This document shows, piece by piece, positions 1 to 64,000 of a stretch of DNA of 64,000 nucleotides; position 1 is the first letter of the stretch, and the number at the start of each line of letters is the position of its first letter. The position numbers and the translations under genes are program-made. The stretch covers positions 8,320,880 through 8,384,879 of the forward strand of contig CM028336.1 of NCBI GenBank assembly GCA_016647705.1, written 5' to 3'. Under the pieces are notes generated by a model. That model did not search any database. It saw only the letters and a list, made by a program, of their open reading frames with translations, and had not been told where the DNA came from. This DNA is from Eucommia ulmoides (Eukaryota > Streptophyta > Magnoliopsida > Garryales > Eucommiaceae).

Positions 1-3000
1 CCAAATAATGGTGAAAGATACATCTTTGTAGGCGATGGTAAGAAGGTCAAAGTTGAGGCAATCGGGATGTTTAGGTTATTATTAAAATATGGTATTTATT
101 TGGATTTGAATGAGACATTTGTTATACCGTCATTTAGACGGAATTTGGTTTCTATTTCTATATTAGACAAATTTGATTATTCTTGTTCTTTCAGAAATAA
201 TAAATTTAGTCTTTTTCAGAATTCAAATTTGGTTGGTACCAATTCTTTATCTTTTATAGATAACCTTTATATGCTTAATACAGTTGCTTCATATCATTAA
301 ATTTTGCAATTAAGTACTCGAGGTGTTAAAAGGAAATTAACCAATAAGAATTCCGCATGATTATGGCATAAGAGATTTGGTCATATCTCCAAAAGAATAA
401 TTGAAAGACTTGTGTCAGATGGGATTTTAGATTCCCTTGATTTTGTAGATTTTGAAATTTACACAAATTGCATAAAGGGAAAACAAACAAATATAAGGAG
501 ATTTGGTGCCAACAAGGCTACAGATGTCTTAGAACTGATACATACAGATATTTGTGGGTCATTTCCTATGATTTTATGGAATGGTCAACAATATTTTATC
601 ACGTTCATAGACGATTTTTCACGTTATGGTTGCCTTATCTCATTCATGAAAAGTCCCAATCATTGGACATGTTCAAATCGTTCAAAGCTGAAGTTGAAAG
701 TCAACTCAATAAAAGGATTAAAAACGTCATATCTGACCGTGGTAGTGAATACTATGGTAGGTATGACAGTTCAGATGAACAACGTCCGGGCCCATTTGCT
801 AAATTCCTAGAGGAGTGCGGTATCGTCCCACAGTACACCATGCCAAGTTCTTCTAACATGAATGGTGTTGCTGAAAGGTGAAACAGAATGCTCAAAGACA
901 TGGTAAGAAGTATGATTAGTCATTCTAACTTACTAGAATCACTCTGGGGTGAAGCATTAAAGACTACAGTGTATATCCTTAACAGAGTACCAACTAAAGC
1001 AATTGTCAAAACCCCTTATGAACTTTGTACAGGTAAAAAGCCTAGTTTGAAGCACCTACACATTTGGGGATGTCCAGCTGAAATAAGGCCTCACAGACCA
1101 CATGAAAAGAAACTGGATTCAAGAACGGTTAATTTCTATTTTATTGGATACTCTGAAAGATCCAGGGGTTACAAATTCTATGATCTTACTACTAGATCAA
1201 TTTTTTAGACGGGAAACACCCGGTTCTTTGAGGAAGTTGAGTTTGAGGGGGGAGATAAGGTTAGGGATTTTGTTTTTGAAGAGGAATATGTTGATATTCT
1301 CACAACTGTTATTAGCATTGATCAGGCTCCTATTCCTGACATTGTTCAAGAAGCAGATTCAAATCAAAACAATATCCAAAAATCTCCTATTCCAGAAGAA
1401 CAAACTCTACTACATCCAGAACCTATGCCATTAAGGAGATCAACTAGAAAAAGAAGAAATGCAGTACCAGATGATTATATTGTATTTCTCCAAGAACATG
1501 AGTTTGACATTAGTGCAGTAGAAGATGATTCAATCAACTCGCATCAAGCCATGGAAAGTTCTAAATCTCAAAAGTGGATTGATTTCATGAATGAGGAGAT
1601 AAAGTCCATGAAAGATAATGAAGTTTGGGATATTGTCCCATTACCTAAAGGTGCGAAACCCATTGGTTGTAAATGGATATTTAAAACCAAGAGGGATTCG
1701 AAAGGTGATGTGGAAATATACAAAACTCGTCTTGTCGCTAAAGGTTTTACACTAAAAGAAGGCATCGATTATAAAGAGACTTTCTTTCCGATTTCGTCGA
1801 AAGACTCTTTTAGAACAATAATGGCACTTGTGGTGCACTTTGACCTTGAGCTTCATCAGATGAATGTTAAGACTATTTTTCTCAATGGTGACATTGATGA
1901 AACAATCTATATGGTGAAACAAGAAAACTTTGTGTCGGGAGATGCAAAGAAGATGGTTTTCAAGTTAAAGAAATCCATCTATGGGCTTAAGCAAGCTTCT
2001 CGTAAATGGTATTACAAGTCTCATCAAGTTATTATCTCGTTTGGTTTTGAGATGAATTTGGTTGATGATTGTATATACCACAAGTTTAGTGGGAGTAGGC
2101 ATATTTACTTAGTTTTATATATTGATGACATATTGCTTGCCACCAAAGATATAGGCATGTTGCATGAAACCAAGAGATTTCTATCAAAGAAATTTGAGAT
2201 GAAAGATCTTGGTGACACTTCTTTTGTGTTGGGTATACAGATACACCAGGATCGCTCTCGGGGTACGCTTTGTTTATCATAAAAAAGCTATATCGAGAAA
2301 GTTCTTAAAATGTTTGACAAGTATGATTGTAAATCAAGTGACACCCCTGTGGCTAAGGGAGAAAATTTAGTCTAAGTCAATGCCCCAAGAATGATTTTGA
2401 GATTTAGAAGATGCAAAAGATTTCTTATGCACCAGCAGTAGGAAGTCTGATGTATGCTCAAGTATGTACGCGTCCGAATATTGCGTATATTGTTGGCATG
2501 TTGGGCAGATACTTAAGCAATCTTGGAAAGGATCACTGGATAGAAGTCAAGCGAGTCATGAGGTACTTACAGAGAACAAAAGACTACATACTCACTTATC
2601 GAAAGTCAGATCGATTAGAGATCATCGGATATTCTGACTCCGATTTTGTTGGATGCCGAGATAGCATGAAATCTACTTCAGACTATATCTACTTACTTGC
2701 TGGAGGTGCTATATCTTGGAAGAGTGTTAAACAGTCTATTATAGCCTCTTCCACCATGGCAGCTGAGTTTGTAGCTTGTTATGAGGCGTCCAATCACGGA
2801 ATATGGTTACAAAATTTTGTCATAGGGCTGCGTATTCTGGATGGCATTGAAAGGCCACTTAAGTTATATTGTGACAATAAATTAGTAGTATTGTATTCCA
2901 ACAATAACAGGAGTTCTATGAAGTCAAAATTTATAGACATCAAATTCCTAGTTGTGAAAGAAAGAGTTCAGAGTGGACTTATATCTATAGAGCACATTGG

Positions 3001-4071
3001 GACAAATTCCATGATTGCAAATTCGCTGACTAAGGGATTACCATCCAAGGTCTTCATGAGCATACTGCTCATATGGGTGTAGTTTCTCTTCAGGATATGT
3101 CATTTTAGTGTGAGTTTGTATTTTAGAGGCTTTTATCTATAGATATATTTGTTATGGATATTATGGATTTTATGGTTATTTACTGCAGTAAAGTATTTAC
3201 TTTTCATTCACTCTGATTTTATATGGTTTGATCTCACTATGGTTTAAGGAGGACCAGTTAGAAATAGGCATATTAAGATCACATTTCATGAAATTTCTAT
3301 GCTACACATCCACACTTGATCTTTGTCATTAGTGGCATTGATATATGTGATCATTGATGGGTCTAGTTATGAAATATGTAACGACGATCGTTTTGGTTCT
3401 GTAATGGTGTAGTTAATGGACAAGATTGTTACAATACATAAAGTTTTGATAACAAAACTCATGAGCTCATAAAGTATAATTCACGTTTATAAAGTTACAT
3501 ATATAGCCCAAGTGGGAGATTGTTGGAGTAAAAACAAATATATGGGCTTATATATTAAATAAATGTGAATTATAGGCTATCAAATAAAGTTTAGGCAAAT
3601 TAAAGTGATTAATTTAAGTTTTGGGGCCTTAATTAATATATTATAAAGTATGGATATTATTGTGTAGAGACAAACGTAATTTCTACTTTTATGATGGGTT
3701 AAAATAGAAAATACGAAAATACGAACATGCGCGACCATTTACGAACGGATGTGACTGTTTACGAACAGGCGCGATTGCTTATAAATAGGGGTCATGGTCC
3801 CTAGATCACACAACGTTTTTCTATTCTTTTGATCCCCATTGTCAAAGAGAGATTTAGACAGAAAACGAGTATAGATCTGGAAGATCATAAAGACTTAGAT
3901 TCGAATATTTCAACTTTCTTATTATGAATTCAAGTACGCTTCCGCAAGTCTAGTATTTTGATTCTTGATGGTTCAATATGAATGTTCCAGTTTGTGTAAT
4001 GATTTTCATATAACAAAATTAAGTCTTACACGATCAATTTCAAAATTCAAATCGAAATAACTTTTTCTTCA
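1..4071 (+). mobile_element. Ty1/copia LTR retrotransposon, broken, 5' end outside window
   Basis: This is a fossil copia-type element entering from the left edge. The translated remains follow the copia order. A GAG-pre-integrase-like stretch lies near 67-470 and integrase near 500-1200. Reverse transcriptase lies near 1425-2280, recognisable by the YIDDILLAT box. RNase H lies near 2411-3080. Integrase upstream of reverse transcriptase separates it from the gypsy order. A purine-rich tract at 3511-3520 precedes the 3' LTR at 3522. The reading frame is interrupted about half a dozen times, so the copy is dead. The 5' LTR, gag and primer-binding site are not in the window, so age cannot be read from LTR divergence here. 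The 3' boundary is approximate. Confidence 0.9.
3522..4071 (+). repeat. 3' LTR of the copia element
   Basis: The LTR begins TGTTGGAGTA directly after the polypurine tract. A TATA-like ataaatagggg lies at about 3780, fitting an LTR promoter. The end is placed at a CA near 4071, where the sequence changes character. Without the partner LTR the exact end is uncertain by tens of bases. Confidence 0.6.
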
Positions 4072-4075
4072 TCAC

Positions 4076-6269
4076 TGGCGACAAGCTCCGCCGCTGCATT
4101 AGAGGATGTAGCCGTGTCCACCAAGTTTAGGAAGAAGAACGAAGAGTATGGATCTAAGCTAATCAAAATGCAGTTGGAGATTCTCGTTGACATCGACTGT
4201 TCATCGCCTTATTCGATCCATCTCGTGGTCGTGCTTCGTCGTTACGAAATAGAATCACGTTACCCAATGTTATCACCATTTCGAGTCTGGTTTTGTGGTT
4301 GCGTTCTGCCATCTCGAAGCTGAAATCGCCGGACCAACATCATATTAAGGTTTCAAGCTCATCTACAGTGGAATTGTGAGGCTCGTCGGTACCATCTCCC
4401 CATCGCTTCTATAGAAGTTTTCATGTTTGATTTCAATCCATATGAAGTCTCAAATCGGTTGTTCGAGCATCACCGACCAAGCAATCTTTGAGCATGGATT
4501 CCGACAGTGAGATTCATATCAATAATTCGCTCTGCTACCCTTTTGGCAACCGATCTAAACAGGGTACGTAATCAGATATATTTGGTGAACTTGTTCTCTA
4601 CTTGGTGAGGTTGGTTGTTGATTTCACTATTTTTTGCTCATCAAATTAATCACTCTCGAGAGTTTGTGAATTGTTGTATTCCTGATCCTAATTCCTCTCT
4701 CTAATGGGTAGTAAAATTGGAAATTGAATGAGGAATTATGGTGAGACAAAAAAATAATTAGTGTCTATCTTTGTAGATTCTATTCCGGAGATGATGGGTA
4801 GAAGAGGATTAAAATTCATGTTTCAATGGCACGGGGTAGTGTGTGATGTCTATATTCCAAATCTGAGGCGAGTTAGAACACATTTAAAATATGGATTTGT
4901 TCGAATTTCGACTTTGGTTGAAGCCTTGAATGCTATTAGAATTCTCAATGGGATTAGGGTGAAGGATAAAGTGATCCATGTTTGTTTGGCATCGTGTAGT
5001 AAGAAAGAACAAGTTTTTAGTGTGAAAAGGAAATAGGTAAGAAAAGAAAGAAACGTTTTAGGGTATGTAAGTCGTGAACCCGATATTGTTGTATCTTCTC
5101 AATCCAAGCCAAATTTTGCCTCAGTGGGTCGAGGTTCTAATTCTTCTATCAATATATCCTCTAATCCTGGGAATTTATTAGTTGGTCGGTCGCCAAATTC
5201 ACTTGTTAATAGTTCTATCAAGGATGTGTTGAATAGAATCAAATTGTTGTTGCATAGATTTGAAAAGGTGATGGAATATGGTAAAATTTTAATCTTGTCT
5301 ATGACTTTGAATACAATGGAGTTCAGAGATTTGATTGTTGATCTTATTCTTAAGGAATGGGACAATGTGGGGTCGAATTGTATTAAAAGTATAGTGTCTT
5401 TGGATTCAGCTAAGGGGTTGGACCAAGAGGGTCCTATAAATGATGGGGATGTTGATCGAGGAGAGAATATCTCAAACCATAAAGTTGTTTGCCACGGCTT
5501 GGAAGAGAGTGAGATCCTTGAGGAGTCATTTGGTCAATCTAATTCGCTTGAACCAACTGCTAAAAGTGACATTGAGTTTTCGAGACAAGATTGGTTATTC
5601 ACAAGTGATTTAGATGGTAGTTATGACTCAAAACTGAAAGATGAAATTGATGAGATTTTCTCCAAAATCGATAGAAAACGTTGTTTACGTTTCAAAAAGA
5701 AGCTTATCTCAGTCACCAAAAGGATAGGGAAAAAGAAATTAATGGTTGTCTGTGTGTATTAAGATAAATTTGAATTATGGTCTAATCTGTTGCTGCAAGT
5801 TCTTGAATTATTTAGGCTAGGGGTTGACTTGCTTAAGTGTCTCAGGGAGTTTGGTTATGTGGTACTGATCTCCGAGAGTGTTTCCGTCCTTTTGATGGTA
5901 TCATAAGAGTAGTAATATAGTTGACCCTGGTGGATTTCTTCTTCTTTTGAAGACCTTGATCTCCAATTATTAGTTTTGTATTGGTGTTGCTTTTACAAAT
6001 TTGTGGTGTTTTTTGGTTTCTTGTAAGCTAGGTGTGGAATATAGTTACTCCAGTTTATTTTGGGGTTGTTTTGTTTTTAGGTCTGAGCCCTTAGATTCCT
6101 TATTTAATTTTAGGAGGATTCCTTATTAAAGGCTATCAGCCCTTTGTTGGAACATTTTGTGGGAGTTGTTTGCTGGGGTTTATCAGGCTACATGGTATTT
6201 TGTTGCCGTGTAGTAAGGAAGATAATTTCCCTTATTAATATAATCAACTGCTTATCGAAAAAAAAAATA
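4076..6269 (+). mobile_element. LINE-like retroposon encoding only an RRM protein (copy A)
   Basis: The unit has a leader of several hundred bases, an RRM-encoding frame, about 500 bp of 3' sequence and an A-run at 6260-6269. No endonuclease or reverse transcriptase lies between the RRM frame and the A tail. Two relatives occur at 47.1-54.5 kb (+) and 47.66-50.08 kb (-) with the same order, so this is a family and not one chance deletion. The leader near 4564-4704 aligns by eye with the leader of the inverted copy. RRM domains are known in ORF1 of some plant L1 LINEs (the BNR type of beet). The inference is a non-autonomous, ORF1-only derivative. The 5' end is not sharply defined against the LTR. 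Confidence 0.6.
4704..5762 (+). pseudogene. RRM protein of the LINE-like family, copy A
   Basis: The start ATG at 4704 is chosen because all three copies share it (MGSK/MGIE/MSSK followed by N, W and G-E-S-K-like residues). An RRM fold follows: VSIFVDSIPEMMGRRGL as strand 1, DVYIPNLRR, then YGFVRISTLVEALNAI matching the RNP1-like strand, and an LNG turn before the last strand. A variable linker leads to a conserved acidic-then-basic tail (DEIDEIFSKI followed by K/R-rich residues) that ends at 5759. Copy A has stops between 4720 and 4760 and a break near 5036, so it is not translatable as one protein. Similar length in the other copies suggests an ancestral product of about 350 residues. RNA binding is inferred from the fold only. 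Confidence 0.6.
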
Positions 6270-7019
6270 TCAATCATTTCCTATATTATAACCTATTTAT
6301 AGCAAGAATAAAATTGTACAACCTGTGTAATAACTTATTTTAGTATATAAAAAAAAAATAGAATTTAGATATATTTTAATCATGGTCATTCTTTATCTTA
6401 CAGGGCATCAAATGGCTAAAAAATATTTAGGTTGCTTATACTCATCCTTCTTATTATATAGATAGTTTCGAAATTTACGTGTGCCTCATTTATGTTTTTT
6501 AACACTTATCATTTAAAATCATTAGACATTTGTCTAGGACAAACAACATTAAATATCATTTCTATAAAATATTGTAAAACAAATTATATACAAATAATTA
6601 TAAGGATATAGTACTACATTTAGGGGAAAATGAGAGAAGGTACTGTTATAATGATAATATTTTAAAAATACAAAATTTTAAATATGATTTTAGAGACAGA
6701 ATATGTACAGAGATTGAGATTATAATTTTCAAATAAACAAGTGCCTAATAGATCCAATACTTAATACATTTAGTATTATAATTTCTGAAGGGGTCAAATA
6801 TTAAAATCACAAGATTTACATAGCATAATATAAAAAAATTAAATCACATTTAATGTCATATTTCTTCAAAATGGATATATCCAAATTAACATTAAAACAA
6901 AAGAAAAGATAAATTAAATCGCATTTAATAAAAAGGCTACCTCTTCCGGTCTTTCAACCTCAAAACTAGTAGTTCCTAGACGTGATTTGAGTAGGCTCTT
7001 CCAAGAGTGTCTGAACACT
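6270..7019. other. AT-rich spacer without recognisable gene
   Basis: About 750 bp follow the A tail of LINE copy A. They are strongly AT-rich with short A and T runs. I see no coding frame, terminal repeat or RNA gene. Confidence 0.5.
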
Positions 7020-8219
7020 AGATCACATAAACAAAACTTAGGATATAAAGGTGTTGGAATTTCTAAAAATGAATATAATCTCAAGAATCTGGAGTAACTA
7101 TTCTCTTGTAATATTAAAATAAGATAGAGTTTAGAGAGAGAAAGATACAGGAAGTTTGGTGTGGGGAGTGCAGTAGAGCTTTGAACTTATGGTGGGTAAA
7201 GTATGTAGAAGTGGTGGAAGCAAGAAAGGATGATGCAGAGATTTTAAAAAAAGTTAATCAAGTAGATTTGTGTTAAGAAGATCGTTGTGGAGAAAATTTA
7301 TAAAAGAAAAATCAATAGAGGTCGATAAATCTAGCGGACCATGGGAGGAGATATCAAAAGGAGGAGAAATAACGGTGAGATGGAAAATCTGTGGTTTTGT
7401 TGGGAAAGTAAGCTCGAGGGAAATGCATGACCTGATGGATGAAGGAAGAAGTTTGTCGCAGAAATTTCAAGAAATCGGATATTAGTAAAACAATGTTGTA
7501 GAGAGCAATGGAATAAGAACTTTCAAGAGGACGAGAGATAATATACATTTCTAAATAGAAAGAACACCAGGATAGAAAAGATTAAGAATAAGGTAACCCT
7601 AGAAGATTAAAGCAGAGTGAAAATAAATGCTCAGAGGAAGAAAGTAGAAGAATCTTTCGCATGGTCATAACCAAAATGTAAAGTTAAACCGAGAATCAGA
7701 GTAAAAGAGTGGGAGGCTGATGCAGTGCAATAGGAGTAGGATTTCTTGGCCTAAAGAGAGCACTCGAAAGCCCAAAAAACCCAAAAAAACCCCATTTGAC
7801 TAGAAAATCAATTGTGGCCATTTTTTTTTTTTTTATGGAAAATACCACTTTTCTGGGTGAAGGTAACAAAATCTAATATTGTAAGGCCAATTAAATGTCT
7901 GTGGGAGAGAGGATTGAGATCTTGAAGTTGGAGTGCCCAATCAAGTTTCGATCATGTCTTAGACACTCATCAACCGTTTGGGATCACTGAAACTTTGAAG
8001 AGGAATGTCTATTGCTTTTGAGTTTTAGCAGAGCTTAATCTGTTGATAACAACAATTAAAGGACTCGAAGTTGTACCATTAAGAGGTTGGGGGTATTTTT
8101 TGAGGTCTTGTAAGGTACATGGGTAACAATGGTTCTACCGTGGCAAGGGAGACCCTACCCTATTGTTATTTCAATATATATGACGAATTGCTTAAAAAAG
8201 GAAAAAAAGAAAAAAAAAA
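7020..8219 (+). mobile_element. Degenerate LINE remnant with A-rich 3' end
   Basis: The 3' portion (about 8040-8219) carries the phrase caagggagaccctaccct followed by an AT-rich stretch and an A-rich tail. It closely resembles the 3' ends of the LINE copies at 51.2 kb and 47.7 kb (gggagacccttcc, then A tail). The sequence upstream (7140-7700) is purine-rich and includes a 71-codon open frame at 7270-7485 with no recognisable domain. I support the 3' end firmly. The upstream limit and its membership of the same family are inference. Confidence 0.4.
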
Positions 8220-8835
8220 TCTGGCATAACTCATATTTGAATCTAAAGAATAGTAAGATTCAAATCAGTAGGTAAAAATAAGAAAATGAAATCTCACAGA
8301 TAAGCCAAGATAGGCTATGGTCGAAAATTCCAAGGGGTTGGTTGGACGAAATTAGGAGGTGGGCTGCCATAATGGTCTCTTTCACCTTATAAAGTCTGTC
8401 TTAAGGTTCAAAACCTAGACCTTGTTTTTTTTGTATTTGTACTTTGATTTCTTAAGTTTAGCACTACTATGTGTTCTTTTTTCAAGAATTTTTCTAACTT
8501 CATTTTTTTATAGTGTCTGACCCATCGAGTTCACACCAAAAGTTGGATAGTGAAATTAATTAAAATTGAAATAATTCTAATTTTTCCCCTCCAGAAGAAA
8601 ATATTTTTCCCCTTAAGGCATTTCTTCCAAATTGTGAGTCACAGCTACACACATATCATAGTCATGTCCAGTTGGTAGGAATTTAACCAAGAGAACCTCT
8701 CCAAGTATGATTACCGTATTATGCGATATCTCTATCAGTGTACCTGAAAAGACCGACAGGGTGTGGTTAAGTCAAAAATTCCTAGTACAATCATATGTGT
8801 TTTAATTGATAATATAATTCCTTGTGACACTAATT
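8220..8835. other. Spacer without recognisable gene
   Basis: Moderately AT-rich sequence between the LINE tail and the probable solo LTR. No open frame of note, no terminal repeats and no RNA gene were seen. Confidence 0.4.
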
Positions 8836-8840
8836 AGAAT

Positions 8841-10625
8841 TGTTGGCCCAATAGAATACCCAAGAGAGGGGGTGAATTGGGTAATTAAAAATTATCAGAA
8901 TAAAATTTAATAAATCAAATAAATAATTTTAAGCCTAAATTAATTATTATCTTTATAATACAGTAGAATAATATAATCAACTAAGTGCACACCCAAACAG
9001 CAAAAATAGCAAAGTAAATATAGCAGCACACAAAAGATTTATACTGGTTCACCAAGTTACTCTTAGCTAATCCAGTCCCCCCCAAGCTCCATGGAGGTCA
9101 CACCCACTAAAACCAAGATCTCTTTAAAGGTATGAATCAAACCCGCATACTTATTCTTTTACAGACTCAGAATTAAACTTTACAATATCGTTTTCTCAGG
9201 CTAAGGAAGAACCTCTACTTTTTACAGGCTAAAGAATAACCTAATTATTTTTAACAGTAAGGCTCAAGAATCAAAGCCTCACACAACACTCTAACTATCA
9301 TTTTCATAGGTAATGATGAAACCTTTACAAATTACTCACAACGCAATTCTTATCCAAGAAGAATCACTACATCAATCTCTTTACAGGAAAATATTGAAAC
9401 CGAGCTACCCTTGATTAAATATTGCCAACAGTATTTAACCCATCACACTACTCACCAATACAAAATGATAAGCATGAAATCTCACTCAGAACTTCTACCA
9501 CTTCAGATAAATAATAACTCAATTAATATCTCAACTAGTAATAGAAAAACGTAAGATAAAAAATTTTATTTTAATAAGATGTGGGTAGCAAATTTGAGCA
9601 CGTAATCAGATTTAAGAAATTATTTGTAAAAATATTTTCTTCAAAAATCATAAATAATTTCTAAGATCAATTTTCAATAATAAACAACTAATGCACAATA
9701 AAAATTAATTGGAAAGATCTCACCCAGAATCCACAGAATAATTAGATAAAGCAATTTAACTTCAGATCTGGTAAAAGCAAAGATTAACAACAATTTCAAG
9801 TACCAAATTAAGAAACATTGATATTTAATGTACCAAATCAATATAATTTAATTAATAAGTGAACCATATCTTAAATATAGATAATATCCCTGAAATTTCT
9901 CTCAAATCCTAACTAAAAACGGCTACTTTTGGATATAATTTTGGATAGAACAGAATCTTGAAACAGCGCCTTAGATCGACTGCCAGATTCAAGTTGTAGC
10001 CAATGAAGTTCATCGGTTGACTGCTTGATTCAGAGAGTTTGTCTTGCTTTCACCGGTTGACCTATCGGTCGACTTGTAGTTTCAGAGAGTTCAACTTCCT
10101 TGATCGGTCGACCTGTTGGTCGACTTAGAGATATAGGATCTTTCAGCTTCCTTGTCCGGTCAACTCACCAGTCGACTGCCATCTTCTGGATCTCTTCTTT
10201 GAATACGTTTGTAACTCATTTTCTTTTAGATTTTCGCCCCTTCAACCATTTATTCTTTAAAATTAACTTCACTAATATTCTTGTATTTCATTTCAGTCAA
10301 TCAAAAATATTTCTTTTCAAACCACATATAGGAGCAAATAATTTCATTTAATCAAAACACACATAATTAATAAAATACATTTTGTGTCATGTATATGCTC
10401 CTAAATAGGATATTAAGAGTTAAAATTTATCTGGGTTGTTTTTCCTAATTTCTTCAAACTCTTAATTCTTCAATATCTTCAATATCTCCAACTTCATGGT
10501 TTAGCATCCATTTAATTTGCATCATCTTCATCACTGGAACTTTAAATAATTGAAACACTCAAGTAAAACATTAGTTCCACCAAAATATCAATACTTAATT
10601 GTTCATCAAAATCTTAGAATCAACA
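8841..10625. mobile_element. Probable solo LTR, about 1.8 kb
   Basis: The unit starts TGTTGGCCC and ends ATCAACA, giving the TG...CA ends of an LTR. A 5-bp direct repeat agaat lies outside it at 8836-8840 and 10626-10630, as expected for LTR integration. No internal coding sequence or second LTR is present, which fits a solo LTR left by recombination. It contains a tandem array with GTCGAC cores at about 9965-10190. The matching short repeat could be chance, so I rate this moderate. It is a fossil and its superfamily is not identified. Confidence 0.5.
9965..10190. repeat. Tandem repeat with GGTCGACC-like cores
   Basis: Three to four imperfect units of about 55-60 bp follow the pattern of a GGTTGACC/GGTCGACT pair, then a ttcagagagtt-like spacer and ttgctttc/cttccttg. 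The paired cores are near-palindromic around GTCGAC. The array sits inside the probable solo LTR. No function is evident. Confidence 0.6.
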
Positions 10626-10630
10626 AGAAT

Positions 10631-11051
10631 CTCATCTCAACATCACATTGCTCTTGACGGAGGATTGAGTGAATTATATTAAATCGAATCACATATAAAG
10701 GACACGTACTCTTTCTTTAAGAGTGATAAATTTTATATGCATAGTCATGCATCCACATATATGTCTTACTGTATCTCAACGAATATCTTTGAAATCTTGT
10801 AGTTAGAGAATAACAATTATTTACAACTCACCCTTATTTACAAAATGGAAAGGAAAACCCATCACAACTCATGCTTATTTACAAAAATGGAAAGAAAGGG
10901 TAATTCTGCCACCTGGGTATCATTTGTTTCCTCGCCATTTATTTTCATTTGATTCACCACATATGGCTAGAAATCTTGACAAATAATCTTAACTGAACAC
11001 AAGAATGCCAACTTAGCTAAGAATTGCCATGTGAATGGACCAACTGAGGGT
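10631..11051. other. Spacer between two probable solo LTRs
   Basis: About 420 bp without a coding frame or recognised repeat. A short near-duplicate phrase (acaactca.cttatttacaaaa.tggaaa) occurs twice at about 10822-10890. Confidence 0.4.
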
Positions 11052-11909
11052 GTTAGTGTTGGGTTCAAAGGCGATAAAAATATGAAAATAGAAAATATGA
11101 GAAAGCGGAGAAAATGACAAATACAAAAGTGACACAAGATATAATGTGGTTCGGCAGAACTTGCCTATCTACACGGGCGAAGAACAACGAATGGTTTCAC
11201 AAATATAAAGAAAATTACACAAAATGAGATAAGTTCTTGAACTCAAGAACTAACAACAAAATCTACCCAAAAAATCTCTCTCAACAAATACTTCAACTCT
11301 CAAACAGTTTGTTCTCAAATGGGTTGTCCACTTATTAAACTCCTTTGCTCCTGGCCTCTATTTATAGAGGAGATTTGAGCCATGTTTTCAATCTGAACAA
11401 TTTTCATGACTATTGAAGAATTTTAGGTGATTGTTACGCAGCCTCTGCAATTGTCAAATATTATGAGCTTCTGCTTTCTTCTCCCATGTTCTTTCCACTT
11501 TCTTCTTTCAGCAAAAATGGTTGTCGTCGGTTGTTAAAGACAAATGAAAGAGAGAATTTTCTCTCTTTGGGTGAGGTTCTCCCACAATTGCCACCAAAAG
11601 CATACAACAAAATTGAGAAAAGTAATCTACCTAATCCTAGGGGTGTGCAACGGGCAGTTTGGGGCGATTTGGACCAAAACTGCAGACCAAACCAATACTA
11701 GACGAGTTAAATTAGTGTAAACCGCGGGCTACCCAATAGTGTACTGGTTGGGCCTATTTTTGGATTGAGCTAACTAGAATTGTAGATTACCCAAGGCAGC
11801 AAATGAATTTAGGAAGAAATTTTCATAAAGGCGGATAATGAATTAGGATTTAGGAAGAACAACGAGAACAAGATGCAAGAAGAATGATCAATGGTGGTTG
11901 GAACATATA

Positions 11910-12513
11910 GGTGGCGTTTGGTTAGTGTTTCTACTGTTCTGAACCCAACTGGAATGGGTTGGGTTGAGTTAAATTGGGTTGGGTTGAGAATTTTGGGAAC
12001 AGAATTGTGTTTGGTAACGACAATTCTTGTTTTGTGCTGGGAACAGAATGTGTTTGGTAACGATTTTATCCTAAAACTAATTTTTTTTTTTTTTTTTTTT
12101 TTGTGTTTGGCGGCGGCGGCGGAGGTGACCGGCGACGGTCGCCGGACACTGGGCTGCGGCAGCGGAAGGTCGCCGGACGGTGGCCGGAGACGGCGGTCGG
12201 TCACCGGACGGTGGTCAGAGACGACGGTCGGTCACCGGACGGTGGCCAGAGACGACGGTGACCGGCGGCGGGTGGTGGTGGTCGGCCGGCAGATGAAGAC
12301 GAAGTTGAGAATTTTGGGTTGAATTTTTTGGGCACAAAAAGAAATAACTTTTTTTTGTTTCTGGTTTCTTTAGGATTTTGAGAATCAATTCCTATTTTTT
12401 GGGTTAGGTTGGGTTGAGTTTTATGTTTGCCAAACGTGTTCCCTAAAATCAAACCCAAAATTTTTGGGTTGGGTTGGGTTGGATTTGGTTGGGAACACTA
12501 ACCAAACGGGGCC
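11910..12513. mobile_element. MITE nested inside the hAT element
   Basis: The ends are inverted copies. The left reads GGTGGCGTTTGGTTAGTGTT and the right, reversed, reads GGCCCCGTTTGGTTAGTGTT. A 3-bp repeat ata flanks it, which recalls PIF/Harbinger Tourist elements, although their usual site is TWA. It is about 604 bp and repeats the word gggttgggttg near both ends. It also holds a T run (about 12080-12102) and a CGG-rich tandem array. The superfamily is uncertain. Confidence 0.6.
12108..12290. repeat. GC-rich tandem repeat in the MITE
   Basis: Imperfect units of about 35 bp built on ggtcggtcaccggacggtgg and gagacgacg. The block is far more GC-rich than its surroundings. Open frames across it encode only low-complexity R/G/P-rich sequence and are not credible genes. 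Confidence 0.7.
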
Positions 12514-13588
12514 ATAGAAACCGTAGCCAATGGCTTAGATATTATTTATATCTTCACAAAAAGAAGTCTTTTTTGTGTTCTACTTGGCGGGCGGGTTGAA
12601 CCCATAAGAAAATGGACTAAACCGTAACCCGCCCATTCATGTGTGGTTTTCAAAGTTTATGACCTGCGTAATGTGTGGGTTTGAATTGGATGATTTTTTT
12701 ACGGTGCGGTTTGGACAGTTTTGGCGGGTTAGACCAATCCGTTGCACATCCCTACCTAATCCCAACAGTTAGAATTTTCCTACAACATCAATATACATTT
12801 TTAGTTTATTGACATTAATCTCTACTATAAAATCTCATATTTTTAAAATTTTAAATCCGTACTTCACATCCTTTAGTCCAAACTAACTTCTTTTTTTCTT
12901 TTTTTTCTTCAGTCCAAACTAATTTTATTTATTAAAAACAAAATAAAAATAAAAATAACGTATATTTTTAATCATAAATATCATTACTAAATCAAAACTG
13001 CCAACAGGAAAGCCAGTGAAGACACATTATATCAGTTTAGTGACCTTCATGGTGATTTTTGCTGCATTCATCGGCAGAGCTATGGGTTTTAGCTACCAAA
13101 TCTATCCTTTGCTCTTCGGTCTCTGCGTGCCGGATGGCCCTCCGTTGGGCTCATCTCTGCAGGAAAAGTTGGAGACAGTAGTTTCCGGCATCTTCATGCC
13201 ACTGCTCTTATCCTACAGCGGCATGAAAATTGATCTGCTCGCGGTCGTCGATTTAGAGTTCGCGTCGTTGTTGCTCGCCATCATCACCCTTTCCGTCGTG
13301 ATGAATTCATCGTCGACTCTATTTTCAGCGTTAGTTTGTAAGTTGCCGATGAGGGACGCCACCGTGCTGTCTCTGATCATGAGTACACAGGGCAACGTCC
13401 AAATTGCTCTGAATTTAAGCATGAACATAAACCAGGTACTGTTGCTAGCTCGATTGTTTTCTATAATTACAATTATAACACCCTAAGTTCTTTATAACCT
13501 TCATTTTGGTCCCTACACTTTCACATTTAATGTTTAGCTTTTGTATATAGATTCAAAGCTCATTTTTTTTAAGAAAAATTTTATTAAT

Positions 13589-14102
13589 TAGGGATGTCAA
13601 AAAAAACCGAACCGACGGGTAATCGAGAGAAACCAAACTGAATAGCCTGGGTTGAAACCGACTAAATAGTTTTGGTTTTAAATTTAGTAACCGAAGTGGT
13701 TTTGGTTTTGGTTTTGGGAGAGTAACCGCATGACCAAACCACGTAACCAAACCACGTGATCGAAACCGTGAGCCGAACCGTATAACCGTCTAACCAATAT
13801 ATATATATAAAATTTTATTTATTTAGTATTTACAGTTTAATCCCCTTTTTATTTATTTACACTTTTAACCCTTTTATATTTTAGTTATATTTTTGTTCAT
13901 AAGAAACAATTGTCTGCGGTTTTGGTTTTTTATAACATTTAAAAATCTTAATGGTTTCAATGTTTCGCTGTTTTGATTTTGGTTTCGGTTAAAATTAAAT
14001 AATCCAGTTTTTTTTGTTTTGGTTTTAGTTTTATATATGTTAAACGATTTTGGTTTTGATTTTGTATAAAATCGAGCCAAACTCGGACCGTTGACATCTC
14101 TA
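13589..14102. mobile_element. Small hAT-type MITE in CHX pseudogene 1 intron
   Basis: The left end is TAGGGATGTCAA and the right end, reversed, is TAGAGATGTCAA. Flanking 8-bp sites ttattaat (13581-13588) and atattaat (14103-14110) match at 7 of 8 positions. The interior is rich in ggttttggtttt-type words on one side and their inverse on the other. No coding capacity. It lies between exons 3 and 4. Confidence 0.65.
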
Positions 14103-15344
14103 ATATTAATAGCTAAAAGACCATCTCCAATAGTTGTTGTAGATGTTATGTCATCCTCAATATTTTGATATTTTTAGAAGAAAAATAGTAGACTCCAACA
14201 TATGTTGGATAAAAATATTAAAAATGTAAAAATGAAAGCATAAAAGATTTTTTTTTAAAAAAACATAATTTTAATTTTAATTAAAAATACATTTAAAAAA
14301 AAGATGCGTCATCTTTACCACAACTGTTGGAGTACCATTTAAACTATATAATGTAATACTAAGTCCTTAAACGTTGTATGAAAGTCTCATTAACCGTGTT
14401 TGTCTTCTGTTGTGTTCTCTCTCTCTATGTGTGAATTTGAAGAACAGAGCATGGATCCTGAGTCGTTTACGATGTTAACTTTGTTAATTATGACAATCTC
14501 ATCCATCACGAGGATCCTCGTGAGATTCATCTACGGCTATTCCAAAATGTACACCGGCTACCAAAAGAGAACCATTCTCCACACCCCTATCAACACTGAG
14601 CTTCGAATTCTCGCCTGTGCTTATCGCCCCAATGACGCCATCACCGCCCTCAAACTGCTAGAAAATTGTTACCCAAGTAAAGGAAGTCTGGTGGCTGTTT
14701 ACGCGCTCCACCTTATGGAACTAGAGGGTAGGGGATCACCGCTCCTGATTAACCACCAGCTGGGTCAGAAATCCTCCATCAGCGGGCTGCGGTCTCTAAA
14801 AATTGTTGATGTCTACTCACAACTGCAGATGTCGTACCAGGATTTCATCAGTGTTCATGCCTTTACCTCCACGTCGATGATGAAGTTCATGCACAATGAT
14901 ATATGTTCGTTGGCGTTTAATAAGTCGGTGTTACTGTTAATACTACCTTTTCACAAGAAATGGAACCACCTCGGCAAATTGGCCTTTGACAGCAATGCAT
15001 TGAGAATGGTACGTAAATTTTGAATTTCAAATTATAAATGAGATCTATCTTATGTGAGACTAACTTTTACGATCTTTGCAGTAAGATTATTAGGATAAAA
15101 ATAAGGGAAAACTACCGTAGGACACAAATTAAGAATCAAAATTACAAATTTATACCAATTATTTGTGGTTAAACCAACTAATCTCATTAATTTGACTTTT
15201 GAATTGTTTAATCTTAATTTTAAAAGAGACAAAAAATTCATGACCAAAATATGCCCGAAAGATATTTGGAATTTAATAATTTTTCTTATTAAACAATGTT
15301 AAAAAAAAAAATATAGTTTCCACAAATAGCAAGCGTCGTAGTCA

Positions 15345-15690
15345 ATAAATGTTATATTCAACATTCAAACAAAAATGAGGGTAACGATTGTGTACTTCAT
15401 AGAAAACATATACCATATTTTACAAACAGTTCATGTTGTATATAATACCAATACACAAATATAACAATATATTTTTTTATCTTTTAACGCATACCATGTT
15501 GAATATAACATAAAATATTATCTTCAACATCCAAATAAAAAATGAGTATAATGATTATGTGCTTTACATAAAACATGTACTCTACTTTATAAGTAGTTTA
15601 TGTTATCTAACACCAATAAACAATTGAAACAATGTATTTTTCTCGTTTTGTAATGCATAACATGTTGAATATAATATGGAAATCTATTCA
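15345..15690. repeat. Two tandem ~170-bp units in a CHX intron
   Basis: Two diverged direct copies (about 15345-15520 and 15520-15690). Each contains ttcaacat.caaa, then aaaacat.tac, and ends with atgttgaatataa. They lie in intron 4 of CHX pseudogene 1. The word tgttgaata/gtaac recurs in several other repeats of the window. Confidence 0.6.
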
Positions 15691-16494
15691 GCGCTCAAAA
15701 AAAGATGATTGACATCTCATTTTAAAAATAATGAAATGGAGATCATTCATGTATAAATGAATGATGCATCAATGAAGACGGTAGGAGAAATTTTTGTTTG
15801 TTTGTTTTTTTAAATATTTTTCCCGTGAAATTGTTGCCTAACTGGTTCACAAATTTAAGGAGTGTATATACATTTTTTTTTTTTTTCGTTAAGCAGGGAG
15901 TGTATATACATAATATTAACTTGGAAGATAACAGCACATTAATAGAGACAAATCAGTCCATATTTGTTAGAGAGGTCCCTCGATTCATTGAAATGCAATT
16001 GGGTTCATTCGATAATTTAGATACCCAATTAGAATAGGGCGATAAGTGCCCCTAAAAATAATCATAATAATAATAATATATGCGATATTTTAAGAAATTA
16101 GTTTCTTTGGGAAAAAAAATAAACAAAATTTCTATTCATTTTTGTTTTTCGCCCTTTTTTTCTATATTATATTTGAAAACTTTTAAACAATTTTCAAGTA
16201 CGAATTGACTTAAATCCCAAAAAAAAAAAAAAAAAAAGGTCTTGAAATGTCATGAAATGGAACTATAAATTAGATATCGGATTTTCCAAACAGGTAAACC
16301 AACAAGTGCTCGAAACGCCCCCTGTTCGGTCGGAATCCTCATTGACCGTTGCAAAATCCGGACCAACCCCTCAATTATTCTGGCAAACTCCCTGTACATC
16401 GCCATCATTTTCTTAGGAGGCGATGATGACAGGGAGGCCTTGGCATACGCTAAACGAATGTCGAAATCAACAAGACCGATTCAGCTGACAGTAT

Positions 16495-16728
16495 TTTGGT
16501 TAATTGCCTGGGAAAACATCGGAGCTAACCAGTGGGACACCGTCCTCGACATCGAGGTTTTGAAAGATTTATGGTTACCAGGTGCAAACCAAAACAACAT
16601 AAATTACCGGGTTTGGTTAATTGCCTGGGAAAACATCGGAGCTAACCAGTGGGACACCGTCCTCGACATCGAGGTTTTGAAAGATTTATGGTTACCAGGT
16701 GCAAACCAAAACAACATAAATTACCGGG
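16495..16728 (+). repeat. Perfect 117-bp tandem duplication in CHX exon 5
   Basis: Units 16495-16611 and 16612-16728 are identical base for base. The length is a multiple of three, so 39 residues starting at FWLIAWENIG are repeated in frame. The other CHX pseudogene has one copy. Identity in a gene that is otherwise decaying points to a recent event, or to an assembly artefact. Confidence 0.95.
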
Positions 16729-17018
16729 AGGAAAAAGTGAGGGATGGGGCGGAGACGGCGTATATAGTGAATGAGTTGAAGGAAGAATATGACCTCATCA
16801 TCATGGAGCGGCGCCACCGTGAGGATTTGCCGCTGCTAAGGGGGCTGACGGAGCGGAATGAGCTTCAGGAGTTGGGGCCTATCGGAGATATACTAGCATC
16901 AGAGGAAATCAAGAGACCAATTTCGGTGTTGGTGATTCATCAACCATCGTCAAGAAATGAGGAAATATTCCAATCAGTTTTCCAAACATTAGTCTTTTTT
17001 TTCTTTTTTCTTTTTTAA

Positions 17019-17345
17019 ATTAACAAATTAAAGCTTGTTTAATAATTTTGTCCAAAAAATAGTTGGCTAAAAAGTAATAGCATGCAAGACAAAATGTATT
17101 CAAATCACGAAACATTTATCATATTTATACTGGGTGAGAGTGTCCGGTATCTTTTTTATTTAATATATTTATCATTTTTTCTATTATTTATTCATTAAAG
17201 ATCACATTTTCAATATTAAATTTTTAAAAAAATTAATAAAAAAATATGATATATAAAATTTTTTAAATATTAAAATTTGTTTAAAAAAATTAATAGAAAT
17301 CACTTCTTCATGTAAAGATATGTAAATGGGTTTTAACCCACTAAA
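17019..17345. other. AT-rich spacer
   Basis: AT-rich sequence downstream of the CHX pseudogene without a gene or clear repeat ends. Confidence 0.4.
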
Positions 17346-17660
17346 AAAATTATAGTCACTCTCTATGTATACACGATGCAATTTGTATATCTATGTAACA
17401 TTGTACCTTTCACAAATATCAATAAAATTGTCATGTATTCTCTCTTTCTCTCTCTCAATATTCTATCTCTCAATTATTCTAATATGGTATTAGAACAACG
17501 ATTTTGAGAATTCGTCTCTCATTTCCTTATAGTCAATCCATCCGTGCAAGTCGGGCGTTGTCACTTCACATTATTCCTCTTTAGTCAAATCATTTAGATT
17601 TCTGTCTTACATTGATCGTTTGAGACTTGAGAGTTCCCCAAACTACTATATAAATCAAAT
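17346..17660 (+). mobile_element. Copia LTR end and primer-site fragment
   Basis: The stretch ending near 17480 has the look of a copia LTR 3' end (tgtaacattgtacc, caataaaa, then a CT-rich tract). It is followed by tggtattagaac at 17485-17496, close to the initiator-methionine primer site TGGTATCAGAGC. Further leader-like sequence follows. No internal genes remain. It is a small fossil fragment, recognised mainly by this junction. Confidence 0.4.
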
Positions 17661-18810
17661 AAATTACTTTACCTGGCACCGTATGATTTTAAATTGGAAA
17701 AACTTGATTTATTTTCTCAACATTGACCAAAAAAAAAAACCTATTTTTTTGTAATTCATTCTTTATTTATTAAAAAATGAGAAAATATATACTTATCAAA
17801 AGACCTCACATAATGGACTTGGAAAACACTAGATGAAAATAGTCCACTTTTTATCACTCACCTCCACCTTCCTAAAACCACAAACTTCTTATATCATTCT
17901 CAAAATACAAGTCTACTACTTTGAACCGAATATGTAAATAAACACAAATACCCTTTGGCCTTATTAAAAAAAACACATATATTTTATATCCTTTTTATAG
18001 GGAAAAAAAAATTGTCAATGCCTCTATTTAAAAATAAATAAATTATCCGTACCCCTGCCCCACCTCTGTTCTTGTCACCAGATCTATGCAACACAGACCC
18101 AACGACGTGCACACAGAGAGAAGAGGAGTAGTGTTGAGGGAACCAGGGTTGGGGATGGGGTAAAATAATTTTAGAAAGTTTTAGGAGTAAAAGTATTTTC
18201 TTAAATAGGGGTATTATTATAAAAAGATAGATGGCGGTAAATGTAGAATTTAAAGGGATATTTGTGTATTTTATTTTTTAATTATTTAATATATTTTTTA
18301 ATTGTTAAATATAAATTATTATTACAATTAATATTTTAATAATTTTTGACATAGAGGGAATTAAATGTTTTTTGGCCAAAAAAAAAAATTGTCATTGACA
18401 TCCCTAAGACGAGTACTATAGAGATCTCTTGTCGAAAAAAAATAATGGTCAATTACCTATTTTTTCTTATCTTTTAACAAAAATAAATAAATAAATAAAT
18501 AAAGACAATTATTATTTTATCCTTTTTATAATTAATTTTTTTACTTTTATTTTATTTTACTCTCTCTCTCTCAAACCCTCCTGCCAATTCCTCGTCGCCG
18601 TCGCCGCCTCCTGTCATCGTCTTCTTCTTCTTTTCTTATCCAAGGGTGGGAGGAGGTGGAGAAGGGGGGATAAGGAAGGGAAGGAAACAAGCTAAAAGAG
18701 AGAAAAATATAAAAAACATAGCCTGCAAACTGTGGTCGGCAACGGAGGTCACCAAAGAAAATGGTGGTGGGAGGATGAAGGGGAAAAGAAAAAAGAAACT
18801 AAATAAAAGA
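17661..18810. other. Low-complexity, repeat-derived spacer
   Basis: AT-rich sequence with gggtattattataaaaag-like words also seen near 19550. It then has a pyrimidine-rich block (about 18555-18640, including cgtcgccgtcgccgcc) followed by a purine-rich block (18640-18800). Phrases such as gtcattgacatccc resemble the foldback element that follows. No credible gene. Confidence 0.4.
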
Positions 18811-19706
18811 AGAGTATATGTCATTGACCTCCCCTATCATTTTACACTATACCAGATACTTCTCCTGTGCAAATACCAGAGAACTTCTCTGTCTTTTTGT
18901 TCAAACATCACTTACTTCTCTTTGGACAAAATTGTCCTTAGGTTATTTTTTAAAAAAATTTATTAACACCCCTATATTTTAAAATTATATTTTTTACCCT
19001 TAATTTTTTAAATAATTATATTTATCTTTCACCACCACGCAACTCCCACTGCCACCGCCACCGCCACCACCCAACTCCCACCACCTCCTACCATCGCCAT
19101 CACCCTCCACTCTGCGCCACCTCCCACCACCTCCACCACCCAACTCCCACTGCCACCTCCCACCACCCACCACCTAACTCCCCCGCCACCACCCATCGTT
19201 GCCACCTCTACCCACCGCCACCGCCCATCGCGGCCACCGCCAACCCCCGCCAACAACGGAGAGAAAGAGAAAAGGGTTAATGAAAAAGTTAATTTTTTTT
19301 ATTTTATTTTTTTATTTTTAATGAAATGGTTAAAAAAAATATTTTTTTTTAAATGAGGGGGGGAGGGGGGGGGTAGTGGCGGTGGGAGGTGGTGGGTGGC
19401 AACGGTGGGAGGTGGCAAAGGATGGTAGGTGGTGGGTGGTGGTGGCAGCGGTGGGAGGAGGCGGCGGGTGGTGGGTGGCGGCGGCGGTAGGAGGTGGTGG
19501 CGGCGGTGGGTGCGATGGTAGGAGGTGGTAATGAATATATATAAATTAAAGGGTTATTTATGTATTTTAATTTTTTATTATTTAATTATTTTTTAAATAG
19601 TCAAGGGTAAAATTTGTATTATAATAAAAATTTTATTTATTGTTAATTAATAGAGGAAGTAAGTAGTGTTTGAAAAAAAGACAAGGGAGGTCTCTAACAT
19701 ATACCC
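18811..19706. mobile_element. Foldback (long inverted-repeat) element, MULE-like
   Basis: The left arm starts near gagtatatgtcattgacctc and the right arm, reversed, starts gggtatatgttagagacctc. Both continue with tctttttgttcaaacatcacttac-type sequence, the left arm with about 57 extra bases. The C-rich ccaccgcc block at 19029-19255 pairs with a G-rich ggtggcgg block at 19352-19530, so the unit could fold into a long hairpin. Nine-base flanks aataaaaga (18802-18810) and aataaaaca (19707-19715) match at 8 of 9, fitting a MULE-type duplication. No protein is encoded. Gly/Pro-rich frames here are low-complexity. Confidence 0.55.
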
Positions 19707-19719
19707 AATAAAACAAAAA

Positions 19720-22700
19720 GGGCGCGTACTGGTAGCTCCCATTTCATGTTTTCATCTACCGATCCAACCCAATGATTTTTTTTTGCACCAATAACTCCCA
19801 TTATATTTCCCTGACCAAAATACCCCCATTAAATGTTTCAGTCCTCATTCCATATACATTCCCGCAGCAGCGCGCTCATCTGTCACTGATTTGCCGTCGC
19901 CGTCGCCATTTGTCCTTGAAACCCTAAAAATCGATCTTTGCAAATGAAATAAAAAATTGAAACACTCTCAAAACTGAAATCGAACGGCAGAAAAATGATT
20001 CTTACCATTAGTCTTGCCTTTCGCTTTCGCCGTTCGCCATTCGTCCTTCGTCGTTCGCCGTCGCCCTTCGCCGTTTCGCCGTTCATGGAACACAGTCGCA
20101 TCTGAAAGGGTAACGGTTACATGGAGATATGCAATAGCATTGTTTACATATTCCGCCCCCTATTTTAACTTTAGTTTCAAACTTTTACTTTTTTTTACAC
20201 TTCCCTCCTTGAAACCTTCACAACTTTTTTTGACCCGTCAATTGTTTTCAGTGTATGTATTGAATTTGACACTTCCTAACGTTCCCAAAATTCATAATTT
20301 AAAAATTCATGTTGAATATAACACTATCTAATCGTATTTAATAACATTGTCTAATATTTTAAAAAATCAATTTTTAGATATTCAACAATTGAAAACTATT
20401 GTTTTCTAGTGTTTGTTGAATGTAACACTTTCAAAGTACGTGTTGAATGTAACACTGACTGATTTTGTAAAAATATTCAAAAACAATATGTGTGTTGAAT
20501 GTAACATCGTCTACAGTTCTCAAAACTTAGTTTTTTGGATACTATTGAATGTAATTTGATTGAATCAATTTGCCAAATATTCAAAAATAATGTGTAAAAC
20601 TTTCCAAAAAATGCCAAAATTCAAAATCATAGTACGTGTTGAATGTAACATTGTCTAACGTGTTGAATTTAATATTGTATAATATTCTCAAAAGTCAATT
20701 TTTGAACCCATTGTTTACATGATTCAAAAACCTAATAAATTGTGCATATTCAAAAAAATTGTGCCATCAACACGCATATTCAAACAAAATAGAGTTCAAT
20801 AAACAATGTTACATTCAACACGCATATTCAAATAAATTGTCCACCAACAATATGCGTGTTGAAACCAAGCATCAGGAATCATATGACGCAGAAACGAAGG
20901 CCATTAGAAAAGTTACAGTATATTCTTGAACAAGTGTGTATCCAAGAGAACCAGAAACCATGAAAGAGCTCAGAGAAGTTACAGCCAAGCATCCACGGTA
21001 GGTTTGTTTACATGATTCAAACCCCTAATAGATTGTGCATATTCAAACAAATTGTGCCACCAACACGTATATTCAAACCAAAAGAGCTCAGCAGACAATG
21101 TTACATTTAACATATATATTCAAACAAATTGTGCCAACAATATGCATGTTGAATATAACATAGTCTACTGTAACATTGTCTATCAATCCAACCCATATGA
21201 GATATCTTCTCATCACTCCCAAATCTTTAACCGAACTAAAATTCAAACAAGTTTAAATACAAACACAAAATGTGTGACATATTCAAAAATAAATGTGCAT
21301 GTTGAATGTAACACTTCTTGATATTGCCAAAAATTCAAAATTTAAAGTACGTGTTGAATGTAACACTGTCTACGTGTTGAATGTAATACTGTCTAATATT
21401 CTAAAAAATTAATTTTTTAGAAAAATTCATCAATTGAACCCATTGTTTTCGTGTGTGTGTTGAATGTAACACTTCTAAATTGCCAAAAAAAATCAAATTG
21501 CTAAGTGTTTTGAGATGATTGAATGTGTGATCTTCACATGCCTTGTCAGTTTCTATGACCAAATAAACCTACATTGTTGAATCATGCGTTATGAACTCCC
21601 AAGTTTGGTTCTACACAATGCTTGTTAATTACTCTCTGCAAATTTTCATATTTTTGAAAAATTAAACAACGATCATTGACATTCAAGCACAAATATAAAA
21701 TCAAAATCGAATGGTTTGAAGTTAGAACTCCAAGAAATGTGAATTCACTTTGAGGCTTTTATCTTCAAGCAACGCATCAACTCCAACAAATTGTCCACTG
21801 TAATATTGTCTATCAATCCAAACAAATTTAAATCCAAAACAAAATATGTGTGTCACATATTCAAAAACAAATGTACGTGTTGAATATAACACTCCTTGAT
21901 ATTGTCAAAATTCAAAATTCAAAGTGCGTGTTGAATGTAACATTGTTTGCTTGTTGAATGTAATACTGTCTAATATCTCTCAAAATTAATTTGTTAGAAA
22001 AAAACAATTCAACAATTGAACCCATTGTTTTGGTGTGTGTGTTGAATGTAGCACTTCTAAATTGCCAAAAAAATCAAATTGAAAAGTGTTTGAGATGATT
22101 GAATATGTAGTCTTCGCACACCTTGTCAGTTTCTGTAACCAAATCAACCTGCATTGTTGAATCATGCATTATGAACTCCAAAGTTTAGTTCTGCACAATG
22201 CTTGTTAATTACTCTCTGCAAAATTTCATAATTTTGGAAAATTAAAATGCTTCATTGATATTCAAGCACAAATATGAAATCAAAATCGAATGGTTTGAAG
22301 TTTGAACTCCAAGAAATGTGAACTCACTTTGAGGCTTTAACAATCTGCAGTTTCAGTGTTGAAATGAAAAATTAAGCAAATAAAACTCAACCAAATACCT
22401 CTAGCAAATACCACTACGGGTAATTTGAGGTTTGGGAAGGCAAATATGTAAAAACAACACCGAATACGCTTAGTAAGAACTGACCTTACCATTGATCATA
22501 TCGTCGGAGAACTTACAGATGGCTTCCAATGTATTCTCAATTAGCGAAGTTCAAAATTGGTTTCAGAGCAAGCTTAGGGTTCATCAGCCAATAGGTAATG
22601 TACAGATGGTTGATGGAAGAGACTAGCCCCAAAACCCTAAAAACCGATCTCTGCAATCAAGGAATCAAAATCGAAAAAAAAAACACAAAAATCGAAAAAT

Positions 22701-22985
22701 CCAAAATTGAAATCGACGGGAGAGAAAGAAAGAGAGATAAACGGTGCTTACACAGATCCCAGTGGCACGACAACGACGAAGTGGTGTGGACGATGATGAA
22801 GATGATGGCTGATAGCGAAGTGAAGGCGACGACGACGACAATGGCGAAGAGAACACGACGAAGTGAAAATGACGACTCCTGGAGAATACGGCGCTTGGTG
22901 GTGGAGACGATGAGCATAATAGACAACGGTGGCGAAGGAGGAGATGATGGTGATGGAGGATGAGATGACGTTCGGTTGTGGAGGG
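19720..22985 (+). mobile_element. MULE-like non-autonomous element, copy X (right end not found)
   Basis: The left end gggcgcgtactggtagctcc, followed by tttgcaccaataactccc and ccctgaccaaaataccccc, matches the reversed right end of element Y (51232-54494). Like Y it has GC-rich segments near the end (20010-20100 and 22740-22970) and an interior of repeated tgttgaatgtaacac words. The phrase aaaccctaaaaa.cgatct.tgcaa occurs near both GC-rich segments (19918 and 22631). The right end is not found: sequence changes at about 22985 into a gaaccggaaaag-type repeat. No transposase frame is visible. Confidence 0.5.
21314..22340. repeat. Tandem duplication inside element X
   Basis: Two direct copies at about 21314-21771 and 21891-22340 are strongly alike over about 450 bp, including ttgaacccattgtttt, ccttgtcagtttct, gaatcatgcgttatgaactc and gaactccaagaaatgtga. 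Element Y has a comparable internal duplication. Confidence 0.75.
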
Positions 22986-23095
22986 CAATGTTTTTAAAAT
23001 CGGACCGGACGTCGAACCGGAAAAGTTACTGGGTCACGGGTTACTGGTTCAACCGGTAGGCGAACCGCGGTTGAACCGAGGACGTCATAATTACG

Positions 23096-23140
<45 letters not shown>
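22986..23140. repeat. GGACCGG-type repeat and (TA)n tract
   Basis: The sequence has repeated, partly inverted aaccgg words (ggaccgg, gaaccgg, caaccgg, gttgaaccg). A pure TA tract of about 45 bp follows at 23095-23139. It probably is the end of another short element. No gene. Confidence 0.45.
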
Positions 23141-23141
<1 letters not shown>

Positions 23142-23209
23142 AATCAGCTCATTTATATTCAGGGTCGTTGGATCAAGAGATAAATATCAAAGACATTCCC
23201 AACCGTTGG

Positions 23210-23640
23210 ATGAGTTTTATCTTATACACCCCCATATTTTAGGGTTACAGCCGCCGCACCTCACTCTCTTCCCCAGCTCTCTTCCTCTCTCTCTCTCCCA
23301 CCTCCGATATCGCCACTGCCACTACCATCGCCATCACCATCTCTATCATGGCCATCGCCACCGCCATCGCCATCACCGTCTCCGTCGCTCTCGACTCCAC
23401 CCAATCTATTATCGTCTACCCTCACACATCGCCGTGAGTCTATCCATCGCCGTCGTGCAGGTATGTCTTTCTCATCCCTTTTTGCCTGCTTGCCCATTCA
23501 TCGTCGCTTTCGCCGCCTGGCGTCGACTCGTCTTAGAGCCATTACCGCCACCATCATCGGTCTCAACTACTAGTGCTCTCTCTCTCTCTCTCTCTATTTT
23601 TTTGTTATTTGGATCTGAAATATTTTTCTAATTTTGCCCT
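23210..23640 (+). other. Pyrimidine-rich leader-like region
   Basis: CT- and CCG-rich sequence with ccgccatcgccatcacc runs and a (CT)n tract near 23578-23600. It lies upstream of the WEB-family exon and looks like a plant 5' untranslated region with adjoining intron. The 141-codon frame at 23206-23631 is His/Arg/Ser-rich low-complexity sequence and is not accepted as a gene. Confidence 0.4.
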
Positions 23641-23826
23641 AAATTTCAGGCATAAATTGTGTATGGCTATATATCTGTAATCTGTTGATGTTAAGGTTTC
23701 ATTATATGTTTTCTCTTTCAGTGATAATTGATGTAAGTTAGAAATTTTCCATTTTTGGTTTAGATTCATCTCTCAATTTCATGAAATAATGTTTGATTTT
23801 TCGTTTTTTGGAAAATTTTGATGCAG

Positions 23827-24045
23827 ATCTGGTGGCAAAATTCGGCAACTCCCAACACGAAAGGATCGTCGCCGCCGACACCTGGGGTTAGTAAACTGAG
23901 CAGAGGAGTGGCGAAATCCGATGCCGATTCGCTTGAGACTCTTTCGAACCCTCGCATATCTATCGATCGGTCCCCCAGATAGGTGACTTCGAAGCCGGCG
24001 GTGATAGATCAGAGGTCGCCTAAGCTCAGTACTCCACCACCTGAT
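23827..24045 (+). pseudogene. WEB-family coiled-coil protein, captured N-terminal exon
   Basis: The exon is bordered by gatgcag| and |gtaagt. Its translation contains SATPNTKGSSPPTPGVSKLS, then NPRISIDRSPR, then RSPKLSTPPPD. That is the Ser/Pro-rich N-terminal pattern of plant WEB-family proteins (At1g65010/At3g02930 group: ..SRLS.., ..RSPK..TPPEK). In those proteins this precedes long coiled coils linked to chloroplast movement. Only this exon is seen; the coiled-coil exons are absent. An in-frame TAG near 23980 follows IDRSPR, where relatives read Ser, so the frame is closed. Retained intron borders mean it was captured as DNA, not as processed mRNA. Assignment is by motif memory. Confidence 0.6.
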
Positions 24046-25971
24046 GTAAGTTTCCGACATTTTGTATGAATTTATGAGTTTTTTGACAAAGTACTCCACC
24101 GCCTGTTCTCAGAATTTTGTATTAAAAATCTGGGAGCAGAAACAGAATGTCGTTTCCTGACTTGGAACAGAAACAGAAATCTGGGAACAAAAATTAAATA
24201 TCTTCTTTTTCTGTTCTCAGAATTTTGTATTAAGTGTATATTTTCTATTTCCCTGTTCTCTTTGATGGCGTTTGTTTAGTGTTTATTTAGATGGTGTTTG
24301 TTTAGTGTTTTTATTCTCAAAGAACTTGGAACATGAATGTGTTTGTTTAGTGTTTTTGTTCTACTCTCCTATTCTCTTTGATGGCGTTTGTTTGGTGTTT
24401 ATTTATATGGTGTTTGTTTAGTGTTTCTGTAATACTCTCCTGTTCTCTTTGTTAACTGTTTCTGTTTCAAAAAAAAAAAAAATCCAGAACAAATTCTGTT
24501 TTATTCTTTTTTCCAAATTTTGCATTCCAAATCCCTCTCTCTTTCTTAGGGCTTCATTTTCGTGCTTTCGTTTGATCGTGTTTATGGTGGCATGTTTCAT
24601 TGCTAATACTAATTAGTTCATTTATTTAATTTGCAGGAACAAAAGAAAAATTGTTTATGGTGGCATGAATCTAAAGGTAATCAACTCTGTGAATTTCATT
24701 TTTGATCATTGCATCCTAATTTGATAAGTTTTTATGCCCTAATTACTTTTTCTTTACTGCACTAGAATGAAAAATAAAAAAATGACTTCACACGTTCATT
24801 TTGGAAATACTCTGCAAGTTTGTGCATTCTGCTGCCTTTGTTTATTAGTTTGGAGCATCAACAAATCACTAAATAACTTGCAGAGTATTTCAAAAAGTAT
24901 GATCTACACCAACAAAAGAAAAATAACTTGCAGAGTATTTCCACATGTTCATTTTGATTCTTGATTCGAAGAAGCTTCGAAAATTAATCATTCTTTTTCT
25001 ATCTTGATGTATTTGCGTAGTTGGTGTTAAGCAAACACTGACTTAATTTGGTTTTAATGTGCTGTTCGAAACCCATAATTTTTTGTTCACTATGATCATT
25101 TAGTATGTCACCCTTTTCCTTCAAATCTCTGATGGTCCTTGGAAGTGTGGGTGAGCCTACTACTAATTCAAGTGCATGGAGGTAATTAAGTATGTCTATG
25201 CACCATCGTGTACTTTGGCTGCTTTTCTTGAGCTTCAAGGGTCGATTCATTCATCATTTATTGAGGATCTTTTGTTTAAAATTTTTGGTTTCATGGTAGT
25301 ATTATTTGTTGCAGCAGTCTTTTGTTTAAAATTTCTTACAACTATTGTCTTTTTAATTATTGAGGATTTTTCAGTTTTCAACTTTGAAAAAGTTTATTAT
25401 TTTTCTATTTTTTGGCGGATTGTTCCTTTCTTTTTTTCGGTTGAATTTCACAGGTACTCAATTCCTTCTTTGTTGTTTTTGAAATTCATTATCTGGAACG
25501 TCTCTCTCTTACAATTCTTTTGATAAAGTTTGGTTTTTGTTGTTAATGCTCAAAATTAGTGTCATTATTTATTTGTTTGTATTCATTTATTTATTTGGTT
25601 GAATCTCAGCTCTCGAATCAGGTTTAATTTGCATTTGTTTCTGTTATGTTCCCTATTTCTATTTCTGTTCCTGTTCCCTATTTCTGTTTCCATTTCTGTT
25701 TCTGTTCCCTGTTTCTGTTCTCTGTTAGAGAAATATACATGTTTCCGTTTCCGGTTTTGTAGTTTTCGGGGGTTGAATCTATCAACGAGGGAGGGAAGTG
25801 GTTGTAGAATCAGGTTAAATCTTAGCTCTCGAATCAGGTAAAATATTCTTATACCATTTAAGTTTCATGTATACACTTTATTAGCTATTTTTTTATTCCA
25901 CAATTTTATTGTTTGCTTGAATAACAAAACAAATTGATATAATTGTCCCAAATGATGATATATGTTTTACG
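24046..25971 (+). other. Intron-like and repeat sequence within the Helitron-like element
   Basis: T-rich sequence without a supported gene. It contains several copies of ggcgtttgtttagtgttt (24260-24430) and gttcc/tttctgtt runs (25630-25740), words also found in MITEs of this window. The phrase gaatcaggttaaatct...agctctcgaatcagg recurs at 25600 and 25810. Confidence 0.4.
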
Positions 25972-26002
25972 CCCGTGCCTTCAGGCACGGGTTATACACT
26001 AG
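25972..26002 (+). promoter_or_regulatory. Helitron 3' terminal hairpin and CTAG end
   Basis: CCCGTGCCT and AGGCACGGG form a 9-bp perfect stem, followed by ttataca and CTAG at 25999-26002, with T next. Stem plus CTRR-T is the standard termination signal of rolling-circle Helitrons. Confidence 0.7.
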
Positions 26003-26129
26003 TATATATATAAAAGAAAGAAAATATAAATCTAACCATATAACTAAATAAATTGAGAGAAAATTGATAATTTTATATGGTTGGAGTAGATGAGTTTCAA
26101 AATTTGGTTATAAAATTAAGGGTTTTTGC

Positions 26130-27060
26130 TCCAAAGGTCCCATTTCTTATTTAGACAACTTTTTGAGTCCTAAGTGGCATGTAGTGTTGTGAAAAGTTCC
26201 ATTTTGAGTTTTTTGACTTGAAAAGTCTCATGCTTAATTGGCAATACACTTTTCATTCTATTTTTGCCCTTACAATTATTTATAGGGAAATAAAAAGTAA
26301 GAAGTGACAGTGATAGCATCCAGCTATATATCACAGCTATATATCAACTCTCTAAGAAAGCTAAGAAAGCGATCAATGCCAGATTTGTAATCAAAATTTT
26401 TGCGGTAAAATGCAAGGTGATTTTCGACTTCGGATTGCCCTACGAATTCTTTGACTTTGGATTGCCGCTACGAATTCAGAGGCTTAATTTGGAGGGTTGA
26501 TTTGGCATAAATGTATTCTTTGATTGGTTGAGTAATTTTTGACTTTGGATTGCCCTACGACTTCGGATTCTACTGGTGAGTGCTCGTTTTGTTTCTGTTA
26601 TTCGTTTCTACCTATTCCAAGTGTTTGGATTCCACATTTCTTTGTTTATGTTATTTGTTTATATTTTTTGGGCCACATTTCATTTGTAGTTTATGCATGG
26701 AGTTCTGTTCAGTTTATGCATGGGGTTCTGTTTTGTAACTGGGGTTTTCTTCTGTTTGCAGTAGATAAACTAAGTTTCATTTTTCATGTTCGCCACACTT
26801 CATTTGTAGTTTATGCATGGGATTCTGTTTTGTAACTGGGGTTTTGTTCTGTTCGCAGTAGATAAACTAATTTTTATGTTTCATGTTTGTTAACTGAAAT
26901 AATAAATAAATAATCTGCCACTATTTCATGTTTATCAACTGAGGTTCTGTTCAGAAGATATCCACTAAGGATGTGTATTTCTCAATAGATATCTACTTAC
27001 ATTTCGAATTATGCTGTTTGTATACAAATACATTTTTTGAACAAATGTTTATACTGAATG
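26130..27060 (+). other. 5' flank of the MULE transposase gene
   Basis: About 900 bp from the left end to the first coding exon. Repeated phrases occur: tttatgcatggRgttctgttttgtaactggggtttt and gtagataaacta at 26690-26880, in two to three copies. An intron acceptor tttgcag at 27086-27092 precedes the first coding exon. The promoter cannot be placed exactly. Confidence 0.45.
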
Positions 27061-28379
27061 TAATATTATGTTTTTATTTTATGAATTTGCAGATTTGTTT
27101 TTGACAATGGGAGGATTAATCATGGTGTGTACGTACGGTGAAGAAACGTGTATGATAAAAATTGATGATGAAAGATATACATATGATGTATTACTTGATA
27201 AGTTGATTGAGCAATGGAATATGTTGCAACGTAACTCATTGCGCATATCATATTCAATCGTAGGACAGTCAAACTGTATTTTGAATTATCAAAAAGACTT
27301 TTATGCTTTATTAGAGTTAGTGAAGTTGTTAAATTTGGGATACTTGAACATTGTTGTGAAAGAGATTGTCGATGAAAGTTGTAGAGACGGGTGAGAAGAT
27401 GATGAGAGACGTCATACCCCTCCACATTATGAAGTGATAGATTTTCTTGGGTCTTATTGTGTCAACCATGTGACAAATCACTGTTTTAAGTCGTGTTCCA
27501 CCCTTATTAGAGAGGTGGGTCAACAATTTGATGGGGGAACAGATCAATTTCGTAGTGATCTAGTCAAGTATTCAATTGAGGTTGGGTTTCATTTCGATTA
27601 TTTGAAGAATGATAGTGTTCAAGTCACTACTGTATGCTGCTATAGGGATTTGACTTCCTGTAAGTGGAATGTCCATGCTAGACCTGACACTATTATTAGG
27701 ATTTTTGTAATTAGAAAGTTGGATAATGTACATATTTGTGGTGTATCATTTCGGTCATGCAAAAATGAAAGGATGAGTTCCGATGTCATTGCAAGTAAGT
27801 TGGCAGTTGAGATTCGTGGAAATCCACTAAAACATCCAATTGATGTTGTTTCTGATTTCAAGAACACGTATGGATTATAAATAACATACAATCATGCATG
27901 GCTAGGGGTAGAGAAGGCTCGGAATTTATTATATGGTGATTATATGACATCATACGACTTCTTAAGGTGGTATATTAGTGTTTGCCAATTGACAAACCCG
28001 GGCAGCCACTTTTCTTTGGAGTATGACCAAGAGTTTTGTCATTTTAAGAGAATTTTTGTGTCCTTTAATGCATGTATTGAAGGCTTCAGGTTTTGCTGGC
28101 CTATGTTGTTTATGGACGGAACATTCCTCAAGAGTAGGTATAAGGGAACGTTACTTGCTGCGCCTGCGAAGGACGGGAATGAATACTATATTACGTTTTA
28201 TTTTTCAGTTGTAGCTTTTGTTTCTATTTTTAATGATGTTTATTGTCTTTTTAGCTTGAATGTTTTCTGATTTTTACATGTTCTGGTAAATACTTTGTTT
28301 TCTCCAATTGAGTCTCAAATGCTTTGATTTGATCTCAATACCTGAGGATCTTCCCAACTAATATACGCCATTTTTAGTA

Positions 28380-28800
28380 TATTTCAGTAGATATAAGTCA
28401 ATTTCAGTAGATATCCACTGGATATGTGTCAGTTTCAGTAGATTTCTACTGAAATATTTCAAACAGACCGTCTTGGCACAAAATATGCTGTTTATGTATC
28501 CACATAGAAATGTATTCTAGTAAATGCTTTGTTTTCTCCAATTAAGTCTCAAATGCTTTGATTTGATCCCAATACATTAGGATCTTCCCAAGTAATATAC
28601 GCCATTTTCAGTCTTTTTTAGTAGATATCATTCAATCTCAGTAGATATCCACTGAATATATGTCAGCTTCAATAGATATCTACTGAATTGTTTCAAACAG
28701 GCTGTTTAGGCACCAAATATGTTGTTTATGTATCCACATAGAAAATGTATTCTGGTAAATGCTTTGTTTAGGCACCAAACAAGCTGTATTTTGATTTTTA
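28380..28800. repeat. 235-bp repeat units in the transposase intron
   Basis: Almost two units of the 235-bp repeat found also at 30.2-31.6 kb. The marker tatccacataga recurs at about 28497 and 28731. Each unit carries ttctccaattRagtctcaa, gatcttcccaa and near-palindromes based on cagtagatatcYactgaa. Confidence 0.85.
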
Positions 28801-29571
28801 CATGTTTAGGAATGTTTTCATTGGCTTTTGCGATTGTCAATGCGGAGAACGACGACAATTGGATGTGGTTTGCACAAGAATTGTCGATTATTGTTTCTAA
28901 TGAGCGGCGTATTACTTTTATTTCCAATCGACAACCAGGTTTGATTTAAGCTGTATATATTGTCTTCTTGAACTCCCCCTAATGCATTTTGTTTACATCA
29001 TTTGAAGTGTAACCTAAGAGATAAACTAAGTGGAAGGGATAATGTGTTGGAAACAAATTTGCTTCATAGACTTGATCAGTGTGCATTTGCACCAACTATT
29101 GAGGGGTTTGCCATTCATAGAAATAGACTTATTGTTGAAGGCGGGCCAAGAGTTATTTCATTTTTGAATGAGTTACCTCCTGAGAATTAGGCTGATGCCT
29201 TTTTTGTTAGACAACGATATGGCGAGATGTATTTAAATCTTGCCGAATCGTTTAACGCTTGGATTGTTAAAGCCTGACACCTCCCCCATAATGGAATGCA
29301 TTGATACAATTAGAGTACAACTCATGGACCACATATCGAGTAGAAGACTTCTTTCGATTAAGATTTCTGGTGTCATTTGCCCGTTTTGGGATAAGAAGTT
29401 ATTATAATATGTTGAGAGCGGTAGGACATGGTTGGTGGGTTTATGCTCTGAAGGGAAATTTGAAGTTCATTACCACCCATCAGTCTCAGTGGATATTGTT
29501 AATCGTACTTGTTCATGTTTATAATGGCAATTGAAAGGTTCCCCGTGTGCACATGCTTGTATTCAAAAATC

Positions 29572-29603
29572 GGGGGGGGGGGGGGGGGGGGGGGGAGGGG
29601 GGG
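29572..29603 (+). repeat. Guanine homopolymer tract
   Basis: Twenty-four G, one A and seven G in a row on the + strand. It stays in frame as polyglycine between the SWIM finger and the following domain of the transposase, where relatives have no such insert. Length is prone to sequencing error. Confidence 0.9.
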
Positions 29604-29869
29604 ATTTGTATGACTATGTTGAAGATTTCTTCAGTGTTGATTTGTATCGCAGTACATATTTAGAGGGTATTTTGTTTGTCCCTACCCTTGGAAGACCAGT
29701 TTATGACAGCGCAACAGCTATTGTGTTACCGCCGCAAACACACCGACCAGCTGCGCATCTAAAGAAGAAGCGGATTGCATCAAAAGGGGAAAAAGTAAAA
29801 CAAATTCGGTGTAGTCGGTGCAAGCAATATGCGAACCACAATCGGAAGACGTGCAAGGCTGCAATTTGA

Positions 29870-30215
29870 AGAATAGGTTGCACATTGTATATTTTTTTAG
29901 ATTTTTGCAATGTATATTTTTGCGTGCCTATATATTTTTGCAAGGTTGCAATGTATATTTTTACAAGGCTGTATGTTTTTGCAAGGCTATATAGTTTTTG
30001 AAAGGCTGTATATTTTTTGTCTAGATATCCAACAACAATGTGTATTTTTTCAGTAGATGTGTACTGGAATTTTAATATATGTTGTTGTATACATGATATA
30101 TATGGTGAAGATGCATTTTTTCAATAGATGTCTACTGAAATTTTAATATATGCTATTTTTTCATGATATATATGGTCAAGAAATTTTGAAATATGTTGTT
30201 TTATGCACCAAATCA
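29870..30215. other. Transposase 3' flank
   Basis: A T-rich stretch after the transposase stop, with five repeats of a gcaaggctRtatatttttg-type word at 29880-30020. It leads into the first tagatgtNtactg repeats. No polyadenylation signal can be assigned with confidence. Confidence 0.4.
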
Positions 30216-31650
30216 TTCTGTTCAAAAGATATATACTGAAATGTTTCAAACAGGCTATTTAGGCACCAAATATGTTGTATATGTATCCACATAGAAAATG
30301 TATTCTGGTCAATGCTTTGTTTTCTCCAATTGAATCTTAAATGCTTTGATTTGATCTCAATACATGAGGATCTTCCCAAGTACTATATGCCATTTTGAGT
30401 ATTTTTCAGTAGATATCACTCAGTTTCAGTAGATATCCACTGAATAAGTGTCAACTTCAGTAGATATCTACTGAAATGTTTCCAACAGGCTGTTTTGGCA
30501 CGAAATATTCTATTTATGTATCCACATAGAAAATGTATTATGGTAAATGTTTTATTTTCTCCAATTGAGTCTCAAATGCTTTGATTTGATCCCAATACCT
30601 GAGGATCTTCCCAAGTAATATACGCCATTTTGAGTATTTTTCAGTAGATATCATTCATTCAATTTTAGTAGATATCCACTGAATATGTGTCGTCTTCAGT
30701 AGATATCTATTGAAATGTTTCCAACAGGCTGTTTTGGCACGAAATATGCTATTTATATATCCACATAGAAAATGTATTCTGGTAAATGCTTTGTTTTCTC
30801 CAATTAAGTCTCAAATGCTTTGATTTGATCCCAATACCTGAGGATCTTCCCAAGTAATATACGCCATTTTGATTATTTTTCTGTAGATATCACACAGTTT
30901 CAGTAGATATCCACTGAATATGTGTCAGCTTCAGTAAATATCTACTGAAATGTTTCAAACAGGCTGTTTTAGCACGAAATATGCTGTTTATGTATCCACA
31001 TAGAAAATATATTATGGTAAATGCTTTGTTTTCTCCAATTGAGTCTCAAATGCTTTGATTTTATCCCAATACATTAGAATCTTCCCAAGTAATTTACGCC
31101 ATTTTCAGTCTTTTTCAGTAGATATCACTCAGTTTTAGTAGATATCTACTGAATATGTGTCTTCTTCAGTAGATATCAACTGAAATGTTTCCAACAAGCT
31201 GTTTTGGCACAAAATATATTGTTTATGTATCCACATAGAAAATGTATTATGGTAAATGCTTTGTTTTCTCCAATGCTTTGATTTGATCCCAATACATTAG
31301 GATCTTCCCAAGTAATATACGCCATTTTTAGTCTTTTTCAGTAGATATCACTCAATTTCAATAGATATCCACTGAATATGTGTCTTCTTCAGTAGATATC
31401 AATTGAAATGTTTCCAACAGGCTGTTTTGGCACGAAATATGATGTTTATGTATCCACATAGAAAATGTATTCTGGTAAATGCTTTATTTTCTCCAATTGA
31501 GTCTCAAATACTTTGATTTGATCCCAATACCTGAGGATCTTCTCAAGTAATATATGCCATTTTGAGTATTTTTCAGTAGATATCATTCATTCAATTTCAG
31601 TAGATATTCACTGAATATGTGTCTTCTTCAGTAGATATCTACTGAAATGT
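30216..31650. repeat. Tandem 235-bp satellite with palindromic cores
   Basis: Six tandem units with the marker cacatag at about 30288, 30523, 30762, 30997, 31232 and 31455 (spacings 235, 239, 235, 235, 223). Each unit holds three to four copies of cagtagatatcYactgaa-like words. Exact 20-bp palindromes TTCAGTAGATATCTACTGAA lie at 30456-30475 and 31627-31646. The array separates the convergent transposase and Ulp1 genes. Confidence 0.9.
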
Positions 31651-32684
31651 TTAACAAGATGTGTAAATATGAGTAGATATCTACTGAAATGCTTACTGAA
31701 ATGTTTGACATACGCTTTTTATGCACATACAAACACTGCCAATGTGAACAATTAATAAGAGCAGTATATATACAAACACACTGATTAACAGCCAATCTAA
31801 ATAAGAGCAGTATATATACAAACACATTGTTTCTACACATACAAACACTGCCAATGTTAATAACAGTTTCCATATCAAGATGGTATAGGGTCAACACTGT
31901 CTCCTCCTCTTTCATTTTTTTACGTTAACTCAAACTTTTGAGGCATCCATGATTTGGCCTTATCATTAAAAAATGCATTCACAATTTTTGCTCGATATTT
32001 GATCATTGCTTCTTTCACCGCTTTCTTATTTTCAAATGGCACAATTGGCACGCCCTGGGCTGTTTGGTCCATTATAAACAAAACCATTATCCCACAATCC
32101 AACCTAACATTCAAAGTTCATGCATTTGAGTCTATATATAGATTTTACATTTCATGAAAAAATGTGTAATGACATTAATACTTACGATCCGGGTATTTGT
32201 TGTGGGCTGTCCTGTACGTTTGTTAGATGAGTTTAAGTCTGCGTTATTGCTAACTCTTCACCATCTATGCGAAGATCTTTAATCATATCAACTACATAAT
32301 TTATCTACAAAATAAACAAAATTTTAAATTAAAGTATAATTATGTAACATTTAAGTTAGGAATGGAAACAAAACATGAGTTTTATTACCATCAACATTGC
32401 ATCTTTGAAGTATGGATCTCCGGTGCCGATTCTTGGTTGGAGCGAGTTATAGTGTCTCCATTCTGCCTCACTTGTGTCAAACACAAGCAGCGTCCAATGA
32501 TTTAGCCTGTTATCCGTTGTGTTGATGGGAAAGTGAATGTGTCGATAGCCACCTTTCAATGCTTCAGTGATTTGGGTATTCAAAAAAATTTCAGTTGACA
32601 CTGTTGACTTGCCCTTTACCCAATTCTATAAAAGATAGGGACAATTTATAATTCAGTTAATAGCCATAAAATAATTTAATTTAT

Positions 32685-32965
32685 TCAGTAGATATCCACT
32701 GAATAAATTGTAGAATTCAGTTGATATCCACGTACTGTTTTTAGTTAATGTAGAATTGTAGAATTAAACCTATATAATTTAATTTATTCAGTAGATATCC
32801 ACTGAATAAATTGTAGAATTCAGTTGATATCCACGTACTGTTTTAAGTTAATTTAGAATTATAGAATTAAACCTGTATAATTTAATTTATTCAGCCGATA
32901 TCCACTGAATAAATTGTAGAATTCAGTTGAATTCAGTTAATTTATTCAGTAGATATGGACATACT
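32685..32965. repeat. Three ~105-bp units with gatatcc palindromes
   Basis: Tandem units of ttcagtagatatccactgaa, ttgtagaattcagttgatat, ccacgtactgtttt and aattaaacct. They occupy an intron of the Ulp1-like gene. The first word is a near-perfect 20-bp palindrome. Confidence 0.8.
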
Positions 32966-33167
32966 GTTTTTTAATACATCAAACAAACGTATAAAACAGA
33001 CGTATAAATGTACCCAAACATACCCAGCAATAGCCTGTGATGAAGTATGAGCGGTCACCGACAACAATTCCCTCATTTTTCAATTTTTTTTTCTAATTTC
33101 GCATTCTTGTCCCTTAAGAACTCTGTGTAGCTATCTACGACCTGCAATCAATTTTCATTTTTAGTTT

Positions 33168-33202
<35 letters not shown>

Positions 33203-34439
33203 CATATGTGTGATGTTTTTTAATATATTCACTTACAAAGTTGCTTAGTTCTCCCCTGTTCAGAAGTGAAATCACATCTAGAAGAGATACAACACTATAT
33301 TCTCCATTGTATACAATTGAGCTGTGTATTATATAAGAAATGGTTAAAATTTCTTTCATGCGTTTTTATACAACTAGAATATGTAAAAATATGTTTAAGA
33401 TGTGTATTTTGTGTTACCTCGGCCCGTCGGTTTTGAAGATGGTTGTTATCTTTTGCCAATTCTCATTGGATAGTAAAGTTGCTACTTCACTTTGATGCCT
33501 CTTTGGTAGTTTGGCAACCTGTTTCTTTTCTTTTTTGTGTGTGTTGGGGCCTGATATGTGTCCAGATCGACCATTTCTTCATGCGTTCCTTTATCCTTTC
33601 TGTATTTTTTGATGTCTAAATATTCAAAACGTCTTCCTTGTTTTTCTGTGCTCGGTCTCTCTGTTTCGGCCTTTTAAACATTGAGCTTTGGCCTGGTTTT
33701 TCTGTTAATTTTCTCTTCTTTTTTTCATTTCTTCAGCTTTTTTGGGCCATGTCTTTGCATGGATTTTTTTCGGCACGTTGTTCAACTTCTTCTCTAGTAA
33801 CAAGGTCTGGAGGAGGACTGTTTTTGGCCTATTTGACGTCATTCTCCCTTTGAGCTAAAAGTAGCGTCAAATTCTTGAACTTGTTGTCCATATCCTCCTT
33901 TTGTCGAGCCATTTGTTCTGCCAATTCTTTTATTTTTTCATTACCTTCTTCTTTCAGCTCATGTCTTGTCCTTTTCAGCTCAGCCAATTCCAGCTTGAGC
34001 TTCACAATTTTCTCTCATTTTGCCTTATTTTTTCCTCTCAGTTTGATATTTTTTTTTTCTTCAGTTTTGCATTCTCGCGCTCCAAGCTCTCAATTTTGGC
34101 TTGTAGTTCCTTAGTTTCTTTTCCTATTTCACCTTCTTCAGCTCTGCTTTTCGATGCAGTCCGATTTTGTGGGTGAAATAAAGCGTAGTCATCCATGTCG
34201 GACTGTCCGGCATGTCGTGACTGAAAGGAGTACTGTGGGGGGTCTCCATAGTCTCCGGTTCTCCTTCGTCGCCATCCTCGTCTTGTCCACCTTGCTCAGT
34301 CCATGACCCTTCTTCATCGTCCTTCTTTCGATGGAATTTCTCTCATTTTCCAGCACGTTTATTTTTTAAATCATGAGCGTGTGTGATCATTTTTGTCTCC
34401 ATCCTTGTCATTTTTGGAGTATTTGGATTAACTTGTCAA

Positions 34440-35490
34440 TATGGCGTTTGTTCAGCAGATATATATGCATGTACGCAGTACGTGTGTATTTTCAAGTGGA
34501 TATCCACTAAAGATGCAGCACATACCAGTAAACCTGTATATTTTCACATAGAGTTCCATTACACATGTATTTTCAGTAGATATCTACTAAACAGCATGCA
34601 TGCAGCACATTTGTGTATTTTCAAGTGGATATCCAGTAAAGATGCAGTACATATCATTAAATATGTGTATTTTTCAGTAGATATCCACTAATTTCAGTAG
34701 ATATCTATTGAACAGTATGTATGCAGTACATATTGGTATATTTGAAGTAGATATACATGTTGTTCAGTAGATATTTACTGAACAGCATGTATGCAGTACA
34801 TATGTGTATTTTCAAGTGGATATCTAGTAAAGATGCAGTACATTTAATTAAATATGTGTATTTTTCAGTAGATATCCACTACATGTATATTTTCAGTATA
34901 TATCTACTATACAGCATGTATGCAGTACAGATGTGTATATTTGAAGTAGATATACATGTTGTTCAGTAGATATCTATTAAACAACATGTATGCAGTACAT
35001 ATTTGTATTTTCAAGTGGATATCCATTAAAGATGTTTCACATATCAGTAAACATGTATATTTTCACATAGAGTTCCATTACACGTGTGTTTTCAGTAGAT
35101 ATATACTAAACAGTATGCATGCTACACATCTGTGTATTTTCAAGTGGATATCCAGTAAAGATGTAGTATATATCCTTAAAGATGTTTATTTTTCTGTAGA
35201 TATCCACTAATTTCAGTAGATATCTACTGAACAACATATATGCAGTACATATTGGTATTTTCAAGTAGATATCCACTAAATATGCATATTATTAGTAGAC
35301 ATCTACTAAACAGCATGCATGCAGCACATCTGTGTATTTTCACATAGAGTTCCATTAAACGTGTATTTTTAGTAGATATATAATGTAATAAACAGCATGC
35401 ATGCAGTACAGATGTGTAATTTCTACTAAACAATATGTACACACTGGAACAAAGAATGAACACAGAAAAACATATAAAGCAGTACATAGA
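34440..35490. repeat. Palindrome-rich intron repeat, copy A
   Basis: About 1 kb of imperfect repeats combining gcatgtatgcagtacat, tgtgtattttcaag, tggatatccaNtaaagatg and cagtagatatcYact. An exact TTCAGTAGATATCTACTGAA lies at 35212-35231. The same combination fills the introns of copy B. Open frames here, such as 34383-34691, are translations of the repeat. Confidence 0.85.
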
Positions 35491-37261
35491 TATCCACTAA
35501 CCCTGACATCTGGGCCATTATGCAGTGTCAATTTCAGTGTGTCATTTGTCAATTTGGAAAGATCCCACTTCACAAACCTTGGAGATGCTTCCTCCTTATC
35601 TTCCTTGCGCACATTCACATGCTCGCAAAACCAATACTAGACAATTTAAAAGTTTATTAGTAATTATTCAATTTAATTTGGGTTTCGATATTAAATGAAT
35701 GTGTCAAAATGGGAATGAGTTATGTTTTGACATACTAGCAATGCAATAACACATCCTTTCACCTTCTCAGGCTGTAGGGTGTTTTGCCGAATTGATGTCA
35801 TCAACAGGCTATGAATTGCATGATGCCAACCATGGGTGTGCATTTGTTCAATATTTTCAACATACTTGTAAAGGCCAAATGCAACAAATTGTCCACTGTT
35901 GGGCAGCAAACACGTGTCTAGCAGATACAAGCACAACAAATTGACAATATGCCTAACGTCTTTATCGTTGTCACTGTCCACCGACTCCATGATTGCATTT
36001 TTTTTATGTCAGTTGTCGATAATCGCTTCCGGTCTTTGCAAATACTAGCCAAATATTCACTTTCCAGCTTTTCATAGAAGAAGTTGATGGCCTTCTCGCC
36101 ACATTTCAGTCCAAAAATCACTCTAACATCCGAAATAGCAAACTTCAAATCAACACCTCTAATTTTGAAAGACTTTGTTTCTTCGTTCCAGGTCTTCAGT
36201 ATTTGGACGATGTTGTCGTCCAATTTCTTGATCATCTCCAATGTCACTCTCTTATTCAAAATTGAATCAAAATTTGGCCAGAATGGCGTGCATTGTAGCA
36301 ATTCAGTGTGTCTTCTTGTCAGAACAATTGTGTCAAGCAACTTGTAGACAAGCTTCAACGATGATCTGTATTGTAGGTAAAATTTACCTATTCTCCGACT
36401 TGTTACTGTTGTCTTTCTTTTATTTTTTGTTGGATTTTGGGTTCTTTAATGTAGGCATCATCGAAGTCACTGTCAGACACATATACTGAAAATACATATG
36501 TTGATAGGTTAACATTCAGATGACACATATACTGAAAATACAAATCTTCATAAGTTAACTGACCAAGTACCAAAACAGTAGATACAAACACACTGAACAG
36601 CAAATCTGAACAACAAAACAGAGCAATACATTTCCAAACATTTATCAAACAGTTTCTTGTGATTGCAAACACATTGTTTGAACAAATATTTAGGAAGAAA
36701 TCTTATATATACAAACACAGCCAATGTGAACAATTAATAAGAGCAGTACACTATATAATGTTTGTCAACTGGGGTTCTGTTCAGTAGATATCCATTGAAG
36801 ATGTGTCTTTCTCAATAGATATCTACTTACATTTCGAATTATACTATTTGTTTACACAGTCCTGAATTTACCAATTAAATATATTTTTCATGATATATAT
36901 ATATGGTCAAGAAATACTCTACACCAAGTACCAAATTCACTACAGATAGTACATGATATAAACTTAAATTTGCACGAAACTGATGTCAACAAATGAATGG
37001 ATATCACCTGAAATTTGTTCTAAACGTAATCAATAGCATATGTACCTGATATCCACTTAAATATTTTGAATATAATGACTGGTATATGTCCTGCTTACCT
37101 TCTTCCTCAATCTTTTCTTTGTAGTCTTTCTCAGGTTTCTTCTCTTTCCCTCTCTCTGCCGATTGCTGTGGTTTCATTGCCCTCTTCAATGGTTTGGACT
37201 GTTTGGAACCTGATGTTTCACCATCATTCTTTCTCTTCTCTGAATATCTCGTGTTTACCAT

Positions 37262-37610
37262 TTCTTCTTCTTATGGTCTTCGGTGATTTATGAGTTTTTA
37301 AGGTTATGTTGTTCGTTCTATTTCTAGGCACCATTCACTCGTAATTTTCGGCGAATCGGAGTTCAAGGGTTTATGCTCGTACGATTCTTGCGTGAAAATG
37401 GCGGAACAAATGACAATGAGTAAACTCCAAAGAAGACATAGGGGCTATGATGACGATAAGTTTCGGTAGAAATGCAGTACGTGCAGTCGTACAGTTGCGC
37501 AGTCGCATCATGGCAGCTGTGCATTGGGCTGATCGGTGGCATGGATTTGTAAATTAAAAATCTAATTAGGGACAAAATCGACAATTCCATTTTCATGGTT
37601 TAATTATCCA
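37262..37610 (-). promoter_or_regulatory. 5' flank of Ulp1-like copy A, former element end
   Basis: The sequence upstream of the start codon is alignable with 42722-43100 upstream of copy B. Shared pieces are ttcttcttatggt, tgcgtgaaaatggc, and gagggacaaaatcgacaat with cattttc at the outer edge. In copy B this strip runs on to the MULE right end. Copy A therefore appears to keep an old element end now buried inside the element. Confidence 0.55.
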
Positions 37611-38190
37611 CTACCATTTAATTGGTTTTTTTATTAGTTCTGTTAAGGTGATATCAACTGTATTCGTGTCTTGTTAAGTAGATATCTACTTACAGGCAAA
37701 AAATATGATGTGTTTGTACATTTAATTGGTTTTTTTTTTTTGTTCAGATGATATCAACTGAAAGTGTCTTGTTAAGTATATATCTACTTGTCGATATAAA
37801 ATATGATGTGTCTATACATTTAATTAGGTCTTGAATGATATACATGGTCAGCAAGTAACAAGTTCTAATAATTACCTTAATGATATATTGAGTCAATAAA
37901 TGGATGGCACAAAGTTCTAAATTTTGTAGAAACGGACACTGAAGGTGTTTGTTCACTGTAGAAATAACCCTAGTTCTCTCCAACACTGTTGGGTTCTGTT
38001 AAGATGATATCAACTGAATAGGTGTCCATTTTAAGTAGATATCTACTTAAATGTATAAAATATGATGTGTTTGTACATTTTTGTAGTGTCAATGAACGAT
38101 GGACATTTAATTGGGTTTTTAATGATATACATGGTCAATAACACACATAAACTTTAATTTTGTATATACAAACACATTGTTTCAACAATT
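37611..38190. other. Internal spacer with gatatcaactg repeats
   Basis: T-rich sequence with several copies of ttctgttaagRtgatatcaactgaat and agtagatatctacttaaa. It lies between the old end of copy A and the RBR fragment. No gene. Confidence 0.5.
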
Positions 38191-38192
38191 TT

Positions 38193-38691
38193 TTGGAGGC
38201 TTACACATCAAATAATATCCACAGCACGCAAATTTAATGGATGAACATATGGGCAAAACAACTGCGACTAGAGGCACTGAAGTTATATTACAGAGTTCTT
38301 CAAGCAATGTGCACTGCAGAAGCCCAGATTTTGAATGCCAATAATCTAACTTCACTGCTAACCAAAGAGAGGTTCCATAGATACATGCTTGCTTGTTCAG
38401 TAGAATTGGTTCTTGCCACACATAAGACGGTAGATATGTTGTTCCAGCAGTGATCTCAGTAAGGTAATAGAAAGTTTCATTAGACATGAGGAAAGTTTTC
38501 CCAGAGAATTAAGGAGAATTAAGGGGAAAAGGGCTCGTTAATGTACAATTCTTTGACAATTGCGAGGTCGGTCTTCTCTGTAGAAATAATTCATCTTGGC
38601 TTTGTGGCTCATCCAATGCCAGCTCTGAATGCAATTGCAATGCATATCAACTTGTCTTGTGGAGGCTTACACATGAAATAATATCTACAGC
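38193..38691. repeat. Direct repeats bracketing the RBR fragment
   Basis: The word ggaggcttacacatSaaata followed by atatcYacagca occurs at 38194-38225 and 38659-38690, on either side of the RBR sequence. A third, weaker copy is at about 38846-38876. The right copy overlaps the RBR word tgtggagg. Confidence 0.8.
38241..38665 (+). pseudogene. Captured fragment of a retinoblastoma-related (RBR) gene
   Basis: The + strand translates to [40 protein letters not shown] and LVLATHKTV. It then continues in other frames with DLSKVIESFIRHEESFPREL and [15 protein letters not shown], ending [12 protein letters not shown]. This matches the A-pocket start of plant RBR1 ([31 protein letters not shown]...). 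RBR is the plant cell-cycle regulator that binds E2F. Relative to the family, about 27 bases plus one are missing near 38446 (VLERTGITAF lost), and there is a gap after PRELRR. The fragment has lost its frame. A direct repeat of about 32 bp, ggaggcttacacatSaaata, starts at about 38194 and again at 38659. No intron is evident in this stretch. Confidence 0.8.
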
Positions 38692-39038
38692 AGTAGATAT
38701 ATTCAAAACAGTATATACAAACACACTGAACTAAACAAGCAATAGGAGGTACAAACAACGCAGTACATTTCATGAAACAATTTATACATATTCACCTAAG
38801 GATTTGTAATTCCAATTAGATATCTACTGAGATGTTAAACGAATTACACATCAAATAATATCCACAACACTCAAATATATATACGAAATAGTATATACAA
38901 AACAATTTCTACATCTTCATATTTAGGGCTAACAATGTCCCTCTCTTCACCACTGTTTTTCATTTACTCAAACTTTTGGCCTCCTGCGGTCCTTTATCCT
39001 TTCTGTCTTTTTTGATATCCAAATATTTGAAATCATCT

Positions 39039-39075
<37 letters not shown>

Positions 39076-39889
39076 CTGTGCTTTGTCTCTCTGCTTCAGC
39101 CTGTTAACCATTGAGCTTTTGTCTGTTTTTTCTGTCAATTTTTTCTTCTTTTTTTTTTCGCTTCTTCACCTTCTTTGGGCCTAGTCTCTGCATAGATATC
39201 TTGGAGACGCTGTTCAGTTTCTTCTACAGAAACAGGGTCCGGAAGAGGACTGTTTTTGGGTTATTTGACCTCATTATCCCTCTGAGCTAAACGTAAGGTC
39301 AAATTCTTGAAGTTCTTGTCCATGTCTTCCTTTTGCCGAACCATTTGTTCGACCAATTCTTTTATTTTCTCCTCACCTTCCTCTTTTTTTAGCTCGTCAC
39401 TTGTCCTTTTCAGCTCAGCCAATTCCATTTTTAGTTTTGTAATTTTCTCTCATCTTTTCTTATTTTTTCCTCTCAGTTTTATATTTTTCTATTTCAACTT
39501 TGCGTTCTCGTGCTCCAAGCACTCAATTTTCGCTTGTAGTTCTTCATTTTTTTTTTCTTATTTCACCTTTTTTACCCCCGCTTTTAGATACAGTTCTAGT
39601 TTGTGGCATGAAATACGACATATTCATCTAGTCCGGATTGTCCGGAACGTCATCAGTGAAATGAGTACGGTAGGGGGTTTCCATACTCTCCGGTTCGCCT
39701 TCGTCACTGGCCTTCTTATACTCTTCACCTTCTTCACTCCACGATTTTTCTTCATCGTCTTTCTTTTGTTCGAATTTCTCTCCTTTCCCAGCATACTTAT
39801 TTTTTAAATTATCAGAGTGTGTGATCATTTTTGTCTCAGTCCTCATCATTTTCATCGTATTTGGATTCACTTGTCAACATGCCGTTTGT

Positions 39890-40530
39890 TCAGAGAATAT
39901 CACTAAATAGATTTGTAATTTACATATGTGCATTTTCAGTAGATATGTACTAAACAAAATTGTTTTTTCGAGTACGTTTCCATTACACGTGTATTTCTAG
40001 TCGATATCTACTAAACACCATGTATGCAGTACACATGTGTATTCTTAAGTAGATATGTACTGAACATTTAAGTAGATGCCAAACATAGGTGTGCATTAAG
40101 TAGATATCCACAAAAGATGCAGTACATTTCACTAAAGATGTGTATTTTGAAGTAGGTTTCCATTACACATGTTTATTTTCAGTTGATATGTACTAAAACA
40201 GCATGTATACAGTACACATGCATATTTTTAAGTAGATATCTACTGAACATTTTCAGTAGATATCCACTGAACATTTAAGTTATATGCAATACATTTTTAA
40301 GTTGATATCTACTGAAACTGTATACAATATGTATGCAGTAGATCTTTAGTATTTTAAAGTAGATATCCACTATCAACTAGACAAATTTGTAATTTCAAGT
40401 AGATATACATTACATACGTGTATTTTTCAGATGATATCTAGTAAACAGATTTGCAATTTCAAGTAGATATCTACTAGATTTGTAATGTATGCATTACATA
40501 CAATGCTTGAGAGGAACAAAAAATGAACTA
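39890..40530. repeat. Palindrome-rich intron repeat, copy B, first block
   Basis: Mixed repeats of cattttcagtagatatYtact, ttaagtagatatctactgaa and gtatgcagtacat, as in copy A. The core agtagatatctact is itself a 14-bp palindrome. Confidence 0.8.
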
Positions 40531-41519
40531 TAAAAACCTATAAAACAGTACATATCCACTAACCCTAATATCTGGTGCATTATGCCCCTCATTCAGTGCG
40601 TTTTTCAGTGTGTCCGTTGTCAATTTTGAGAGATCTCACTTGACAAACTGTGGGGATGCTGCCTCATTATCTTCCTTGATGACATTAACATGCTCGCAAA
40701 ACCAATACTAGACAAAATGAATAGTTTATTAGTAATTATTCAATTATTAACAACTTTAAATAAGTTTGGACGGGTCGTACCAGCAATGCAAGAACACACC
40801 CTTTCACCTTCCCAGGCTGACGGGAGTTTTGCTAAATTGATGTGATCAACAAGCTATGAATTGTGTGATGCCAAGCATAGGTGTGCATTTGCTCAATATT
40901 TTCAACATACTTGTAAAGCCCAGATGTCACAAACACTCCACTGTTGGGCAGCAAACACGTGCCTAGCAGATACAAGCACAACAAACTGACAACATGGCGA
41001 ATGTCTTCATCGTTCTCACTGTTCACTAACCCCATGATTGTATTTTTTATGTCAGTTGTCGACAATCGCTTCCGATCTTTGCAAATACTAGCCAAATATT
41101 GACTTTCTAGCTTGCCGTATGAGTAGTTGATGGCCTTATCACCACATTTCAGCCTAAATATGAGTTTCACATCCGAAACAACAAAACTCACATCAACATC
41201 TCTAATTTTGAAAGCATTTTTTTCTTCGTTCCAATTTCTTTATCATTTCCAAAGTCACTCTCTTGGTCAAAATAGAATAAAAAATTGGCTAGAATGGCAT
41301 AAGATGTAGCAAGCGTCTATGCGTTCCAGTCAGCACAATGGTGGTCAGCAACTCGTACAGAAACTTCAACGAAGATCTATATTGTAGGTAAAACTTACCA
41401 ATTCTTCGGTTTGGTTCAGTTTTAGCATTCCTTTCATTTTGTTTTTTTGATTCGGGTTCTTCTCATCAGGGTATCATCAAAGTCGCTATTAGAACCAATT
41501 GTTCACATGCAAAAAAAGA

Positions 41520-42330
41520 AAGAAAGAAAGATTTAAAACAGTATGTATGTACTAAAACAACATGCATGTACTAAAACAGCATGTATGCAGTACACATGCA
41601 TATTTTTAAGTAGATATCTACTGAACATTTAAGTTGATATCTACTGAAAATGTATAAAACATGTATGCAGTACATCTTTAGTCTTTTCAAGCACATATCC
41701 ACTGGTGTTTAGTATATATCACTAAAGATATATATTTTCAAGTAGATTTCCATTACATATGTGTATTATCAGTTGATATGTACTAAAACAGCATATACTG
41801 AACATTTAAGTTGATATCTACTGAATATTTTCAGTAAATATCTACTGAACATTTGAGTTGATATCTACTGAAAATGTATACAACATGTATGCAGTACTTT
41901 AGTATTTTCAAGTAGATATCTACTGGTGTTTAGTAGATATCACTAAAGATGTATATTTTCAAGTAGGTTTCCATTACACATGCTTATTTTCAGTTGATAT
42001 GTACTAAAACAACATGTATGCAGTATACATGCATATTTTTAAGTAGATATCTACTGGATATTTAAGTTGATATCTACTGAACATTTTTAATAGATATCCA
42101 CTGAATATTTCAGTTGTATGCAGTACATCTTTAAGTTGATATCTATTGAAAATGTAAATGTATACAACATGTATGCAGTACATCTTTTGTATTTTCAAGA
42201 CATAGGCTGATGAAACATATATTGAAAAAACACATGTTGATAGGTTAACATTCAGATGATATCAACTGAATATACAGTTTTTCTCAGAGGATATCCACTT
42301 AATATTGCACGACACAGTTTCACAAATCAA
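41520..42330. repeat. Palindrome-rich intron repeat, copy B, second block
   Basis: The same words recur. A longer unit of about 190-420 bp repeats twice or more (aaaacagcatgtatgcagta, catgcatatttttaag, tagatatctactgaacattt and aagttgatatctactgaa). It lies in the first introns of copy B. Confidence 0.8.
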
Positions 42331-43358
42331 TGAAGATTAACTAAACATTTTTTCTGAACTAATTCAACAATTCATGAGTTTTGATATCCCACACATTCTC
42401 CCTATGAGACGTAATCATTGGGATGATAGTAGATGATGTCCAATCCAGAGAATATTTAGATGATATCCACTTACATTTGCACGATATCAACAGTATATTG
42501 AGATGATATTCACTTAAAATTTTTGAATATAATGACTAGTATATATCCTGCTCACCTTCTTGCTCAACCTCTTCTTTGTAGTCTTTGTCTTGTTTATTCT
42601 CCTTCCCTCTCTCCGCTGAATGTTGTGGTTCCATTACCCTCTTTGCTGATGGTTTGGACTGTTTGGAACCTGACGTTCCAATATGGTTCTTTTTCTTCTC
42701 TAAAGACCGCGTGACCACCATTATTCTTCTTATGGTTTTCGGCACCACGTTTCAATTTCTAAGGGTTTTGTGGTTCGTTCTTTTTGTAGGCATTGATCGC
42801 TTCCAATTTTATGGTGAAAATCGGTGGAAATCGACGACAATCGACGAAAATCGTCCGTTGGATATCTAGGGTTTACGAGAGTTTGGTTGCGTGAAAATGG
42901 CAAAAATTGAGATTGATCATGACGATAGTGTTGCAGGGATTGATGATGATGAGGGCAGGAAGGTCGTGAAGGCATGTGCAGGGGTCGCGTCGTGCTCCAG
43001 CAGTCGCGTCTGGTGACGTTGTGCGGCGGGTGTAAGGAGTGGTATTCTTTTATAAATTACAAATCTTCTGAGGGACAAAATCGACAATCTCATTTTCGTG
43101 GGGATTTTAGGCTGATCCAAAAACCCATAGTTCTTGAAAATGGATTTTTTTGCCCCTTTGGAACTACATAATTTTTTTCCCTAAAATTAATAATGAATTT
43201 GATAGCTGAAAAGTGGAAAGGTACTATAGCCATGTGATGTTTTTTACTGACATTTTTCAAAAGGGCTGCACAGCCATGTGAAAAGGGGTTGGAACTAAAG
43301 ACTAGAAGTGACAATTGCTGACAAAGGTTTTTGAGATTCTCCTCCATCACTGATTGGT

Positions 43359-43500
43359 CCTTATCGTGACAATTGCTGACAAAGAAGCTCATTGTTATGT
43401 TGATTAAAAGATAAAGAATCAGTGTCCTTATCGTGACAATTGCTGACAAAGAAGCTCATTGTTATGTTGATTAAAAGATAAAGAATTATCGTGACATTTA
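43359..43500. repeat. 67-bp tandem duplication
   Basis: ccttatcgtgacaattgctg begins at 43359 and 43426, and 60 following bases are identical. A third partial copy starts at about 43487. It lies just outside the MULE right end. Confidence 0.85.
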
Positions 43501-43509
43501 TGTCAAAGA

Positions 43510-44210
43510 GAAGGGATATAACTGGTAATTTTAGTAGCCGCTGGAGACAGGAGCTCTCTCTTGGGAAGCGTGCCTGGGTTACTTCCAATTTGATTTCCCG
43601 TCGATCCAGTCAGGCAGAGGCTTCCGGCGTTCTTCTCCGTCGAGTTCTCGTAGGTCGCCGTCTTCATTGCCAAACGTAGGGAGCTCCTCATCTGTGTAAG
43701 CAATCGGACGAACTTAGGTGAAAGTTGTGGCAAATTTGAATCTAAATCGGTCCGAAATCGTCGGCGTCTCCATCTCCACCGTCGCACATCTGAGCTCCTC
43801 ATCTCCGATTTTGAGATTTCGAGTTCCTCATCGGATTTTGCTGGTTTTGTGTCACGAAACAGAAATCATCGGCTCCAGGTGTGGTTTCAGGAGGTGGACC
43901 AACCAGATCGAAATTCAAATCAGTTGAGTTTGGATGAGGGGCTTCAAATAGATTAGGGTTTCAATCTTCTCAAATCAAAGCAGGTCCCAGAGCTCAAATC
44001 CGGTCGGAGCAGTCCCAATCTTCGCAAATCCGAGAAGATCTTAACCAGAGCAGTTCCCAATCTTCTCAAATCAGAGCAGTCCCGATCTTCGCAAACCTGA
44101 GCAGATCTAAATCCTCAAGTCGGAGCAAAATCTCACAATTCGCAAAAATCTCAAATCTCTAATTTGGGAGTTGTTCATCCATTTTCCCATCTGGCCGATT
44201 CATATAGGTA
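43510..44210 (+). other. GC-richer leader-like region with short tandem repeats
   Basis: The base composition is richer in GC than the neighbourhood. It includes a triplicated word gagcagtcccRatcttcNcaaatc (about 44008-44100) and ends at cgattcatatag|gtaagattcc, which resembles an untranslated first exon with a donor site. Frames across it (for example 43491-43679, 43718-43927) show no domain I recognise. It could be a gene leader or a captured one; I assign no function. Confidence 0.35.
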
Positions 44211-44281
44211 AGATTCCTTATTCTCTGCTTGGGTGCTTGGGTGAAGCTGTTAGCGCTCTGCTTTTTGCATTTCAATTAATT

Positions 44282-45275
44282 GATGAAGTCCTTATGAATT
44301 TCAATCCCTACAGTTGAAGGCCCAAGACAAAAGTTGTTCTAGCTGCTTAGGGTTATTCTTTGTTTCAAAACAATAAATGAGATTATAATTTGATAGTTAT
44401 TATGAATTTCAACCCCTACGGTTGAAGGCAAAAATGGTTATAGTTACTTAGGGGTATTGCTTTGTTTTCAGAAATATAGATGAGAGAGCTTGTGAGATTA
44501 CAATTTTGATCAATTTCTGTTTTTCATAATCAATTTTAATTTTCATAGAAAAATCTTTTTTGGATCCAAGAGAGATTACAAAGAGATGAACTATATAACA
44601 AATTAAGTACGATATGAAACCAATTTTGGGGTAAAATGGTCAACTTAATATAATAAAACTCTATAACACGACTGTAATGGTGCATGCTTCTGTAGTATCT
44701 GTAGTAATTGACTCTTCTGGCTAAATATAGTGTCCAATACATAAGGATGACAAGAAGTTGATGGAGATTTGTGTCTGTGTGTGTATATGTGAGAGAGAGA
44801 GAGAGAGAGCCTGGATGTTAGGGTTCCTCTACTGGAGAGCCTGGATGTTGGGGTTCTTCTGTTGGAGGCTCTGATTCTTGATCTACTCGACCAAAACATC
44901 GTACAGGGTTCGTTGGCCAAATTTAAGCGCAAGATCAAGATAGTAGCACCGTCAGATGTTTCTATGTCATGGGGTTCTTGATCAATCGATCTTAAGCAAC
45001 TGATTTAACATGTTTTTCTTCCCATGTGAATAACAGCTCTTCCATGTTCATCTCTTAACGTACGGTGTCCCCTATCCTGCTCGATCAATATCATTAATAG
45101 CTCCGTGTCCCTATTTTCATAGGCTACATGCAGTTGTTGTGGCAAAAAAAGAAAGTGCTTTTGTCCCCGTCGGTTATGACATTCTGCCAAAGCTTGTCCC
45201 TGTTCTTGATGACATTCTGCAAAAACTTGTCCCCATCGCTGATGACATTCTGCCAGAACTTGCCGCCCCAAGAGA
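44282..45275. repeat. Duplicated unit, copy 1 (unidentified)
   Basis: The sequence from aatttcaatccctacagttg to about 44960 matches 45311-45920 in the same orientation over about 650 bp (offset about 1.0 kb). On the minus strand, 45005-45271 encodes LHVAYENRDTELLMILIEQD followed by RTLRDEHGRAVIH, faintly like an ankyrin repeat. It also encodes a triplicated GQxxAECHQ motif from a 30-bp tandem repeat (45165-45262). No family is assigned. Confidence 0.5.
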
Positions 45276-45310
45276 GAGAAAGTTAGAGCGAGAGTAGATG
45301 AGATTACAAT

Positions 45311-46100
45311 TTGATTGTCATTATGAATTTCAATCGCTACAGTTGAAGGCCCAAGGCAAAAATTATTCTACATTATTAGGGTTATTCTATGTTTTCAAAA
45401 CAATATATCATATTACAATTTGATAGTCTTTATGATTTTTAATCCCTACAGTTGAAGGCACAAGGCAAAAATGGTTTTAGTTGCTTAGGGGTATGCTTTG
45501 TTTTCAAAAGAGTAGATGGGAGAGCTTGTGAGATTATGATTTGATCAATTTCAATTTTTCATAATCAATTTTAATTTTCATAGAAAAATATTTTTTAGAT
45601 CCGATAGAAATTATAAAGAGATGAAACTATATAACAAATTAGGAACGATGTGAAACCTATTTAGGGGTAAAATTGTTGACCTAATATAATAGAACTCTAT
45701 AACACGACTGTAATGGTGCATGCTTTGAAGTAACCAACAATGTTGGCTAAGTATAGTGTCCAATACATAGGTATGGCAACAAGTTAACGGAGATTTGTGT
45801 GTCTGTGAGAGAGAGACTGGATGTTTGGGCTTTGATTCGCGATCTCCTCCTCCACCAAAACATGGTGTAGGGAAGCGCAATGTCAAGAACATTAGAACTG
45901 TGAGATGTTTCCATATCAAGGGCTTTTATCTCTGTCCATGACATTCCACTGGAACTAGTCTCCGCCGCTGACGACATTCCGCCAGAATTTATCCTGGTGG
46001 CTGATGATGACATGGTCCGAACTTGCCCCTCCAGGAGAGAGAGAAATGAAAGAACTTTGAGAGCAAACTGATGGAATTTCATATGGCCAATCCGGGGAAA
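45311..46100. repeat. Duplicated unit, copy 2 (unidentified)
   Basis: The second copy of the 44.3-kb unit. Shared words include gaaggcccaag.caaaa, tagaaaaat.ttttt.gatcc, ctataacacgactgtaatgg and tagtgtccaatacat. On the minus strand 45747-46106 reads ETSSSGMSW and SHSSNVLDIALP, parallel to ETSDGATIL in copy 1. The tandem gacattcYgccagaa motif recurs at 45955-46040. Probably a decayed tandem gene pair or a repeat; unresolved. Confidence 0.45.
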
Positions 46101-46785
46101 AGTCAAAGTAAATAATGGTCTTCTTAAATTTTTTATAAATTACACATTACCCCTATAAATTAAGTAGTTCTCAGTGTGATATTTGAATTATCCTTTCTGT
46201 TAATGTGGAACTATCGTAGTTTTGGGTCCAAATGATCTGATCATTTCTTTACTGGCGATAGTGCAAATCAATCCGCATTTTTTGTTGGGAAACAAACGGA
46301 CCCAATTTGAACAAAATTAATAGGTTATGGAAAAACAATAATCTCAAGCTCAAGAGGTTAAAGTATATTTTTTCCTGTTTAATTATTTACTAGAGCTATT
46401 TCCACGAAAATGTGTAGGTGGTTTCTAGTCCTATTCTTTCTTTTCCGGTTTAGGTTGTTCTTAATTTTTTTATTGAGCAATAGAGAAGTTAAAAAGAGAG
46501 TAATGGGTTTGGTCCAAACAAATCTCCAATAAACCCAGATTTTCTTTGCAAAATGATTAACACATCCTCGGTCAAAGTGTGTATCCAGGCAGCCGGCATA
46601 GGGTTATGAACATATAAACAGAATGCAAACAAAAACAGGGACAAAAATGAAAACAGTACAAAAACAAAACATGAAGAAGAAAAGGACAGAAGCAGAACAA
46701 AAACAGCACAAAAGTGGGAACAGTACAGAAACAAGACAACCAGAAACAAGGGTAGACAAATTTTTGTTCCATTTCCCAATATGTT
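46101..46785. other. Spacer including an acagaaac-rich stretch
   Basis: There is no supported gene. 46610-46745 is rich in acaaaaacag and gaaacag words, read as Phe/Cys-rich frames on the other strand. The same gttcc/ctgtttctg vocabulary occurs near 24.1 and 25.7 kb. Probably the body of a MITE interrupted by the SINE that follows. Confidence 0.4.
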
Positions 46786-46799
46786 AAACAACTAATATG

Positions 46800-46988
46800 A
46801 ACAAACATGAGTTGGTCCAATCGGAAGGGGCTTGGGCTCTTTAAACAATACTTCCTAGGATCGAATCTTGAGGGGTTGTATATAGAAAGTGCTTTGTTGG
46901 GAGAGGTCCCCGCTTCGGGTGCCCGACAGTACTTCGAGGGATTAGTTTTCGCCGACTGTGGTAAAGGGATACCCTAGGGAACCCAAAA
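46800..46988 (+). mobile_element. tRNA-derived SINE 1
   Basis: This is flanked by a perfect 14-bp duplication aaacaactaatatg at 46786-46799 and 46989-47002. Near the start lies a box-A-like TTGGTCCAATCGG (46812-46824). About 35 bp further is a box-B-like GGATCGAATCTTG (46858-46870), the internal RNA polymerase III promoter of tRNA-type SINEs. The unit ends in a short A run. A second copy at 57997-58201 shares the sequence through gggagaggtccc and ggataccctagg. The perfect duplication indicates a fairly young insertion. It is not a tRNA gene because no cloverleaf arms are maintained. Confidence 0.85.
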
Positions 46989-47213
46989 AAACAACTAATA
47001 TGTGTTTCTTTTTTATTTTAGTGCAAAAGTTTGGGAGCATAACAAAATTGTTCACTCAAGGAATCGAAAGAGAAATCTGGGAACAATTCCATTATGTTCC
47101 CCAAAAATATTTATTGAGATTTCAGAACAGTATATAAATAAATACCTTTTGGTGTTGTGAATTAATGGAATTGTTGTATTTCTAGTCTTCCTTTTACTCT
47201 CTACAACTCATTA

Positions 47214-47574
47214 TGAGTAGTAAAAATGCAAACTGGAAGAGGAATGATGGTGAATCAAAGAATCGATTAGTATCGGTTTTTGTAGATTCTAAGAGGATTA
47301 AAATTCAAGTTTCAATGGCAAGGGGTGGTGCATGATGTCTATATTCCGAAGTGGAGAAGAGTTAGAACAAATTCAAAGTATGGATGTGTTCGATTTTCGA
47401 CTTGGGTGGAAGCCCTGAATGCTATTAAAATTCTCAATGGGATTAGGGTGAAAAATAAAGTGATTCAAGTTTGTTTGGTAGCGTGTAGTAAGCAATCCCA
47501 TGTATTTAGTGAGAAAAAAAAAATGACTAAGGAAAGAAGGAAACGATTTAGGGTCTACAATTTGTAAACACAAC
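47214..47574 (+). pseudogene. RRM protein of LINE copy B, N-terminal half
   Basis: The start is MSSKNANWKRNDGESKNRLV at 47214, then VSVFVDS. About 25 bases are missing compared with copy A. After a shift, DVYIPKWRRVRTNSKYGCVR and ALNAIKILNGIRVKNKVIQV complete the RRM. A basic stretch KKKMTKERRKRFR follows. The rest of the protein continues at 50150-50700 beyond copy C. Non-functional. Confidence 0.6.
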
Positions 47575-47658
47575 GTTGTTTCTACCCCCAATTCAAGCCT
47601 TATTTTGCCTTTGTGGGTTGTCCTAGTTCTTTTATTCTTGCATCCTCTAATTGTGTGA

Positions 47659-50079
47659 TTTTTTTTTTTTTTTTAATAAGGAAATATTATATACGAGATA
47701 AGGGGAAGGGTCTCCCTTGCTACACGATAACATGTTGTCATATTGTCAAGTAGCTTGCAAGACCCTAAGCTGACAAAATATCATTTAACAAAATTCAAGA
47801 ACCCGGGGTCAAGTACTCCCCCAACGAGTATACACCAAAACTATACAAAATAGTTATACTCCATAACTACACTACAGTACATCAAAAAAAAAAAAAAAAA
47901 AACTGAACATACTTCCACTAGAGGAGGCGCAACAGATGAAGGACAACACCTAAATCCGAGTAATCAACCATCACATCGACAACACAATCAACTCGGCAAG
48001 ATTTTGGGGAGCAGCAAAATCGCATTTGATCGAATACAAACCAAAAGAAAATAATCCCCAACTACAAAAAAGAACACAGACAAAACCCCCAACACAATGG
48101 TTGCGAGCTTCAGAAAATCTCATGATCCTGCACCCAAAAGACAACAAACTCCAAGGTCTTCTAAGTCGATAAGCCCCTAACCTTTTTACTGAACATGAAA
48201 ATGCCTACTTCTTAAAGCATTGGGATTGTTTCTCAATAACATCCCCATCCCTTAATACACTCAAACTGCCAATAAGTTATTTTTCCTTTTGGATATTGAG
48301 ACTAGTTTCTTTTTAAATCGCAAATAACATTTACTACCGATTTTGGAGAAAATCTCATCAATATCATCCTTGGGTTTTGAGTCACAACTACTATTCGAAT
48401 CACCTGTGAAAGACCATTCTGACCTCAAAAAATCAATGCCCCTTTTAGCATTTGGTTCATGCGAATTGCTTTGACATAAGGCGTCTGTAATAATTTCACC
48501 CTCCTCCAAGCCATCACAAATATCTTCAAGGTTTGAGAGATTGTCTCCTATATCAATATTAGGAGAAGAGTAGCCCCCATCTAATGTGGGATTCATTGCA
48601 CCCACTTAATCCACTCCCTTATTTGAGTCCAAAGGCGATATGCCTTCGATGCAATTTGACCCCATACAGTCCTATTCCCTAAGAATAAGGTTAGCAACCA
48701 AATCTCTAAACTCCAATCCATTCGAAGTTATAGTCAAGCCTAAAACGTTTCCATTTTCTATCACATTTTCTACTCTATGCAATACTAATTTGATTCTATT
48801 TATCATATCCTTATTAGTGGTAGAGATCTCACTATTAACAAGAACACTTGACGAACAAACTCTGGAAAAATTCACAGGATTATTGGAATCAGATATGAAA
48901 GAACTAGAACCTCGTCCCACTATGGCAAGATTAGGGTTGAGTTGAGGCGTAGAAACAACATCTAGTTCATAAATTGCAGATCTGAAACTTTTCCTTTTTT
49001 TCTTACCCATTTTATTTTCACACTAGATTCATGGGATTACTTACTGCACTACTACCAAACAAACTTTAATCACTTTATTTTTCATCCTAATCTCATTGAT
49101 AATTCTAATAGCATCCAAGGCTTCAACCAAAGACGAAAATCGAACAAACCTATACTTTAAGTTTGTTCTAACTCTTCTTCGTTTTGGAATATAGACATCT
49201 TGCTCCATCCTATGCCACTGAAATACGAATTTTAAGCCTCTCTTACCTATCTTCTCCGGAATTGAATCAAGAAATATAGACACTAACTGCTCTTTTGACT
49301 CACCATTATTCCTATTCCAATTAGTATTTTCAATACCCATAATGAGTCGTAGAGAGAGAAATTAAGTCTAGAAAAACAAAAAATCCACCAACTCGCCAGA
49401 ACAATTAAAATGAAGCGCAAAAAACAAAGTATCAACAAACAATTTCACCAATTAGAGAGTTACATAAGCTTACCTAAGAGTGATTAGATATGGAACTTTG
49501 GGGCTTTCACCCCTGATCTGATCTACAACCAGAAGCCACGCAAGGAGATGATGGTCCGACGAAGCCTGGTTCGAGATAGCAAAGAATGGATAAAAACCAA
49601 CCAGGATGGCCGAATCAAACTAACCAGGACACAAACCCTAAACCCAAAAATTCCAAGAAATGGTCGAATCAAACGGAGGACGTGGAGATAAAATGGATCG
49701 AGAATAAGAGCAGCAGGGATGATTTCGAATCGGCTATCCTAATTGATTAAGAAGGCTAGATCACCAATACCTGTCAATAAATCATCGGAATCCTACACCT
49801 AAACGAAAAATTTGAAAGGGATTTTTCCAATTTATTCTCAATATCAACAACTCCTTTGACCATCTCCCTAGATTTGGTTGGTTTCAGATCCAACCCACGC
49901 CTCTAATCTACCTGTTGATTACGCGACGCCAACAGAACCTTAATGCCAACGATAACCTCAAAGAGCTCCCTATGTATGATGTTGAAGACGGCGACTCCAA
50001 CAAGAGTCTCAATAGAGAAGAATATCGCCGATGCCGGATGAAACGATGGCAATTCAAGCCCAAGCACACTTCCCGAGAG
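47659..50079 (-). mobile_element. RRM-type LINE copy C, inverted inside copy B
   Basis: Read leftward, a leader (50079-49341), RRM frame (49340-48261), about 600 bp of 3' sequence and an A tail (T run at 47659-47674 on the + strand). The flanks gcatcctctaat (47640) and agcatctaataat (50080) are diverged versions of the same copy-B sequence, as expected for an old target duplication of about 15-20 bp. It has no endonuclease or reverse transcriptase. It is the most complete copy and gives the family a length near 2.4 kb. Confidence 0.7.
48261..49340 (-). pseudogene. RRM protein of LINE copy C
   Basis: Starts MGIENTNWNRNNGESKEQLV at 49340. RRM: VSIFLDSIPEKIGKRGLKFV, DVYIPKRRRVRTNLKYRFVR, ALDAIRIINEIRMKNKVIKV. 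After a break near 49041 the linker runs through RSAIYELDVVSTPQLNP and IKLVLHRVENVIENGNVLGL to about 48672. A further break is followed by DGLEEGEIITDALCQSNSHE, SEWSFTGDSNSSCDSKPKDD, IDEIFSKIGSKCYLRFKKKL and a basic end at 48261. Two to three breaks in about 355 codons. The domain order is RRM, acidic/Ser-rich linker, basic tail. RNA binding is inferred. Confidence 0.65.
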
Positions 50080-50149
50080 AGCATCTAATAATCCTAGGAG
50101 TTTATCAATAATTCGATAACCAAATGCTCTTGATAATAGTGAGAACTCC

Positions 50150-50703
50150 ACCTCTTATGAGGATTTGATAAATCGAATCAAAATAGTGTTGCATAGAGTA
50201 GAAAAGTCGATGGAATATGGTAAAGTTCTAGGCTTGACTATGATTTTGAATATACTAGAGTTTAGATATTCGATTGTTAATCTTCTCCTGAGGGCATGGG
50301 GCAATGTGTGGTTAAATTGTATTGAATGAGTATTACCTTTGGATTCAGTTAAGGGATTGAAACAGGAGGTTGCATTAATTCCCTAATTAGATTGGGGCGG
50401 ACCTCTAATGTTGATCTAGGAGAGAATCTCTCAAACCATGAGGATGTTGCCGCGTCTTGTCTTGGAAGAGGGCAAGATCATTGTGGAGTCCTTTAGTCAA
50501 TCTAATTCACATAAATCATTTGCTAAAAGTGATTTTAAGTCATCGAGTCAAGAATGGTCATTCACAAGTGATTCAGATGGTAGTTCTGACTCAAAACCCA
50601 ATGATGAAATTGATGAGATTTTCTCCAAAATCAGCAGTAAACGTCGCTTGCGGTATAAAAGGAAATTAGTCTCAATACCAAAAACAATGAGGGAAAAATA
50701 ACT
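50150..50703 (+). pseudogene. RRM protein of LINE copy B, C-terminal half
   Basis: Continuation of the 47214-47574 frame beyond the inserted copy C. LINRIKIVLHRVEKSMEYGK-like sequence near 50165, then SNSHKSFAKSDFKSSSQEWS, FTSDSDGSSDSKPNDEIDEI and FSKISSKRRLRYKRKLVSIP to 50701. It matches copies A and C in order. Several stops lie between 50300 and 50440. Confidence 0.6.
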
Positions 50704-51231
50704 CTTTGGCGGTTTGGGTGTATTAAGAAGGAGGTCTGGAGCTATTCGGTTTGCAAGACCTTGGCGTTTGTTGTCTTTTCTGAATAGGATCAAGGGCCAA
50801 TTTTGTAGCCTACAAATTATTTCTGGTGTTAGCTTTTGTCGGTGTTCTTTTTTTGTAGTTGGGGGTTATTTTTTTTTTTTGGATTGCATTGGGTCAGCTG
50901 CGAATATGTTGCTCCCTGCAATTCTGCAGCGTTGATTGTGTGGTCGTTGTGATGGGTGGTTTCAGATTTAGGTGTTGTCCTTTTCCGGTTGTGCCTTTGG
51001 GAGTATGTTCGTTATTTATTTTGTACTCATGAATTGTAGTGTTAGATATGTTGCGTAACTATTGTGAATAGCCATGGTGTGTACCCGTCGGGGAGTACTT
51101 GTTTTGACCCCGGATCTTTGAATTTTGATAATCAGTGTATTTTTTCGGATTGGGGTCTGCAGGCTACTCGACAACATGTTTTCCTGACAAGGGAGACCCT
51201 TCCATTATCTTATATATAATAGGAAGAATTA
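50704..51231 (+). other. 3' untranslated part of LINE copy B
   Basis: G- and T-rich sequence with words ggattgcattggg, ggtcttt...ggctactcgacaac and caagggagacccttcc. It ends in tatatataata just before element Y. The 73-codon frame 50714-50935 shows no domain. Confidence 0.5.
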
Positions 51232-54200
51232 CCACTAAGTACAATTTTAATTTTCCATGTACCAATAAGTATTAATTAATTAAATTTGAACCAAAAACTC
51301 ACATACTCTTCATTTTTTGAACTAATTAATCCCATTTTTTAAAAATCGTACATGTCAGATTACGATTTTGCCCTTACTCATTTAACCCTAATCTCTCTCT
51401 ACTTTTCGTGCGTCTTTTCAGTTGCGATAGCAATTGCCGTATCGATTCTCCATCGCCATAGTCTTCTCCCCTATCGCTGTCGTATCTGCCCATGATTCAT
51501 CGTCGTTTTTCACCATACTCCGTCACCATTTGAATGTCCCATGATTTCATTGTCGTTTTTCGCCGCCAAACTCATCGACTCTCTTCTCTGCCTCGCGTTC
51601 AATCGTCGCAGTCATTGCTAATCGGTATTTTGTGAGTTCGTTGATATGTGTTTTACATATATATATTCATTGCTTATTATTGTTCCAGATTTCTTTTTTT
51701 CATTGACGTCTTAGTACATGCCCCTCTCAATTTTTTCGATTCTAGATTTGTTGTTTTCAATTTGAGTTCATTTTGCAGAAATCGATTTAGGGTTTTAGGA
51801 GGATGAAATAATGATGATTTCAATTTTGATTTTTATATATATCTCTATGATGATTTCAACTTCCGATTTTTTTCGATTTTTGTTGATTTCGATTTTTGAT
51901 TTCATTTGCAGAAATTGATTTTAAGGTTTAGGGTTGAAATAATTGATGAAATTATTTCAGTTAGATCTTCCCCCCCCCCCTTCAACGACGATTTTTGGTG
52001 TCTTCCATGGACGATTTTTTATTTCAATTGCAGAACTTAATTTTTAGGGTTTAGGGATCTCCCCCCATTCAACGATGTTTTTTTTGGTGTTTTCCATCAA
52101 CGATTTACTGAGGAATTTGTAGTTTTGAAATCATTGCCTTCGTGAATATATGTTTTCACCTTCTATCTTTTCCCCATTTTTGATCTTGAGCGTTAGTTCG
52201 CATGGAATTTGGTTGAGTTTAAACAGTGTTACATTCAACACGATAGATAGTGTTACATTCAACACGAACTTAAATTTTGAATTATTGCAATATTAGGAAG
52301 CATTACATTCATGGGACAATCGACACTTTCATGTTTGTTATTTGGTTTGATTTTTATAAAATTTGAGCATGAATGAGAAGGGGCATGCACCAGGAGATCA
52401 ATACGCATATTGTTTTGATTTGTTGATTTTGATTGTCTCATGAATGTTACATTCAAATTTGAGAATGAATGAGAAGGGGTATGCATGAATGTGACACTCA
52501 AAATAGTAGACAATGTTACATTCAATACACATATTTTATTTTTATTTTTTGGCAAGATTTAGACTGTGTTGCATTCAACACGTATATTGATTGTGAGCAT
52601 CGACACTTCATGTTTGTTATTCAGTTTGATTTATCAATTTTGAGCATGATTAGAAGTTATCCCCTATTTTTGGATTGGGTGTTACATTCAACGCACACAG
52701 TTTATTTAGTTAGACAATGTTTGGATTGATATAAGTTTAATTCTAATCAATTCGAGTTTATGATATTTGGATTTATTAGACAATTTGGATGAGTTAGTTC
52801 GATTAAAGTTTTTGAATTGGCGAGAAGGTAATTTTTTAGAGTATTAAACAGTGCTACATTCAACACACTAGACAATGCTACATTCAACACACACCTTGAA
52901 TTTTGAATTTTGACATTTTAGGAAGTGTTACATTTAACGCACATTGAAAACAATTTTGGGGGTCAATTGTTGAATTCTAAAAATTGATCTTTTGAGAATA
53001 ACAAACATGAAAGTGTCGATTGTCCCATGAATGAAAAAGTACTGTTTGGTTGAGTGTAAACAATATTAATTCACATGGAATTTGGTTGAGTTTAAACAGT
53101 GTTACATTCAACACCAACTTAAATTTTGAATTTTTGCAATATTAGGAAGCGTTACATTCATGGGACAAACGACACTTTCATGTTTGTTATTCAGGTTGAT
53201 TTTTATAAAATTTGAGTATGAATGAGAAAGGGTATGCACCAGGAGGTCAATACGCATATTGTTTTGATCTGTTGATTTCGTTTTGTTGATTTCGATTGTC
53301 TCATGAACCCTACATTCAAATTTGAGCATGAATGAGAAGGGGCATGCATGAATGTAACACTAAAAATAGTAGATAGTGTTACATTCAACATACTTATTTT
53401 TTAAATTCTTTAGCAAGATTTAGACAGTGTTATGTTGAACATATATATTGATTGTGAGCATCGACACTTCCTTTTTGTTATTCGGTTTGATTCATCAATT
53501 TTGAGCATGATGAGAAGTTATCCTCTATATTTGGATTGGGTGTTAGATTTAACATGCACAGTTTGTTTAGTTAGACAATGTTTGGATTGATAGAAGTTTA
53601 GTTCTAATTAATTCAAGTTTATGATGTTTGGATTTATCAGACAATTTGGATGAGTTAGTTCGATTAAAGTTTTCGAATTGATAAGAAGGTAATTTTTGAG
53701 AATATTAAACAGTGTTACATTCAATACATTAGACAGTGTTATATTTAACACGCACCTTGAATTTTGAATTTTGGCATTTTAGGAAGTGTTACATTCAACA
53801 CACACTGAAAACAATTTTTTGGGGTTAATTGTTGAATTCTAACAATTGATCTTTTTGAGAATGAAAGTGTAAAAAAAAAAATTAATTAACACTATTTTAA
53901 TTGGAATTTCATTAACGAATGAAGTTTAGGGATGAAAGTGTAAAATAAAAAAATAAAAAAAATTAAAACTAGATTTAAACATGGGGCGAAAGTGTAATTA
54001 TTACTTTAATCAAAACCCTAGATGATGCTTCAACGGATTGTGAATTTTGCAGGCTTGTGGCTGTGGAACGGCAGAGACAAACGGCAAACACTGGAGGCAA
54101 ATGGCGAATGAAGAACGGCAACAACAAATGGCGAATGGTGGACGTGAACAACAACATTGAAGGCGAAGACGATGGAGAAGGCAAACCAGTGATGGGGAAC

Positions 54201-54494
54201 GGCGATAGCGATGGTGAAGACGAACAGAGAAGAGGACGATGACATCGACGGTGACGGCGAAGTCGACCGGTGGCGGTGACGGCGAACAGCGAGTTGATCG
54301 GCGACGACAAATAGGTCGGCGGAGAAGGGGTGAACAGGACGTGAATTATGAATGAGGATATTTTAGAGTAAATTATAAATGAGGGTATTTTGATCAGGAA
54401 AATCCAAAAATGAGTTATTGGTGCAACAAAAAAAAAAATTTTGGATTTCATTGGTTCCTAAAAACCTAAAAATGAATCTCCTGGTACGTGGCCC
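51232..54494 (-). mobile_element. MULE-like non-autonomous element Y
   Basis: A 9-bp duplication tatataata lies at 51223-51231 and 54495-54503. Its terminal sequences are alignable inverted repeats: left taccactaagtaca-attttaatttt..gtaccaat; right reversed taccaggag-attcatttttaggttttt..aaccaat. The orientation is given relative to copy X, whose left end corresponds to the right end here. GC-rich segments lie at 51410-51620 and 54050-54340. The interior carries two long direct copies (about 52205-52860 and 53070-53720) full of gtgttacattcaacac words. No transposase. The duplication splits the tail of LINE copy B, which independently fixes both ends. Confidence 0.75.
52205..53870. repeat. Long direct duplication with gttacattcaaca words
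   Basis: Two copies about 860 bp apart share tggaatttggttgagtttaa, acagtgttacattcaacac, ggaagcRttacattcatggg, caatacgcatattgttttga and tttggattgatagaagttta. Each unit contains many copies of the motif GTGTTACATTCAACAC, whose arms GTGTT and AACAC are inverted around a 6-base centre. Confidence 0.8.
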
Positions 54495-54740
54495 TATATA
54501 ATATTTGCTTTAAAAAATATATATATACCTCGAATTTTTTTTCCAAAATAATAGAGAATTGACCGGGAATGAACAAAATGAAATTCAATATAAATGACAA
54601 ATATTCTTATTCAGCCCATTTATTTCTCTAACACGCATTTGACTACCATTTGGTCGTGAATAAAAGTAACAAGAAGAGAGATATTTTGAAAATTTAACGC
54701 AATTCTAGCAACATCGTAAGAGATATATAAAGAGGTTGAC

Positions 54741-54750
54741 TATATAAATA
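54741..54750 (+). promoter_or_regulatory. Candidate TATA box of CHX pseudogene 2
   Basis: tatataaata in the sequence gactatataaatataaa, about 250 bp before the proposed start codon. The position is plausible for a plant promoter with a leader of about 220 bases. Supported by motif only. Confidence 0.3.
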
Positions 54751-55289
54751 TAAAAATAGTCTTGTGGTTATATACACTTGCGTACTTAAGTCCATTCATT
54801 CCAGTGTTTCTTCCCTAATGATTCGCATCATTACTGTAAAACTTTCTCTTTCTCTCTCTCTCATTTGGCAGGTGAAGAAAATAGAAGTATTCAATAGCGG
54901 CTGCATCTTTTTGAATGCCATAAATTGAAATCATAAATTTTCATTTGTTTATTTTATGGCCATTGGGTTCTTAGAAACTTGACAAAATCAACAATGGAGG
55001 TGGGACCGTCGTTCTCAATGGCGGACGACCCTGCAGGCCAAGCGGATGAGTCTTGTGGGATTGATGTATTTAAAAAAAGGGATTGATGTATTGCTTCACT
55101 CATCGGGAATATGGTCTCTTTCTGATGCCAAAGCCTTTTTAACCTACACTTTGCCAAGGCTTCAGCTGCAGTTATGTCTGATATTCACTCTAGCCCAATA
55201 TTTGCCTCCATGCATTCTTGAAACTCCTATATTTGCCTCGCCTTGTCTCCAAAGTCTTGGTTGTTATTAATTTTCTCCTCATTACCAAT

Positions 55290-55291
55290 TG

Positions 55292-55358
<67 letters not shown>
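55290..55358. repeat. Compound (TA)n(TG)n microsatellite
   Basis: About 14 TA units followed by about 20 TG units in intron 1 of CHX pseudogene 2. Likely polymorphic. Confidence 0.9.
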
Positions 55359-55360
<2 letters not shown>

Positions 55361-57996
55361 CACGCGCACACCTAAAGAACCATGTCTAATGATTTTTGTT
55401 TGAACCAGGCTGGTGTAATTCTGGGGCCAACCATTCTAGGACGGGTGAGCCCTACTGAGCTGAACATGTTGTTCCCAAAAGAAGGAGAAGTCTTCATCTT
55501 GGGGCTATCAGCCATTGGATTCATGTTCCTGGCCGGAGTCAAGATGGACCCGAGTAAGGTATTCAAGGCTGGAATAAGGGCTTGGATCATCGGGGTCTTG
55601 GTGGTGGTGATCATCAACATTGTTTTTCGGGGAGGGGTGCCAATGGACTATCTGCCGAGTTACCGGCGGCCAACCATGAGATCTATGGTGAGTATACAGT
55701 CGTTGATCCCTTTTCCGGTGGTGGAGTCGCTACTGATGGACCTGAAGATAATGAATTCAGAGTTAGGACGGTTGGCATTGGCAGCGATTCTGATCAGTGA
55801 TATATTGAGCAACCTTATAGGAATTTCTATATTGAATGTGAGAAAGGCGTTAGCCGGGTGGGCGACTACCCTGGCGATAAAGCCTTATGCTCTGAGCATC
55901 TCTGTCGTCACTTTTACCTTGTCCTTGCGCCCCATGCTACATTGGATTGTCCAACAAACTCCAGAATGTACGTAGTTTCTTCCAAATTTATTATTACTTT
56001 TTTTTTTTTGGATGGAATTACATTCAAATTTTGAATTCAAAAATAAGAGAATATTGATTTTTTTTTTAAATAATAATATCTGTTGAGTTCAACAATAATT
56101 GTATGTTCAATATGTTTTTTAAATTTTATTTTTTTGAATTTATATAATAATATTAGAATTGGCTTCTTTAAAATCTAATTTGTTACATTTAACAAACAAT
56201 AGGATTTAACAACAAGACCAATATTGAACTTGTTAAAATTTATTTTTGTTGAGTTTAACCCGCGCTAGGTGTTGTAAGAAAAAAATTCAATTACAATTGT
56301 AATTATTAAGGGGTACAAATTGTAATTTGTAAACAGGAAAACCAGTTAAGAGACATTATATCAGTTTACTGGCGATCCTGGTGATTCTTGCGGCCTGCAC
56401 CAGCAAAACTGTGGGTCTTGGCTACCATATCTGCCCTTTTTTCTTCCGTCTCTGCGTGCCAGAAGGCCCTCCGTTGGGCTCTTCTCTGGTGGAAAAGCTT
56501 GAGACCATGGTTTCTGGCATCTTCATGCCGCTGCTTTTGGCCTACTGCGGCATGAAAATCGATCTGTTCATCTACGACATGAGCTTCACAGTAATACTGT
56601 GGTCCTTCATCACCCAAGCCGTCGTGATTAAGTTCTTTTCGGTTCTGTGTTCGGCGAAGTTGTGCAAGATTCCGACGAGGGACGCCATCTCCCTGTCTCT
56701 CATCATGATTGCGCAGGGCAACATCCATATTGCCATGTATTTCGGCATCCACACAAACCAGGTACGGTTGTTGTCGCGATTATTTCCTTTAATGACAATT
56801 ATCACCCTTTAACTCTTTATAACCTTCATTTTGGTCCTTAAACTTTCACATTTCATTGTTAGCTTTAGGCCCAATGGGTGTTTTCTACTTTTGTAATTTT
56901 CTAAAAACGTTATTAATAACAAAAACGTAATTAATTATCGTATTTAAATTTGTAACTATTCTTTTGTATCAACTTTATTTTAATGTAATTCAAAAAAAAA
57001 ATTACGTATCGGTAACTTTTATTATCTCGGTCTCATCCTTGTTTCAATTTTGAATCATTATTTAGCTATTAAATCTATTGATTAATTGCATAGAATCTCA
57101 TTTCTATTTTTATTTTATTTTTTCCATAAATTTGTCACATTTTACAAATAAAAAATTGAGTTCTTGGTGAACATTCTACCAACTTTAATTTTTTGTCAAT
57201 GTCATCCACACATTATAATATTTTTTTTTCAAAAATAAAAACTTACTACTATATATGAAAGTTACTGCAATTTTTTCATGTAAAAAATTACAGTAACTTT
57301 TATGTTTTACAGTGACTTTAAAATTTTTACAGAATTATTGAACTTGTTAAAAAAATTTGTACCAAGTAAATTGGGTGAATAGCCAAAAAATTGGATTAAG
57401 TGAATAATGAGTTGCTATTACACCGATTATTTGAGAGTTTTCAAACTATTTTATATAAGTCAAAGGAGTTACTCTATATGTTATCAAGAGATTTAGGGCA
57501 TTTTTTTTTTTTGTTAAACATTTAACTTTAAGTGTTGAAAATTTTAATTGTTGAATTTTAAATGCTGAAATTATAAGTACAGAATTTATTAATTGCTGAA
57601 TATGAGTATTCAAACTTTTAAAACTTTTAACTTAAAAATATTATATTTATTCAAATTTTTGTTCCTAAAATAATTTTTACAACTTTATTTTTATAAAATA
57701 TTCTCTTGATTTTTTCTCAATTTAATATTTTCTTATCTATAATTTTTTGTATATACCTTTTTTGGTGAGATTTTACAGTACTGGTGTAAAATAATGATTT
57801 TGATAATTAAATATTCTACGATATTAAGTGATAAATACTAAACAAATTAACAGAATCACATATCACTTAAAATTTTGAACCAGATACTTATTTTTTTAAG
57901 TGATTACTTAATTTTGCTATCAAAGGAATTTAATTTAATAATTATTTAATATATTCAGTTTTAAGTGTTTAATTACGTTTCAAATAGCGTTTTAGT

Positions 57997-58201
57997 ACCA
58001 ACATGAGTTGGTACAAGCGGAAGGGACTTGGGTCCCTTAAGCAACACCTCTTGGGATCGAATCTTAGGGGATTATGTATGGAAAGTGTTCTATTGGGAGA
58101 GGTCCCTGCTTATGACGTCTGATAGTACCTCGAGAGATGTCTCCGCCAACCGTGGTGTGGGGATACCCTAGGAAACTAAAAAAAAATATAAATAAATAAA
58201 T
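57997..58201 (+). mobile_element. tRNA-derived SINE 2
   Basis: The same family as SINE 1. Box-A-like TTGGTACAAGCGG and box-B-like GGATCGAATCTTAGG are followed by gggagaggtccc, cctcgagagat and ggataccctagg, then an A-rich tail ending in (ATAA)n. Imperfect flanks aaatagcgttttagt (57982-57996) and aaatagggccttagt (58202-58216) match at 12 of 15. The worn duplication suggests it is older than SINE 1. It lies in intron 3 of CHX pseudogene 2. Confidence 0.8.
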
Positions 58202-58970
58202 AAATAGGGCCTTAGTCATTTTCAAATAATGGATGTGAAAAAATAATCTAACATTGACAAATAGTGCCAAAAGCTCAAAGTAACATGTAATAATAAGCCC
58301 ATAAACTTGATCGTTAACATTGTTTGTGTTGCTCTCATTCTCTCTGAGGAACTGAAGAACAGAATATAGACCCTGAGTCATTCTCGGTGTTGATTTATTC
58401 AGTCATAGTAATTTCATCCATCACATGGGTCCTCACGAGATTCGCCTACCACTACTCAAGAACGTACACCGGCTACCAGAAGAGAACCATTCTCCACACT
58501 GCTCCCAACACAGAGCTTTGCATCCTTGTATGCGCTTACAGGTCGGACGACGGCTTTGCCTCCCTCAAACTTATAGGAAGCTGCAGTCCAGTGGCAGTTT
58601 ACGTGCTCCACCTGATGGAGCTGGCGGGAAGGGCATCGCCACTCCTGATTAATCACCAGCTAAGTCAGAAATCCTCCACAGCCACGACGTCACGTTCACA
58701 GAATGTCTTTGAGATCTTCATACCGCTACAACAAGAGTACCAGGATTTGATCAGTGTTTAGGCCTTTACCTCCATGTCGTTGATGAAGTTCATGCACCAG
58801 GATATATGTTCATTGGCATTTGATAAGTCTCTGTCGATGTTATTACTAGCTTTTCACAAGAAATGGAACCATCTGGGCAAGTTGGTTTTCGACAACAATG
58901 CATTGAGAATGGTAAGAAATTTTGAATGATGTTTATCTCATATAATGTTGTAATTGGGCTTTTATACTAG

Positions 58971-59300
58971 TGTAGGGTGGTCTTAAACCTCTCTCAACTA
59001 AAAAAATTAGCTCGTGAAGTGAGGCTTTCTCTCACACTTATAATCTGACCATCAACTGCTCCCATATCCGAGGTGAGATAAACCTATCAATCTCTCTCTC
59101 ACACATAAGGTCTTTGGTTGGCTAACTCTCGACCATCTCTCCATTTATGACTATTGGGTCTGAATTGTCGTAACCAGTGTTGGATGGTTTTAGGCCGCTT
59201 TTAACCCCAAAAGTTAACTCATTAGATAGAGTTTCCCTTATACTCATAATTTGACCACCAGCTCATTCCGTATCCGATGTGGGGGTAAACCTAACATATA
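58971..59300. repeat. Two diverged ~120-bp repeats in a CHX intron
   Basis: Copies at about 58971-59092 and 59178-59299 share the frame ggRtggt.tta, then ttagctcgt/ttaactcat, then ctYatac..ataatYtgaccaYcaRctc, and ccRtatccgaNgtg followed by aaacctaac/tc. The last phrase is common in dispersed repeats of plants. No coding content. Confidence 0.65.
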
Positions 59301-59916
59301 AGTAGAATCCGACGATTTTTTTTTTTTAATTTTTTTTTTCACTAAATTTTTTCTAAACAGGTAAACCAACAAGTGCTCGAAACAGCCCCTTGTTCGGTCG
59401 GAATCCTCATTGATAGTAGCAAAATCAAAGGCCTCCCCTCCACTACTCCGTTGAACACATCTTATAACGTTGCTGTCATTTTCTTGGGAGGCGACGATGA
59501 CAGGGAGGCCCTGGCATACGGAAAACGACTATCGAAATCAATAGAGCCGCTTCAGCTGACAGTTTTCCGGCTAGTGCCCTGGGATGAAATTGATGACGGA
59601 GTTAAAGAGTAGGACAGTGTCCTCGACATCGAGGTTTTGAAAGATTTAAGGTTTATGTGTTCGAACCAACGCAACATAGATTACAGGGAAGAAAAAAATC
59701 AGGGATGGGCCGGATACTGCATTGGTAGTTAATGAGATTAAGGAAGAATATGATCTCATCATTGTGGGGCGGCGCCACCGCGAGAACTCGTCAATTCTGA
59801 CGGGGTTGACGGAGTGGAACGAGTTGCCGGAGTTGGGTCCAATCGGAGACATACTTGCATCGGAGGAAATCAAGAGACCGGTTGTGGTTGTGCAACAGCA
59901 AATGGTGAAGAAATGA

Positions 59917-60405
59917 GGAAATTTGATATGTATATATAGAGTTTTATCTTATCAAATTCCTCGCAATTATTGTATTAAAGTTAATATATGAATTAGGAAA
60001 TAGTTAAATTAAACTTGCAAACTACAGGCCATTATGAGATTTTTTATTTTGGCATTGTTTTCCATTTTTAGTTTTTTCTCTAAAAATAGTCTTTGTGGTG
60101 TGATCCTAATTTCATTTTTTTTGGAGGCGCTGACTATTCATTTTGTTTTTTAGGGTGAAACTACCAATTAAACCATATGGTTTTTTATGCACCAATCAAT
60201 CCTTATGTGATTTCGCGGACTGGTTTATCTCTCTTAAATAAGTCCATACCTTCTTTATATTCGCTACATCCCTAAAAATGCGGAATAAAACATGGTAATA
60301 TATTACCAATGAAATTGATCACAAAACCTAAAATTTCTCTTAACTGTGATTGTTATTCAATGATTTTTTTGCATTACAACGATCTATAAATCATGATTTT
60401 CAAAA
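59917..60405. other. CHX pseudogene 2 downstream spacer
   Basis: AT-rich sequence after the CHX stop. No gene or terminal repeat was seen. Confidence 0.4.
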
Positions 60406-61151
60406 TGACATATTAATTTTATTTTAATTTTTTGAGTTCTGAATTGGTATGCATGTTAATATTATATATAACGTTAATTGTGATATTAATGTTACATATA
60501 ACATCGCTATAATATGTGTGTTATCATAAGTGTTGAATATAACATTAAATGTAATAGAAATAACATCTATTAATGTTGATAATAACAGAAATTATATGTG
60601 TGTTGAATGTAACATGACTTACTGATAAAGATGATTTAGATATTGAATGTAACACTCAACTATATTTTGATAATGTATAAAATCGTGTTAATTGTAAGAA
60701 AATTGAAAATTGTGGAAGAACCATGTTGAATGTAATAACGTCTTAGGCATAAATTACACATTTCACCCCTCAATTTCCTTTATATTTTTAAAAGCAAACA
60801 TTTTTAATTTTATAAACATATTTTCCTCTTTATAGGATGCTTGCTTTCATATTTACTCTTGTTCTTTGCTTATTTATTTTTGAAAAAATAAATAAGTAAA
60901 TAAAATATGGGAAAGGAAGAAAAAAAAAATTAACTAGCTTTGAGAATGTGAGTGTCTATCTACACCCCCATGTTGATTTATAAATTATGATAGCTATTAA
61001 TTTTATTTTATTTTGTGAGTTCTGGATTACTATACATGGGAATGCTTTATTTATTTATATATATATATATATATAACATCACCCCGTAAGTGTTGAATAT
61101 AACATTCAATATAATAGAAATAACATCTATTAATGTTGATAATAATACAAA

Positions 61152-61524
61152 AGATAAAAGATAAAATGTAATAGTATGCCAAAGAACAGACACCGATCAA
61201 ATAGGACAATCTTTCTTTATAGCGTGCACAAGCACCAGCGAATCACTTTCTACATGAAGCGGATGAAAACCCAAAAGGAGAGCCCTCTGAATACCGATAT
61301 TTTCATTTCCCACGTCTATCGTGAATGTAATTTTGTGGCGGACTGTCTAGCCAATATCACTACTTCTAGTAGTGTTGTTTTCTATCATTCCGAGAGTTCC
61401 TTACCTCCTTCCGTTTGTTTGCTCTTATGGGAGGATCGACAGGGACTTCCTCGTCTCAGGATGTAATCCTTTTTTATTTTTTCAATAATATGCCTTAGGG
61501 CTTTTTTCTTTAAAAAAAAAAAAA
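61152..61524 (+). mobile_element. Young 5'-truncated LINE
   Basis: Flanked by a perfect 17-bp duplication gttgataataatacaaa (61135-61151 and 61525-61541). The A tail is at 61512-61524. Only the extreme 3' end remains: the C-terminal RNase H-like part of ORF2 and about 55 bp of 3' sequence. Truncation at the 5' end and a duplication of this length are typical of target-primed reverse transcription. The unduplicated left repeat shows the empty site. Confidence 0.9.
61176..61466 (+). pseudogene. LINE ORF2 C-terminal RNase H fragment
   Basis: The reading frame is open to a stop at 61464. It contains IFISHVYRECNFVADCLANI, matching the RNase H-like end of plant L1 ORF2 (H.yRE.N..AD.LA), then DRQGLPRLRM at the C-terminus. 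The core endonuclease and reverse transcriptase are missing, so the fragment is inactive. Its open frame fits recent insertion. Confidence 0.75.
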
Positions 61525-62137
61525 GTTGATAATAATACAAATTATATATGTATTGAATGTAAAATGACTTACTGATAAAGGTGATTTGAATATTAAATAT
61601 AATACTCAACTGGTTTTAATAATGTGTAAGACCGTATTAATTGTAATGTAAAAATTAAAAATTATGAAAATATCATGTAATAATGTATTAGGCATAAATT
61701 ATTCATTTCACCCCCTCACTTTCCTTTATATTTTTGAAACAGACATTTTTCATTTTTTAAACATATTTTCCTCTTTATGGATGCTTGTTTTCCTATTTAC
61801 TCCTGTTCTTTGCCCTTTTTCTTATTTTTTTTTTTTTAATGAATAAATAAAATATGGGGAAAAAAATCTACCTGGAGTGTCTATCTACACCCTACATTGA
61901 TCGATGCATGTGGGCCATTCATCCCATTTTCAACTCTTAATTCTTCTCTTTAATTTTGACTCTCCCTAATTATCCTCCTTCTCATCTTAAATTCTTTTGG
62001 AAAAAAAAACCCAAAAAATATAACTATAATCAAGAAAAAAAAACCCTTGAAATTTTGTTTCTTTCAACCTTAAATTCAGACAAATTAATACCGCCCCATT
62101 TTCTTTGTTTGTGTGTGGGGTTGTGTTTTGGTGAAGA

Positions 62138-62377
62138 ATGGCGATGGTGGAGCAGAAACAGTTAAGAGGGGATGTTCCGGGAGAAGGAAAGGAACCGTGT
62201 ATCGTGAATATTGCGCTGCACTCGCCGGGAATATGGTCGATGTCGGAGGCGAAAGGGTTTTTGAGCTACGCTTTGCCGAGGCTTCAATTACAACTCAGTG
62301 TCATCATCCTCCTCACTCAATGCCTTCATGCCTTGTTCAAACGTCTCTATCTCCCTCGCCTTGTCTCCGAGATCATG
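62138..62377 (+). CDS. Cation/H+ exchanger (CHX) gene 3, first exon
   Basis: The 80-codon exon starts at ATG 62138 (MAMVEQKQLRGDVPGEGKEP) and ends ...LPRLVSEIM|gtaccc, a phase-0 donor. Its GIWSMSEAKGFLSYALPRLQ matches exon 1 of CHX pseudogene 2 and the start of plant CHX proteins, just before the first membrane segment. No frame damage is visible. Exon 2 (AGVILGP...) does not appear before 64000. Either intron 1 is long, possibly enlarged by insertion, or the gene is truncated. It is the only member of the array here that could still be active. Two start choices (62138 and 62144) are in frame; I take the first. Confidence 0.7.
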
Positions 62378-62389
62378 GTACCCTCTCTC

Positions 62390-62450
62390 CTCCCCCCCCC
62401 CCTCTCTCTATATATACATACATACATACATACATATACATATATATGTT
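62390..62450. repeat. Simple repeats after CHX3 exon 1
   Basis: A C run, a short CT run and (ATAC)n/(TA)n repeats at the start of intron 1. Confidence 0.85.
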
Positions 62451-62639
62451 GTTTTGATATGAAAACAATTTCGTTGGGTTTTTTTTTTTTAAGGAAAACG
62501 GTTAGGGTTTTGTTCGTGTGTAATATTCTAAGGTTTTTTCTTTTAAAAAAAAAAAAAAAAAAGTTGTTGAGGATAGTTTTGACTGATGAAAAATTCATAA
62601 TCAGGTAGAAAAATGAATATAATTTTAAAGTGACAAACG

Positions 62640-64000
62640 AATTTTTTTTTTGAATAATATTCCACATTGATAGGAAATTTTAATGTAATTTGAATTAAAT
62701 AAATTTAAAGTGATTTGTGTGCTGAAAATATTTTTTACGAATTAATGAACCAAAACAATGTTTAAAAATAATAATAATAATAATAATTATAATAGACGTC
62801 ACATGGTTAATTTTTCAACTTCGAATTTTAACTTTATGACAGTTTGCAGTTTGATCGTCACCACAACTAATCAGCTAATTGATTTTCTTGCAACACAGCA
62901 CAACACATTGAAATTACAAAGCACAAATGTGCACAAACAAGCACACAAAAATTATAGGAAAAACCCAACCTTATATTAATTTAGGAAGAAAGAACCAAAA
63001 ATCACAATTTCAGTCTCATTCGCAGGAACAATCCTCTTTGTTGAACCAGACATACAAAATAGGTATAAATAGGAACAAATAGTAGTTGATAGCCCTAACT
63101 GCCTAGGAAACAGTCACCCAGACATGTATGAGCATCTGTAACCTAACTGTCATGTGGCAGTTACCAAGCCTTACTAGCCAAGAACCCATAACCGCTACAC
63201 ATGCCTTGAACATGTGCCACAACTTCCCAGCACACTAAGGCTTTCAGGAGGTAGTACTTAGGTGCTACATTCCATTAACTTGGCGTCATGCCCACACGTT
63301 GCCTGGTATGTCATCTTGTTCCCTTGATCACGCTGACATTTGTCAACGCCTATGTTCTGCTTCTTGCATTACCATAACGTGTTTTGCCCTCACGTTTTAC
63401 CTCTGTTAGCTTGGCCACGTACTCAAGCTTGCTTTCATTTTGGGCTTATGATGTTAATCTTACCGTTGTGCCTAGGATCGTCATGTCCTGTTTAAGTGAC
63501 GCCCGATGTCCACCATTATCATCAAGTGGCACTCAAGTGCGCCTACGCATGCTGCTCCTAGCTGTGTGCTTAGGATTGTTTTGTGCTTTGCCTCAATGTC
63601 ACCCAACGCTTGCTAACATTGACCCGTGAAGCCCTATTTTACCGACGTTCATCGCGTCCCGATTTTTCACCCGTGTCGAGAATCTTGGGTAAACCTTACC
63701 TACGTCTTTCCATTATATCTTAGTCCTTGTATACATGTGACCTACACCGAGTTCGTGGCCAATTGGGCTTTTGATTTGATCAAAGTAGAGTACCTTGCCT
63801 TGGTGTGCCCATGCCCTTTAGCATGCCTAGGGTCCATGCCATGCCGAGGGTCTGGAGGGAAGAGTATCCCCCTTATAATATTTTAAGCAAAAAAACTCAA
63901 GCGACACTAATAAACATCCAAATATCCAATAAGGTATAATGGAATCAACAATGGGCCTAGCCCATGGTTGACTTTCTTGGTGTAGATCGATGTTTAGTCC
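62640..64000. other. Unassigned sequence, possibly a dispersed repeat
   Basis: From about 63000 the base composition becomes more balanced and the frames 63384-63629 and 63626-63886 are open, but they show no domain I recognise. Words such as gccttggtgtgcccatgccc and catgccatgccgagggtc look repeat-like. It may be an insertion in CHX3 intron 1, entering from the right. I cannot name the family. Confidence 0.35.

Follow-up and report, generated by a model that had tools for sequence, protein, structure and literature searches.

A large non-TIR Mutator-like element of Eucommia ulmoides with two DUF1985 genes, arrays of a 20-bp palindrome and a predicted VANC-like anti-silencing system

The window analysed here, a 64-kb stretch of the Eucommia ulmoides genome, contains a mobile element whose MURA-like transposase gene lies opposite to two DUF1985 genes (referred to hereafter as gene A and gene B), together with a captured host gene fragment and a series of repeat arrays that carry a palindrome. 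The features are:

26111..26119, no strand: left copy of the 9-bp target site duplication TAAAATTAA, exact; joined-flank matches cross here
26120..43181, +: whole element, a non-TIR MULE of 17,062 bp (shared ends, duplication, joined-flank matches)
26120..26720, +: multicopy left terminal region
26900..27040, no strand: 2 palindromes upstream of the transposase
27041..29869, +: MURA-like transposase gene (PF03108, E 2e-9; PF10551 weak)
28281..28769, no strand: two 235-bp repeat units in the transposase gene (putative intron), 4 palindromes
29870..31919, no strand: intergenic gap where transposase and gene A converge, 15 palindromes (235-bp array at 30221-31662)
31920..37270, -: gene A, exons placed by homology
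32625-32356 and 32117-31920, -: gene A Ulp1-like region (sub-threshold match)
32671..32979, no strand: 103-bp repeat array, putative gene A intron
34295-33829, -: gene A coiled coil
34448..35423, no strand: array, putative gene A intron; the stretch 34296-35729 has 15 palindromes
36445-35691, -: gene A DUF1985 (profile match)
within 37270-37004, -: gene A first exon (homology)
37615..37830, no strand: array of 98-bp repeats, located between gene A and host gene fragment
38182..38734, +: captured RETINOBLASTOMA-RELATED (RBR) A-pocket fragment, not an open gene (RB_A, PF01858, E 5e-18)
39261..42751, -: gene B (DUF1985 match; no Ulp1 domain found)
39449-39261, -: gene B coiled coil
39930..40560, no strand: array, putative gene B intron; the stretch 39874-40758 has 11 palindromes
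41462-40832, -: gene B DUF1985
41546..42210, no strand: array of a 221-bp unit, putative gene B intron; the stretch 41463-42535 has 12 palindromes
within 42751-42536, -: gene B first exon
42581..43181, +: right terminal region, without palindromes, ending TTTTTTTCCC (right-end comparison)
43182..43190, no strand: right copy of the target site duplication TAAAATTAA, exact

The preliminary description had delimited the element by its ends and duplication, and this delimitation is confirmed. The exact copies of TAAAATTAA directly flank both outer edges, and their length of 9 bp falls within the 8–11 bp expected of the Mutator/MULE superfamily. An 82-mer made of both flanks joined with one TAAAATTAA has 13 matches in the genome: two are the window's own flanks, five (all on contig C7) end 7–9 bases beyond the junction, and the remaining six lie at other places and cross it, reaching base 74–82 at 91–100% identity (five without net length change, one with 79 for 80 bases). 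A 600-mer of the joined flanks gives five junction-spanning matches at 85–94%, with net length differences of 5–9 bases in four. The element at 26120-43181 is a single insertion that duplicated 9 bp of its target.

Nine other whole copies (12.9–21.3 kb) share the same two ends, and similarity among 30 right-end loci stops at the claimed right edge; for the left terminal region, 31 of the 82 matches listed (40 scored of 152 candidates) start at bases 1–5, the others being internal pieces. Transposase-word places number 103 in the genome. A composite of nested insertions, lying by chance between two AT-rich 9-mers, might be suspected from the size of the element, from extra inserts in some copies (about 3.9 kb in C10a, for example) and from the lack of a matching 9-mer in C10a and C10b; it is nevertheless extremely improbable, in that the nine other copies hold both ends and, deletions aside, the same gene order, and ends common to other copies together with the six unfilled sites rule it out.

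Left and right 9-mers of the ten copies agree at 9, 8, 8, 3, 3, 8, 9, 7, 9 and 9 of 9 positions (one 8 being a T run), that is, at 7–9 positions in eight of ten copies (seven of nine excluding the window) and exactly in four. The 90 cross-pairs of left and right 9-mers centre on 3–5 of 9, and the duplication is therefore beyond chance; the two cross-pairs at 9/9 are those of the window and C6a, where this 9-mer recurs in a different flank. C10a and C10b have both flanks in common, with left and right 9-mers that agree at 3 of 9, and may represent a single insertion, altered at one edge, that a segmental duplication has copied.

Read inward, both ends begin GGG, as previously noted (GGGTTTTTGC and GGGAAAAAAA), and share one further word, TCCAAAGG. 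The accompanying suggestion that they are weakly inverted finds no support beyond chance, since, over the terminal 200 bp, none of the six copies tested has an inverted similarity as high as the best of 200 shuffles (window score 35; shuffles mean 23, maximum 39). Terminal inverted repeats were rejected on this comparison; long ones are absent from the same six copies, as expected of a non-TIR MULE/VANDAL.

The proposed transposase does lie inside these bounds, with a MuDR-type match (PF03108) of 37.4 bits against a cut-off of 25; the MULE catalytic domain (PF10551) reaches 15.4 bits against 27.6, in an interrupted frame. The frames 27395-27880 and 27881-28270 are separated by an in-frame stop, which marks the window copy as decayed; others follow at 28972-29190 and 29525-29869. 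The predicted host gene fragment proved to be RETINOBLASTOMA-RELATED (RB_A match at 38238-38453, +), found at no fewer than 40 genomic places, window included (40 scored of 104 candidates); a dN/dS of 0.57 (NG86) for this piece was discarded, the frame being meaningless. Capture of a host gene fragment is a likeness to Pack-MULEs. Unlike these, the element retains a transposase of its own along with other genes, and membership of that class (host fragment without transposase) was rejected, transposase homology being present in 10/10 copies.

The reverse-strand genes had been described as an Ulp1 gene and a second, damaged Ulp1 gene, carried as passengers. The opposite orientation holds in all ten copies; the Ulp1 domain of gene A is a sub-threshold match only (31920-32625; 17.3 bits against a family cut-off of 20.7, with any match in two of five copies scanned, and none to solved structures in the PDB), and DUF1985 is present in addition (with frames joined, E 2.6e-8 and 34.4 bits, just under the cut-off of 35.1). 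HW and DCG can be seen by eye in the Ulp1-like region and are not kept in every copy. A second related gene does exist, whose DUF1985 match lies further under the same cut-off (E 7e-6, 26.5 bits); as no Ulp1 domain was found in it in the window, "damaged Ulp1 gene" is too simple a label for gene B, and among other copies keeping its place only C10c has a 15-residue Ulp1-like remnant. A VANC-type DUF1985 gene is nonetheless present in the family, the cut-off being passed by copy C4a (37.1 bits) and not by the window's own genes. Genome-wide there are 105 DUF1985 matches (34 above cut-off, one of these in C4a), with 25 pairs on the same strand at a distance of about 5 kb. Genes A and B probably belong to the anti-silencing core of the element and would not be passengers.

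No third-codon-position excess was consistent across copies, non-coding controls varying as much; the first half of gene A DUF1985 (0.113 vs 0.064 and 0.079) and the gene A first exon show such a tendency, unlike the majority of the other pieces. NG86 dN/dS values of 0.43–0.96 (12 pieces) were discarded because two paralogues and registers were mixed.

The dense palindromes reported earlier are confined to the element: all 67 near-matches of AGTAGATATCTACT (up to 2 mismatches) in the window fall inside it, at 26953-42147. Each of the ten copies holds 50–80, against 0–0.4 expected (first-order Markov model, 5 simulations per copy), and the exact 16-bp core occurs at 1,968 sites in the 947-Mb genome, against 0 for a reversed control word of the same make-up; among the genomic places listed, the core sites are clustered. 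The palindrome is in this respect an element-specific short motif dense in non-coding DNA, as in non-TIR MULEs/VANDALs. In the ten copies, none of the 649 near-matches of TTCAGTAGATATCTACTGAA lies over coding homology, where 156 would be expected if they were uniform (RBR fragment not counted as coding). Adjacent spacings in the window suggest a phasing of about 10–10.2 bp when taken raw (R 0.50, n 69), falling to R 0.14 (n 61) for unique spacings; tandem units are not independent, and the raw value therefore settles nothing on helical phasing.

Mutator transposases bind sites near element ends, and the abundance of the palindrome far above chance, with its clustering, would also be compatible with sites bound by the transposase or used in transposition. 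Its placement makes this improbable: the 30 right-end loci hold 360 palindromes in their inner 1.5 kb, with the final 600 bp and the 1.5-kb flanks free of them in all 30, the first site lies 587–880 bp from the left end in 10/10 copies, and the window's own sites fall mainly between genes and within putative introns.

With the palindrome masked, the five array groups show no mutual similarity at E 1e-3, which argues that the site itself, and not one repeat, was amplified repeatedly; it is present in five or more repeat units that have nothing else in common. This recurrence, with the avoidance of coding homology and element ends, weighs against a functionless by-product, a repeat-prone sequence spread via slippage and gene conversion, which we consider unlikely in spite of several observations in its favour. 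Tandem arrays are evident; the 235-bp unit shows hardly higher conservation at its palindrome columns than elsewhere (0.949 vs 0.923; rank 29–32 of 216 windows); and one array, adjoining a DUF1985 match on contig C1, apparently reached at least 153 units (66 exact sites at multiples of about 219 bp, over at least 33.6 kb).

The preferred reading, to which we assign a probability of roughly 0.7, is that of a large non-TIR transposon of the KI-MULE/VANDAL kind with a predicted VANC-like system de-silencing its own family through the palindrome; interpretation as a Ulp1-carrying MULE is supported, with the above amendments. One or both DUF1985 proteins would be VANC-like and bind the palindrome, probably as a dimer given the two-fold symmetry of the site, and would remove DNA methylation from copies with many sites; the demethylated family could then be expressed and mobile, with silencing kept up elsewhere in the genome, and sites would multiply through tandem duplication of whatever unit holds them. 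Against this VANC-like reading stand the window's Ulp1 and DUF1985 matches, all under cut-off, the absence of one DUF1985 gene from two of ten copies (gene A's from C5a, gene B's from C10c), the inconsistent third-position signal, the slight contrast in conservation within the 235-bp unit, the low R of unique spacings and the VANC21 motif, a one-directional 9-mer and not a palindrome.

In Arabidopsis, anti-silencing by VANCs has been experimentally shown: VANC21 and VANC6 cause hypomethylation and work through short motifs, frequently in tandem repeats, that lie in non-coding DNA (intronic, intergenic and terminal), and VANCs have DUF1985 (PMC5735166). The present family resembles VANDAL21 (Hiun) and VANDAL6 in its DUF1985 gene and its element-specific non-coding motif, partly in tandem repeats, and VANDALs generally in a 9-bp duplication without long TIRs (in many VANDALs TIRs are absent or short and degenerate; PMC6446971). 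It differs from VANDAL21/VANDAL6 in its motif (a 20-bp palindrome, against YAGTATTAY or AGTTGTMC), its copy lengths, the lack of DUF287 in the frames scanned and an anti-silencing role that is predicted; a palindromic candidate target, usually two DUF1985 genes, the RBR fragment and an array of an estimated 33.6 kb or more set it apart from described VANDALs. By description, and not by sequence comparison, it is also like KI-MULE/Kaonashi (the KIU genes of Arabidopsis) and the Ulp1-bearing MULEs of melon, rice and grapevine, likewise non-TIR MULEs; with this group it shares three coding genes and a gene with a Ulp1-like domain opposite to the transposase (PMC2528002 and PMC13317346), and it departs from them in two DUF1985 genes with a Ulp1-like end on one, the palindromic arrays and the RBR fragment. 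A review (PMC13317346) already links KI-MULE-like elements to VANC anti-silencing and treats Ulp1-bearing VANCs as KIUs, acting likewise. Our literature search found no report combining DUF1985 with MULE and Ulp1, of RBR capture by a MULE or of the palindrome core, and nothing, in the portions of the sources available, on VANDAL target arrays expanding into satellite.

With about 100 copies and an unusually clear, exact, palindromic candidate target, the family makes target recognition, the role of Ulp1 (gene A against gene B) and array growth to satellite-like DNA testable, and the dozens of palindromes would act as a putative self-addressed tag by which the element escapes plant silencing of mobile DNA; the system could also yield a sequence-specific demethylation tool. 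More tentatively, the family address may be the two-fold symmetric 20-bp palindrome read by a paralogous DUF1985 pair, one member with a Ulp1-like end and the other without, with arrays that can become satellite DNA; a runaway array could then give rise to a satellite or titrate the anti-silencing protein. The C1 array would extend to about 134 kb if a transposase word located 137 kb further along is part of the same element.

Exact copies of TAAAATTAA stand at 26111-26119 and 43182-43190, and the element between them opens with GGGTTTTTGC and closes with TTTTTTTCCC. In the window's own genome (946.7 Mb, 391 contigs; window at C12:8320880-8384879), scoring 40 of 152 candidates for the left 601 bp yielded at least 82 matches, of which 31 start at base 1–5 and the remainder are internal pieces; for the right 601 bp, 40 of 314 candidates were scored and at least 40 matches obtained. 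Both ends are present in all nine other copies fetched whole, 12.9–21.3 kb apart. The left and right 9-mers of the ten copies (window first) agree at 9, 8, 8, 3, 3, 8, 9, 7, 9 and 9 of 9 positions, one of the 8/9 agreements being a T run and the 3/9 copies being C10a and C10b, which have both flanks in common; as a control, the 90 cross-pairs of these 9-mers centre on 3–5 matching positions. Across 30 right-end loci of the 40 matches, the window's own included, pairwise identity is 0.56–0.89 in the final 100 bases, falls to 0.51 in the ten bases after the edge (the AT-rich duplication) and is 0.27–0.29 farther out. Shared ends, matching 9-mers and this fall at the edge bear out the bounds (26120-43181), the 9-bp duplication and the further copies with the same two ends that a preliminary description had claimed or proposed to seek. 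Its weakly inverted ends are not supported beyond chance: when the terminal 200 bp were aligned locally in inverted orientation, none of six copies scored above its best shuffle (scores 21–35 vs shuffle maxima 31–39, 200 shuffles, each copy under its own maximum). The element is a non-TIR MULE.

Paralogous unfilled copies of the insertion site exist because the element inserted into a repeat, and the empty site with a single TAAAATTAA sought by the same description has matches across the junction in this genome, judged by identity and coordinates. Six of the 13 matches to an 82-nt flank join cross the junction, with identities of 98% (80 bases), 100% (74), 96% (80), 96% (80), 96% (72) and 91% (79 for 80); five on contig C7 end 7–9 bases beyond it, and the remaining two are the window's own flanks. 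A 600-nt join with one TAAAATTAA has at least five junction-spanning matches elsewhere, 85–94% identical (40 scored of 1,211 candidates), four of the five differing in net length by 5–9 bases. Close to the element's left edge, 25820-26027 is repeated at many genomic places, with matches ending at ~26003-26027; this stretch contains a GC-rich hairpin followed by CTAG (25999-26002), which we take to resemble a Helitron 3′ end, and the longest junction-spanning matches start at 26003, right after CTAG.

The element carries the following features, exon/intron structures being those inferred from homology.

Plus strand: MURA-type transposase (PF03108, E 2e-9; PF10551 sub-threshold)
About 37270-31920, minus strand: gene A, with DUF1985, a coiled-coil stretch and a Ulp1-like end
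38238-38453, plus strand: RETINOBLASTOMA-RELATED (RBR) A-pocket piece (RB_A, 5e-18)
About 42751-39261, minus strand: gene B, with first exon, DUF1985 and coiled coil as in gene A

The window copy's transposase is interrupted by an in-frame stop. Gene A's DUF1985, on joined frames, reaches E 2.6e-8 (34.4 bits vs a cut-off of 35.1) and its Ulp1-like end 17.3 bits vs 20.7, with HW and DCG identified by eye; the stretches duplicated between genes A and B share 72–80% DNA identity. In all ten copies there is homology to the transposase, to Ulp1, to the first exon and to one or both DUF1985 regions; eight keep both DUF1985 genes. Copy C10c is without gene B's DUF1985. C5a has neither gene A's DUF1985 nor the RBR fragment, a loss that recombination between the two genes would produce. 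Genome-wide, 150 of 580 candidates were scored for DUF1985, giving at least 105 matches; 34 of these exceed the cut-off, including one in copy C4a, and 14 control genomes gave zero. Among the 105 are 25 same-strand pairs (50 matches) with members 4.2–5.9 kb apart, and the two-gene layout is therefore common in the family.

The RBR fragment is present in nine of ten whole copies, and its capture probably predates the spread of the family. A 561-bp RBR stretch occurs at no fewer than 40 places (40 scored of 104 candidates), namely the window and 39 others at 86–94%. Of these 40, 32 lie at most 40 kb downstream of a same-strand transposase word (a short transposase query; 100 of its 103 places listed), and 26 of the 30 words concerned stand 9.6–12.1 kb from the RBR place, among places listed. 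Judged by divergence of the 30 right ends (435 pairs; median K2P 0.098, closest pair 0.05), the family is an old burst; their transition/transversion ratio of 2.6 is as expected for methylated DNA. No consistent third-codon-position excess was found in the element's coding pieces; in gene A, the first exon and the first half of DUF1985 tend in that direction.

The palindrome AGTAGATATCTACT, at up to 2 mismatches, has 67 sites in the 64-kb window, 67 of 67 within the element; with these, the dense palindromes of the preliminary description stand, as do its host-gene fragment, transposase and opposite-strand gene, whose Ulp1-like end is sub-threshold. Each of ten copies holds 50–80 palindromes, 13–25 of them perfect, vs 0–0.4 in each simulated sequence. 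Base frequencies at 878 sites (up to 3 mismatches) give the consensus TTcAGTAGATATCyACTgAA, near two-fold symmetric. None of 649 sites overlies coding-homology pieces (RBR excluded from this class), where uniform placement expects 156. The window's 67 are all accounted for: two upstream of the transposase, four in its inferred intron and 15 in the convergent gap; two, 15 and two in gene A's inferred introns; three between gene A and RBR and one between RBR and gene B; and 11 and 12 in gene B's inferred introns. No palindrome lies in the last 600 bp at any of the 30 right ends or in the 1.5 kb flanking them, and the 1.5 kb inward contains 360. Exact CAGTAGATATCTACTG has 1,968 genomic sites, the backward-read pattern 0. 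Masking the palindrome leaves five groups of arrays (235-bp; 103-bp; 98-bp; A/B intron arrays; 108-bp pair) lacking mutual matches at E 1e-3, and thus one site was amplified on differing backgrounds.

In the portions of the literature available to us, Arabidopsis VANC21 and VANC6 act via short non-coding motifs, often tandem repeats, of their own VANDAL families and lower DNA methylation there (PMC5735166), RdDM restores silencing on non-coding regions of VANDAL elements (PMC10398659), and a 2026 review describes KIUs as Ulp1-bearing VANC genes of similar action (PMC13317346). The element shares with the VANDAL/VANC system a DUF1985 gene, an element-specific motif, non-coding placement and tandem growth. 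Since its anatomy matches the Arabidopsis VANC systems, we infer palindrome-directed de-silencing, in which the family's DUF1985 proteins would recognise this site and lift silencing from their own kind alone. By this analogy the element most likely works as a VANDAL/KI-MULE anti-silencing element, and it likely belongs to that clade. Many such systems reportedly occur in eudicots, where motif density and helical period are said to matter (Sasaki et al. 2022). The element differs from VANDAL/KI-MULE elements, as described in those portions of the sources, in the length of its palindromic target, two DUF1985 genes in each element, the RBR passenger and a satellite-sized array.

This array lies on contig C1. 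The 85 distinct exact palindrome sites used for clustering, among those listed (of 1,968), form three clusters, with no isolated sites among those listed. One begins at C1:12,306,131 and reaches 12,339,759 or beyond; it comprises 66 exact sites nearly all spaced by multiples of ~219 bp, hence at least 153 units by spacing, and would be a transposon array of satellite size. It starts 3.8 kb past a DUF1985 match at C1:12,301,986 (28.2 bits, below cut-off), as expected for the transposase–gene A gap; a transposase word stands at C1:12,442,916 on the expected strand, and the array would measure ~134 kb if it filled the whole gap to it. At an average of 7.5 exact sites per copy (ten copies), 103 transposase words would account for about 770 of the 1,968 sites and leave about 1,200, so that further giant arrays or related palindrome-bearing families probably exist.

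Elsewhere in the window, 20200-22400 and 52100-53900 are repeat-dense and mutually inverted, with the words TGTTACATTCAAC / GTGTTGAATGTAA in common, and may represent another motif-dense element. The related stretches 12959-17015 and 55376-59922 (74–78% DNA identity) have frames that, by eye, resemble plant cation/H+ exchanger (CHX) genes, and 361-3079 contains polyprotein frames, Copia-like by eye.
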